This document shows, in pieces, positions 1-64,000 of a DNA stretch of 64,000 nucleotides (positions are counted from its first letter, which is position 1; each line of letters begins with the position of its first letter). Source of the DNA: Hymenopus coronatus (Eukaryota > Arthropoda > Insecta > Mantodea > Hymenopodidae); assembly GCA_030762935.1 (NCBI GenBank), contig CM060898.1, forward strand, positions 94,966,781-95,030,780, in the 5' to 3' direction. The position numbers and the translations under genes were made by a program. The notes below the pieces were generated by a model, which worked only from the letters and a program-made list of their open reading frames with translations, was not told the DNA's origin and made no database searches.

Positions 1-160
1 AGCAATACAGGAAACTGCACGAGTAATTCGCAACCATAGAGTTTCAAAAGGGCAGAACGGAGAGCGATATGGTCCACTGTACAGAGAGTCAAACAACGAA
101 TCTGAAATTAGTGTTTGAGGATTGTATGAATATCCTAGATAACAAGTAACGAATTATTTT

Positions 161-1018
161 TTACTTTCTCTGTACGTATATGTACAAAGTGTAGAGAAGG
201 TATTGCACTCCACCCAAAAATTCGATACCGAGATTTCATCGGAAATATATGTTTTAGGATCCCCTGTATCCAAAAAAAGTATTTTCAGAAAAAGGTCCGT
301 GTGTGTGTGTTCGTGTGCCTGTGAGCATAAAAAACTCATAAACAAAAAGTTGGTAAAATACCAAAGTTGGTATTTAAGTTTAGTATCTTCCAGGGGTGCG
401 ACACGAGGATTTTGAGAAAAATCCCCCCAAACTACACTTTACATGGAACTTTTTTCGAAAATTTTGATTTTCTCAAAAAATGACTCTAACGATTTTGATG
501 AAATTTCGTATATTAAAGATATTTAACTAACAAATAAAATGCAAATCTTGAATTTTCTAGGAATAGCCTCTGAAGAACACTTTATTCTGGTTCGATTTAC
601 CGGAATTTTGCATAACTGCTAAACCGTAAAATATGGCCAAAAACTTGTTACACAAAAAACGTAGAGCATCTTAAAACACACAATTTATGTAATATACATT
701 TTTCGTGGAGTTGGTCGTTTTTGAGTTATTCCTTGTTTTTTATTTCAGCTTTAAAAAACAATTTTCTCATACAGGAATTTGTCAACTCCTGTCCATACAT
801 ACAAAGGAACTTCAGTCACATAGCAATCAGCTTTTGACTATTACTTTAGCCTGCGGTACTCCCTTATTTCGCTTCTAATTACAAGAAAGCAAGTAATAAG
901 ACTAGTTCTACTAATGTTTTCTTAATTAGCATGAAGTAAATAGAAGCCTAAACATTTGAATAATAATTTTATGCAGAGAGGTAGAGAAAGTTATGTGAAT
1001 AGACCACGTCAGTTTTTC
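161..1018 (-). repeat. Dispersed 0.9-kb repeat (family R), full-length copy
   Basis: Reference copy of the commonest repeat here. In its own orientation it begins near the TCTGATGTGTTCCATTCACA-type segment (here at 1018) and ends with a palindrome containing GTACATAGTACGTGTAGAGA-type sequence (here near 161-200). It includes a TTCCATGTAAAG block, a G-rich GGGTGGGGGATTTTTC block and a CA/GT stretch. No protein domain found; the short open frames in it recur only because the repeat does. Confidence 0.75.
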
Positions 1019-2159
1019 TGTTCACATCGTTAAAGGAACGACATCAATTACGGCATTTTTAAAAGTTTCATCTCATTAAAAACAAGTGAAATTGTGCATT
1101 ATTGCTGCTGATTCCGTTCGTGAAAGAAGAACGATATTTTTTTATTCGTAAGCATTGCACGAACGCCCAATTGATGTTTGTATGTGTTACAGGTTAGTTA
1201 TGTATACATTTTAAAATAGAATACTGTGACAAAAACTCTTCTTTATTCCTCAAACAAACAACTTTTTATTTCTTTAAGCTGTTTACAAATGAAAATATAT
1301 TTATAGATTAAATAATTTTTTTATTAGATATTTTCGCACATATTCTGCCTATATTTTCCTTTCGACGCTGGATGCAGCGGTTGTTACTACACGCTATAAA
1401 TCTCCCGTCCAAATTGTCTCAACTGCTGCAAGCTGTTCATTCCCAGCTGAAACTGAACTCTCGCCGAGGGTTATTCTCTCCTTTTGTACCTCAGAAGGGA
1501 AGTAAAGCCGCTTGTCCCATGTCGTAGACCGCTTGATTTTTGCTCAGAGGTCCCTCTTTCAGGCTTGAGATTCTTTTACGAGTCGTAAATCTATGAAATG
1601 GGGCCTACGGCTTTACTTTCCTTCCACAGGAAGCAATGCTAAGAATTTTTACGCCCAAAAAAATCCAACCTGAGACCTAGGGTGAATGAAGTTAGTATGG
1701 TAACCATTACACCACGGAGGGCGACATGAGTTGGAGAAGAGAATCGTAAACGGCGGTATTGAAAACACTGCAAATTAACAGTTTGACTGCACAAATGGCT
1801 AAACAATATTCCAACCACAATTAAAACAGACGAAAAATACAAATACTAAAAATAAGCGTAATGACGTTACGGTTTTCTCTTTCTTTAGTCATGTAATACG
1901 TTTAATTTGTGTCCTGAAAACGCAAACATCCGCTAAATAATTGTTCCGTTAATACCTTTCAACAGAATACAAGAGCACACCGCAGAAGCCCTAGGTATCA
2001 ACAGGACCTGTTTGGAGGGCTACAAGACAAAAGTACAACTCTGGGGTGAGGTGCGAGGCATCCATGTTATCAACTCTAGGGACAACATGATATAGAGTCT
2101 CTACCGTCACTAACTTATCAGCTTTCCAGGAAGGTGGAATAAGGCATCGTATCTTTCTA
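1019..2159. other. Unassigned DNA apart from SINE 1490-1725
   Basis: AT-rich stretches on either side of the SINE. A somewhat GC-richer segment at 1990-2110 has no recognisable product. Confidence 0.5.
1490..1725 (-). mobile_element. tRNA-derived SINE, family 1
   Basis: Ends at 1725 with GTCGCCCTCCGTGGTGTAAT on the minus strand; the body with the GGAAGTAAAGCC...GGCTTTACTTTCC stretch matches the copy at 49.8 kb. The tail is cut short. Confidence 0.68.
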
Positions 2160-3680
2160 TTTTTTATTTATTGCAGAAACGTCTGAATACTTCAGAAGCA
2201 TTACAAACGTCAAATCATTACATCAATCTTTACACAATTAAGTTCTATACAAGGAATACAATAAGACAGTATTTCAACATCATTAAATTTAATAGTGTAC
2301 AAGGCCATAAAATTCATTCACATTATACATTTGGGTAATCAGTCAAAAAAAGGTTTTTTTTTTTTTTTTTAGTTGTTCTTGAAGCTTCTGTGCTCAAGAG
2401 ATTTTAAATTTGTGGGTAAAGAGTTCAAACCTTTTTAGACTGATAAAGGAAAGTCTTTTGAGTCCTAGCATAATAGTAATTACTTATCATAGATTATTAT
2501 TACCTCTAGTATTATAAGTATCATGTTCTACAGATCTACTATAAGTTTCTTTTACATAATTCAAACACTGATAAACGAACAGTTTTGGGACAGTTAAAAT
2601 TCTCAGGAACCTAAAACCATTCCTACAGTGACCCCTCGAGAGAAGTCCACACATCAATTTTATCACTTTTTTCTGTATCTTAAAAAAGTTTTATGCTGTA
2701 AGATTGAGAACCCCATATTATTGTACCATAAGACAAAACGACTGTGAATATGTGTAACGTGTACAATTTTAAGTACATCTAAACAGACAACATGCCTTCA
2801 TTTTTTTATCATAAAAATATCTTTACTCAATTTACAAGCTAACTTATCCATATGGCAAACCCAATTTTATTTTGTATTGAAATTAAAACCTAAAAATGTT
2901 AAACCTCCTTTCCCATACAATCTATTGCATTATCATACTTTACCTTAAGGTGCTGAGCTTTATCTATGTTACGACAAAACAAATTTGCATTTCACCAATC
3001 TTCTATCATGCTTGTGATATTTTTAACATCGGTAAGATCACAGAGTCCGGCATCAGACTTAAATTCTCTAACACAGATTGCAAGGTTATCAGCCAATAAG
3101 TAACCTTTTGGCAATAGGCCCAAGATTCTGAGGTAGGTTGATGACATAAATAATGAATAATATAAGGCCTAAAATTGACCCCCTGAGACACACTATATGT
3201 TACAGACAAAAAATTAGATTCACTACTACTAAAAACAACTTTCCGTAATCTATTATTTAAAGGACCTTATTAGTATGTATACGGACTCTTGAAAACCGTA
3301 ATAACTTAATTTGGACAGTAAAATATCATGAGAAACAGTGTCGAAAACTTTAGATAAATCAAAAAATCTAGAATCTGTATTATTTTTATCTTCTAAAGAT
3401 TCTAAGAATGTAGTATAAAAAGATAACGCTGATTGTATAGTTTCAATCCCCATTCTATAACCATATTGAATCTTACTAAACAAATTACTGTTTTCAAACT
3501 AAGAGATAATTTGGTTGTTAAAGAATTTTTCGAATATTTGAGATATTACAGAAATTAAAGAGATTGGACTAAAACTGTTATAGTCAAATTTGCTATCTTT
3601 CTTGTACACTGATACAACCTTCACAATCTCCATTGCTTCAGAGAAAACAGAACTCAATAGTCAAATATTTATAATATTAG
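2160..3680 (-). mobile_element. LINE (CR1/jockey-type) reverse transcriptase remnant, 3' half
   Basis: The minus strand includes FDYNSFSPISLISVISQIFE, then FDLSKVFDTVSHDILLSKLS (motif A, the first Asp pair), YSVSQGVNFRP (decayed PQGSILGP), LGAYCQKVTYWL (decayed), and near 2730-2480 KNFFKIQKKVIKLMCGLLSR and ILTVPKLFVYQCLNYVK, the conserved LINE C-terminal block. Many stops; truncated at the 5' side. Confidence 0.8.
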
Positions 3681-4084
3681 TTAGTAAATTATTTATGCTT
3701 ATTGCGCAAGAAGAGAAAACACGACAATTAAGAAGCTGTTTGTTTATTAAAGGAATGTGATTTATGTGTTTGTTCTTACTCATCATTGTGTAAACTGGTG
3801 CAAAATTTGTGGTTTGACAACAAAGCAAATATATAAATTTCATAAAACCGTTAACGGCGAGGGTATATATAATAAGCGTATGTTGCCAATTTGTAAGGAA
3901 CATTTAAAGAAGTGGTGTGACTCGACAAGTTGCGGTTTAATACTTACCATAAACAATCCTTCAGTTGGTCCGCGAGTGGAAAATGCAATATATTTTTTTA
4001 AAGTTCAGAATTCATATTATCTTGTTATGAAATAAAATAATGTTTTAATTTTACACAATTTACCTTTGTACAATAATGTATAAT

Positions 4085-4665
4085 TTACGATCAGGAAGTT
4101 ATTACTGTTTGTCACATTATTTGATGCAAATGCATGTTTGATTCCAATCATTATTTTGAAAAATGTTCGCAAGAGCATAATAGATATAGTTCTTATTTAG
4201 ATTCTAGTATTAACATTCTCAATAAAAGATGCAACAACTTACAACCAGAAAATGATTGCTGTTGGTGACATTTTTCAATGCAAAAGCATGTTTGAAGTCA
4301 GTTAGTGATGAATAAGTACTGCAATTTCGTAAAAACATAACAGATTTAGATTGCAGTACTAAGATTCTTAATACAAGATTGTAAAATTTGCGTTCAGGCA
4401 AATATTACCCTTTGTGACATTTCTGAATACAAATGCATGTTTGATACCAGTTAGTGATTTTAAAAGAGTATTGCATTTTCGTAGGAATATAGAGGATTAA
4501 GATTTTAGCATTGCGATTCTTAGTACAAGAATGTAAAAATTTCGATCCGTAAAGTATTGCGGTTGGTGACATTTTTCGGTGTAAATAAAAATTTGATGAC
4601 AATTAGTCATGTTGAATAAATCCTGTGATTTCGTAAGAACACACCAGCAATTTAGATTGCAGTAT
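4085..4665. repeat. Tandem array, about 150 bp x 4
   Basis: Four imperfect units. A GTGACATTT-type anchor lies at 4111, 4265, 4414 and 4566, so the periods are 154, 149 and 152. Each unit repeats ATGCATGTTTGAT...AGTTAGTGAT and TTCTTAATACAAGATTGTAA-type segments. It ends in TA and CA microsatellites (4672-4712). Confidence 0.75.
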
Positions 4666-4827
4666 TTTATATTTATATATATATATATATATAAAAACAC
4701 ACAAACACACACATTGGTAATGTGAAAGGTATTTAAATATTTTCTATTAGTAGTTGTAGTTTTTATACTTGTAAAATTATGATATAAGTTAAATAAATTA
4801 TAAGAATTTGGGATATGGACTATGACC

Positions 4828-5160
4828 TTAGAAATTACTGCTGCTTTGATTGGGTGCCGCTGGCTTGAGAGGTGATTGTTCACTTTCGATTGAAATTTGC
4901 GGTCGTGCAGATAGTGTAACTATTAGTTTGATTAGTGAGTCGTGTATATTAAGAGTTTTGAGTTTCTTTAGTAGATCAACGTGCCATACTCCGTCAAATA
5001 CTCGTTTGACATTGAGCAAAAGTGCGCCTGTAGGTTTATTTATATTGAAACCGTACGTAATGGTTTCAATAGCTCTAATTAATTGTAGGGCAATTGACTG
5101 TTTTTGCTTGAAAACCAAACTGCTCCTGAATTAAAATCTTCATATCAAACTGACACTCTT
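4828..5160 (-). mobile_element. Jockey-clade LINE RT fragment
   Basis: Minus-strand open frame of 96 residues with KQKQSIALQLIRAIETI and TGALLLNVKRVFDGVWH (decayed LLLDVEKAFDRVWH, motif A; the first Asp is Asn). No other RT motifs remain. Confidence 0.72.
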
Positions 5161-5188
5161 AAACACACACACGCACACACACACACAC

Positions 5189-5258
<70 letters not shown>
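5161..5258. repeat. CA/TA microsatellite
   Basis: Long CA run interrupted by a short TA stretch and single CG/AT variants. Confidence 0.95.
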
Positions 5259-5259
<1 letters not shown>

Positions 5260-5261
<2 letters not shown>

Positions 5262-5616
5262 TTTCTCTATCTAACTCATTCACACTGTACCATTCATGCA
5301 AACATTTTCCTTATCATTAATAAGTATTATTTATATATTTAATAATTTTTTTTTAAAATATATTACTTTATTATTTCTTTTGAATTCCCCAAATTAATTC
5401 TAACATTATACCCATTTATAACTACAATCGTTGCTTTTAAAATAATCATTCATCATTTTATCTTATTAAAATTACAATACTGATTCTTTCATACATTACT
5501 AATTTAAATATATACCAACTAATACATCTAATTATTCATCTATTTATTTATATACTATATATTTAATATTTATAAACTTTATTTGTAAATACTTTATACA
5601 TAATTTATATGTTATA
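5260..5616. other. Very AT-rich unassigned stretch
   Basis: Almost pure A/T with scattered TTTATTAATATT-like words; nothing identified. The mariner inserted at its right edge. Confidence 0.6.
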
Positions 5617-5618
5617 TA

Positions 5619-7052
5619 CGAGGGTAGAGACAAAAGTCATGAAACTATTTATTTTCTTGAAGATACCAGTCCGGTTGGAAAATGTGACATATACAGACGA
5701 AAGGACAAGGTGTTAACTACATGTGTGGACAATGAATATTACTGAATGTCGTAACGTACTAATTTATTACGATAGTATAGAGGGCAATATAGCCTTTACG
5801 GTGCAAAAGAGTGACAACACAGTACTCATACCGTCGACATAGCAACTGGTACTGTTACTACACGCTGCCAACGATGTGGGAGACGCTGAATAAAAATTAC
5901 GGCCGCATTATTTGCCGCACTATGTGTGAATCGGGTCATCTGTTCGCGCACAGCATTAGCAATGTCCTCTCGTGTTGCAAACCACCTACCATGTAGTGGT
6001 TCCTTAATTTTCGGAATGAGATCAAAGTCACAGGACGAAATGTCGGGAGAGTACGGTGGGTGTTCCAATCTTCCAATCCCCAACGTTACAATAGCTGCAC
6101 TACACACTCTGCTTTATGTGATTTTGCATTGTCGTGCAGGATTATTGCTCTGTCCACAAGACCGGACGTTTCTCCCGAACGCCACGTCGTACTTGTCGCA
6201 CTAGAAAATCCCTGTAGTACTGTGCGGTCACTGTTCTGCCATGTGGAACAAAGTGGCAAACAATGACACACCTGACGTCATACGCGACGATCACCATCAA
6301 TTTGACCGGGGAAGGATTCTGACGGAATTTCTGTCTCCTTGGTGATCCAGCATGTCGCCACTCCGCGGACTGACAATTCAGTTCTGGTTCGTAAGCCCTG
6401 ACCCAAAATTCATCGATGGCGATTATTCGTGACAAGAATTGGTCGCCATCCTGTTACCAGCGCGCAAGGTAGTCGGAGCATATTGCATAGCTCAGCCACC
6501 TTTGATCTTCCTTCACCGCTATGAGTATTTGCAGCTCATTACACAATGCCCTAGGGACGGTGCGTTTCTCGATGCCACTTGCCCTCTCTAACTCCAGTAG
6601 CGTCCATCGTTTGTGTTCATCCAGTAGCTGCTCGATGACGGCATGTCCAAGTCGGTCAGTGACAGGTCATCCCGAACGTTGGTCATCCCTGGTTGGCACA
6701 CGTTTTTGCTGAAACTTTTCTACCCGCTCTGCTACTGTACGGTATGGTAGGGGGTTATTCCCAAGAGCTTCCACTAATTCACTGTGATATTCCATCGCAT
6801 TTCTCCCTCGTAGAACGGCTAGTTTAATGTAAGCGCGCTGCACAACATAGGTTACTTCCATCTCGCACAACACTCACCTAACTGACTGATTTCACAGCTC
6901 TCGCTGCGCTACTACCAGCTATCACAGAGCCATCTGTTGTTCTGCATACACACTATAGCTGTAGAACTACCACACTACACATATACGTTTGTGATCCGTT
7001 CACACATCCACAAGAAAAAAACAAGTTGCCACGACTTTTGCCCCAACCCCCG
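5619..7052 (-). mobile_element. Near-complete mariner (Tc1/mariner, DD34D), transposase broken
   Basis: 1434 bp, flanked by TA (5617-5618 and 7053-7054). Inverted ends are CGAGGGTAGAGACAAAAGTC at 5619 and, on the other strand, CGGGGGTTGGGGCAAAAGTC ending at 7052. On the minus strand the transposase begins near 6861 (MEVTYVVQRAYIKLAVLRG) with the helix-turn-helix region, then the catalytic IIAIDEFW, IILHDNAKSHK and PPYSPDISSCDFDL blocks. There are 34 residues between the second and third Asp, allowing for the frameshift. It ends near 5826 with the RLPHRWQRVVTV tail. Several stops and frameshifts split it into at least four frames, so it is inactive. Confidence 0.9.
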
Positions 7053-7299
7053 TAATAATTTCTTTAATGTAAACATTCCTTCATTCCAAATAAACCAAGC
7101 ATGTACTGGTATCAGAAAACTACTGATAGCCAGTTATTATAAATGAATTAACTAATTCAATTCCAAATTATTGTGTCATTTCCTCACTATCATCCTCCTC
7201 TTCTCCCGGCACCGTCAATTCCCCCACCATCTTCTCGTTGGAAGTCGTATCCTCTCCTTCTAGGTCGCTGCTCCTGCCGCTCTCCTCTCCTGCTGCTCT

Positions 7300-7349
7300 T
7301 CTTTCTCTTTTTCTTCTCCTCGCTCGCTCGCGCTCTCTCTCTCTTTCTT

Positions 7350-7382
<33 letters not shown>

Positions 7383-7390
7383 ACCTGCAA
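7300..7390. repeat. CT-rich and TCTA microsatellite
   Basis: Runs of CT and TTCTC followed by CTAT repeats. Confidence 0.9.
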
Positions 7391-7399
7391 ATCTATTTC

Positions 7400-7950
7400 C
7401 AAGTTCTTCTATCGTTTTCTCTCTTTGTGTTAATGTCCTAATTCTCTCTGATTTTCGTATGTCAGTGATATTTGTGTCTTGGTTGTTAATGTTGTTGCCG
7501 TTATTTCTCGGAATGTTCTCCTCCCTCAATATTATGCTGACTTCATTGGCCAGTTTGTGAAGGTGTGTGTATAATTTCTTGTATCGTATAATATTATGTA
7601 TATAATTGCCTCTTAGTTTATTTCTCATCTGATCAAACGTGAAACAAATTTTCTGCATTCAAATAGCACATGATTGAAGTGTCCTGCTTATTGCATATAA
7701 TGCAATTATCGTTATTGAGTTTATTGATTTTGAGCCAATATGTTTTTTTCGGACCATGCCTGGTTAAATAGTGAATTATGCCCTTTGTGGGCCGCACATT
7801 CTTTAGTTTTAACCTTTCTTTCATATTGCCAAAAATCTAATAAGTTCTTCGTCCCACTGCAGTTGTTTCCCATTCATTTTGCCATTGTTGGATTAAAGAT
7901 AAAATTTTCCCTGTGTTAGCACAATTCTTTTCAATGATTTCAAGAACTTC

Positions 7951-8009
<59 letters not shown>

Positions 8010-8600
8010 CATCATCATCATCATTATTGTTTTTTTTGTTGTTATTGTTATTATTCTTTAGCCAGTATATGACTTCCCTTAAGTTAGCAATTAAGTTTAT
8101 AGGCCAGATTCCAGTCGTTACAAATAGTGCTAATGTTGTACTTAACGCTCCGGCAAATCTTAGCAAAACCTTTCTTTGACTTCTTCTTAACAGGATTTTA
8201 ATTTGAATGTTGCTCATTCTTGTTGCACATACCCAGGCGCCAGAAGTTATTATTGCATTAAAGAATGTTGTATGATACTTTATGATTGTGAGGAGAAATT
8301 TTGCATTAACCAATAAGAAACAAATGAATAATGAATACATTCTTATTGTAGTTACTGGGTTATTGTGAATCCAAATTAATGCTGCCTGGCTTCTCGATCT
8401 CGTTCTCGTTCTAGTTACCGATAATCTGGTGTATTGTGAATCGGCATTTATTTTGTAGTTTTCGTCAGCATTCGGCGTTTGATTCAGAAGTACTTGCCAA
8501 GTTTCAACACAATTACTGCTCCTTTTGCCAACCAATAAATTTTCAGAAATATGTAAAAGAACCTGCTATTTATAGTGCTATTTCTAGAACAAAAAATACT
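7400..8600 (-). mobile_element. R1-clade LINE, 3' part of ORF2
   Basis: The minus strand gives AIITSGAWVCATRMSN, RSQRKVLLRFAGALSTT, GIWPINLIANLREVIYWLK, then QQWQNEWETTAVGRRTY and MKERLKLKNVRPTKGIIHYL, TRHGPKKTYW. This is the order seen after the RT in R1/LOA-type elements, ending in the zinc-binding region (CIICNKQDTSIMCYLN, degraded). An ATT microsatellite (7952-8027) has expanded inside, turning part of the frame into poly-Asn. Confidence 0.72.
7952..8027. repeat. ATT microsatellite inside a LINE remnant
   Basis: About 20 ATT units then four ATC units; makes poly-Asn/Asp in the minus-strand LINE frame. Confidence 0.95.
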
Positions 8601-8789
8601 TTCCCATGCGAGTAAGATTATACGCTAACATACAGAAAAATACTGTAACCTAACATACTACAAGAGGAATTGTTTACCATATTGTTTAATGACTCCCTAG
8701 GAACGAGAGAGATTGTTAAACTTTCCAAATCGAGATGTATGTACCACATATAGTGGGAGTAAGCACTATAGCCAACGAGAATAATAAAA

Positions 8790-9690
8790 GGTCTAAATGT
8801 TCCTTTCACATGGCTTTCTCAACCTGTTCTGCAAACAAATTACAAATTCCTAAAATAAAAAAAAATCATTTATATGCATCATGCTAATCGAGATAAACAT
8901 TGTCAGTAAGTGTCGTATTACTTGTTTCCTTATAAGCAGAAGGGAAATAAAGGAATACGTTGGATTAAGCAAAAGTTAAATCTTTTAAAAGCTGTCGCTA
9001 TGTGAACAATTGGAGTTCGGTTCGCTTTGCATTGCCAGCAGTAAAAACAAAAGAGAGGTGAAACGAAATGTGACACGTTTAAGAAAAGTTAATAGTTTAA
9101 AATTGAAACAAATAGGAAAGAATATCTTGGAAACAGTGAACTCTACAACAAAAATATATGTAGCACAAATTGTGTGTTTTTAACGAGGTTCACATTTCTT
9201 TATTTTCCCCCCTTTTTTCAATAGATTTTTGTCTATTTCTTACAGTTTATCAGTCATGTAAAATGCATCTAAAATGAAGAGGTCTTCAAAAGTTATTCCT
9301 GGAAAGTTCAAGACGTACATTTTATTCGGGATGTAAATAGATTTAATATCTGGTATTTTAATCAAAATCCTTTTCAAAAATTTTTCCATGTAAAGAGTAG
9401 TTTGGGGTGGGGGATTTTCTTGTAAATCTTCGTGTCGTATCCTTGGAAGGTATTAAACTTAAATACCAAGTTTGGTATTTAACAGTCTTTTAGCTTTTAA
9501 GCTATGCTATTCACAGACACACTCACGCATACGCGCTGTCCACATACACACACGTGAAGGCGGACCTTTTTCTAAGAATTTGTTTTTTGTACTCGGGGAA
9601 CTTAAAACATATATTTCCGGCGAAATCTCGACTTCAATTTTAGTGTATTCTCTATACACTATTTACATAGTACGTGTAGAGCAAGCAATA
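8790..9690 (+). repeat. Dispersed repeat family R, near full length
   Basis: Starts TGTTCCTTTCACATGGCTTT, carries the GGGTGGGGGATTTTCTTGT block at about 9408, and ends at the palindromic TTTACATAGTACGTGTAGAG segment. Confidence 0.72.
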
Positions 9691-10637
9691 CACTATATTC
9701 ACTATAAAATCCGGGCAGAAATTGCCAAAATTACAAAACTTTCTCCACAAAAATACTAATATAAAAAGTATTCATTTTATTTTGTAACGCAGTCAAAATT
9801 TGGTCTGCGAGGGAATGACAATTTGTGAATATACTTGCTTAATTTGTTAATATTAATATAGTTTTCTCTTCTGCTATTACAAACATAGAAGGCAATTTTA
9901 CATTATAAAATAATGAAATAAAAGTGTAATAAAACTATTCAAAAATATAGCTTTTTATGGCAGTTCTGAGGAGTTATAAATCTCATATCCTCATCGTGAA
10001 GAGCTTTTTGCTGAGATTGCTAGTTATCTGTGCTGTGACTCTTTGTAATTAATTTTATTGCAAGTAGCTAGCATCCTTACAGTCAAAGATAATAACAATT
10101 TACAACGTTTTAAGCCTTGGAGGCAATTAAATCTAAAGGAAAATATATAATGTATTCAGAAACCTACAGTGCGTTAATATCTTTTCAAAATCTCTCATCA
10201 ATAATCTGTTATTCAAAGAAATTAAAAGCAGATACAGTGAAATTACTTAAAGGTACACAGAAAGCTTTAATATGGAATGCTATCTCACCTAGGAACAGAG
10301 GACAATGAAAAAGCATATAGTAAACCACATAATTGCAACTACAGGATTAAGAACCAAATTCTTGAAGCTGCATAAGATGAACGGATTAATGTATTATTAT
10401 TATCATTATTTACATTTTTAAAATAATTTAAATAAACTAATTTATTGTAAACATTTGTAAAACATATTAACATGTTTGAAAGATTGTAACAATGATAATG
10501 CATGTTGTTGCTACAAAACCTGTAATGTCAGACGTCAGTAAATAAAGCAATGCTTAAAAAACAAACAATAAGAATTAAATATAGATTTACAAAGATTACT
10601 TGCATGTAGTCTTCAAACATTCTTCAGTGCATTAATA
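9691..10637. other. Unassigned AT-rich DNA
   Basis: No repeat family or coding signal recognised; only a 63-codon open frame at 10117-10308 without known similarity. Confidence 0.5.
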
Positions 10638-10770
10638 TAGCAGCTGCTACTCCTATATCTGTATCAGTTCATTGTTCAACTTTGGTTACAGCAGGGGTTT
10701 ATTTGTTAATTCAGTTTAGTAAAGTTTTTCCTAGATGATTATTAAAATTTTTATTATTGAAATTTTAATA
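10638..10770 (+). pseudogene. NUMT: nuclear copy of mitochondrial ND5 fragment
   Basis: From 10640 the + strand reads AAATPISVSVHCSTLVTAG then VYLLIQFSKVFP, the highly conserved proton-channel segment of NADH dehydrogenase subunit 5 (usual wording PTPVS.LVHSSTLVTAGVYLLIRF). The next codons AGA TGA would be Ser-Trp in the invertebrate mitochondrial code, followed by LLKFLLL, so the frame runs on only with that code. No mitochondrial sequence was recognised on either side, so it is a short, old nuclear insertion. Confidence 0.78.
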
Positions 10771-11199
10771 TTTATCTACATGGTTTAAAAATGTTATTAT
10801 TGCAGTGTATACATGATCATTCTGAGTTGAAGGTAATCGAGCTACCAAAAAATTTTAAGCTATATTACACAGAAGAGCATTCCTGAACCCACTATCAGAT
10901 CCTGGAAATGCTCTACCCTTATTGGAGGAACCTTAAAATTACCTAGGCCCCTAGGCGAGCGTTGGTAAATGAGCCAACTAAAACAACAACAACAACAACA
11001 CTTGTTAAAGTGTCACAAATAATCCACTTTGACAATAACAAAATCAATTACAACTTTATCGGTGGACGATTGCTTGATATATATCCAAAGAAAGAGTGAG
11101 TTACAAGTGTATAATACTCCAAATTAATTTAGAAAGCACAGGTAAGTTTACCATGGTTTGATTAAATCAATCAAATATGCATTTACAAAAGTAGAGTAA

Positions 11200-12420
11200 G
11201 GAGTGTTGTGGGCCCTAAAGTTCCAGGGAGTTTTAGCATATATTTCTTGCCAAAAGTTAGACGGCCTCGGCATCAACTATCAGTGCAAAGGGGCATCTTC
11301 CCGAAAACGTTTATCTTGCTGTTGAAGTACATGCAAGGTAGCGTTTTCGGCAAGACTAGAGATCCCCCTCCCAATCATAGGCCCATATCCCTCTTGACAG
11401 CATTTTCTAAAGTAATGGAGAAATCTGGGCATAATCGGATTTTAAAATACATGGAATTCAACAACATTCTCACCATCCCAGTTTGGATTTAGGAAAAAAG
11501 TGACAAGAAAACTCTACGTGTTCAATTCTGAGGCATTAACAGTCTTGGATTAAAGGAACTACCATTTGGAATATTTTCTGACTTAGTTAAGGCATTTCAC
11601 AGCATAGATCACATCCTACTACAAAAGTTATAATTGAATGGCTTCAATGAGATCTCTATAAGTTGGTTTAGATCTTAATTTAAAAAATATAATCCAGAAA
11701 ACTAGGGTCCATGATTGTGTTTCTGAACCACAAGTTATTACTAAAGGTGCCTCACAAGTTCTGTATTTGACACTCTGTTTTCAATATTTCTAAATGACTT
11801 GCCATATAATCATAACCATAGAGAGTCAATGTGGTGCTCTTTGCAGATGATGTTAGTGTACTTATATTAGTAAAATTGCATCAGAATTAACAGGTCCAGT
11901 CAATACTTTCATTCCCTTTTGCATTATGGAATAATCTTATGAGGTAATTCAGCACACAGCAATAAATTGTTTATACTACAAAATTATCAGTGCCATTGGG
12001 CCCTATCATTCATGTAGGCCTTTATTTAAAACTAGAGCTTGCAAATGCATATATTCTCTCTTGAGCTGTGTTGCAGATAATTACAGTAATTTCGCAACAA
12101 GGCTTGGTGTATGTGAACATAAAACAAGGCATGCAGGTGATTTGCATAGACCAGTAAACAGCTTAAAACTGTCCCAAGAAGGGTATTATCATACTGTAAA
12201 ACAAATTTAAAATAAACTCCCTTGTTACCTAGAATTAGAAATCTTCCTGAAATCAAGAATCCTAGCAACACACTTATGTTTTTGCATAATTTTAATAATG
12301 TAAATTCTCTAGAAGTTTCCTATTTTAATTTTCTCTTGACACAATGGATATTATTTTGGGGCATACATGTGAAAATATATAACCTTTTAACGTGCCAATA
12401 TAATGCTCACTTATGACATT
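11200..12420 (+). mobile_element. LINE reverse transcriptase remnant
   Basis: Plus-strand frames read NHRPISLLTAFSKVMEKSGH, NRILKYMEFNNILT, LPFGIFSDLVKAFHSIDHIL (motif A), the decayed VPQGSVLGP region, LFADDVSVLI (motif C, the AD-D catalytic pair), and a C-terminal tail to about 12400. Frameshifts throughout. Confidence 0.8.
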
Positions 12421-13446
12421 TTATATCAAACCTCGCAAGAAACTTTTTGGAAATTATTATAACCCACAGCTCTGTTATGTTATATTATTTGCAGAGAATG
12501 TAACCAGTGCAGCTACCTCACTGTCTCTTGTTTTCTTTGACTTCCCTTGCCATTACTTCCATTCTTTTATGCTCTCGCCCACTATTATCTCTTCAACTCT
12601 GTGTGCAGTGTACATAATGGGTAATATTAAAAAGGTATAGTAAAACAGCCTCTTTTGGGATATTAGTAAAATTTAAAATATAATTAAAAGGTTTAGCTGC
12701 ACACAAACTCTAACCTCTTTCTTGTGGTTTCAATCTGAATGAACTATATTATTTCTTGTTATAGATATGTGATAATGTGTGATGGTAAAGAAAAATGTAA
12801 TGTAACTTCCTACATATTCATCCTGTAGAAATTCTATACCAAACAAAACTTGTCAGAAATATGATTATTAAGCCTCAGAAGTTGGACCTTGTGCCTAATG
12901 ATCCATATTTGTCAGTAACGGCCACAAAGGTACTGATACTTAGTACGTTTTTTAGCCTTGTTTGTGTTATACCTATAGCTCCATTTGACTATAAGACTCA
13001 GCAGGTCCCAAATTCTAGCCTTAATGATTATAAGCCCATTGTTAAGTAATATTTTTTAAAATATTGAAAATATTGTGATTTTGCTTGTATAATATATTTA
13101 GTATCCTAGGGTTTTAACCATCAAACCAGGGCTTTAGAGGGAAAACATATATAAGGACAAAATAAAACTTAAGCAAAAGCTTTCATAAGGAAAGCAAAAA
13201 GGAAAAAGATGTGGGTATAACAAATAAAATTATACCTAGCCTATCTTATACCAGAAAGTACATAATGTACTATTAAGAAAATTAAATTAAAAGATAGCTC
13301 ATTAAATTAGCCTGTATTTTCTTTGTTGCAGCTACAGAACAAATTATGCCAACCAATTGCAATAACTGTGCCATCTGAAGTGTTATGTCTAGGGGCAGGA
13401 TTTTTATGCATTAAAAGCTTAAAAATATTTTATGTGCTAATAATTT
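12421..13446. other. Unassigned DNA
   Basis: Contains a stretch (about 12855-12930) bounded by AG and a GTACTG donor-like site that would encode a 24-residue in-frame peptide with no recognisable similarity; otherwise AT-rich and featureless. Confidence 0.4.
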
Positions 13447-14098
13447 TAAAAATCTAATGTGTTCCGTTCATATGACTTTCTATATGTGTTCTGCAAACAA
13501 ACTATTCTTACAAAAGAGTACTCTTTTATCTACATCATGCTGTCACCCTCCTTGGGTTAATGGTTACCTTTCTATTTTCATATACCCAAGTTCGCAGGTT
13601 CAAACCCAGTAGAGGATGAGTCAGTAAAGTTGTTTGTCCCGTGTCATAGATTTACAGCGTAAAAGGACTCAAGCCTGATAAGTCAATAAAACACTCAATA
13701 TAAAGAGAATTACATTTTGTTGTACTCTCTTTGCTTTACCAGTTATGCAAAAGTAATTCAGAAAGAAGAGGACTTCAGGGGCTATTTTAAGGAAATTCAG
13801 AATGTGCATTTTATTTATCATGTAAATATCTTTAATATGCTGCAAAATTTCAACAAATCTTCCATGTAAAAGGAGGGATTGTTCTGAAAATCTTTGTGAC
13901 ACATGCTTGGAAGATACCAAACTGAAATACCAATTTTTGATCAATGCTGCCCCCCCCCCCCCACCACATACACACACACACACTCTCTCACATTCTCTCT
14001 CTTCTTTTTTATTTGGGGGTTCTCAATTCTGATTTTGGGTGGAATACAGTACCTTCTCTATTTTTTATGTACATTGTACATACATGCTAGAGAAAAAT
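13447..14098 (+). repeat. Dispersed repeat family R, interrupted by a SINE
   Basis: First block 13447-13540 (TAATGTGTTCCGTTCATATG), then SINE, then 13690-14098 including a poly-C tract and CA repeat where other copies have CA repeats. The terminal palindrome is decayed. Confidence 0.62.
13541..13685 (+). mobile_element. tRNA-derived SINE, family 1, inserted in a dispersed-repeat copy
   Basis: Plus strand has the head CACCCTCCTTGGGTTAATGG, box B GGTTCAAACCC and the body GTCCCGTGTCATAGATTTAC. The dispersed repeat is interrupted here and resumes at about 13690. Confidence 0.6.
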
Positions 14099-14689
14099 GT
14101 CCTAAATACTGCAAACTATTTTCAAAAAAAATAGATCAAAACATCTAGCTTGATAGAACAATAAATATTGGAACACACCAATATGCAGCTAAATGTCAAA
14201 TTTTAAACATCTCAACGTCCCCAGGAAAGCTTCAGTTCTTATTTTAAACATCTCGTCAAGTTGCAGAACACAACAAATGTCATTTCCAGATTGCACATCA
14301 CCATTGCCTTGCCTATTATTTTTGAGTAGTAGTTTAAATTGTGGAAAGGAATGTTCTTTCACACAATGTCAACCTTACATACTTGAAGAGGGAAATATCA
14401 CCAACAGATATATAATCAGGTTCACTTATGTGTTGGCCTTCCAAAATTTGAGTGACTATACAAGGGTTTGGTAGCCCTGTTTTTCTCAAACTTAACCTAA
14501 AATATATTAATTATTGTTTCATCTTTTGAAATTTAGATAGTGTAAAGCTGTCTTTCAAAAAATGTATTTCTTTAACTTAATTAATAAGTCAACAGACATT
14601 TCTAGTCTTGTTTATTGAATGAATCAAGAAATCAAATTAGAAGATATGACGGCTAAGTCATATCTTAAATTAACATCACATATTAAATT

Positions 14690-15060
14690 CTGGATGCATG
14701 TTCAAATCCAGAATGGATGGCATTGAATTTTGCAGTCTGATTCTATCTTTCCAACTCCTGTTCTACCTCGGCTTGAAAACAATTACCATTGATTTATCTA
14801 ATAGTGGATTAAATCATGAAGCCTGGGACTTAAAGTACTTACAGCATTGTTAGTCTTCATTGTGGTATGTCATCTCAAATTAATTTCAGATCTTGTGGTT
14901 TCTGGGAAAAATGTGAATAGTTGGGAAATTTAATATCATGTTGTTGCCATGGTACCTTAGTTTGGAAGAACAATCAAAGCCTGGGAGTTCTGTGGTTCAT
15001 ATTCCGGCTATGGCATTAAATTTTTCAGTCTGACTCTACATTTCCAACTCTTGTTTTACA
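14690..15060 (+). repeat. Foldback/tRNA-like element fragments
   Basis: Contains two copies of the right-hand end motif (GGCATTGAATTTTGCAGTCT at about 14719, and GGCATTAAATTTTTCAGTCT at about 15010) and the inner CATCTCAAATTAATTTCAGA block. Partial copies only. Confidence 0.5.
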
Positions 15061-15249
15061 CTTGTGTGGAAAAAACAATCTACATAACATTGCATCAAAA
15101 CTAGAAACTCTGTCAGAGGTCCCCCCCCCCACCCCAAAGCATATGCTTTTAAGTTGTACATATATGAAATGCATAAAAGATGTTTAACTCTAAAATGTAT
15201 ACTTGCATCCAAAAAATATTCATATTCGTGCATATCTTTTCACTTTCAG

Positions 15250-15361
15250 AATGAAACCAATAGGACCACCTCGTCTTGTGGACTTCTCTTGTCAAGTATG
15301 CTCCAGGGCTCCAGTTTCTGACCCAGGAAATACCACACCTTCCTGTTTGTTACAGCTTAAG
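15250..15361 (+). CDS. COMMD9: COMMD9 penultimate coding exon
   Basis: Acceptor TTTTCACTTTCAG and donor AAG|GTGATT. 112 bases: one base finishing the previous codon, then 37 codons. Clearly less AT-rich than its flanks. The leading ATG is internal and not a start, because vertebrate homologues continue upstream. Confidence 0.85.
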
Positions 15362-18300
15362 GTGATTAGTACAATTTTTAAGATTATCTCAAGCAGCATC
15401 TAATGTGCCAATTAAAAGTTGGGTTTATTATATCTGGCTTACACAATGTTGTATAGTTATATCCTAAATGAATGATTCAATTAATTTCATTTATCTCTCC
15501 CCATTCTTTATTAAATTATTGTACAGTAACCTTGAAGGTATTTACGACGAATCCTCCCTTTTATACCTTGTAATTTCAGTTTTGTAACAGATGAAAAAAA
15601 AAACCCTGATATTCACACAACAAATATGAACAATGGCAGAACATCCAATTTTTTTAACCTCCTCCTGACAGTCTTCCAGGTTCTGGAAATGCCTATACTA
15701 TGTGTGCACCTTTTCTTGAGCACCCAGCTCCGTAGTGTTCGTTTGGTAAGTTTTTCTTGTAATTGCAGAAGCAGAGCAGAGTGACAAACATTGAGACTTG
15801 AGTACACTATATACCGTGATATCTACTGGTTGCAGGGTCTGTAGATCCCAGATTTCATACACTGATTGTGCATTGTGGTATGTTTAATAATTCAATTCGT
15901 TTAGAGGAAGTTAGATAACCTATTTACCATAAAGAAACTTTCTTTGGTTGACAACACTGCGGGAAGACAGCAGAGCGAGTTCTCTCTTCTTCTCCCCAGC
16001 TCTTGCTTCCCTGTAAATACCCAGGGTGTGCACATAGTACACATCCTTCGATGGTGGAACAATCATTCTTCAGAATAGTCAACTAATTTGTGCTATATAG
16101 TTGGTAGAGAAACTATTACATTCCACCCAAAAATTTAATACTGAGATTTCACTGAAAAAATATGCTTTGAGGACCCCAGAATCCAGAAAATGCATTTTTA
16201 GAAAAAGATCTGGATGTGCATTGTATGTGGACAGCATAACTCAAAAATGAAAATTATGTTAAATACCAAACAGTATTTAAGTTGATAAGGATGTGACATG
16301 AAGATTTCAGGAAAATCCTCCCAGCTCAAACTACTCCATACACAGAAGATTTTTCAGAATTTTCGACTTTATCAAAAATGGCCTCAATGATTTTACATTA
16401 CTACAAATAAAGTATACATCTTGAATTCTCTCGGAATAGCTCTGAAGCCCTCTTTATTCTGGATGACTTTTACACAGTTGGTAAACCTAAGAGATATAAC
16501 AAAAACTTACTACACAAAACATGTAGATCTCATTAAACACACAATTTATGTTGCATACATTCTCTTTAACTTAACTATACCCAAGTTATTCCTTGTTTTT
16601 GGAATAAATTTTGGAATACTTTTCTCAAATCATAAGTTGTCATGCATGTTTTTCTTTTAACACCACGGTCATGCAAGGAAAATGGAATTTTAATGCCATC
16701 ACTTACCTACTAACTCATAAAAGATTTTTTTTTGTTTTTTTGTTTTTTTTGTTTTAATGTCCTTTAACCTGGTTGGTCATATTGGACGATGAATGAAATT
16801 GGTGAAATGATGATCAAATGATCTCGGGGTCCATGGAGCTTAAAGTTACTCGACATTCATCTTCTCAGGATAAGGGAAAACCCTGAAAAACAACCTTATC
16901 CAGGTAACTCACCCTAAGCGAGATTTGAACTCATGATCTTTTGAATGTGAGGCAGACACGCTACCACCACACTATCCAGGCGGGCTTTATAAAAGATTTG
17001 ACTGTTGTTTTAGTCTACTGTAGTCCCTTATTTTCATTTTCTCTACAGAAATATACAATAAAACCAATGCTACTTATGTTTAGATAGAATAAGCTTTTGT
17101 AATAGTTTGTTGGAGGATAGGTAGAGAAAGTCACGTGAATGGAACATATCCGATTTTTTAATCAATTTCAATAGGTGGGATTTTAAATCTTTGTACTTTC
17201 TCTTTGGTGCCATGCTTATTATACAATATATAAGTTATACAGTTTTCACTTAATATATATGATTAAGAAGCTGTGAACATAAAATTTCTCCACTCTCAGG
17301 CTACCAAATTAACCACTTTGGAAAAGATGCATGGCATTGCGAAAAAAAAAGAATAATAATTTTCCAAGTTGTTAATTGTAAAATAATTTCTAATTTTTAC
17401 TGATTTCTAAAGTTAGTTGTACTAATTTTTTTCTCGTTATTCAGTTATTTAATAATTCCTACTACCAAACGATGTACAAAGGAAATAAAGCAAAGAAGCA
17501 AAGCTCTCTTGCTCAAGGGCTATCAAAATGGTTTGCATTGGTATCACTTAAGTAGCTTGCTATGAGGGAAAACCAGAGAAACTTTTCAAATATGTCTATA
17601 AGTCAGGGATATAGCTAGTTTCAGAAAAGAAATTAGGGAAATTTTTACATGGTTTTGTAAAGAGGAGAAAGACACAGTTGCAAATTTTTTGGAAGTGTTT
17701 TGATTATTTTTAATTGTGCTGTGAGATTAGATGGATAGGAATACTAGTATATTGATACAACTTTGCTGTCTAGTAAACTTGTTTAGGTTGCACTATTTTG
17801 GTTGGTTGTTGCCAAAAGCATAGAGGGTTTTGGTGTATATAGCACTCTATCTATTGCTAGTGGCTATATAAATTCTGAAAGTAATATATAAAAGCTGTCA
17901 AAAATGACATTTGGTTCTAGGGAAATGCAGAAAACATTTATATCACCTTTATAATGCTAACAATGTAAAGGCTGCTCATAGAAGATATAAAGAATATTTC
18001 AAGGAATCAAAACAAAACTAGAATGAAGAACAGAAATGAGTTTAAAAAATCTAATGTGTTCCATTGACATGACTTTCTTTACATCTCTGTAAAAAATTAT
18101 TGTTAAATAGCTTATTCTTCAATCTACTGCATGCTAATTAAGATAAACATTAGCAGAAATGGTCTTATTACTTACTTCCTAAGAAGAAGGGAAATAAGGG
18201 CGTACACTAGGCTAAAGTGGTCAAATCTTCTAGAAGCTGGATGCTATGTGGTTGAATATAACATGGACCTTTTTATAAAAGCAGCCTTGTTATTAATTTC

Positions 18301-21300
18301 AATTTTCTAATATTTAGGCTTTTCTCAAATAGAAAGTCATTATTTGTTTTTGTTATTGCTAGTCAAGTAAAGAGAACCATCACTAGGCAACAATTATTTA
18401 AGTTTGGAATGTTTCCCTAATCACTTTGTATCAATAAGTAAACATGTAATAAGAGTATTTCTACAAATGTATATCTCCATTAATATAAAGTAGATAAACA
18501 AATAAACTTTTTAAGAATAATTTATTGAAGAATGGGTAGAAAAAGTCATTAAATGTAACACATCAGATTTTTTTATTTACCATATATAATTCAATTTTAC
18601 ATAAGTTTATATTTATTTTACTAATATATGCGGTTGTTTTAACCTTTATTTGAGATTTATTATGTTGCGGCCTGTATTTTTATTAATGTTTTGCTTGGTG
18701 AATGGGGTTGCATGCATCTCGCCTCCCCTGGAGGATCCACCCTTGATTTGAATTTAAAATTATGGAATACCCAAAATGTATAATGATTAGACACCTTAAC
18801 TGCTGCTGTTTATGTGTAACTTTCACATTTTTTATATTAGAATGGCTCCATTCTAATACAGACATTGAAATTTATAAATCTTAATATACACAGCTCTTGT
18901 GAAAGAACAGTTAACAGATATATTATGTCTATAGTTGGAATAACTAGAACCTGTGAATTAAAAGTATAAGGTTCATCCAAAAAAGGATATATTAAAAACT
19001 TCAAATAATAGCAATGCATATGTGTCTCACAAGGTTCTATTCTGGGTCCCTTATTATTTTTAGTGTATATAAACGATCTACCTGCAGTAATAAACAACAA
19101 TGCCTATCCAGTAATTTTTGTGGATGACACAAGTATTATAATTAAAGAACACAATGTCAACCAGCTCCCAGATTCATCTAATGAAATCTTCAACACTAAA
19201 TATTTGGTTTGAAAGTAATAAAATTCATATAAACTTTGAAAAAATGAACTACATTAATTTTTGCACAATGCATAAAAACATGGCAGATCTAAGGATAGAA
19301 TATGAAAATAATCAGATTGCATAAGCCTATAATACAAAATTCCTAGGTCTTATGATCGATCGTAATATGAATTGGAAACACCATATTGATTATATCTTAC
19401 CCAAACTGTGCTCTGCATGTTTTGCAATCCGATCTTTAATTCAGCTTATAAATAAGAGCATACTAAAAACAGCTTATTATGCATTTTTTCATTCATTGAT
19501 GACTTATGGAATAATACTTTAGGAAAATTCAGTAAATGCTAAAAAGAAGTGTTCATTATGCAAAAAAAAGGTAATAAGAATAATGGTAGGAGAAAGACAA
19601 TCAACTCACTGCAAATCACTTTCAAAATGTTTGGAATTTTACCATTAGCCTGAGAATATATTCTATCCATATTGTCATTTGTAATAAATAACCCGTAAAA
19701 GTTTACAAAAATTGTTGATAATCATAACAAAGAGACCAGATATAGCCAGAACTTACATAGACCAACAAATAATTTGCAGTTATTTCAAAAAGGTGTTTAC
19801 TACAAAGGAATATTTTTGTTTAATTCACTTCCCTCTTCTATAAAAGAATTGCAAATGAACAAAAACAAGTTTAGATCAGAACTTAAAATATACCTTTTTG
19901 TTCACACCTTCTATATGGAGGTGGATATCATTCAATCCAAAAATAATGATAATAATATAACATTGTAAATATAATAAACATGAATATTCTAAGAAAGCAT
20001 GTGTATGAGTAGGTTTTTGGAAACAGACATGTAATTGAAAATTATGCAAAACTGACACCTCTGAAAATTCATTGTCAGAGTTATTATTTGTAAGTAAATG
20101 TAAGTCTTGAGATGATCTATGTACATCCTAGAGTTTGGCCATAGAATCGAATCTCATAATAGGATCTACAGATTGCAATGTTATGTATGTATGGCAGTGG
20201 TTATCACTCATCGCAAAGAGAAAATGGCCACCTTGTTTTTGTCTCCTGCCAATTGCAAGGTTATTCAATTTTTGCATGCTGATTAGATTAGATTAGAGAA
20301 GTAGTCTCTAGCAGAGATCCATCATCAATTGTGACACATGTATTTACACAACATTATGAGCGATAATATGGTGAGACGATGGTGATAGTATGGTCAGACA
20401 AACCAATATTCACAATGAAGACCATAGTAGCCATTTGTCTCTGGTGACACCAGAAGTGATGGAAAAGTGTGGCAAGCAATTTTGCAGAGTTAGTGCCTCA
20501 TAATTTCAGAACTCTCTTGTCAATTCCCCCATATACCTCCCTCGCTGTTGCACAAAATTATCTCACAGTGGCTTGGTTTTCACAAAGTGTGTACAAGATG
20601 GGTGCCAAGGCAATTAACAGATGAACACAAAATCAAATTTTGGCTGCAGCATTGGCATTCCTACAGTGGTATGCAGAGAAATGTGACAAGTTTCTCAACA
20701 ATGTTGTCACTGGTGATGAAACAAGGGAGTCACATACCACATCAGAAACAAAACAACAATCCACACTTTGGCAACATATGGTTTAACTGTAAAAACCAAA
20801 TTCAAGTGGACAATCTGACAAAAAAGTCATTTGCACTGTCTTCTGGGATCGACATGTTGTCCTTCTGTGCAAGTTTTTACTGCGAGGAGAGACCGTAAAT
20901 GCTGATTGGTATGTCAGACATTGTACAAACTGAGGAGCAAGATCCAGAGTAAGAGGGATGTTCACAAGAGGTGTTATGCTTGTGCATGACAATGCAAGAC
21001 TCCATACAGCCAACACCACACAAAATGTATTGAATCAGATTGGATGGGAGATCTTCGACCATCCACCCTACAGCTCCAACCTTGCCACTGATTTCCCTTT
21101 TGTCTCATGAAACATTTTCTGGCAGGAAAACATTTTTACAACTACACTAAGGTGCAGAATGAGACTATGAGAATCTGGACATTTGCGGCAGACTTCTATG
21201 ATGGTGAACCGTTACGATATATGCCTCAACAATGGTGGTGATTATGTTGAAAAGTAGCCAGTGAATATGCGTAAATACTCCAAAAAATATTTGTTTCTAA

Positions 21301-24300
21301 GTGTGATGTTTTTGTTTTCTTTATCGGTCATCGGAACTTACTCTCTGTATGGTCCCTGTACTTGCAGCACTTCAAAAAGTCTTTCAGGTCTGATATGAGT
21401 CATTCAGATTGCTTCAGAATTAATGTGGGACACACAAATCAGATAAGAAAAATGCAATGTAAATTCATAATGATCCCATGGCAGCAGAACACGGTGCATT
21501 AGTAGAGAAAGCAGATCTGTGATTCTAGGCCCAACAGTGCCTTATGCCTAGTAAGTGGAGGAAGTATTGTTTTCCTCCAAAAATGAAGTATTGAGATTTC
21601 ACTTGAAATAAACATTTTGAGGATCACTGAACTTCAAAAAAGCATTTTAGAAAACTATTCTGTGTGTTTGTACAACACAAGTCAAAGACGAAATGTTAAA
21701 AAATACCAAACTTGATATTTCAGTACCAAGATTTTGGTTGAAAATACACATTTTTATGTGTTTGTGTGCAACAGCATAAACAAAAAGTTTGTTGAAGATC
21801 AAACTTGATATGTAAATTTAGCATCTTTCAAGGACAAAGCATCTCAAAGATTCTCAAGAAAACCCCCCACTCCAAATTACTCTTTACTTGGAAAAATGTT
21901 CAAAAATTATGTTTTTCTCAAAAATGGCTGGTATGATTTTTATTAAAATACCATAATATGTTTAAGATATTTGTACAATCAAAGTTTATATCTTGAATAT
22001 ATTTTTATGTATTAGCCATTTATTTTTCTCAAATGGGAAGTCATTATTCGTTTTTCTTTTACTCCTGGCCAGAATTTCAAGTCATCACATAGCAACCAGC
22101 TTTTAATAAAAATTGACTAAGTATTCTAGTGTATTCTCTTATCTTCTTACAAGGAAATAAGTAATAAGACCATATTTGTTCATGTTTATCTTAATTAGCA
22201 TGAAGTAGATAGAAGGATAAGCTTTTGTAAGAACAGTTTGATGCAGCATAGGTAGAGAAATTAATGTGAATATAACATATCGTATTGTTTTACTTTCTCT
22301 CCCACATGGCAAGTACAGAAAGTTGCATTCCACTTAAAAATGTGATATCAAGAGTTTACCAGAAATATATTTTGAGACTCCCTGAATTCATAAAAAGTAT
22401 TTTTAGAAAATGATTTGTGTGTGTGTTTGTAAACAGTATTACTTTTTAAAATGAAAGGGTGAATAAATACCAACTTTGATGTTTAGATTAGGTATCTTCC
22501 AAAGATGTGTCACAAAGATTTCAACAAAATTCCTCTCCCCATCCAAACTTCCCCTTACATGGAAGATTTTTCAAAATGTATTATTTTCTTCAAAAACGTC
22601 TCTAACAATTTTGATTAAGATACAATATATTAAATGCACCCTTTTCAAATGTGAATTCTTTATTTGTTTTTTTAATTGTAATTTTGTTTTTCTTCTTTTT
22701 GATCATGCAAGAAGAATGGAATTTAAATACCATTACATAGAGATCTGGCCTTAAAATATATGATTTTTGCTTTAGCCTAGCATATTCCCTTATTCCCCTT
22801 TTACATACAAAGAAATACGTAATAAACCCATTTTTGCTAATCCTTTATCTCAATTAGCATGAAGTAATGTAAAAATAAGCTGTTCAAAGAATAGTTCATT
22901 GCAGAATAGGTAGAGCAATTCATGTAGATATTAAACATAAGTTGTTTTAATATTTTTTTATTTTCTCAAAAGTTGCTAATGACCTATAATTGATCAGAGA
23001 TATACAAAACATAATATAAAAAAATCTGATATGTACCATTCACATAAACGACGAACTCCACGAAAAAAATGTATATAGCATAAATTGTGTGTTTTAAAGT
23101 GCTCTACATTTTTTGTGTAGTAAGTTTTTGTCCATCATTACGGTTTAGCAGTCATTCAAAATTTAGTAAAATTCATCCAGAATAAACTACTCTTCAGAGG
23201 CTATTCCCAGCAAATTCAAGATATACGTTTCATTTGTCAGGTAAATATGTTTAATATCCGAAATTTTAATCAAAATCGTTGGAGCCATTTTTGAGAAAAT
23301 CAAAATTTTCGAAAAAAGTTCCATGTAAAAGGTAGTTGGGGGTGGGGGATTTTTCTCAAAATCTTCGTGTCGCATCCCTGGAAGATACTAAACTTAAATA
23401 TCAAGTTTGGTATTTTACCGACTTTTCGTTTTTGAGTTATCGTGTTCACAGACACACGGACACACACACACACACGTACACACACGTACCTTTTTGTGAA
23501 AATGCTTTTTTTGGGTATTGGGGACCCTAAAACATATATTTCCGGTGAAATCTCTGTATCAAATTTTTGGTGGAGTGCAATACTTTCTCTATACACTATG
23601 TACACAGTGCGTATGGAGAAAGTAAAAAATGGGGATCTCTTTAAAATGCACAATTTGTTTTAAATAACTTTTCTTAAATTACCATTTCTTAGTTTACTTG
23701 ATAATATTGATTTGAATTTTTCAATTTTCTTTTATGTGTAACTAAAGTGCTCTCACTACCAGTTGCTTCTTGCGATGAAAGTATGGAATTTCAAGGCCAA
23801 CACCACTAATTAGGCTACTGTATCCTTTTTGTAATCTGCAATAAAACTATTTCTACAAACATTTATAAAAATATTTGATAAATATTTTGTGTAAACTTTA
23901 AAAAAATGCATAGAGTTAAATGGAATACTTATGCCTTTAACACATACATTTTGTCACTAGCTTAATCCTTTTGTGCTTTCATGTTGTTGCCAAGTTCCTA
24001 ATAAAATGGTGGAAATATTCAGTTGCTATAATTTTCAGCTTTGAACACATCATATGCAGAATATATTTCTCTATCCAGTAATATATTGTTTAACCATTAA
24101 ACAAGGCATGTTGTTTAAGTAAGTACTGTTTTGAAATTCTGCTCTTGCAGTGCTGCAGTCAGTGTTCTGTGCATGCACACTGCATACCTGCAACTGTTGA
24201 CAAGGCACAGAAACTATTGGGGCAACTGATCATGTTTATGTTTGCTTTTTGCATGTTTAAAATGCCTCCACTGATTGAGAATCCTGCTGACTGTGAAGAA

Positions 24301-25725
24301 TGCTGTGTTATTTGTTTTCTTAGTGCTAAAGAGTGAAAGCAGGTAAGAGCTTTCAAAGATGGCCGAATGAATGTTCATGACAAGGCATGGAATGCATGAC
24401 CCTCAGTGATCCAACCATCAGAACTATGACCTTGAAGGACAATAATAGGGAATAGTGGGCTCAAAAATGCTGCACTTCTCCTCATGTATGACTACAGGTG
24501 ATGTGAAGACTCAAACCTCACTGTCATATTTATTATATAGCCAAATGACAAACCTGGTGGAATGCTAGTATGTTGATCAGCCAACAGGACCCCTCCATAG
24601 ATTTTAAAGTTTCAGCAATCAGGGTTCAGACATTGTGATGTCTTGAGAGCTGTAATGTATCACCAAAAGGATGTAATGGATTAATTGTTTTTCACACAAG
24701 CCGTGTGTAGGACAGGAGTTGGATAGTAGAGTGAGAATGAAAAATTCAATGCCATAGCCAGGATTTGAACCACGGATCTCCCGATCTCTAGCCGATCGTG
24801 GAATTTCTCAGCCGACTCACATGTTTCCCAGTAAACCACAAGGTGATCTCAAATTATTTTTGATCTGAAATGCTATGCCGGCATGTTGCCATGGTAGCTC
24901 AGTGGCAGAGCAACTGGCTGGTGTGAAAAACAATTAATCCAATACCAATTGACCATAATAGTCGGCTATACTATGAATCCTGGGACTTAAGTACTTGCAG
25001 CATTGTGGGTCGCCATGGGGTTCTCATCTCAAAAATAATTTGAGATCACCTTGTGGTATACCATGAAACATGCGAGTCAGTTGAGAAATTCAATGCTATG
25101 CTGGCATGTTGCCATGGTAGCTCAGTGGCATAGCAACTGGCTAGAGATTGGGAGATCCGTGGTTAAAATCCCAGCTATGGCATTGAATTTTTCAGTCTAA
25201 CTCTACCTATCAAAAAGGATGTAATTTCAAAATACTAAAATTACCTAGAGGAGAGATAAAGTGCAGGTAAAAAATAAATGTCTTACAATAGCATTAAATA
25301 GCAGATATTTCACTACTGAATAATGTATCATTCCATTTACAAAATGACATTCAATTGTTGGGCTGATGATTACAGCTGGGTGCCAAACTTTAGAGCTTAC
25401 GAATAGTACATATGGCAATAGTGTGCTTTACTTAACCCATGCTGTCTTTTAAGCACTGGACATGCTTTAGTTAAAACAGTTTATAGGAATTATATAAATA
25501 TAAGCAATAGTGGGTAGAGAAAGTTATGTGAATGCAGCACATTAGACTTTTCAAAGCTTACATAATATGTAACATCAGTTGCAGGACAATGGAAATGTAA
25601 GTGAAGACAAAGAAGCACCCCTTTCAACAGTCACAGTTGAGCTTTCAAGGTCTACGCTTGATACACTGCTTGATGGAATGGGACGGATTCGAGATCAGTT
25701 ATCTACTGTTGCTGGCAGAAAGTGA
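15250..25725 (+). CDS. COMMD9: COMM domain-containing protein 9, last two coding exons (5' part not found)
   Basis: Two exons, 15250-15361 and 25585-25725, join in phase 0 to encode 83 residues plus TGA. The first carries PPRLVDFSCQV and ends TPSCLLQLK. The second carries STVTVELSRSTLDTLLDG and MGRIRDQLSTVAG before the stop. This order and wording match the COMM domain of COMMD9, where vertebrate proteins read PRLVDLDW..., PTCLLQMK and TVELSKETLDTMLDGLGRIRDQL. COMMD9 is a subunit of the CCC part of the Commander complex, which works with retriever and WASH in endosome-to-surface recycling; the COMM domain mediates heterodimerisation. The exon(s) for the N-terminal helical domain were not recognised in 1-15249 and may lie outside the window. 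The intron (15362-25584) is filled with repeats. No stop or frameshift interrupts the two exons. Confidence 0.88.
16095..17158 (-). repeat. Dispersed repeat family R, interrupted by a SINE
   Basis: From GGTAGAGAAACTATTACATT to the far end ATGGAACATATCCGATTTTT; SINE family 2 sits at 16725-16987. Confidence 0.68.
16725..16987 (-). mobile_element. tRNA-derived SINE, family 2, inside a dispersed-repeat copy
   Basis: The minus strand starts CCCGCCTGGATAGTGTGGTG with A-box-like GATAGTGTGGTGGTAGCG and B-box GAGTTCAAATCTC. The body contains CCCTTATCCTGAGAAGATG and GACCCCGAGATCATTTGATC. It ends in a T/G-rich simple stretch (poly-A-like on its own strand). It splits the dispersed repeat at 16095-17158. 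Confidence 0.7.
18040..18575. repeat. Dispersed repeat family R, two opposed partial copies
   Basis: 18046-18262 is a plus-oriented start (ATCTAATGTGTTCCATTGAC). About 18300-18575 is a minus-oriented end of the same type, finishing AACACATCAGATTTTTTTAT. Head-to-head arrangement with the middle missing. Confidence 0.55.
19021..19975 (+). mobile_element. LINE RT C-terminal half, decayed
   Basis: Starts at CVSQGSILGPLLFLVYINDL (motif B), then YPVIFVDDTSIII (motif C with F.DD), followed by the decayed post-RT region and a short intact frame KGVYYKGIFLFNSLPSSIKE typical of LINE 3' ORF ends. A 5' truncation is clear. Confidence 0.8.
20540..21362 (+). mobile_element. Mariner remnant (SETMAR-like transposase, decayed)
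   Basis: Plus-strand frames read KVCTRWVPRQLTDEHKIK, then a decayed first catalytic block, CLCMTMQDSIQPTPH (an out-of-frame version of LLHDNARPHTA), WEIFDHPPYSSNLATD in place of HPPYSPDLAPSD, and a tail with YMPQQWW and DYVEK. The sequence around 21328-21362 resembles a mariner inverted end (CATCGGAACTTACTCTCTG). The 5' end was not found. Many stops; dead. Confidence 0.75.
21505..22945 (-). repeat. Dispersed repeat family R, two copies head-to-tail
   Basis: Copy one 21505-22290, copy two 22291-22945, same orientation. At the junction the end motif (AATATAACATATCGTATTG) runs straight into the next copy's TTTTACTTTCTCTCCCACAT. Confidence 0.68.
23030..23628 (+). repeat. Dispersed repeat family R, well-kept 3' two-thirds
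   Basis: Starts ATCTGATATGTACCATTCAC, then jumps to the CGAACTCCACGAAAAAAATG block (an internal deletion of about 250 bp relative to the 58-kb copy). Ends with the palindrome GTACACAGTGCGTATGGAGA. Confidence 0.7.
24262..24440 (+). mobile_element. Mariner N-terminal fragment
   Basis: ATG at 24262 opens MPPLIENPADCEECCVICF, then after a stop VRAFKDGRMNVHDKAWNA. These are two parts of the N-terminal DNA-binding region of a mariner transposase (usual wording ENPADCEVRAVIRFLSAKG ... VRAFKDGRTNVHDEERSGR) joined by an internal deletion. No catalytic domain remains. Confidence 0.65.
24683..25215. mobile_element. Foldback element with tRNA-like arms (larger relative)
   Basis: Outer arms: GAAAAATTCAATGCCATAGC at about 24747 and its inverse at about 25170-25190, continuing through the ATCTCCCGATCTCTAG / CTAGAGATTGGGAGAT pair. 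Inner arms: CACAAGGTGATCTCAAATTA (24838) and its inverse (25040). A third tRNA-like segment (GCCATGGTAGCTCAGTGGCA) occurs twice, at 24889 and 25110. Same termini as the element at 57.6 kb. Confidence 0.65.
25585..25725 (+). CDS. COMMD9: COMMD9 last coding exon
   Basis: Acceptor ATCAGTTGCAG, then 46 codons and TGA at 25723-25725. Encodes the C-terminal COMM-domain strand and helix. A variant polyadenylation signal ATTAAA lies at 25835-25840. Confidence 0.88.
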   Translation, partial: DNGNVSEDKEAPLSTVTVELSRSTLDTLLDGMGRIRDQLSTVAGRK

Positions 25726-26204
25726 TGAATGTGAAAATGATGTAACATTCGAACATTGCAGAAGTTAAATGGCATGAGTATAAATTTGGTATTATAGACA
25801 CAATTTTTGTACATAATTATTGTAATTTAAACAGATTAAAGTTACAATAAGCAGTAACATAGTTGCATTGTTGCAACACATTTAGTATAAAAAGTGTATG
25901 AAAATTTTGTGTGCCTATTTTGAGGGAAATTAAAAACATGGTTGCTCTTCCTTTCTATTTTATTTGTTTATTTATATTTAGTTTTATTTATTCTTTTCTT
26001 TGAATATCATTGTTTTTTGTCACAGTAAAATTCTGTTTATTTGATCGTAGGTGAGTTGAAACTTCCATGATTTTGTTTATTTATTTCATGTAAGCAAATT
26101 ATATTGAATATGACATGGCATTTAGCCCAGGCTCTTTGTTTCTTAGGTATATCCTATTTACATTGTGACTAATACATTTTTCTGATTATTAATATTTATT
26201 CTAT

Positions 26205-26445
26205 ACTAGCTGCCCGCACCGGCTTTGCATTTGAGGTATACTCAGACAAAATCTTCTGGTTAGAGTATGACCATGCAATGAAATAAAATTACAATTAAAT
26301 AATTTGACAATACTTTATTGTAATGCCTTGCAATGTACAATTTTCCTCCCGGAGAAAAAACAAATAGTGCCGATGGTAAGCTGACTCTCGAGCACGCAAC
26401 GTTACCACTGCCCATGCGAAAAACACAACAATTCAAGCTAAATCG
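26205..26445 (-). mobile_element. Helitron 3' tail with last helicase motif
   Basis: The minus strand reads NVACSRVSLPSALFVFSPGG then a tail similar to that of the copy at 34.4 kb, and ends AAAGCCGGTGCGGGCAGCTAG|T, so CTAG ends at 26206 next to T. Same family as the Helitron ending at 34597. The upstream side abuts a dispersed-repeat copy. Confidence 0.75.
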
Positions 26446-27608
26446 ATAGTTAAATCTTTTAAAAGCTGGTCCTATGTGAAAGAACTGAAGTTCAGTTCGC
26501 TTTGCATGGTCTGCAGTAAAACAAGAAAGATGAAACAAAACGTCACTGCCGGTTTGAGAAAAACTAAAGTAGTTTAAAATTTAAACCAACAACAAGGAAT
26601 ATCTTAGAAATGATCCACTCTACATAAAAAAATGCATATGACATATAAAAAAAAAAAAAAAAAAAAAACACACACACACGCACACTCATATGGAAAGTTT
26701 TCTAAAATTAATGCTTTTTTATGGATTCAGCAGTCTCAAAACATTTATTTCCAGTGAAATCCCGGTATCAGATATAACACCTTGTATATACATTGTATGC
26801 ATTCTATTCTCATGACTTTCTGTATATATCTGTAACAAGTTATTGTTAAAAAGCTTATTCTTCTATCTACTTCATCATAATCAACATTAAATGCCCTTAA
26901 TACTTCGTTTATTGTAAGTAGGAGTGAAAAAAATTGAATGTGTTCCGTTCCATAATGTCTTATATTGTTCGGCAAACAAAACTTGTATTCAAAACGTTAA
27001 TCTGTTATCTACATCATCCTAATCAAGATAAGCATAAGCAGAATTAATCTTATTACTAGCTTCTTTGTAAGTAGAAGCGGAATAAGAAATACACAGGCTA
27101 ACGCAATGGTCTCCTCCTTCAAGTGCCGGTCGCTGTGTGAAACAATTGTAAGTACAATCTTTCCTTGCCAGGAATAAACAAAAATGAGAAGAAAGATGTC
27201 TTTCCTTTGAGAAACTTATAAGTAGCTGGAATTGAAAACAATACTCCAAAATATCTCGAAAACGGATAACTATATAAAAAAAAAGTATATGACAAATTGT
27301 GTTTTTTCATGAGATCTTTTGTTATCAAAATACCTTAAGCATAAAGTATTTTAATCAAAATCGTTAGATCCAATTTTTCAGAAAATAAAATGTTCGAAAA
27401 ATATTCCATGTAAAGGGTAGTTGCAGGGGAGGGGGTTCTTGAAATCATTGTGTCGCCTCTTTGGAAGATACCAAACTTAAATACCACTCGTTTTTGACAC
27501 ACACATGGGCATTTTTCTAAAAATGATTTTTTTGGACCCAAACATGTATTTCCGGTGAAATCTCGGTATCGAATTACAATGTCTTCTTTACACACTATGT
27601 TGTATACC
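26446..27608 (+). repeat. Dispersed repeat family R, two or three truncated copies in a row
   Basis: 26446-26790 (middle and end of one copy with an A-run and CA stretch), 26797-26935 (start of another), 26936-27608 (start GAATGTGTTCCGTTCCATAA to the end TTCTTTACACACTATGT). All plus oriented. Confidence 0.6.
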
Positions 27609-28496
27609 CCCACCGCTGAATCCTTGCACTTGACAGTTCGGGTAGTTTCGCGAAAGGTTGGCTATGCTGTCTTTGAGGCGTTGCCAGAGTAACCAGTAAA
27701 CAACAGCAGACTATCATATGTAAAGGCGATTGAATATAAGCAGTGTAAATGAATAGTAAATATAGTATTATATAGTAAATATATATATATAGTAAATGAA
27801 TGTCGATGAATAATGAAACATTCGTTATTATTGATAATTGAAAATAACAGTGATACTGTAACGCATGTAGCACACATACGTATCTACGACAATATTGAAC
27901 AAAATTGCAAAATAGCTTATTATAATGAGAGAAAGGCATAACAAAGTGATTTTCACCGGTTTTAGAATTTTAATAGGCCAATTCCATTCAAATCTCCGTC
28001 GCCATCATTCTCGGAAGGATCATCGTCATTATCGTCAACACCGTCGTCGACACAAAGACACTCACTGGCGATTGCGTCTAATTCCTGTGCTTTTAGTATT
28101 ATTTTGTGCACATTTCCCTTTCTTCTTCAGTGCAGCCGCACACACCCTCGTTGTACCTTCCCGCAGAACTCTATCTACCTGTATAATTGCGAAAGTATTG
28201 TTATATTCCCTTCTTACAAACAAACACGAACAACAATAACAACGAATAATACGTATCTTGTACAGAACACCTCAACGCACGTGTAAGGAGTTCACAAACT
28301 GCTGACGAGCGAAGCGGCTCGAGTATTCTGGTAACTACAGGCGAAGTAGGTTCACGTATGATCCGTAGTGTGAACTGGTTATTTAATAACTAAAGTTCAG
28401 TTGTTTAGGGTTTAACATAATTTTTCCTTTATTGAAAGTTTCAAAGTACTTTAATGTTTCAAGCCGTTTGAATGCTAATGTGTGTATCTTATTGAA

Positions 28497-28497
<1 letters not shown>
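27609..28497. other. Unassigned GC-richer block ending in poly-A
   Basis: 27950-28340 is richer in GC, and CpG-containing, than its surroundings, with a run of His/Arg codons (CATCATTCTCGGAAGGATCA and on). No domain recognised in either strand. Confidence 0.4.

Positions 28498-28535
<38 letters not shown>
28498..28535. repeat. Poly-A run of 35-37 bases
   Basis: Uninterrupted A-run after TTATTGAACT; looks like a retroposition tail, though the retroposed body upstream (27.6-28.5 kb) is not identified. Confidence 0.9.
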
Positions 28536-28537
<2 letters not shown>

Positions 28538-29764
28538 TAATTGGGACATTAAGACTTAAAACTCGCTAAGCGTGAGCTTATTTTTTATTTATTTAGTTTT
28601 TTTTACTATCGGTTTTTATTATCAAATGTTCTTCAATTCCTTTGAATTACAATTTTTGTTTAATAATTCATTTAGCTTGTTTTAAGTGTACATGTGGGGT
28701 TATCCAGGGAAAGAATTTATTACGATTTTTATCTTGGTATAGAAATTGCGTATATGAAATATACCTCAATGCCATCTTGCGATGTCGAAAGATCTTTTTC
28801 TACTTATGGGAATACATAAAAAAATAGAAAATTTGTAAATGTGGCTGGTTGTGTACACCAACAGTGCTGAAGTGTGAAGTTTGTTTAACGTGAGTGCTAT
28901 TAAAAAAAACGTGCTGAATTTTTTAATTGAAATTTTCGAGCACGAGTATACTGTGTAATAAATTCCTTTAAATTGCAGTACATATTAATAGCATGCTTCC
29001 GTGAAGTAAAATAGTTTTCATATTTTTATCTATATTATGTTATAAAAGGCATTTGTCGTCAACTTCCTTTAATAGATAGGAAAATTGTTTAAAACCCTAA
29101 ACTAAAACGCCAGAAACATTGATAGAATACTAAGAAAATTGTTTAAACCCCTATAGGTTAATAGAAGACAGTAAAAGGCTAAAACTCTATTTATAAAAAG
29201 CTAAACATCTGGGCTCTAGTAATAACTCAAGATGACTCATCATTTAACAGTACATACCTATGTCCAAACGCGTTCACAGAAAATGTTTGAATCAGCGGTA
29301 TTAATCGTTAATAACATAATATACTTTGTGTTGATATGTATAAACATGTTCAGATTACAACCGAAAATTGAATTACTTCTTGCAACATAAACGTCTTAGG
29401 AGTTTATACACACACTCACACACTTATTTGTAATAAAATGGAGACCAGGTACACATATCTGCAGATTCTGTGATAGCACAATTCGTTTTTAACTCTTTCC
29501 CTAGTGAGGGTAATTTAAATATCTTTATCCTAGTGGACTATTTAAATCTTAAATAATTTAAACACATGCAGGACTGATTATGCGAGTTTCCACGCATTAT
29601 ACCGCAGTCTTGCTATTAACGAGACTTTTGAGTCTTGCGAGTATCGAGAGTCCCGTATGCTCGTTGGTGAACCTCTCTCGTGCCAGCTATGCGTTCAGCT
29701 ACAACTGGCTGCGAGAGGCGCGCTAAGCGGCAGCGAGAACCGAGTGAGACTGAAAGCTGACTTT

Positions 29765-29805
29765 ACCGGCACAACTATGTACTTAGTACGTGTAGAGAAA
29801 GTAAA
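29765..29805 (+). repeat. Dispersed repeat family R, terminal palindrome only
   Basis: ACTATGTACTTAGTACGTGT followed by AGAGAAAGTAAAAAAAAA. Only the last 40 bases of the family are present, suggesting a severe 5' truncation. Another 40-bp piece, of the opposite end, lies at 25508-25550. Confidence 0.55.
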
Positions 29806-30639
29806 AAAAAAGGAGGGCAACTGTTGACTCGAAAAAATTTGGGCTTTAACTCTTTCTCCGCTAAAGGTCACAATTTTCGTCATGAAGGGGTGTTTCAATA
29901 TTAGGTTTCTCAGAGTTCGAATGACGATTATTTGGTGTACTCACATATCTATGAAGATGGAACCAACCCCCGTCCGTGAAAAATATTAAATGTAGGCCAG
30001 CTTCGACATTGTATATACTATTGAGAGTTCACTCAGAAAATGTTTTAACACATACGAATCATAAATAAACACACGCTGTAAATAGAAAACAAATGCTGAG
30101 CTATAATTCACTTTGTGAGTAAGTACAAGACAAAATAAGAAAGCACACTGGTAATAACTCAACCACACGATATCACCGCCAGCTCAATATTGCATTTTCA
30201 GGGTAAAGAAAAACAAGTCTGCACCGTGACCTGCTGTACAGCAGCTGTGTGTTATTATGTCTCCATGTGCGCAATGGAAGAACAGCGCGCAGCGGTTTGG
30301 ATGTTTTTTAGGGTCGCACCGTAGATAAAAGTTTTGTACAGTATTTAAAGTGCGTTGTCATTATTGCGTATCAATTATTATCTCCTCCCTGCTCCTCGGT
30401 GACATTAAACCATCAGTTAATGTGGTATGCCGCGACGCTTCGATTTTGGCCCAACCTGTAGGAGTCAGGTCAGAGTAATCTTCAGTATTTACCTTATACG
30501 GATAACAAACTACCTTCTAAAGGATCCAAACAACGTATTTCTGAAAATGTCACAGTCTATATTAATACTTTTTTCTCTGGTTTCTTTCGTCATTAGATTC
30601 CATCGGTGCTCCACATTCATTTCATGTATCATCGGTGTT

Positions 30640-30720
30640 ATCGCCTGTAGGGCCATAGTAGTAAAAGTGGGCGTTAAACAATAACAAAACAAGAAAGAAA
30701 GAATAAAAGAGGTGTAGCAT
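30640..30720 (+). repeat. SINE-like tail segment
   Basis: GGCCATAGTAGTAAAAGTGG then GCGTTAAACAATAACAAAAC and an A-rich run. The same GCCATAG..AGTTAAAGCGGGCGTTAAACA block occurs at 35090-35125, and a related GCGTTGGTAAATGAG..AACAACAACAA tail at 10950-10998. The heads of these elements are not recognisable. Confidence 0.45.
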
Positions 30721-31200
30721 GAACAAATCTTGCGTAAGGGGAAGTTGCTTTCCTTCCTGCCCCTCTGCAACGATTGAGACGGGTAAGAGATGGCAGCTTG
30801 GCACGAATAACACAACCACAACAGCGTGCAGCGTTAAACAATTATTGCAGTTCACGTGAAAGTTATTTTGGCACATTTGCACAGTTATCGAGAAATCACT
30901 TTGTTATGAAGCTAATTGTTATACATAGGTGTCCACAAAATGAGTAACCCTTTCATGATTGAAGTTAATTACCTATCTATATATGTGAACATGAATCCCC
31001 GAAATGATTGTATGTGCATCACTTCCGAACGACTGCACCAAATTGAACAATTTTTGTTGTTATCATGTTTGTCATTGTCACGACAAGGTTTGTGAAAAGA
31101 AAATGATTAAAAATAGTATAGGGAAGTTTTTTAAGTCTCATAATATGCATTTCGGTTAATAGCCGCCAGATGACAGTGGTACCAGTTATTTGTTGCCAAA

Positions 31201-31735
31201 TAGTCGTAGTACTGCTATATTTTCCCTCCCCATTCAATGTTAAAGTTTATCGAGACAATGACGCAACGCAGCAGAGACATTCAATTAGTTTTTATGCATT
31301 AACTGTCCTTTCCCTACTCCTATCCTTTAAAATAGAGAAGCAAAGGAGCTATCCTGTCGACGAACACCTAGAGTAAGTACTTATTTCTTTGCCGCTAGTT
31401 GGGCATAATACTGCTCAATTTTTCCTCCCCATCCAATGTTAAGGCCACGCAACAGTTTATCGAGACGATGACGCAACGCAGCAGTGAAATTCAAATATAT
31501 TTTTATGTTATAATTGTCCTTTCCTTACCCCGTATCTTTTAAAATAAAGAAGAAAAGTAGATTTCCTGTCAACAAACACCTAGAGCAAGTACTCATTTAT
31601 TTGCCGCTATATGGCCGTAGTACTATTCAATTTTTATTACCCATTCAATGCTCATTTCATTTTCACCCAGCTATAAGTCAATGATGTAAGCTAATAGTGA
31701 AAATCAAATATAGTTATGTACCTACTGACTATCGT
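31201..31735. repeat. Minisatellite, about 200 bp x 2.6
   Basis: Units start at 31201, 31396 and 31608, each with GTAGTACTGCT.AATTTT-type opening, CCCATTCAATGTTAA, GACGCAACGCAGCAG, TGTCCTTTCC and CAAACACCTAGAGCAAGTAC-type segments. Units diverge by point changes and small indels; the third is cut short. Confidence 0.72.
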
Positions 31736-32284
31736 TTCCTTGGTCACATAGTTTACGTAAAGAAATAGGTATATAAATATTGTAATTCTTTACAATGAAG
31801 AAGTTATAAGCTATGCACAAAACCAATAATCCTTCTTGGATTCTGAAATAGCGGAAAAATAACGGGATCCGAATAGTAAACTGTTTTAGGTTAACTTCCT
31901 ATTGCAGTTGTTGGTTATTTGAGGTTATGTGGTACATGAGCTAGCTAAAGGTGCTTTAATCAGAACATAAAGATATCCCCGTCACCATTACACTGCAATT
32001 GCGGTGCTCTTAATACATTTGATCAAGTAATATTTTGGGTTAAATGGAGAAATTTAATACACAAAGCTATCATCAAATAAAAACTTATCAATTGCCCAAT
32101 CAGATTTAATTGCTCATTACTTATGCCATTGTTAGTCTTAAAAATGCTCTTTTGATATAGAAGAAAATAAAGAAAGAGGTGGAAAATATTAGGAGTAAAG
32201 GAAAGAAAGAGATTCAGAAGAAGCATGAATGTTACTTTGTGACTTTCTCCTTAACGTAATTCATTACCTATTTTAGCGTTATCC

Positions 32285-32730
32285 CACCACACTATGGAAG
32301 CCAGTGGCATCTTTGGTTGCCCACTTTAGTTCCAAAAGGCTTGATTTTAGGCCCTCTCTTATTTTTACTCTACATCAATGATTTACCTCAATATATAAAA
32401 AAAAAAATCTAGTATCAATGACCCTTTTCGCTGATTGTGTTAATATATTATCCATTTTAGAATGCTATGCAGTTAATCTACATAGTTTTATAACAAATAT
32501 GGAAATTCGTAACATTAATACTAGACAAAGGGGATATATTCATCGTCCCAATGCCAATGTTCGTTGCTTTCAGAAATGAGTATATTACTAAACACTCAAG
32601 ATATTTGATCTCCCCAGTAATTTCACAGAAAATGTTGGGAATTTCAGGGCTTTTAAGGATTCTCCTAAAGAGTACCTTTGCAATAAATCATTTTACTCTG
32701 TAGATGAATATTTAAGTGACATATATATCT
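32285..32730 (+). mobile_element. LINE RT fragment
   Basis: Plus strand reads VPKGLILGPLLFLLYINDL followed by a decayed motif C (PFSLIVLIYYPF for LFADDTNLL) and, after a deletion, a LINE 3' tail. It ends in an ATA/AAT microsatellite (32741-32804), perhaps grown from the LINE's own tail. Confidence 0.72.
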
Positions 32731-32739
32731 GACAATACC

Positions 32740-32740
<1 letters not shown>

Positions 32741-32804
<64 letters not shown>
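32741..32804. repeat. AAT microsatellite
   Basis: About 21 units directly after the LINE fragment at 32.3-32.7 kb. Confidence 0.95.
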
Positions 32805-33659
32805 TGCATTTATAAGTATTATAATGTATCGCATTTTGTATATATTAGTGCGTATGTGTTTTCTATTCAAATTAAACTAATGTATACTTTGACTTGTACG
32901 AATGTGTCAAATTAATTTTATAGTATCTAGCAATGACACAAGCTCTGTAAAGCCTGATGCTTTGATATTTTACGCTCTAGTACATAATTGTACATTTTGC
33001 ATTGTAAATTCCATAACATATATGTAAATATGTTTTGTAATTTGTTGACATTTATGAAGAGTACACAATACAATAATCATATTTTAGTTTTATATAATTG
33101 CTATTAGTAACTATTATGTCAATAATTAGAAAACTATCATCTGACATTACATCAGAGTTGCATACAATGAAATTATATTTATTTATACATTTTAAAACTA
33201 ATTTTTATACTCTTTGTTTTTATGTGCATGCCAAGTATAGTGAAATGGTGTACAGGCCTCAAAAGGAAATAAATGGTGTGGTTATATGTCTAGCTTTTAG
33301 CACTAGAGCTTTATACATTGTTTTCTTTTCGTAGTATATAAACATATGTATACATGTATATCCTTTGACAAGTTCTGTTCAGTGACTTCCTGGCCTAAAT
33401 GAATCTACAGAATGCTTTCTAAGCTAACCTTGTTAACTGCATATGTCATCATTTCCACATTACCTTATAGATGCGCTGACTTCCTCCTTTTCGCAATACC
33501 AACCACATATGCTACATTGCGCAGATCATTGCGCTTTTCAAATGCTAAGGCATTATTAGATACTAGCGACGAGAAAATCCCGGTTGACACTTCTATGACC
33601 TCATTTCATTTTCACCAAATGTTTGTCACTTCACAACATGTAATGTAATAGCGTGTTAT

Positions 33660-33834
33660 TTATGGACGCTCTTTAACTACTGTAGTTCTCAGCGTCCTAT
33701 TGTGAATTGGGCGTGACACACCGCTTAATTTTGCTCAGAGGCCTCTCTATTAGACTTGAGGTTCCGCCGGGTTTGAACCCGCGACCTTGGGTATATGAAG
33801 TCAGCATGGTAACCATTACACCACGGAGGGCGAC
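33660..33834 (-). mobile_element. tRNA-derived SINE, family 1 (internally deleted copy)
   Basis: Same tRNA-like head (33775-33834, box B GGGTTTGAACCC region intact) and the same tail as the 49.75-kb copy, with the middle ~100 bases missing. Abuts the Helitron helicase fragment. Confidence 0.68.
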
Positions 33835-33849
33835 ATCGCTTTACAACGT

Positions 33850-34597
33850 CAAAGGAAGAATTAATATAGAAAATATTTCCAAATAGTGGTGCAAATTACA
33901 AAAACTATGCTTGGTTGAGCGAACGAGCCATTTTAACGGCAACTAACAAGACTGTAGAAGATTTGAATATACAAATTCAGAGTATAACTGATGGACAAAT
34001 GTATTCATTTAAGTCCGTCGATTCCATCAGCGATCCTAAATTCATTGGATTTGCCAGATTTATCACCACACACTTTACAGCTAAGGTTGACTCGGTGATA
34101 ATTATGCTACGCAATCTCAATCAGCCGAAATTGTGCAACGGAACAAGACTTGCTGTTAAAAAATTATGAAAATTTTGATTTAAGCTACTATAATCATAGA
34201 AAAGAACAAAGGCGAGGATGTACTTATTCCAAGAATACCACAAACGCCAACCGACTTTCCTTTTGAATGTAAGCGTGATCAGTTTCCGGTGCGCCTTGCA
34301 TCCACAATGACAGTAAATCCCAAGGTCAATCTTTAGAAGTGTGTGGAATATACCTTTAATTGCCGTGTTTTTCGCTTCGGCAGTTGTATGTTGCGTGCTC
34401 GAGTGTCGGCAAACCATCGGCGCTATTTGTTTTTCTCTTTGGAAGGAGAATTGTACATTACAAAGCATTACAATAAGGTATTGTCAAAATATTTAATTGT
34501 AATTTTATTTCATTACATGGTCGTACATTAAACGGAAGATTTTGTCTCAGTTTTGTCATTACTACAACACCCGTGCGAAGCCGGGGCAGGCAGCTAA
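33850..34597 (+). mobile_element. Helitron remnant: Pif1-type helicase C-terminus and 3' end
   Basis: Plus strand reads AWLSERAILTATNKTVEDLN, FKSVDSISDPK, VIIMLRNLNQPKLCNGTRLA, then after a stop KNKGEDVLIPRIPQTPTDFP and FPVRLASTMTVN, which is the order of the C-terminal helicase motifs of Helitron Rep-Hel proteins. It ends with a CCCG...CGGG hairpin at about 34570-34586 and CTAA|T at 34594-34598, the Helitron 3' signature (CTRR before T). A deletion follows ISDPK, and several stops follow. A SINE lies directly upstream. Confidence 0.83.
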
Positions 34598-34599
34598 TT

Positions 34600-34890
34600 T
34601 ATAATACATATAGGAGGTATGGAGAAAACCCGGTAGTCAGGGCCTCGGTCGTGACTGTCAGCCGGAACTACCGCTACCTTCTGCTGAGCCGCCAATTCGG
34701 CCAGCAGCAACCGCCGCACTAACCGCAACCGCTCAGTGGAACCTCCCTACCACTAGATATCTCCTTCGAATCCGACCCTTCCCGTCCCAACCCGCACTTC
34801 ATCCAATGGCGAGATAAGCCATTCTCTCTACCTTCCAACTCTCTTACTGTCTCCCCTTTTCAAAAATAAATAAATAAATAAATAAATGGA
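34600..34890 (+). repeat. GC-rich segment ending in a TAAA run
   Basis: About 260 bases much richer in GC than the rest of the window (CGGAACTACCGCTACCTTCT and similar), followed by AAATAAATAAATAAATAAATAAA at the end. The shape suggests a non-LTR or SINE retroposon tail, but no known head is visible. It begins right after the Helitron 3' end. Confidence 0.45.
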
Positions 34891-35229
34891 GAAATGGCTC
34901 TTTCACAATGTAAGTGCATCTCTGTTCAATAGTTCACTTTGGCGTCAAGTTGTTCTCATTTTTAACTGATGCAGGCCAAAATTTCGAGGATTGGATTGCA
35001 GATATACAGCTTGACTACTGAGATATTGTAAAGAAAAAAACTATATCATAAATGACTAATAGTCTTTACCTCGGAACGCCTGCGTTGCCATAGGTAGTTA
35101 AAGCGGGCGTTAAACACTGCCAAAAAAAGTTTACCTCGGATGATCTGTTAATTCTGTGTAGCATGGTGTGTGTACGATATTACTTCTGCGATACAAAGTA
35201 AACATACATTGTGGGGAAATTTCCTTGAG

Positions 35230-35422
35230 ATTGCCCAATTCATGCTGTCAGCAATGATTGGTAGTTGGCTATTCTGAGGCTCAAAGTTGACGTCATGCTG
35301 TGTCCTGGAATGTGCCGTGGTTCTCTTTTGACACTTTGTTGAGGAAGGTTAAATTATTACATTTCATCATATCCTCAGTTTAAGGCGAAAGAAACAGAAC
35401 AGTTCAACTTATTAAAGTGAAA
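35230..35422 (+). promoter_or_regulatory. Putative SELENOK promoter/5' UTR
   Basis: Upstream of the ATG is an unrepeated stretch, less AT-rich than its surroundings. It has CCAAT at 35235-35239, an inverted CCAAT (ATTGG) at 35257-35261 and a perfect palindrome TGACGTCA at 35288-35295 (CRE/ATF type, with the ACGT core also used by XBP1/ATF6-class bZIP factors). No clear TATA box. That the region is a promoter is inferred from position; the motifs are seen. Confidence 0.5.
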
Positions 35423-35441
35423 ATGGCTTATATTTCTGCAA
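35423..35441 (+). CDS. SELENOK: SELENOK coding exon 1
   Basis: Encodes residues 1-6 (MAYISA) plus the first base of codon 7. The donor GTAAGT follows at 35442 and is a consensus site. The exon is only 19 coding bases long, too short for any ORF caller. The 5' UTR start cannot be fixed from sequence. Confidence 0.88.
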
Positions 35442-38400
35442 GTAAGTATAACTTGAGGACTATTTCCTGTAGTGTAACATATCTCATCGGGTACCTCTCA
35501 TCGTATCCGAAAGGAGGATATAACTTAATAATGTACAACACACACAAACTGGCTCAGTGGTTTGTGGCACGTTCAAACGGTGTAACTAATTAATTTAGCT
35601 TTTACAACCTACATTCTAGCATAGTTTAAGGAAAAACATGATAATTTATTTTAATTTGTTTCCGGAAGTTTCTTGACCCAATAAAGTTTTACATGCAAGA
35701 TTTGGAGATTTTCTAGTTAAATAGTAAGATAACACATTTTATATTAAAAATAAAACTTGAATCTATTAAAATTGTGGCATAATATACTTATTGAGCAAGC
35801 TCTTCAAGCATCTCATTAATAATTACAAGTATATGCTAAATCTCAAGGACACCCCAGCACATTTAGCTTTGTTGATGATGGTGAATAATGTCTTGTTTCT
35901 TCTCTTCTTTTTGCCATACAACACACATGTTTTATCTATTTTGTTTTACTCATAAATTAAACATAGCTAAAATACAAGTCATTTACAGTTTATACACATG
36001 CAATAAATTAGACTAACTTCATTATGAGGCTTTTCTGACAAACAAAATTGTGAACATTTAATCATTTTAAAATAATGTACCAGTAAATTTGAAATTTGTT
36101 TAATAATTAAAGCAGCTCAAGTTCAGCTTTAACAAGTAATCGGTCTCTTCTTGTTTTAGAGCAAAAATACTTGGTCAAGCTTATCAAATATTGTTACTTG
36201 TAACCTAAATGATCTGAAATAAAATAAACGTAATCAAACTTGGCGTTATTATACTTTGTGGTATTACATTATGGGAGGGATAAAATGCAGTACACCTTGA
36301 CTGAGGTGCAAACATATATTGTGATATTCTAGACTTAGTACATTTTTAAAGAGGACATTTTCTCTTACTGGAAGTCTAGAATTTTGAGATGATGCTACAG
36401 CATAAAACAATAAAACAAATGCAGTTGTAAATATACTTATAAGTTGCATAGTATGCAATATTATTTAGATAACACGTTCAAATTGTATACCATAGTGAGC
36501 ACCAGCCAGAAAGAGAGACTGATTGGAAAACATTGGAAGATTGTTTTAATGCTGTGCTCACAAAATTTTAAAAATGTTTTGAAAAATGGGTACAGTAAAA
36601 TCAGAGGGTTTACATACCCAGTATTAAATTATTTTTTATTATTTAAGAATATTTATTACTTTCTTGTTTATTTTTGTGTATGAGCATAAATATCTTAAAA
36701 TCAAACAAGCTCTTGCTGTTGGAATTGCTCTTATCATTTATGTATGTAAATTAGCCTTGTATTTATTTGGAAAAAAAAGAAAGAAAAAGCATTGATAGTG
36801 AAATTCAAACTTCAGACTTTCAATCATAATTAAGGCTGCATCAGGTGATCATAGGATTTATCAGATTTCAAGCTCTAAAATAAAACAGAATCATCCTAAT
36901 GTGTATTTCCTTTTGGTAATTATGCAGAAAATGGATCACTTGAAAAATCAAATAAACCAAGTGCGATTGATGGATCTTGTATTTGTGATGATTTCAAAGG
37001 TAGGTTTTATTTGGCTTGGTTTTTTATTATACACACATTTGTGTGCATGCTGGAACAGTTGGTATTTTGCATATATGATGATGATATTTACCAAATAATT
37101 ATATATAAACAATTATTATATAAATAATAAATGGCTTTATAATGTTCAGAAACATTTTTCTCTGCCAACTACTACCACAATAGAAAATTATAAATATAAA
37201 TTTATATATGCACACCAACCTTAACGGATTCGAACTGAACCTTGCGCTAAATCTGAAAACCACAGGACTCAGTGGTTTCACCTATAGAAACGATGAAATA
37301 AAAACCAAATCCTCACAGAAACATACTCCTCCACCAACTACTATAGTCACATTAAGTGGAGAATTATTCCCATGGATGCACACAATGCTGTAATCTTGCC
37401 AAGAGCAACATATGTTTTTGCATACCAATAGTTACAGAGTCTTCCACTAGCAACAAAACCAAGCTTTTTCATTATAAATTCAGATTTTATGCAAGCATTT
37501 CAGCATTTACACATTATAAAACAATTTATTATTCATATAATACTCGTTTTTGTATAATTATTAGATAAATAATCATCATATATGCAAAATACAACCATCC
37601 CAGCATGTGCATAAATTATCTATAATAAAAAAAAAAAAAAACAAGCTTGACCGACAAATAAAACCTTTGAAATCGTCATCACAAATACAAGATCAATCAA
37701 TCAATCACACTTAGTGTCATTTGATTTTTCGAATCTCGATTTCATCCTAGGGTCCTTGTAAATGTGCTTTTGTTTTCCTTTGGGATTAAAGTGGCATGTG
37801 CCTGTGATCAAATATCCTCCAATCCTTCAACTCCTCTAGAATCCTAAAGGCCACGAGTATAAAATTTAGAACTTCCTCTCTCTGAAAATTAAGTCTAGTA
37901 CTGAACTCCTGAGGAGGTGGAGGTTTCTCAGTGTCATAAAGGAAATAGGCTGAGCAGACTACCACTTGCCATGGTAGCCCACCCACCTCATATCTCATCA
38001 TGACTGCCTCCAGGTCCCTCATTAGAAAGATTGGTAGAACCCATGCGTTCCAATGTCTTGTCAAGACTCATGCTCCGGGTTTCTGTTGGCTAAATGTGGA
38101 AGTCCCATAATTCAATCTTATCTAAGCCAAGGTTCTTGTATTATGGCAACTTCCATATTCTGCCTTGTGCTACTACATAACACCCTAGAGGCAGTAATAC
38201 TCTGTTGGAGGTTAGCCTGAATGAAAGAAATCATTTTGACCTTCCATCCCAAAGACATAATTGCTTTCCCTTGCAAGACCTTTTCTGGATATGGAAACCC
38301 AGTTATCTATAAGGGGATCTCATGGGATACATATTTTCCTGTTTTAGAGTGCAAAACTCTGCTCTCCTATTAATTGAGGGAATATCTCTGTCCCTGTACC

Positions 38401-41400
38401 TCTTTTGGAGGATAGGCCAGGCATGACTCCACTGTGCTTTCTGGAGGATCCCTTGAGAGAGAGAGAGAGGGGGAGAGTAGAAAGGGAGGATGAGGGAGGG
38501 GAGAGACACACACACACACACACACACACCTCACCTTCTACCATCTGCTTGCCCAGCCCTTCTGCTCCAGGAACCTTTTTTTTTTTTACTTTAATTTTAG
38601 GATACTAACCATCTTAGTCAGTTCCCCCAAACTGTACATATGGTGTTTAGCATAAGGAGGCTTAGTTGCTCTTCCACATATCTGGAAATTGCAGATCCCA
38701 CCTCCCTTCCCAGAAGGGACATTGTTGTTTGGAACTACATAATTCAATTTTATGACCATGGCATATCTATGGTATTCCCAGACAGAGCCCCAAATTTTTG
38801 GGTAAGACTAAGGGGAGGGGTCAGGTAAGCCAGAGGCTCCATTAATGGCTAATTTCCCATGTGCTATACACTCTATTGGCATTGGTCTCCTAACACCTCC
38901 CTGGCCTTAACACTTTAGGGTTGGGGAGTTGGTTTTTAGTCTCCTATTGGTTATTCGAAGACAGGCCTGGCCAGGTACTGGCACCTGCAGATGCATCCAT
39001 AACCCACTAAAGGTCCAGCATTAAGGGCTTGCAGGTCGCTAAGCTGCTCCAGAGGCACCCTGTTGAACCATTGGACAGAGAAATTGACCAATGAGATCAT
39101 CACACTAAGGAACATCCAAAATTGTACGTTCATTCCATCATTCACTTTGAGAAATTGTGAAAAAGGTAATCATTAATTGTAAACCAGTCACTCCTGAAGT
39201 ACATATATGCCAAAATTAAACAGCAAGTACATTAATCCTGGAAAATGAATAAATCAGTTTTGTAGTCTAAGTAAACATATTTTTAGAGAAAAATATATAC
39301 ATATAAAAAGTTATTAGGAAACTAGAATTAAATCATTACAAATATAAAACATAAACTATATTTTTCTTTAATTTTCTTTTTCTCAGGTGGAACTATTCAA
39401 GATAAGCCTACATGGAGCATAGGAAGAATTGTCAACTTGTTTTGGGGCTTCTTGAATCTTGTATTTATGTTGTAAGTGGATAAATTACAATTCTCTTAAA
39501 ATTTGAAGTTTCAGAATCCTCTAGAGTAGTCAGGCAATAGTCACTTAGAAAAGTATTTTGATCAATTAACTTTTTCCCTCTTTGGTTTTTTGAAACAGAC
39601 TTTCTGTGTGTGAGTCTCCTTTGTATTCATTTATTCTATTAATGGAAAATAAAGGTTGATTACTTGTTTCAATATAAATTTCTTACATCATGTATATAAA
39701 AATGTGATATTAAGATTCATATATTGTAAATAATTACCAGGAGTCTTGCATGAAGTTGAAAAAGCCAAAAAATATAGAGTGTGATCTGGTGGAATTAATT
39801 TTGGAAAACATGTACTAAACAATGAGGCCCATTTAAAATGTTCATTTTGAATAGAGCATTAACTATGTTTGATGTTTACAAATGACAATTGAAAGCTGTG
39901 GTTGGATTCAATATTATGAGAGAAGGAGAGAGAAAGAGGTGCATGGGCAGCTTGATCTAAGTATTTTAGGTGCTCTGACATTAAATGGAGATGCTGTTTA
40001 TGGTTAAATAGCTTTATTTATATGCACACTTTTTGTACCCTTGCTTGTTAGCCTGTTTTAGTATGATTCAACCACACTAAACATTTATATTTTTGCATCA
40101 ATGGCCACACTTGTGAGTTTGCGATAATATCTCTTTATCATCAGGAACACATTTTCCAGATTATTCCACTTTTGTGATGTCATCAGAAAATGCAGCAATG
40201 AAATAAAAGAAAATATTAAATTTTGACCAATCATAGTTATCTTAGACAATAACTCCACACTAGAGGAAGAGTGTTTTCCAATAAGACTCAGTATGCAGTG
40301 ATTTTGCCATTTGGCTAAACTTCAATGGAAGATATTATTTTATAAATGATTCCAAACACAAAAACATGGAACTTCACTTTGTAAATATATAGTTAATTTT
40401 TGGTTAGTATATTTTAGATTATCTCACTGAATTTTCTAGGTTAAGTAGTGCTGATTATTATTTCTGCTCTCAGCATAACTGGCACAACAGATCTGGACAT
40501 GTGAAAATCTTAATGAGAGCTAGGAAGCGAGTTGTTCTTTCAGATAAGCAGTTCACCAGTCTATTCATGCATGTGCTGATTATTATTTCTGCTCTCAGCA
40601 TAACTGGCACAACAGATCTGGACATGTGAAAATCTTAATGAGAGCTAGGAAGCGAGTTGTTCTTTCAGATAAGCAGTTCACCAGTCTATTCATGCATGCT
40701 GGAAGAGTGCCTGTCACAATCAATGTCAAATATCTGTCATCTCTTATGCACCTGCACTATATGGCACTGCCTTAATAAACACATATGTGTTTTCATATGT
40801 ATATTCATATCTACAAAACATATACAAATGGCCTACTATATAAACAATGTCAATTGTCTGCCTCCAATTCTTCCACACCTGACAGTCCTTCGTCTTTGCT
40901 CATGTCAGTCATCATCAATGCTATCGCTACTTTCAGCACCATTATCCTGGATTAGAATTCTTTTTGATTTTCTACAATTCTTTCTAACGATTTTCAATGT
41001 TCTCAACATGTCGACATACATTTTCCCATTCTGGCCTGCCAATTTCTGCAATTCGCTGGCGACAACTCTTCCACATCTTTTAATTTAAAAGTGCCATATT
41101 AAGTTTTATTTCTCTTTCTTTCGTATCTTTGAGAACCCTGGAAACGAAACTCGGTGAAATATTAGTTGCCTTGGCTATTCTTTCATTCACTTTCTACGGG
41201 CTTTTGAAGAACTCGGGGAACATACATTTTCTTCCTTCATCTCTGCCTCTTGTTTCATGAAGTCAAGGACATTTGCAATTATTTCTCTGCTCTGACTAAT
41301 ACCTTGCCACTTAACTTTGAAAACGTAGGAGCCATGTTAAAAAGTAAAATAAATAAAATGAACACCATTTATTGCCCACTTTGAATAAAACATATGCATA

Positions 41401-44400
41401 GCACTTTTGATACAGACTCTACAAAGTTTACATGCTGTGACTTTAAGTAAGCAACGTATCATATCACAGACTCCAATAAGCTAGGCTCCGTAGCTGGGTT
41501 GGGGGGGGGGGGGGTCAGAGTTACGATTCCAGAAGTTTTGCACCGGCAATAGTTGGCAACAGCCTATAGTATTTATCATTTAGTAGGTCATTATACATAG
41601 AGGTTTGTTTTAACTAATTTTAACTAATATGCTTTTCATGTGTTTATAATAAATATTATTTTAGTTAGTTAGAAATTTTATTTTGTCAGTTACTTATTGT
41701 GAGAGAGGTAGCCCATACATCTTTGTGCAGTATTATCAACTAAAGAAATTGTTTCTTTCTTTGAGGTCCTTAACCATTACAGTGAATAGGCTATCTGATT
41801 TATTACAAACTAACAAAATTATCAAACAAAACTCAGTGCATGTGTATGAATTTTGGGATCTACCGTAGCTTTGAAGTCACTAGGTATTAGGGTGTATAGC
41901 ATACTTCATGTCATACTTCATATCTCAGTGTTGGGTGTTATGCTTCTGAAATATGCAAAATTTACTGAATGAAGACTAGGGAAGAAAACATGCATGGATA
42001 GTACAGAAACTCCCAAATTAGTGCCTTTAAGTAATTCTGAAGTAAAAGCATTCTCATGGAAACTGATAACGATGACAAGATAACTCGTGTGCTTTTGAAC
42101 TCTTAATTTTTCAAACTTAATCATAGCTTGTATTGATATGCATACATTTGTTTCACTTACATTAGAGCTTAACTGCAACAACTTCAGTGAAAGTTTTCAA
42201 TTGTGCTGCTAAAAGGGATTGTTTCCCAAAGAATTTATTACTTTCTCCACACGTACTATGTACATAGTAAGTAGAGAAAATATTGTATTGCACCCAAAAA
42301 TTCAATGTCGAGATTTCATCCTAAATGCAACTTTTGAGGCCCCCTCAAAAAAGAAAGTCTGTTAAATACAAAACTTGGTATTTAAATTCACTATCTTCCA
42401 AGGATGAGAGACAAATATTTTCAGTAATGTACCCGCACTCCCCAAATACCTTTTACATGGAACAGTTTTTACAAATTTTGATTTTCTCTAAAATGGCTGT
42501 AATGATTTTTATTAAAATAGGTATTTTCGAGACATGTTTATAATATTTTAATGACAGAAAGTGTATGTCTTGAATTTTTAGGGAATAGCCTCTGACGACA
42601 ACTTCATTTTGGATGACATATAAATGGTAAACCGAGAGAAAGAGAGGGAGAGAGAGAAAGGGGGAGAGAGGGAGAGAGAGAGAGAGACTCTTTTTTGTAA
42701 AACACCCAATTTGTCTTCTTTTTTTGTACATTCCATTTCTAAAATATTCCTTGATATTGGTATCAATTTTAAACTAATTAAAATTGTTCTCAAACGGGAA
42801 TTCTTCATTCATGTCATCTATCTTTTATTTTGCTCCTGATGTTGCAAAGAGAACCACATTTCAATTGTTTCACATAGCATCCAGCTTTAAAAAATGATTT
42901 GATATTGCTTTAGTCCCTAGTGTATTTGCTATTTCTCTTCTGCTTACTAGGGAGCCAGTAATAAGACAATTTATGCTAATATTTATCTGGATTGGCATAA
43001 TTTAAATAAAAGAATAATTTTTTGGGAGAAAAGTTTGCTTGCAAAAGAGGTGGAGAAAGTCATGTGAATGACCCATGTCAATTTTTTTTGTTACTTTCTC
43101 TACATTTACTATGCATATACTAGGTAGAGAAGGTATTGGTTTCTGACCAAAAGTTTGATGTTGAGATTTCACCAGAACTATATGTTTTGAGGTCCCCTGA
43201 ATAATAATAAAAAAGCATTTTTAGTAAAGGTGGTGCATGTGTGCAGCATAGCTAAAAAACGAAAAGGCTGTAAAATGCCTGATTTGGTATTAAGGTTTAG
43301 TGTCTTCCAAGGAATATGACTTGAAGATCAAGAAAATTCCACCCTCTCCAAACTGCCTATGTATAGATATTTTTTTGAAAATTCTGTTTTTTCCAAAATT
43401 ATCTTTAATGGTTTTGTTTAATGTCATATGTTAAATATATTTACATTACAAATAGAATGTGTACTTGAATTTTCTGGGAATAGCCTCTGAAGAGCTCTTC
43501 ATTCTGGATGGATTTTGCAAAACTATTAAACCATAAATGATAGGCAAAAACTTACTTCACAAAAAATGTAAATTTATATCATATAATTTTTAATTTTTGT
43601 GGTGGTGTTTTATTCTGAGATATTTTCAAAGATTTGATTATTGCTTTAGCCTAATACATTTCCTTATTTCTCTTCTGTTTACAAGTAAATAATAGGGCAA
43701 TTTCTGATAATGTTTTTTGTTGATTAGCATGATGTAGATAAAAAATCTTTTGTAAGAATAGTTTGTTTACAGAAAAGGTAAAGAAAGTGATGTTAATTCG
43801 AACATATCAGATTTTTCCTATGAAAATTTATGATTTCAACAATTTTTAAATTATATTAAATTAATACAGAAATACAACTTATTATTTACTTATTTGAGTG
43901 TGGACTTAATGTACAGCTCCAATGTTAAATTACATTGGGGGGAGGGGGAGGAATGTTACACATAGACATTTTTAATACATTTTCAAAATATGAGTGCCAG
44001 CTTTTCGTTTTTATATAGCCCAGTATGTTTTCTGTGCACTATTTTTGTAATTACTTTATCATGTGCAACAGTTGTATCCTTACTAAACTCATTCTTCTAT
44101 GTGCTTCATGCTAATCAAGATAAACATTAGCAGAAATTGTTTTATTCTGTATTTCTGTAGTGGTGGTATTTTTACTTGAGAACAAATGATTACTTTCCAT
44201 TTAAGAATATTGAAAAATTTAAACCAAAAAAAGGAATATTTTGGAAATTGTTAACTCAAAAAAATGTGTCATAGATTGTGTGTTTTAACAAGATCTACAT
44301 TTTGTGTATAGTAAGATTTTGTCTACACCTTATGGTCAAAAGTCGTTCAGAATGAAGAGGGCTTCAGAGACATTCCCAGAAAATTAATACGTATATTATT

Positions 44401-47400
44401 CTAATCAAAATTGTTAAATGCATTTTTCAGAAAATTGAAACTTAAAAGAAAAAAAAAATCTTTTGGGCATAAAAGGTAGCTTGATCTAGGAGTGGGGGGA
44501 AATTTTCCTCAAATTCTTTGTGTCACACCCTAGAAAGAAGTTGTACTTAAATTCAAATTTGATATTTAACCAACTTTATATGGTAGAGTTATACTGTTCA
44601 TGTACACACATACATTTGTCTAAAAATGTTTTTTTAGATTCAGGGGTCCTCTAAATGTATTTCTGGTGAAATATTGGTGTCAAATTTTTTGGGAAAATGC
44701 AATACCTTCTGTATACAGGGTGATTCAAATATACTTTTACCACTTTTGGGGATGGATTCCTGACATTGAAACAAAAAAATATGTTCATATAATCATATGC
44801 TCCAAAACACTTTGTATTCACGTTATTAATTTATTAATGAAAGTCACCTTCAATGGCTTTCCGGATTCATCCTAATAACTTCATTTATTTATGCATTTAT
44901 TCATAAAAGGCTTTGACCCATTTTACCATGTAGAGTTGGCCTTGTGTTGCCATGGCTGATTGTTAACATTTGTCATTTATGATGTATAATACTTTCCCCC
45001 GGTACACTTACAAGCACTGTCTACAGGAACTTCACTCTAAACACTCTCTCAGACTTATTAGAAAATGTGTAAATAAAATGAAGCACATGGTTTATGCATG
45101 ATGCTCTTGCAGATTTTAGTTTCATTGTTCGAGATGCATTGGCTGGTATCTAGCATGACAGATGGATAGGCAGATCCATGGCCTGCACGTTCCCCCAGCC
45201 TCAATCCTTTGGATTTTTATCTTTTGGGGGCACCTAAAACTAGAGGTTTATGCAGCAGACAGCCTGGATGAAGAAACTCTTAATCTGCATGTCGTGTAAG
45301 CCTGAAAAATCATACGACACCAACTGGAATATTTGACATTCCATGCTTCGACAAGTGTATGCATGTCTAGAGGCAAGAGGAGGATATTTGGATCATTTTC
45401 TATGTGGTGTTTGTATGGAACACCAATGTCAAAAGTAGAATAAAGTGTCACTTTAAAATGTTTTGATTAATAGAATTTTGAGCCTCAGTAAATTGAGAAC
45501 AAAGGGTTTTGGGATATATGTTTATATGAACATTTTTTCTTGTTTTGATGTAAATAACCTGTCCCCAAACTTTGTATAAGTATTTTTGAATCATCCTGTA
45601 TACTAACATATTGTATGAGGTAGAGAAAGTAAAGTATACTAGAGTAACATAATTTCTGTGCTGTCTTGTAGCATAATGGATGCACAACTCTCATGAGAAT
45701 CTTCCTTCCTCTGTTAAATGTGAGTTCTTTTACATGTCAGTAAATATATTGACATGGGACTGTTGCTTTAAAGCACACTTAAAAACCATCAGTATGGGTC
45801 TGGTTTGAACCTGCGACCTTGGAATAGTAAATGCTTTGGTTAGTCGTTCCTTATGTTTACTAATACTGGTAAAATTCAAAGTCAGTAAAGTAGTAAGCTG
45901 CTATTCAAGAGAGTTAACTCAACATTTGCAGTATAAAACATAATTCTTATTTCAAAACAGAACTTGACGCTTGGTATTTTGAAAATTATATAAATCACAA
46001 GAAATAGATTACATGTATAAGATGTGATTGGATGTTTGTCGTTTGGTTTATAACAGAAAATAACTGATGCAAATTTGGAGGTGAAAGTTTGATTGGGCCG
46101 CTCTATAAATATACCTTTAGTTTTTAGTTAATTACAGCTATTGTTTTCTATTCCTTCTTGCACTTTAGATGATAGGTGTTATACTTGTTTTTCATTTTTC
46201 CAATGTAGAGAATAATTATTAAATATTATTTACTTAAATAGTCTTAAGTTTACTAATCATAACTTTTTATTCTTTTTATAGCTTCAAGACTTTAGTCAAT
46301 CCAAACTTTAACAAAAAGGGAAATGGCTACACAAGTGCAGATTTCAGACCAGGACCTAAGTGAGTTTCAGCATTTCAAAGTATTAGCTTTTATTAGAGAC
46401 AAATTTGCGTTTATTTATATTTCATTTTCCACTCTTTCCCTCTCCTTTTTCTAAAACTGGTATTTTTGGATTCAATGAACCTCAGAATGTTTAATTCTTT
46501 GAAATTATAATTGATATTAATTACATTAAAATGCAGTTTTTTGTTGTTGTTTTTTGTTTTTTTTAATTCAAACTATACGATGACAAGTTCCACAAGAAGC
46601 ATCAAATTATTACCTTTCTTCAGGGGATTTTTTTCCCCTTTAAGGTTTCACAAATGTTTCTTTTACCATTAAAAGCATTCTTTTCCATTGCTGTTTCTCT
46701 GACTTATTGACAACAGCTCATGTTGCAAATTATGATAATTCCAATTATCTAAGTGTTTACTTCCTCCACTACCTTAGAATTTTTAAGTTCATAGTCTCAT
46801 TCACAATAAAAATTAATTGAACTTTGGTGAACTTATTTACAATAGCTTAAGAGAAATTGTTTTACTAAAATGAAACACTTTTGCTTATTTCAGTCATCTG
46901 CCATTAAAAGAGGATATCCAAAACAATTATTATTATTATTATTATTATTATTAACACCTCTTAGTCAACAAAGCAATAACTTTCTTTAAACCATATTCAA
47001 AATTAATACTCAAATCTAAATTAATTTTAAATACCTGGGAAAGAGAAAGATCTATAGATAGCACTAGCCAGAAAGTGAGGATAGCATGGTTAAGAGCAGA
47101 AATATGAAGGCTAAAAGGACACAAAGTAAATGTTCATTATGTGGGGGAATGGAAGATGTTCAACATGTAATTTTTGATTGTAAGAAAACTAAGAAATGGA
47201 GAAAAGAAAATATATGGTCAAAAATGAATAGAGAATCCAATATAAATAAAATTATAGATAAAAACTGTAAGACATTGGGACAATATTTAGAAAAAGTCAA
47301 CAATAGATGGAAATGGACTATTAAAAGAAAAGAACTATAGTTCATGAGCATTTAGTAGTAGTGGTAATGATAGCTACTGTAATATATTTTTTTGTATAAC

Positions 47401-50400
47401 TTAAATTGTACTGCCCACTGAAAAAGTGGCCTGGGCCAAATGATGAGAAATGGTATTGGCAAGGAGGTGGTCAACAAATCTGATTATTTGGGGGTACACT
47501 AAGTAGTAAAGGTGATTGGAATGGGCAAAAGAGAATGACACTGGCTAAAGATAAAATTGCATTAAAAACTATCCAAGTATGCTTAGATAAATTACTAGGA
47601 ATGCAAATAAAATAGCTAGAGAGAGTTTATATATCTGTAATGGAGGCAAAAATGCTCTATGGGGTAGAGATATGGAGTTTGAAGGAAGGAGGCGCAATCA
47701 TGGATATAATCCATAGAAATTTTTGCAAACAAATCCTGGGCTTACCAAGAGCATCACCAAATGGAGTGGTACAAGCAGAATTAGCAGAATGGGAATTAGA
47801 GGGAAAATTATGGAAAGTGTGTTGAAAGTATTGGCTGAGAATTAAAAAATAAGAGGAACAGAATATTGTACATCAATGTTTGGTATTATAGGATTGATTA
47901 AATTAAAAAGATTCTTGGCTAAACAAGATAAAGGAAATTGTTACAAATTGGCTTTGGGAATGTGTGAAAAAGTTAGAGCATCACTACAAAATGGGTTCTG
48001 GAATGAAATTAGGTGAAGAATGGAGGATATTGAAAGACAAGAAATAATAGCAAGTTTCAATACAAAAAGCTCATTGGCATGGTATAAGAGATAAAAGTGG
48101 TCTGGAACAGGGGGAATTATATTGATATTTGGGATAAAGTAGCAAGAGAAGACTTTGCTTGGGCTAGAACAGTGGTGGTGAAATTGAAAGGCTTGAGAAG
48201 AGAGAGTGATATAGAGAAATGCCCCTTGTGTCACCTGAAGGATAAACAATGGCATATAGTTTTTGAATGTGAAAAAAATAGGATGCTTAGGGTGAGGATA
48301 GGGGAAAAAGAAATGGTCAACGTTACCAAAAGAAATTCACGTGAGAAAGTTAATGAATGTAAAATTTAGCAGAAACTTAACTGAAATTGGTAACTTTTCG
48401 GGTAGAGTAAGAGCCAAATGGATGAGGAAAATTAGTAAGCAGGACGAAGAAGAAAAGAAGAAAATTAAACACTAAGAGGTAGTATGTATTAAATTTAAGA
48501 TATAGTAGGACCCAATAGCTTAGCAACCATAGGGTTTTGTGCCTATTGGGCTCCAGGGTAAACAGCAATTCAGTGGAGAGACAAAAATGTGAGGAAATGT
48601 AAAATAATTTGTAAAATTTGTGAAAATAAATATTCATTCATATAGAGGATGCTATCAGGAAATGAAAGTTTTAAAAATCAGGAGGCATTAAAATTAATAT
48701 AAATGTTTTCATTAGATTGTCTTATATGTGCAGATGATCTCATAATTTTATCAGAGAAGGCAAATTGCAAATATTAGTGTATAGACTAGACCAAATTTGA
48801 CAGCAATATAAATTATCTTAATTGAAACTACAAGAAGTATGGTCTCTATAAGAAGAAATATCATTATTAGGATTAAAATTAATAAATAATAAGATATAAC
48901 AGGTTAAATATTTTAGTTATTTAAAATGTGACGTTAGCTATAATTATGATCAAGACTTATATAAATTACAACAATATTAAGTGATGCATGGAACAATTAG
49001 TAATTTGAAATTTACATATCAAAATGTTATAAAGTGATTGCTGTTCTGACCTTTTTATGGGAGTGAATCAAGGATTCATAAGAAAAAAGACGATCACATC
49101 CAAGTAGTAGAATGAAATTCCTAAAAGACACTAGATGATGTACAAGAAGGGACAGAATAAGACAAAGGCTAACACTAGACTCATCTTTGACATGGACATA
49201 CCATATTGAACACATTATCAGCAAAACAAACTCTATTATTTGCATATTGTACAGACTAAAAGATCTAGATTTAGATAACAGCTGTAAAAGAAGTCTTTAT
49301 TTTGTTCTCTTGCACCCTAATTTTCTGTATTTAAATGCAGCATGGTCCAATAACAATAAAGAACAGCTAAACTGTTTAGAAATCGTACAAAAGAGAGCTA
49401 TTAAAATACTTTATGGATTTAATATTTTAAAGCCTTCCATAGAAGTATTTAAGGAAACAAATATTCACTCGTACAAAACTAGATCAGTCAATCACATATG
49501 TATAGAATCAGTTAACTCTACCAAATATGGAATAAAAAGTATGCTACATAGCGCCACCAAAACATACAACAGTTTCCCACTTAACATTAAAGAATTATTT
49601 AACTTATCCCTATTTAAAAACAAAGTCTTCAAATACCTACTTGAGCAATTCCTAAAAATTTGACAACAGAAAATCCCTATGCATTAAGTTTAATCACACA
49701 CTCACACAAATTACGTTAAAAACTGTGTAAATGTAAATGGCATGTTTTTTATGGACGCTCTTTAACTACTGTGGTTCTCAGCGTCCCATTCTCAATTGGG
49801 CGTGAAAGACTGCTTAATTTTGCTCAGAGGCAAAATTATCAGGCTTGAGGTTCTTTTACGTGCCGTAAATCTATGACACGGGACCAACGGTTTTACTTCC
49901 CTTCCGAAGGAAGCCATGCTAAGGATTTTTGCACCCGAAAAAATCCATCGTCCTCCACCAGGTTTGAACCTGCAACCTTGGGTATATGAAGTTAGCATGG
50001 TAACCATTACACCATGGAGGGCGACTAAAAACTGTAATGTATACATATATACTCCTTTTTATATGTGTTAATGTGTTTATTTTATTCTTTGTATTTTGCT
50101 TACCACCTCACTAAAGGGCAGCCCCTACCTAGAGCAATATGCTCATTGGGACATTCTATGTAAATAAATAAATTAAAACCAAGGATCCAGCCTATTATGG
50201 AATTAAGCAATAAAATAACTGATTTTTTGGCCAAAAAGGGAAGTAAAATTATCACCAAACATCTAGTTTAATCCGTTTTTGCTCTATTAAAAGAATAAAA
50301 TCAAATAAGTACAAAAACAATATCGATGAAGAATACACAAGCAAAACATCAATAAAAGAAAAACAAAATTACAATATTTCTACATTACCAAGAAAATTTG

Positions 50401-51088
50401 CAGTAGCAACCTTCATACTACTACTGAGACATGATTGTTTACAAAAATACTTACACAGATTTGGCATAGCAGAGACTCCTATATGTCTTTTCTGTAACTT
50501 AAATGAAGAAATGGGTTGTGATCATTTTCTACAATGTTCGACTTTTACAGAAGATTACTACCTCCCAGCTAAATATTGGAGTGCAAGAAAACAAATGATT
50601 TCATTATCAAGTGTTTAACATTAGATACCAACCAACACTTATTTTCTTATAAAGCCTGGATGAGGTTTCTTATTGGATATTATTAACTGAAAGATGAAAC
50701 TTGCAATACACTGAAAAGATTTTTGCTTGCAGTTCACAGATCTAAAATCACATACCAAACTTTTGTATTATGTCTAGGCTTAGTCTTACTTCATGCCTAT
50801 GCTTATACTGCTTTATGTTCATCATATTATGTGAATGAGGCATTATTCTCCATTTCCTTAGTTTTCTTTGTCAAACCTCTTTTCAAAATCCACACATGCT
50901 CCATTTCCTATATATTATTTTACAGTTATTGTAGTCAAATTGCATCCCTTACATGAGAATAAATATTAATCTAATCTAAATGTGTTCTCTTTAGGCCTCC
51001 AAGACCTCCGCAGAGAAGAATGGGTGGTATCAACAGAGGTGGAGTGGACATGAGTGCTTGTGCAATGGGCGGAGGTGGATGAGGTTAA
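35423..51088 (+). CDS. SELENOK: Selenoprotein K gene (four coding exons, UGA recoded to Sec)
   Basis: Coding exons 35423-35441, 39387-39471, 46282-46359 and 50995-51088 join to 276 nt, giving 91 residues plus TAA. All introns have GT-AG ends, and the reading frame is continuous across all three junctions (codons 7, 35 and 61 are split). SelK is a small single-pass ER membrane protein; in mammals it acts in ER-associated degradation, calcium flux and as partner of the palmitoyl-transferase DHHC6. Visible features: a short N-terminus starting MAYIS, a hydrophobic helix at about residues 20-40, a Pro/Arg-rich SH3-ligand-like stretch (about 57-69) with the family RRMG motif (68-71), and a Gly-rich tail ending GGGG-Sec-Gly. 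The length matches the family (about 90-110 aa). Start context is good (A at -3, G at +4). The introns (3.9, 6.8 and 4.6 kb) are full of transposon debris, but all four exons are intact. Identity is secure from motif order and the recoding signal. Confidence 0.95.
35442..36939. other. SELENOK intron 1, 5' part: nothing recognised
   Basis: AT-rich; short open frames only, none with a recognisable motif. Confidence 0.5.
36940..37731. repeat. Large imperfect inverted repeat in SELENOK intron 1
   Basis: Left arm about 36940-37165, right arm about 37505-37731, spacer about 340 bp. Matching blocks: GATCTTGTATTTGTGATGA with TCATCACAAATACAAGATC, TATTTTGCATATATGATGAT with its inverse at 37574, and AATAATAAAT..TTTATAATG with its inverse. 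The transcript could form a long hairpin. Confidence 0.75.
37785..38320 (-). mobile_element. R1-clade LINE apurinic endonuclease fragment (SELENOK intron 1)
   Basis: Minus-strand frames read QANLQQSITAS, EVAIIQEPWL (the endonuclease QEPW motif), RHWNAWVLPIFLMRDLEAVM and GLPWQVVVCSAYFLYDTEKP, the start of an R1/TRAS-type ORF2 endonuclease. Stops in between. The stretch is richer in GC than its surroundings and runs on to about 38860, where I could not identify a domain. Confidence 0.68.
38455..38530. repeat. GA-rich then CA microsatellite
   Basis: GAGAGAGAG...GGGGAGAG followed by about 12 CA units; next to the R1 LINE fragment. Confidence 0.9.
39387..39471 (+). CDS. SELENOK: SELENOK coding exon 2 (membrane helix)
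   Basis: Follows a strong polypyrimidine tract ending TTTCTCAG and ends at donor GTAAGT (39472). Its 85 bases complete Ser7 and encode residues up to 34 plus two bases of codon 35. It carries the start of the transmembrane helix with the Trp/Phe-rich pattern IVNLFWGF typical of SelK. Confidence 0.93.
40448..40697. repeat. Exact 125-bp tandem duplication (SELENOK intron 2)
   Basis: Copies at 40448-40572 and 40573-40697 are identical in every base I compared, starting GTGCTGATTATTATTTCTGC and ending CTATTCATGCAT. Either a recent duplication or an assembly error. Confidence 0.92.
40850..41345 (-). mobile_element. Possible DDE transposase N-terminal remnant (SELENOK intron 2)
   Basis: Shifting minus-strand frames from 41340 downward give a helix-turn-helix-like series: MAPTFSKLSGKVLVRAEK, then KVNERIAKATNISPSFVSRV and LKDTKERE. 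This resembles the Psq/HTH start of insect DDE_3 transposases. Several frame changes; no catalytic part seen. The plus strand has a 143-codon open frame over the same bases (40657-41088), which I take to be its shadow. Confidence 0.35.
42238..43812 (-). repeat. Dispersed repeat family R, two copies head-to-tail (SELENOK intron 2)
   Basis: Copy one 42238-43090 opens with a 44-bp palindrome (ACACGTACTATGTACATAGT inside). Copy two runs 43091-43812. A GA-rich microsatellite (42630-42690) replaces part of copy one. Confidence 0.68.
44050..45640 (+). repeat. Dispersed repeat family R, split by the 44716-45598 transposon
   Basis: Left part 44050-44715 carries the AGTGGGGGGAAATTTTCCTC and TTTCTGGTGAAATATTGGTG blocks. 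The last bases (TTGTATGAGGTAGAGAAAGT) resume after 45600. Confidence 0.65.
44716..45598 (+). mobile_element. DDE transposon remnant with long inverted ends, TA duplication
   Basis: Inverted ends of at least 75 bp start CAGGGTGATTCAAATATAC at 44716 and CAGGATGATTCAAAAATAC (minus strand) at 45598. TA is duplicated at 44714-44715 and 45599-45600. Inside, plus-strand frames keep a DDE_3-like third catalytic block (SLNPLDFYLLG, then LEVYAADSLDEETLN). Only about a third of a transposase remains. The insertion splits the terminal palindrome of a dispersed-repeat copy, so it is younger than that repeat. Confidence 0.82.
45795..45860 (-). mobile_element. SINE family 1 fragment (box B region)
   Basis: Contains GGTTTGAACCTGCGACCTTG, matching the box-B side of the other copies; the rest is lost. 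Confidence 0.4.
46282..46359 (+). CDS. SELENOK: SELENOK coding exon 3
   Basis: Acceptor ...TTTTTATAG, donor GTGAGT at 46360; 78 bases. It completes Phe35 and encodes the FKTLV end of the membrane helix and a polar cytosolic linker rich in Asn, Lys and Gly, ending at the first two bases of Lys61. Confidence 0.92.
46925..46952. repeat. ATT microsatellite
   Basis: Nine ATT units. Confidence 0.9.
47050..48480 (+). mobile_element. Two LINE ORF2 tails with zinc-knuckle motifs (SELENOK intron 3)
   Basis: First piece (47086-47340): CSLCGGMEDVQHVIFDCKK, the CxxC-x7-H-x4-C knuckle near the end of LINE ORF2. Second piece (about 47600-48480): MEAKMLYGVEIWSLKEGG, IHRNFCKQILGLPRASPNGV, and another knuckle KCPLCHLKDKQWHIVFEC. 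Both are broken by stops. They sit in the same orientation as SELENOK. Confidence 0.68.
48700..49170 (+). mobile_element. LINE RT C-terminal fragment
   Basis: Broken plus-strand frames contain LQILVYRLDQI, VKYFSYLKCDVSYNYDQDLY and YGSESRIHKKKDDHIQVVE, the segment following the RT catalytic motif in a LINE ORF2. Distinct from the elements on either side. Confidence 0.6.
49160..49680 (+). mobile_element. LINE ORF2 C-terminal fragment with a 158-residue open frame
   Basis: The open frame 49187-49663 reads LTWTYHIEHIISKTNSIICI, LHPNFLYLNAAWSNNNKEQL, LEIVQKRAIKILYGFN and TRSVNHICIESVNSTKYGIK, the post-RT region of CR1/jockey-type ORF2 up to its natural end. It is the best-kept LINE piece here, truncated at the 5' side; catalytic motifs are absent. 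Confidence 0.75.
49750..50025 (-). mobile_element. tRNA-derived SINE, family 1 (full-length copy)
   Basis: Minus strand begins GTCGCCCTCCATGGTGTAAT with a box-A-like GGTGTAATGGTTACC and box B GGTTCAAACCT, then a body running to about 49750 (...AGTAGTTAAAGAGCGTCC). Two other copies in the window end alike. Confidence 0.72.
50190..50650 (+). mobile_element. LINE RNase H/zinc-knuckle tail fragment
   Basis: Plus strand reads LPRKFAVATFILLLRHDCLQ, LHRFGIAETPICLFCNLNEE and CDHFLQC, the CxxC...H...C end of a jockey-type ORF2. Ends 0.3 kb before SELENOK exon 4. Confidence 0.65.
50995..51088 (+). CDS. SELENOK: SELENOK coding exon 4 with Sec codon
   Basis: Acceptor ...TTCTCTTTAG. Encodes the Pro/Arg-rich stretch (PPRPPQRRMG), a Gly-rich tail and GGGG-TGA-GGT-TAA. 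The TGA is the penultimate sense position (residue 90), followed by Gly91 and the true stop TAA at 51086-51088. A Cys (residue 83) lies seven residues before Sec. Read with the standard code the protein would lose only its last two residues, so automated annotation would easily miscall it. Confidence 0.94.
51080..51082 (+). other. SELENOK: Selenocysteine codon (in-frame UGA)
   Basis: TGA sits between GGA (Gly89) and GGT (Gly91), the family position of Sec in the C-terminal GG-U-G motif. The next in-frame codon but one is TAA. Recoding is supported by the SECIS element downstream. Confidence 0.93.
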
Positions 51089-51164
51089 CAACTGCCCTCT
51101 GCATTCACAAGTGTCGTAGCTGTGAAGAGGGCAAATTACCTTTGTGTACTTTTTAGGATTAAAT

Positions 51165-51235
51165 GTTTCTACATATGATGTCAAACTTTAAACCCATATT
51201 GCTGGGAGGGTATTGACTGATGTTTAAAGTACACT
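51165..51235 (+). promoter_or_regulatory. SECIS element, form II, in SELENOK 3' UTR
   Basis: Core ATGA at 51175-51178 is opposed by TGAT at 51218-51221 (the non-Watson-Crick quartet). Between them helix II pairs GTCAA (51180-51184) with TTGAC (51213-51217), and ACTTT (51185-51189) with AGGGT (51207-51211), leaving one bulged A at 51212. The unpaired AAA follows at 51190-51192, 11 nt after ATGA. CCC (51193-51195) then pairs with GGG (51204-51206) around an 8-base loop, the extra mini-stem that defines form II. Helix I below the quartet is weaker, with two mismatches. It starts 92 bases after the UGA, within the working distance for eukaryotic SECIS. Function: recruits SBP2 and the Sec-specific elongation factor. 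Confidence 0.92.
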
Positions 51236-51318
51236 AAAGAAATCATTATTATAGATAATTCTGATCTTATATAAGCAATTTTAAAATATTAATGTTATAT
51301 ATAAACAATTATTAGTTT

Positions 51319-51392
51319 AATAAATTGTAAATAGTATGGAATATGAAAATGAAATATTTAATACAATTGTTTTTTTAAAATAATCAAATAAA
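51319..51392 (+). promoter_or_regulatory. SELENOK polyadenylation signals
   Basis: Canonical AATAAA at 51319-51324 and again at 51387-51392, both downstream of the SECIS. Either gives a 3' UTR of about 250-320 bases that keeps the SECIS in the mRNA. Confidence 0.55.
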
Positions 51393-51469
51393 TCAATTAC
51401 CACCATGAATTCATTGATTTATTCTTGAACATTTAGGAATATCATATTATTTTAAAGTGCAGTAGAGGT

Positions 51470-51660
51470 GGGAAAAATTTAATATACTGCTCTCACATGA
51501 CTTTCTCTTTTCATTTTTGCACAAATTATTCTAACAAATACTTATTCTTCTATCTACTTTGTGTTAATCAAGAGTAACATTTGCATTCATTATATAATTA
51601 TAGATTTCCATCCAGGAGTAAGGGATTTAGAGGAATACAGTAGGCTTTAGAGGATAATCA
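51470..51660 (+). repeat. Dispersed repeat family R, 5' fragment
   Basis: Only the start is present (TCTCACATGACTTTCTCTTT to the AATACAGTAGGCTTTAG segment). It lies just downstream of the SELENOK polyadenylation signals. Confidence 0.55.
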
Positions 51661-51691
51661 GATCAATTAAGAGTAAAAACATGGATTACAC

Positions 51692-52600
51692 TCAAACTTC
51701 ACTTACTTTGGACATGTTTTGGTGGCGGTTTCCGCCATTTTCAATGGAGATCACTGATGAACTCAAGGCAGCAGCCTGTGGAGGTATCTCCTCTGGATAG
51801 ATGAATTTTGAGACGAGTTCATTTGTTTGTGGTATGTCAAAATTTATGACCTTGTTTTTGTTTTTTAAAATTAATAGATTTTCCCAAACTGTTAAGCTAA
51901 TTGGATTCTGCATTAATTTTAATAACCTGTGTTCACTGTGAAAATTATTGTTTTGAGTTAAAAAATGATGTGCTACAGCTGAATTATTTGTCTGTTTATA
52001 TTTTAAATATCTCATGTGTTCTTTAAGACGTCCAATGTTTCTTTTTGTTTTTCCTATATATACCTTTTCACATTCCTTGCAGCTGATTTCATATATCCTT
52101 GATTGTTTCAATGGGGGGATTTTATCTTTTGTGTTTGTATGGAAGAGGTTTCTTAAATTGTGCTTATTAACTGGGGCTAAGTTGAAGTTCCATTTTTTTT
52201 AAAATCTTTTGAAATTTTTGGTGTGCCAAAGAATGGTAAGTGAATTTTTTGAGCTGGTTTCTTTTACTTTCTTTCATAAATTTATTAATCTTCTTCTTTA
52301 CCAAATGTTCTGTATAGCATTCTTTTGTGCAATTTCTATGATCCTATTAAGTTCTAATTTGTATTCCATTTGGCTTAATGGTAGGTTTACTGGTCTGAAT
52401 GCAAGACTTTCGATCATGGCGTGTTTGTGTGAAATTGGGTTGTAGCTGTTGTTAATTATGTATTATTCCATCTGTGTTTCTTTCCTATAGATTCCAAATT
52501 CTAGTTTGTTGTGGTTCCTGATTATTTTTAGGTCCAAGAAGGGAAGCATGCCATTTGATTCTTTTTCTGTCATGAATTTTATGGAACTGTCCTGAAGATT
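51692..52600 (-). mobile_element. Penelope-like retroelement, 3' half (RT end plus GIY-YIG endonuclease)
   Basis: From 52600 downward the minus strand gives a Penelope reverse-transcriptase end: SNGMLPFLDLKIIRNHNKLE, FGIYRKETQ, RPVNLPLSQMEYKLELNRII. A 139-residue open frame (52111-51692) follows with the GIY-YIG fold: RIYEISCKECEKVYIGKTKR then LKEHMRYLKYKQT and SAVAHHFLTQN. The paired Cys before YIG is typical of Penelope. The first motif is RIY instead of GIY, and the RT part has stops, so it is defective. The element inserted about 0.3 kb past the SELENOK 3' UTR in reverse orientation. The 5' part is missing. Confidence 0.87.
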
Positions 52601-52645
52601 TTACTGTCAGAACCAGCTGAAAAATTCAATGCCTTAGCTAATCGT
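52600..52645. repeat. Foldback element left-end fragment
   Basis: GTCAGAACCAGCTGAAAAAT matches the left end of the 57.6-kb element. It stands next to the 5' truncation point of the Penelope-like element. Confidence 0.4.
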
Positions 52646-53439
52646 AAAACACATACTCTTGGTAGGGCGTTAATAAAATATTACCAATCTATTAATAAAA
52701 CTCCTGAACTACTTGAAATTACTATATCCATTATATATACAAAGTGTTTTATTATCAAATTGTAGGGAATACACATTAATAACACTTATCCAGTAATATA
52801 TTTCATATTTTAATGCATTTATAAAATAACTTTTCACTTCTGTGTTCACTCTGTTTCTCAAACACAACAGATGTAATATGAAAATAATGCATGTCCCACC
52901 CGAAGCATCAAGGAAACATTGGTTCTTTTGTTCTTGTCTCTCAGAATTTTGCCAAATTCACAATCTGAACATAGCAGAAGCAGCAGCAAAGCATAGCTGA
53001 GCAGTTGAGAGCCCTAGCTCCCAAGTTAGTCAAGGGATCCATGAAGCATGGCACAGCCAAGGGACCCATGAGGCCTAATAAACCTTCTCAAATTATCACA
53101 AATAACAGATTTTCATTTAAACAATATATTCATGGGTTGGCAGCATTGATTTACCATTATTTTTTGCACTCTTAACATAAGTTGTAGTTGATAAAGGCAT
53201 TATTTTGCAGTATATAAGTGAGATATCAAAGAAGGGCATATTGGGTGGGCTAAATGACTTTGCCTCTTTCATATATTCCTTACTCCTGCAGGATTATACT
53301 GGATAAAATAATTACCATAATCTGCAAGTAAAACATTGGTCTCTAGGATCGGATATTAAACAGAGAATGACAATTTCCAATACCTCGGTTCCATAAAAAT
53401 ATTGACAAATTGTTTATTTTAATAACATCTACAAGTTTT

Positions 53440-54310
53440 TTGTGAGCAAGATCTTGCCTATTTTGTATGGTTACCAATTATGCAAAGGCATTAGAATTAA
53501 GAGGACTTTAGAGGCTATTCTTAGAACATTGAAGATATGCACTTCATTTGTCATGGAAATATCTTAAACATTGGCATTTTAACCAAAATCATCGAGTCTT
53601 TTTTGAGAAAATCGAAATTTTCTAGCCATGTGTGATGACTCTGATTGTAGCATCTGTGGCCCACATTCAGGAAATCCTGGGTTCAAATCCCATGGGCCGA
53701 CCAATCTGGTTGGGGTTTTCTCATGGTTTCCCTCAGTCAATAAAGGATTGGATATTTAATACCACCAAACTTCTACTGTCATTCTAAACAATAGTAAAAC
53801 AGGAAATAGATCTTAATAGTAATTATGCTGTCATTTATCTAGAAATAGTTAAAAAACTAGCTGGTATTAATGGCAGCCTTATTGCCATCTACTTGTTGCA
53901 TATGGTGTATGAGAATGTGATCTTGAGAGCTGGCTGAACTCTGCCATACAACTGCGTGTGATGGAAGCAACTAGACTAGAGGCCTTATTATCTGGCTGTA
54001 TACTAGCATCTGATCACAAATGATGAAAGCAGCTAGAAGTGGCACCCTATCGCTATCTGCTTGACATGAAGCGAAAATTGTATGGTATGAAGATGAGTCC
54101 TGAAAACTACTGCCATCCACATACCATTGAGGTATCTGACTAAAGAGATTTGTCGCAATATGACCAAGAACTTAATGCAATGTAAAATAAAATAGATTTT
54201 AAAGAAATTTTAAGAATGTTCCATGAAAAGGATAGTTTGTGGTAAGGGGATTTTCTTGAAATCCTTTGTGCCACATTGTTGGGCAGAACATAAACCTAAA
54301 TAGCTTCATT
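53440..54310 (+). repeat. Dispersed repeat family R, broken copy
   Basis: Middle part 53440-53620 (GAGAAAATCGAAATTTTCTA at its end), then a SINE and about 0.36 kb of unassigned DNA, then 54190-54310 (TGTTCCATGAAAAGGATAGT). Confidence 0.5.
53620..53830 (+). mobile_element. tRNA-derived SINE, family 3
   Basis: tRNA-like head with box B GGGTTCAAATCCCATGGGCC, then CTGGTTGGGGTTTTCTCATG and a short tail. It lies inside a broken dispersed-repeat copy whose 3' part resumes near 54190. Confidence 0.55.
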
Positions 54311-54969
54311 TAATACAAAATGTTATGTCCCATTCACAGTGCAAATTAAGCAATAATGTAAATTTTTAGCAGACACTTAAAGCAAAATGTTATCATTCAC
54401 ATTGACAATTGGGAGCATAATCAGTAGTCAATCACAAGAGAATAAAATAACTGATATAATATACTCTCTTGTGAAGCAAAAAAGGCTATGTACATGTATC
54501 AAACTAACTATGCTGTTAAACATGCAAAGAGCACCATGTACTATCACAATTTACTTGGCTGCAATTTTATAGATATCCCAGTGAAGTTTATTTTAATTGA
54601 ATATTTATTTTTATATTTATGTGATTCATTATGAACAGTTTCATTACAGTGCATTTTATGGATTTTTTTAAGTTTAATTTATGCTGAAGTGTAATTTTCA
54701 GTATGAGTGCTATCTTAACTTTTATGTTACATCATGTTGAGTTCCTTTTCCTTAAGCTTGCCATAATCTCAGCTTTAAATGGCTCCCCTTGGCCATGCTA
54801 TGTTCAAGATAACAAATTTGCAAAGATCATCCATAAAGGATGGCCAATTCCATCAATTTCCAGTACCTTGATGGACCGATGAATATTGGAATGCCATTCC
54901 CGTTGGAATCATGCTCTCAGGTTTTCCAATATTGCTCAACACTGGAAACCTCATACACTATAAGAAGAT

Positions 54970-56725
54970 ATGTGCCAAATGCAGTTATTAAGGATAGCAA
55001 AAAGATATGAAACAAGTACTGTAGCTTCATTTAATCGATATACCCTTTCCTCTGTTGTATGGAATAAGTTGAGACATGTGGCTGGATATTCAACCCATAT
55101 GCCAATCACTGTTATTGATAAGTTTGACGTGGCTTACAGTTTTAGCAATGCTTTCACTCAAGTTTCACTTGAGCTTTTCTAGTTAAGGCTCATGTGGACT
55201 CTCAAGGGTTCTTCTTTTGTTCGAGAAACCTTGAGGACTATAATTACCAGTGGCGTAGTAGCATGAAATAAAAAAATGGCAACGCTATAGTTTAAACGCC
55301 CTAGTGCTGGAAAAAAAAAAGGTGGAGGTGGGCAGTTGCACATATTATCGAATATTGCGCCTATAAATTAGGTTTGAGATTGACAATGAAAGCAACAAAT
55401 AACAATGTTAATATAATGGTTATATTCAAAACATTAACACTCACCTAAAATGACTTATACACCAAATCCATCCTTTGGTTCTTTGTTGTGAATGTGTCAA
55501 TTATCTTCTCAATAAAGGTGGCATCAGAATACAGTTCTCCCAACAGTTTTTGTTTTCTACAGCTAAAATGCTTACGTTGCACAAACGGTGATTAGTCATT
55601 GAGTTTCTTAAGTATGTTTTAATTCTCGTGAGTGTACTCATTTTTCTCTCACTACTTGTTGCTGTAGCAGGTTACAACTAAACACAATAGCTTAGTCACC
55701 TCTTCATATACCGAGTCTAAGCCATTTATAACCAAATACTTCAATACATTTTATGGTGATAGTTGCTTTTGATCATCTGCATATATATTCAAGAGCTCAT
55801 TTTCAAGCTGGGCTGAATTAAAATAACCAGGATACTACTTTAGTAGTTTGGAAATTCTTTCTTATGTTCCATGATGATTTTTTTCCATTCAGTAATTCCT
55901 CAAACTCGAACTGTGGAAAATCTTCAAATCTGGATTTCATTTGAAGAACTGGGCAGTAAATGATTTCGTATGTCAGCACTTTCAATCTAGCCTTTTGAGA
56001 GTCACTGAAACTTACATTTCTATTCAACTGGATACTATTTTGCACACATTCTACAATGAAAGGCTCGCATTCTTGGTTTTGTATATTTCCAATGGCGAGT
56101 TGTATTTCATTATGGCAAGCATTTATACTAACCAGTGACTGCAGAACACATACTACAGTTTATTCACAAAGAAAACAATTGACATTACCTCAACAGCACT
56201 CTGGTTACAGAAACACGCCAGAGCACACAGCTGAATGCTAGCGTATGCACGATTGGTATGCGAGGGGTTTGCAGGGAGGTCCTGCTAGCCATATCACTTA
56301 GACAGTGAAACGCTGACTCGTCTCAGCGTATGCTGCTATTTTCGAACAGAACGGATTTACTTGTAAATCGCTACTGATTGCTTACTATAATTGTCCTCCT
56401 TTAAACTGTTAGAAAATAAATATAAACACACAAAATAAGGGGAACGCTCAGGGTACTAGCATCCCCTAAAGCAATGCCCCTGATAATTACCTTTTCACCA
56501 TGGCAGAGTTAGACCATGCACCTTCACCTTTGCAAAACTCTGTACCAGGTCCAGATGGTATCCATGTCCAAATGTTGCAACATTTCTCTCTTGAATACAA
56601 GGCTTTCCTACTTTACTTAAAAAGTGGCAGAAGGCCACCATCATACTTATATATTTTGAAACCTGGAAAGGACTCATCTTCCCTCCAGTTACTGTGGCTG
56701 TTTCTAAATATTCCTACATAACTGC
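54970..56725 (+). mobile_element. Jockey-type LINE RT fragment split by a hAT insertion
   Basis: Left part (54970-55239): LSSVVWNKLRHVAGYSTHMP and ITVIDKFDVAYS, the linker before the RT. Right part (56491-56725): PFTMAELDHAPSPLQNSVPG, PDGIHVQMLQHFSLE and ILKPGKDSS, the start of the RT domain. Both read in the same direction and are separated exactly by the hAT element and its target duplication, so they were one copy. Decayed. Confidence 0.72.
55248..56482 (-). mobile_element. hAT transposon with perfect 8-bp target duplication
   Basis: The 8-bp sequence ATAATTAC occurs at 55240-55247 and 56483-56490, directly bordering ends CAGTGGCGTAGTAGC and (minus strand) CAGGGGCATTGCTTT, both typical hAT starts. 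On the minus strand, broken frames include the short block FSCRKQKLLGELYSD followed by an IDTF..K..RMD tail, like the C-terminal dimerisation region of insect hAT/ZMYM-type transposases. It is inserted into a LINE reverse-transcriptase fragment that resumes on the far side. Element 1235 bp, internally deleted. Confidence 0.82.
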
Positions 56726-57555
56726 ATCCAGTTCAGCTGTATAATCAATAAAGTTCCTGTACACCCCTGGATTCAAAGAAGTAACAGGCTTGTCATGGTA
56801 TTTTAGTCGCAGTTCAAACATAGCGCAGAACTTAACTTACTATGAAATCAACTCTTATAAAATATGTCTATTTTTACTCGACTTGAATGTTGTGTTTTTT
56901 AATTAATATGGAATCTATTTATTTTAGTTCGTTTCTGTTAAGTGTTTTATATCATACACTCCTTTAACTATCCACAAACAGTTGCACATTTAGGAGCAAA
57001 CAAAACATGGGTAGCAGAAAAAGGACTTTGGAATTTCGCAACCACAGATGCAGTCATATACCTCATATATGTCCTTAGAATTAAGCTTAGTCTCAAAAAT
57101 GCAGTTTTAATTTTTTTCAGTTCTCACTTTTTCTATTAAGAATTCAGGTATTGGTCTATCCAAAGATTTTAATTATATTTTTTTCAAAAGATAGCCTTGA
57201 AAACTGCACTTCCATAAGTGATCGTTATCCATATTTATTTAGTCAATACAATTATAAAGCCACCTATGATACTCTGTTTAAGTAACATTAACTCCACAAT
57301 GAGCATTAAAATAAGGGAAATGCATAAGGTGCGAATGGGAACACAAATGATAGGCACAAACACATGTGAAAACTTCCTCCGTGCCTGCCTTCACTGTCAA
57401 GAGGAACAATCCTGGCACTAAACCACTGCGCTTTTACTACCATATGAACGTTTTCTCATGGTTAAAAAAAGAAAAAAAAAAGAAAAAAAAAAAAAAAAAG
57501 GTGTTAATAAATTTTCTAGGGGTTGTGTGCCTTTATAAGAACTGCCCCTGGCTTT
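56726..57555. other. Unassigned DNA with two odd open frames
   Basis: 56985-57110 reads AHLGANKTWVAEKGLWNFAT after an acceptor-like CCACAAACAG, and 57295-57420 reads MSIKIREMHKVRMGTQMIG. Neither is recognised, and no donor makes a convincing exon. An A-rich run lies at 57466-57500. Confidence 0.35.
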
Positions 57556-58035
57556 TTCTGTTAGAACCAACTGAAAAATTCAATGCCATAGCGAGGATTT
57601 GAACAGGGTTTTCCCACTCTCCGTGTGGTTTCTCTAATCATTGAGCTATGGTGACATTGTAACACCTCGCCTGTATGATATTCAATCCTCCAACTGATTT
57701 GTGTTTTTTTACCCAGAAAACCAACCAATATGTCTCTCATTAGAGAACACCTTAAGGCAACTTAAATTGATAAGTATTTAGTATCCAAGTAATAGTTGTG
57801 CCTACTACTATTATACTAAGTACTTACAAATTTAAGTCTCTATTAAGGTGTTCTCTGAAGGGAGACATACTAGGTGACTGACTGAGTAAAAAGCACAAAA
57901 CAGAGGATTGAAACTTACATCAGTATGTTACCATTGTCACTGTAGTTCAATGGTTTGAGCAACTGCATGGAGAGTGGCAGAACCATATTTAAATCCCAGC
58001 TGTGGCATTGAATTTTTTAGCTGATTCTAACAGAA
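57556..58035. mobile_element. 480-bp foldback element with tRNA-like arms
   Basis: The left end TTCTGTTAGAACCAACTGAA returns inverted at the right end (…GCTGATTCTAACAGAA). The two arms, each about 230 bp, match along their whole length and meet near 57797. Each arm carries a tRNA-like segment with a box-B-like GGATTTGAAC / TTTAAATCCC block. No coding capacity. Confidence 0.75.
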
Positions 58036-58900
58036 AAAAAATCTGATGTGTTCCATTCACATGACTTTCTGTACATCTCTGCAACAAATTATTGTTAAAA
58101 AGCTTAGGCTTTTATTTACTTCATGCTAATTGAGACAACATTAGCAGAAATAGTTTTATTACTTGCTTCCTTGTAAGTAGAAGTGAAATAAAGGAGTACC
58201 ATAGGTTAAAGTGATAATCAAAAGCTGGCTACTATGCGACTGAAGTTCCTTTGTTTGTATGGACAGGAGTTGACAAAGTCCTGTGTGAGAAAAGTGTGTT
58301 TTGCAAAGCTGAAACCAAAAACAAGGAATATTTAAAAAACGATCAACTCCACGAAAAAAATGTGTATAACATAAATTGTGTGTTTTAATGTACTGTACAT
58401 TTTTTGTGTGGTAAGTTTTGTCCATCTCTTACAGTTTAGCAGTTATGCAAAATTCCATAAAATTCATGCAGAATAAAGTAGTCTTCAGAGGCTATTCCCA
58501 GAAAATTCAAGATGTACATTTCATTTTCAGGTAAATACCTCTAATATACATATTTTAATCAAAATCGTTAGAGCCATTTTTAAGAAAATCATACATTTTG
58601 AAAGAATTTCCATGTAAAGGGTAGTTTGGGGTGGGAGGATTTTTCTCAAAATCTTTGTGTTGCATCCCTGAAAGATACTAAACTTAAATATCAAGTTTGG
58701 TATTTTACCAACTTTTCGTTTTTGAGTTATTGTGTTCACGGACACATGGATATGCACACATGGACCTTTTTGTGAAAATTATTTTTTTGATACAGGGGAC
58801 CCTAAAACATATATCAAATTATATCTTGGTATCAAATTTTTGGGTGGAGTGCAATATCTTCTCTATACACTAAGTACATAGTACGTGTAGAAAAAGTAAA
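58036..58900 (+). repeat. Dispersed repeat family R, full-length copy
   Basis: Complete from AAAAATCTGATGTGTTCCAT to TACATAGTACGTGTAGAAAA; the best reference for the family in this orientation. It directly follows the foldback element. Confidence 0.75.
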
Positions 58901-61869
58901 TTATCAAGAAGCAAAGTGTAATTTTAAATTCATATGTTTAATACTTTTATTGTAAACATTGCTGTTGCATCTATAATGTAATGCTTCCTATTTCAATAAC
59001 AAAGCCCTCTCATCAGAAACTATGCTTCTCTTAATATTGAGGTTATGTGCAAGTGAAAGCATTCTAATTGCAGCTAGAGAAGTTTCTGACATCTGAAAAT
59101 CTATTGCATGCAAAACTGTCAAAATTGTTTCTCACCATTCTAAGCCACTCTTCATATCACAATATTTCCCCCATAGTAATTTGTCTGATTGCTTTCATTC
59201 TATTACATATTTGAGGTGTTTCACAATTTCTAGAGAATGCTGAATTCTTGAAGTAAAGTGAACAATAAGTTTTGAGTCTTTGAATTTTTGGTTATTTTAA
59301 CTGTGTTGCTACAAAAACTTTATTTTAGAAACAGCATCACCTTAAGGGGAGATAAAATGATTATTTTTGCAAAAAATATTAATATTTTTAGTGCTTTCTG
59401 CATCATTTGATATATATTTTGTGAATGTATATGTAACTGAAGTATTTGAAATATTTTTTTAAAAATATTGCCACATAGTTATTTCATTATGCTTAACATG
59501 CCTCATTTCAGGGGGGAAAAATCATTACTCAGTAACCTTTTAGGCTAGAGCATTACCATAAATACCAACTTATAACCTTGCAGAATGTATCTGGTTGAGG
59601 ATTCCAAAGAACACATTTGTGGGTAGAAAAACTTAGCGTTTTAGTGTACATGATTCTGTTTTGACCTTTAATGTACGAAATATAGGTCAAATTAAAGTAC
59701 TAGAATACTTGGTAGTGAGCATGGGGAAAAAATTTGATTAGTAATCCTGCAACATTTGAAAAAGCCCAAATTTCCAAAGCCAAAACTGCAATGGAATATT
59801 TTACTTAAACAGGCAAAACCTCAAAGAAAAAAACAAGGGCTGGACTTAAGAAGAAGAGGCAGAAGGGGATCGGGACTACATTACAGAATGATTTTAACAT
59901 GTTTTTATAGGCAAATTTAGTTTCTGTGAAGTTTCAGATTTAAATTGGTTTTTCTCAAAAACATGTTTTTAACATGCCCTTTTTTTCTCCAGAACTATAT
60001 GAAATAACCTTATGAAATGTTATATGCATGAAGACAACACTCGTGATTCTGATTCAAATTTAAGGAATAGTTGATTCAAGAAAGAAAGAAAAAAAAAAAA
60101 AAAGACACCAAATTTTTGAAATTAAAAAATGTATAGCTTGAAGTGTAATACAGGACGTAAACTTGGTAAGCTCCATGCTGTGGAGATGTAGTCAATGCTG
60201 TATAACTAGTTTTGTTCATGGATGGTGAAGTTAGTGCCTAAGTTGAAGTTAGTAATCCAATGATGCTGTTTCTCAGGTCCTGTTTAGGTGCAGATATTGT
60301 GAAAGGAGTAGCCTTTATTAATTTCAATGAATTATTTATTTACTTAAAACTGCAAAGCAATGGAAAGTTATGCTGCTTGTAGCCCTTCATAGAAGTTTTA
60401 ATATTATAATTAATTATACCTGTTTTATCAGTGAAGTACTCTCTTTTTGTAATATTCTTGGAAAAATGTTTGTGAACTATTTATTTTCCATAAGTGGTGT
60501 ATCTATCTGACACTAATTTCCCCTTGATTAAGGAATACTAATCTTCAATATTTATTATAATATTAATATATGTGATGCCTATTTTGCAATATAATTTCTG
60601 TAGAAATCCCAACCTCCACGGTCCATTGTGTAGCTCCCTTCACCAACAAAACTTCTTGAAGGCTGTCGTCCTCGAAATACAAACATCATCTATGTTTCCT
60701 TTGTTAAAAGAAACTGTTTACTCCACGACCAAAAGACTCTCTCTTCTAAAAGTGAATGAAAAAAGCGTAAAAACATAGAATTTGTAAAAATGGAGAGATT
60801 ATGGAGTATTAACCAAGAAAAAAAGGTATGAAAACAAAATGTTATGGTGGATACAAGGCTTAGATAAATGTTTACAAACGAATCACATCCAGAATAAACA
60901 CAATATAACAATATCAAACAAAAAGTGCAACATGAATATATTGGTTCAAATTATAAAAAAAAAATCATAAAATCCTTAATAAGGAATATTTTGATATATA
61001 AGTAAATCAGTGAACACACAAGGCATATATCTAAATACCTTAAAACATCTTAATATGTCCAATAGTTTTTGCAAAATAGGAACATTAAAAAATTTTAGCA
61101 CTGGTGAAATAAGGCATTTAATCTTCCCTTAAACAAAAGATGGAATTCACTTAATGTGTATGTACAAGGTTACCAACTTTTCAACTTTTCATTATCTTGG
61201 AATTGTTCAGCTCAGTAAAGCTGAACATGGTTATCCTACTGTTATGCCAAGATCCAATGCAAGAATTTACAAACATGCAACAGATGTAAGTGCATACCTT
61301 TGGATGATCTATGATATTTAAACTGCATGTTTGTAGCATTTTCCTGCTTATTTTTCTCTTCTTGGTCTCTTGTTGACTGTTGTAGTGCACTGTAAACAGA
61401 ATACCACATAGTGTTTGTTATTGTACAATATGGAGGTATAAGAATTCCTTGACAGTTGAACTAAGGCAGTGTAGCTGGAAAGCAATAGTTTTGCGACATT
61501 TCATCAACATTGATGACAGTAAAAATTTGAAATTTTTTTTATACCTGAGAATTGAAATAGCACCTTATAACTTAGTGCAAATGTGAAACAATATATCAAG
61601 AGCCACTGCAAGAACTCTTAGCTCAAGTGCTTCAAAATTAAAAGTGGAAACCCTTTTGTAAAACCTTATGTTTCATGTTACTTATGGCTGGCAGTTTAAG
61701 CAATAACTTGTTAGCAAAAGGGTTAAGCAGCATAGCTTATTAAAGCTTCAGCTTAAACTGTGAAACCGTCCCTTATTGTCGACAATGGTACTACTGGCTG
61801 AGACTGCGGGCAGATGAGATTACCACTGTCATGTGTGTGTGGCAAGGTGCAGTCCACAGACCAGGAACT
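58901..61869. other. Largest unassigned stretch
   Basis: About 3 kb of AT-rich DNA. 60600-60775 is less AT-rich and follows an acceptor-like TTTCTGTAG, but its frames carry stops and match nothing I know. No family-R copy or other repeat was recognised inside. Confidence 0.45.
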
Positions 61870-62500
61870 GGGGTCGCATGTAGCAGTTTAACCTTAGGAA
61901 TGCATGGTGTAGATGGGCCATTCCCTGTATCAGATAGGGACAACAAGTATCTGTTGGTCGCCATGGATTACTAAGTGGCTAGAGTGTACACCATCCCTAA
62001 CCTGAAGCCAAACTCGTAGAAGAACTGTTTTGTGGCTATGGGATACTGTTGGAGCTGCAGTGTTCAGGGTGCCAACTTTGAGTGTAACGTGATGAAAGAG
62101 ATACTGGAGTGAACAAGATGCGCAAACTCCTGTCCAGCACAGTCAGATGGCATGGTTGAGCAGTACATCAACACTGTAGAAGGACATTTGAGGAAGGTTA
62201 TGGCCAATCATCAGAGAGATTGGGATGTGAGGGTGCCACTTTTCCTGCTGGCCTACTACTCTGATTCATGACACCACCGGATTGACACCAGGTAGTTTGG
62301 AATTTAATAAGAGCTGAGTCCACCATGCGACCTGATGTTTGGAAGTCTTCCTAGGGCAGAACAGCCAGCAGTCAACAAGATGGAGAATCTCATAGACCAG
62401 CTTCACCAAAATGCATGAGATGATGCGTAAACACATCCAGATAGTGAGCAAATGGATGAAGACCTGATATGACCGGTAGGCTAACAGCCGAGGTTTCCAG
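61870..62500 (+). mobile_element. Ty3/gypsy integrase relic
   Basis: Plus-strand frames keep the integrase core in order: MHGVDGPFPVSDRDNKYLLV then AMDY, the strand around NFECNVMKEIL, CPAQSDGMVEQYINTVEGHL (the P.SDG..ER.N motif carrying the third acidic residue), RDWDVRVPLFLLAYYS and the PCDLMFGSLP segment. Many stops. No LTRs, protease or RT were found beside it, so this is an internal fragment. Confidence 0.78.
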
Positions 62501-62969
62501 CTGCTCTGGAAATCAAATTTAGTTCTATTTATGGATCCCCTTGCTTCGTAAGTTATAGCTGATTGTTGACATCTGCATTAGTGGACATGTGTGCCAGTGG
62601 CAACTTCTTTTGACATTGAAGCTAACATTGTTACACCTGAGGAAGTTTTGACACCTGCCATGGTTTTGCACGTATGATAGTTTCTGGTAATTTCATGTTA
62701 CATGATCAACATTCATAAAAAGGGGAAGGATGGTCTGTTCAGAGTTCAGCTTTTCACTGGAAATGCAATGCATGCAACATTTGAGCGAGTTTTGATGGAA
62801 AATTTGTAGCAAGCAGTAATTGTTGCTGCAGAAAATATTAAAAAGAAACTATTTGGCAGAACTGTTACATTGAAGAAATACAGTTATTTGTAAGTAGATT
62901 GTAACTATTTTGTGGAAGAAATAGAGTTGGAGATAAAGATAATTTTAGTTACAGTATAATCATCGTTGT

Positions 62970-63015
62970 CTCTTTGTTGTTGCTGCTGCTGCTACTGCTG
63001 CTGTTGTTGAGATCG
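62970..63015. repeat. CTG/GTT trinucleotide run
   Basis: GTTGCTGCTGCTGCTACTGC and further TTG units; about 14 units. Confidence 0.9.
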
Positions 63016-63610
63016 GCTTCAATTGTATCAACTTGTTCATGTTATGCAGCAGATGCTATTTCAGATTTTAGGGCTATCTTAGTCTCAAACCTTTGTGAAT
63101 ACCCAGAATATACTCATGAGCTGTTACTGGTCCTATCCAAGCAACACCTTGGGAACAGTTGGCTCTTATACAATTTTATGGTTGGCCAGAGTATGGATGG
63201 AGCAGCAAACATGTGAGGTCCATTTAAAGGAGAAAAGAGAATGCCCAAAAGCATTTTATATAGTGTATTGTCCCAGATTTGCCTTTGTTGTTGAAAAGTT
63301 GATGGATATTTGCCTTTAATTAAAGAACATGTTCTTACGTGTTCTATGTGTTGATGTCTGACCAAAAGACATCACATGTTGATAGAAAATTGAACAATGG
63401 ACCAACTAAAATTTAAAAGGGAGCTTTTCAAAACAGTGCACACAACTACTGGTCAAGCAAAAGTGGCACCCTAAGTACAATCTTATATATCCTAAGGAAG
63501 CTTTAAATGAAATGCTTAAAAGATGAAGAATCAGAAAATGACAAAAATTATGAAAATAGAGCTCTTGAAAGGGGCATCTAATTATGACACTGTTACAAGA
63601 ATTCAAATCA
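62990..63610 (+). mobile_element. hAT/ZMYM1-like (DUF4371-type) transposase remnant
   Basis: Plus-strand frames read MVGQSMDGAANM and, in another frame, CPKAFYIVYCPRFAFVVEKL. These correspond to the family blocks GQGYDGAANMSG and CPKAxYxHCxAHxLNLV. The His-rich second block is degraded and frames are broken. No ends or target duplication found. Confidence 0.5.
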
Positions 63611-64000
63611 CTGCAGAGTTCTTTATAATCCTCTCACCAGTGACTGCAATAGTACCTGTTATTATCTCTGAGACAAAGTCAGAACTGGAGCCATAAGGAG
63701 TGATAAAGCATGGGACAAAGGAACAGACTGTTTAAACAGATTCACAGGTGAGCACATCATGCAAATCCCCAACCATAGAACGCATAAAAGGAAAAAGATT
63801 TATAGACAAGCTTTGATTGCTGGGACGTAACCGACATATATGCCAAAATCAGAGCATTTATACTTTTAAGCTACTTGGCTCTGAATTCTTCAGTTACAAC
63901 ATTGGTTTTCTAAAAATCTGTCTTAATATTGTCAAAAAAATGATATACTTTTCCTATAAAACCTTGATTAATATGGAAGAAACTCAAGCCTGTTTCCCAT

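Follow-up and report, generated by a model that had tools for sequence, protein, structure and literature searches.

Can four very short exons, scattered over 15.7 kb of DNA littered with transposon fragments, form a complete selenoprotein K (SELENOK/SelK; PF10961; SelG in flies) gene, and is the in-frame UGA near its end read as selenocysteine (Sec)? This question was raised by an initial annotation of a 64-kb stretch of the host genome (C19:94966781-95030780; hereafter the window, with positions counted from its first letter). Our analysis leaves little doubt that the locus is a single-copy, intact SELENOK/SelK gene whose UGA is read as Sec with the help of a SECIS element, yielding a 91-residue product; it is probably a working gene, whose splicing, Sec insertion, topology and function we infer from sequence.

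The gene model comprises four coding exons on the forward strand (35423..35441, 39387..39471, 46282..46359, and 50995..51088; 19, 85, 78, and 94 nt), which together give 276 nt in a single open frame and are separated by introns of 3945, 6810, and 4635 nt. The donors of introns 1 to 3 read GTAAGT, GTAAGT, and GTGAGT, and each acceptor is rich in pyrimidines and closes with AG. Exon 1 encodes MAYISA plus one nucleotide; exon 2 contains most of a predicted transmembrane segment; exon 3 was identified by both the Pfam profile and the genome search described below; and exon 4 encodes a proline/arginine- and glycine-rich tail, followed by the Sec codon, a glycine codon, and the stop codon. The translation runs for 89 residues to TGA (51080..51082, forward strand), which is followed by GGT and, one codon past the Sec TGA, by the true stop TAA (51086..51088, forward strand), so that the product has 91 residues with Sec counted. 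A possible polyadenylation signal, AATAAA, is present downstream as a sequence motif (51319..51324, forward strand, with a second at 51387).

The weakest piece of this model is exon 1, whose 19 nt do not suffice for a separate search and which the genome search with the joined protein failed to recover. Upstream of exon 2, four first-exon candidates were found in the window under the rule that they begin with ATG, span 10-43 nt, end in phase 1, contain no stop, and are followed by a GTRAGT donor; the exon chosen is the only one of the four that starts M-x-[YF]-[IVL], and the N-terminus of the SelK family is M-x-Y-I. An alternative splice was also judged by eye, from the donor GTTAAC at 51084, directly past the UGA, to an acceptor AG at 51155-51156; it would leave only 19 nt between the UGA and the SECIS quartet, and it was rejected because eukaryotic SECIS elements need a spacing of more than 19 nt after the UGA.

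When the joined exons were translated with TGA as Sec and searched against protein families, the product matched the Pfam family SelK_SelG (PF10961) over the entire profile (1-86 of 86) with 72.7 bits (E = 3.9e-20; cut-off 23.3). The match spans residues 2-88; it stops two residues short of Sec (residue 90), and Sec itself is therefore not covered by the profile evidence. The only other Pfam line, DUF2417 (E = 0.24), fell under its own cut-off. A search of a large protein collection brought up no candidate with three 5-residue words in common with the joined protein, and a search of PDB sequences returned one chance-level match (E = 0.25) and no relative. The most hydrophobic 19-residue window (residues 18-36) has a mean hydropathy of 1.66, just above the 1.6 customarily taken as the threshold for a transmembrane segment, and the tail from residue 43 onward carries eight K/R against two D/E. 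One predicted transmembrane segment near the N-terminus, followed by a basic tail, would fit a single-pass membrane protein, as expected for this family. The SelK assignment made in the initial annotation is thus upheld by the family search, and the exon positions, the in-frame join to 91 residues, and the Gly-Sec-Gly end with both its Sec codon and its true stop were recovered as first described.

The chance that these pieces had simply been picked by a reader from exon-like sequence and joined into something resembling a gene is negligible. Short exons spread over 15.7 kb do allow many combinations, but an E-value of 3.9e-20 over the whole SelK profile, with the parts in the right order, is far more than a choice of joins could yield, and the window's only SECIS match at E ≤ 5 lies directly past the stop of this gene; the SelK_SelG match has, in practice, already refuted that reading.

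The SECIS element (51165..51230, forward strand) was recognised from its fold and from a match to SECIS_1 (RF00031) with 25.6 bits and E = 0.029 in a cmscan of positions 50900-52500 (1601 nt). This score falls short of the 35 bits that Rfam sets for gathering, and the element is accordingly absent from the scan at gathering level; a scan of the whole window gave five matches at E ≤ 5, with SECIS_1 (E = 1.2 over 4227 families) as the sole SECIS among them. The fold contains the quartet ATGA at 51175, a helix of 10 pairs interrupted by one bulged base, an unpaired AAA, the mini-stem CCCA/TGGG, and TGAT on the 3′ side, a layout that we take to be that of a form-2 SECIS. It lies 3′ of the SelK stop, with 92 nt between the UGA and the quartet. 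A SECIS descriptor run over both strands of the window matched all 10 of 10 helix pairs at this element only, although this descriptor was composed after the element had been seen and 8 of 60 simulated 64-kb windows also contained a 10/10 match somewhere. Since the core motifs are all present but the score remains under the gathering score, we call the element a probable SECIS, below a curated-level match. According to an excerpt of a study that includes tick SelK, the SECIS of that gene had an Infernal score of 19.62 in SECISearch3, with grade A, under a model different from that of Rfam (PMC6555942).

The host genome (3,126,739,099 bases in 384 contigs) was also searched for the Sec machinery. 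For tRNA-Sec (RF01852), 53 of 251,788 first-look candidates were scored, and among the 39 matches listed, one was over the cut-off (C6:72753541-72753626; 74.5 bits); both cmscan and ARAGORN confirmed this locus as tRNA-Sec, with anticodon TCA. The other 38 listed matches (≤46.1 bits; 75-83 nt) are probably other tRNAs. At the loose threshold, RF01852 found matches in all 14 control genomes, over the cut-off in five of them. The SepSecS profile (PF05889) gave five collinear exon matches (C19:117358155-117383391; profile 20-312 of 389), one of which reads through a TGA; this profile also matches 3 of the 14 control genomes, including Bacillus subtilis, and is therefore not perfectly specific. 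The SECIS that had been proposed to follow the SelK stop is thus supported by both the RF00031 match and the core fold, though with 25.6 bits against the 35 required for gathering, and the Sec machinery that had been presumed for this organism is corroborated for tRNA-Sec and for SepSecS.

With the SECIS, tRNA-Sec, and SepSecS in hand, we infer that the UGA is read as selenocysteine. A real SelK gene in which the UGA now acts as a stop, so that translation ends after 89 residues and no Sec is inserted, would be in keeping with a SECIS score under the Rfam gathering score; however, a SECIS with a full core is found 92 nt past the UGA, a TAA follows just one codon further on, tRNA-Sec and SepSecS are present in the genome, and erosion of the SECIS by drift would be expected had the UGA become a stop. 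We consider this reading very unlikely. Slightly less credible still is the view that the locus is a relic, decayed or duplicated, and that the working SelK lies at another locus. The transposon fragments around the gene would suit a relic, but apart from the Sec codon the frame contains no stop or frameshift, all splice signals are intact, the introns argue against a processed copy, and no second clear match was found in 3.13 Gb.

This last point rests on a search of the genome with the joined SelK protein, in which all eight candidates were scored and five matches were obtained at E ≤ 10. Three of these correspond to exons 2, 3, and 4 of the locus described here (E = 1.7e-11, 1.4e-10, and 3.2e-10), and the other two are at chance level (E = 1.62 and 5.53); with no clear match outside this locus, neither a second SelK gene nor a processed copy was seen in the 3.13 Gb with this query. 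The Pfam SelK HMM found no match in the genome (28 of 28 candidates scored) and none in the 14 control genomes either, which we take to reflect exons too short for the HMM and not absence of the gene. With an octopus rhodopsin as query, 93 of 189 candidates were scored and 14 matches were obtained at E ≤ 1e-10; the top-scoring one had 37% identity and none exceeded 40%, which makes a cephalopod host unlikely. An opsin-like match with 37% identity to this query lies in a 401-residue open frame at C9:99026287-99026937. The 9,000 bases analysed of the last contig (23,808 bases) contained no ORFs recognisable as mitochondrial and no Rfam match over the gathering score.

The window contains 49 stop-to-stop ORFs of at least 90 aa, 20 of which were scanned singly against Pfam; five of these 20 had a match at E ≤ 0.01, each to a mobile-element domain. 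These five transposon-like fragments (6145-6453, reverse strand; 33870-34166, 47068-47337, and 50247-50615, forward strand; and 51695-52198, reverse strand; the last three under the Pfam cut-offs) resemble a mariner-type transposase, a Pif1-type helicase (Helitron-like), two reverse-transcriptase zinc-binding pieces, and a GIY-YIG piece; the Pif1 fragment also gives one weak Hobbit line. A dispersed repeat family occurs in both orientations at 191-1017, 9077-9532, 23046-23570, and 58036-58757, with copies approximately 61-93% alike. Intron 2 of SelK contains a perfect tandem duplication (40448-40697) of a 125-bp unit with 100% identical copies, which probably either arose very recently or reflects the assembly. 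Two tRNA-like sequences, at 25111-25182 (forward strand; 33.5 bits) and 16910-16981 (reverse strand; 25.3 bits), were found with a model whose gathering score is 29; ARAGORN calls neither, and they are perhaps tRNA-derived SINEs. The flanks of the window showed no Rfam match over the gathering score.

For the SelK gene itself, we propose that the transcript would be spliced from the four coding exons and that the ribosome would decode the in-frame UGA, one codon ahead of the true stop, as selenocysteine because the last exon also carries the form-2 SECIS, which would recruit the Sec insertion factors. The product would probably span the ER membrane once, with its short N-terminus in the lumen and its basic, proline/glycine-rich tail, which ends in Gly-Sec-Gly, in the cytosol. 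Homology suggests that it partners DHHC6-type palmitoyltransferases and the ER-associated degradation complex; portions of two published accounts describe mammalian SELENOK as working with the ER palmitoyltransferase DHHC6 (PMC12446660) and as bound, alongside p97 and Derlins, in the ERAD complex (PMC6555942).

The gene shares with known SELENOK/SelK the whole-profile match, the one hydrophobic segment, the basic proline/glycine-rich tail, the penultimate Sec codon, and the SECIS past the stop. Vertebrate SelK ends in Sec-Gly-Arg, whereas the protein described here ends in Sec-Gly. The two also differ in the layout of the last exon: a passage of PMC3316567 describes the stop-codon exon of vertebrate SelK as ending right after the stop, with the whole 3′-UTR in the next exon, while tail, stop, and SECIS here appear contiguous in one exon, as read from DNA. 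The likeness to other invertebrate SelK (e.g., Lottia, Capitella, and Ixodes) lies in the presence of SelK and comes from published listings, not sequences; the part of one such listing consulted gives the SelK selenoprotein for five of six invertebrates (Amphimedon, Nematostella, Lottia, Capitella, and Branchiostoma, and not Trichoplax; PMC3473315).

The gene is thus an unremarkable SelK in the form already known for this family, and the annotation problem that it poses is already published. Extracts of PMC12822975 indicate that errors in vertebrate RefSeq concentrate in families with a C-terminal Sec and that insect SELENOK has diverged strongly, and an extract of PMC2874816 mentions that human selenoprotein K was missed by an earlier gene-prediction method. 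Should the host come from a lineage whose Sec-containing SelK was thought lost or had never been recorded, which we regard as improbable, the gene would shift the date of a supposed loss, and the last exon combining tail, stop, and SECIS would be a mark of the lineage. As it stands, the locus leaves the published picture unchanged and provides a plain example of how genes with a penultimate Sec may be truncated at the UGA by standard annotation; it also adds a genome to those in which SelK is intact and the Sec machinery is present at least in part.
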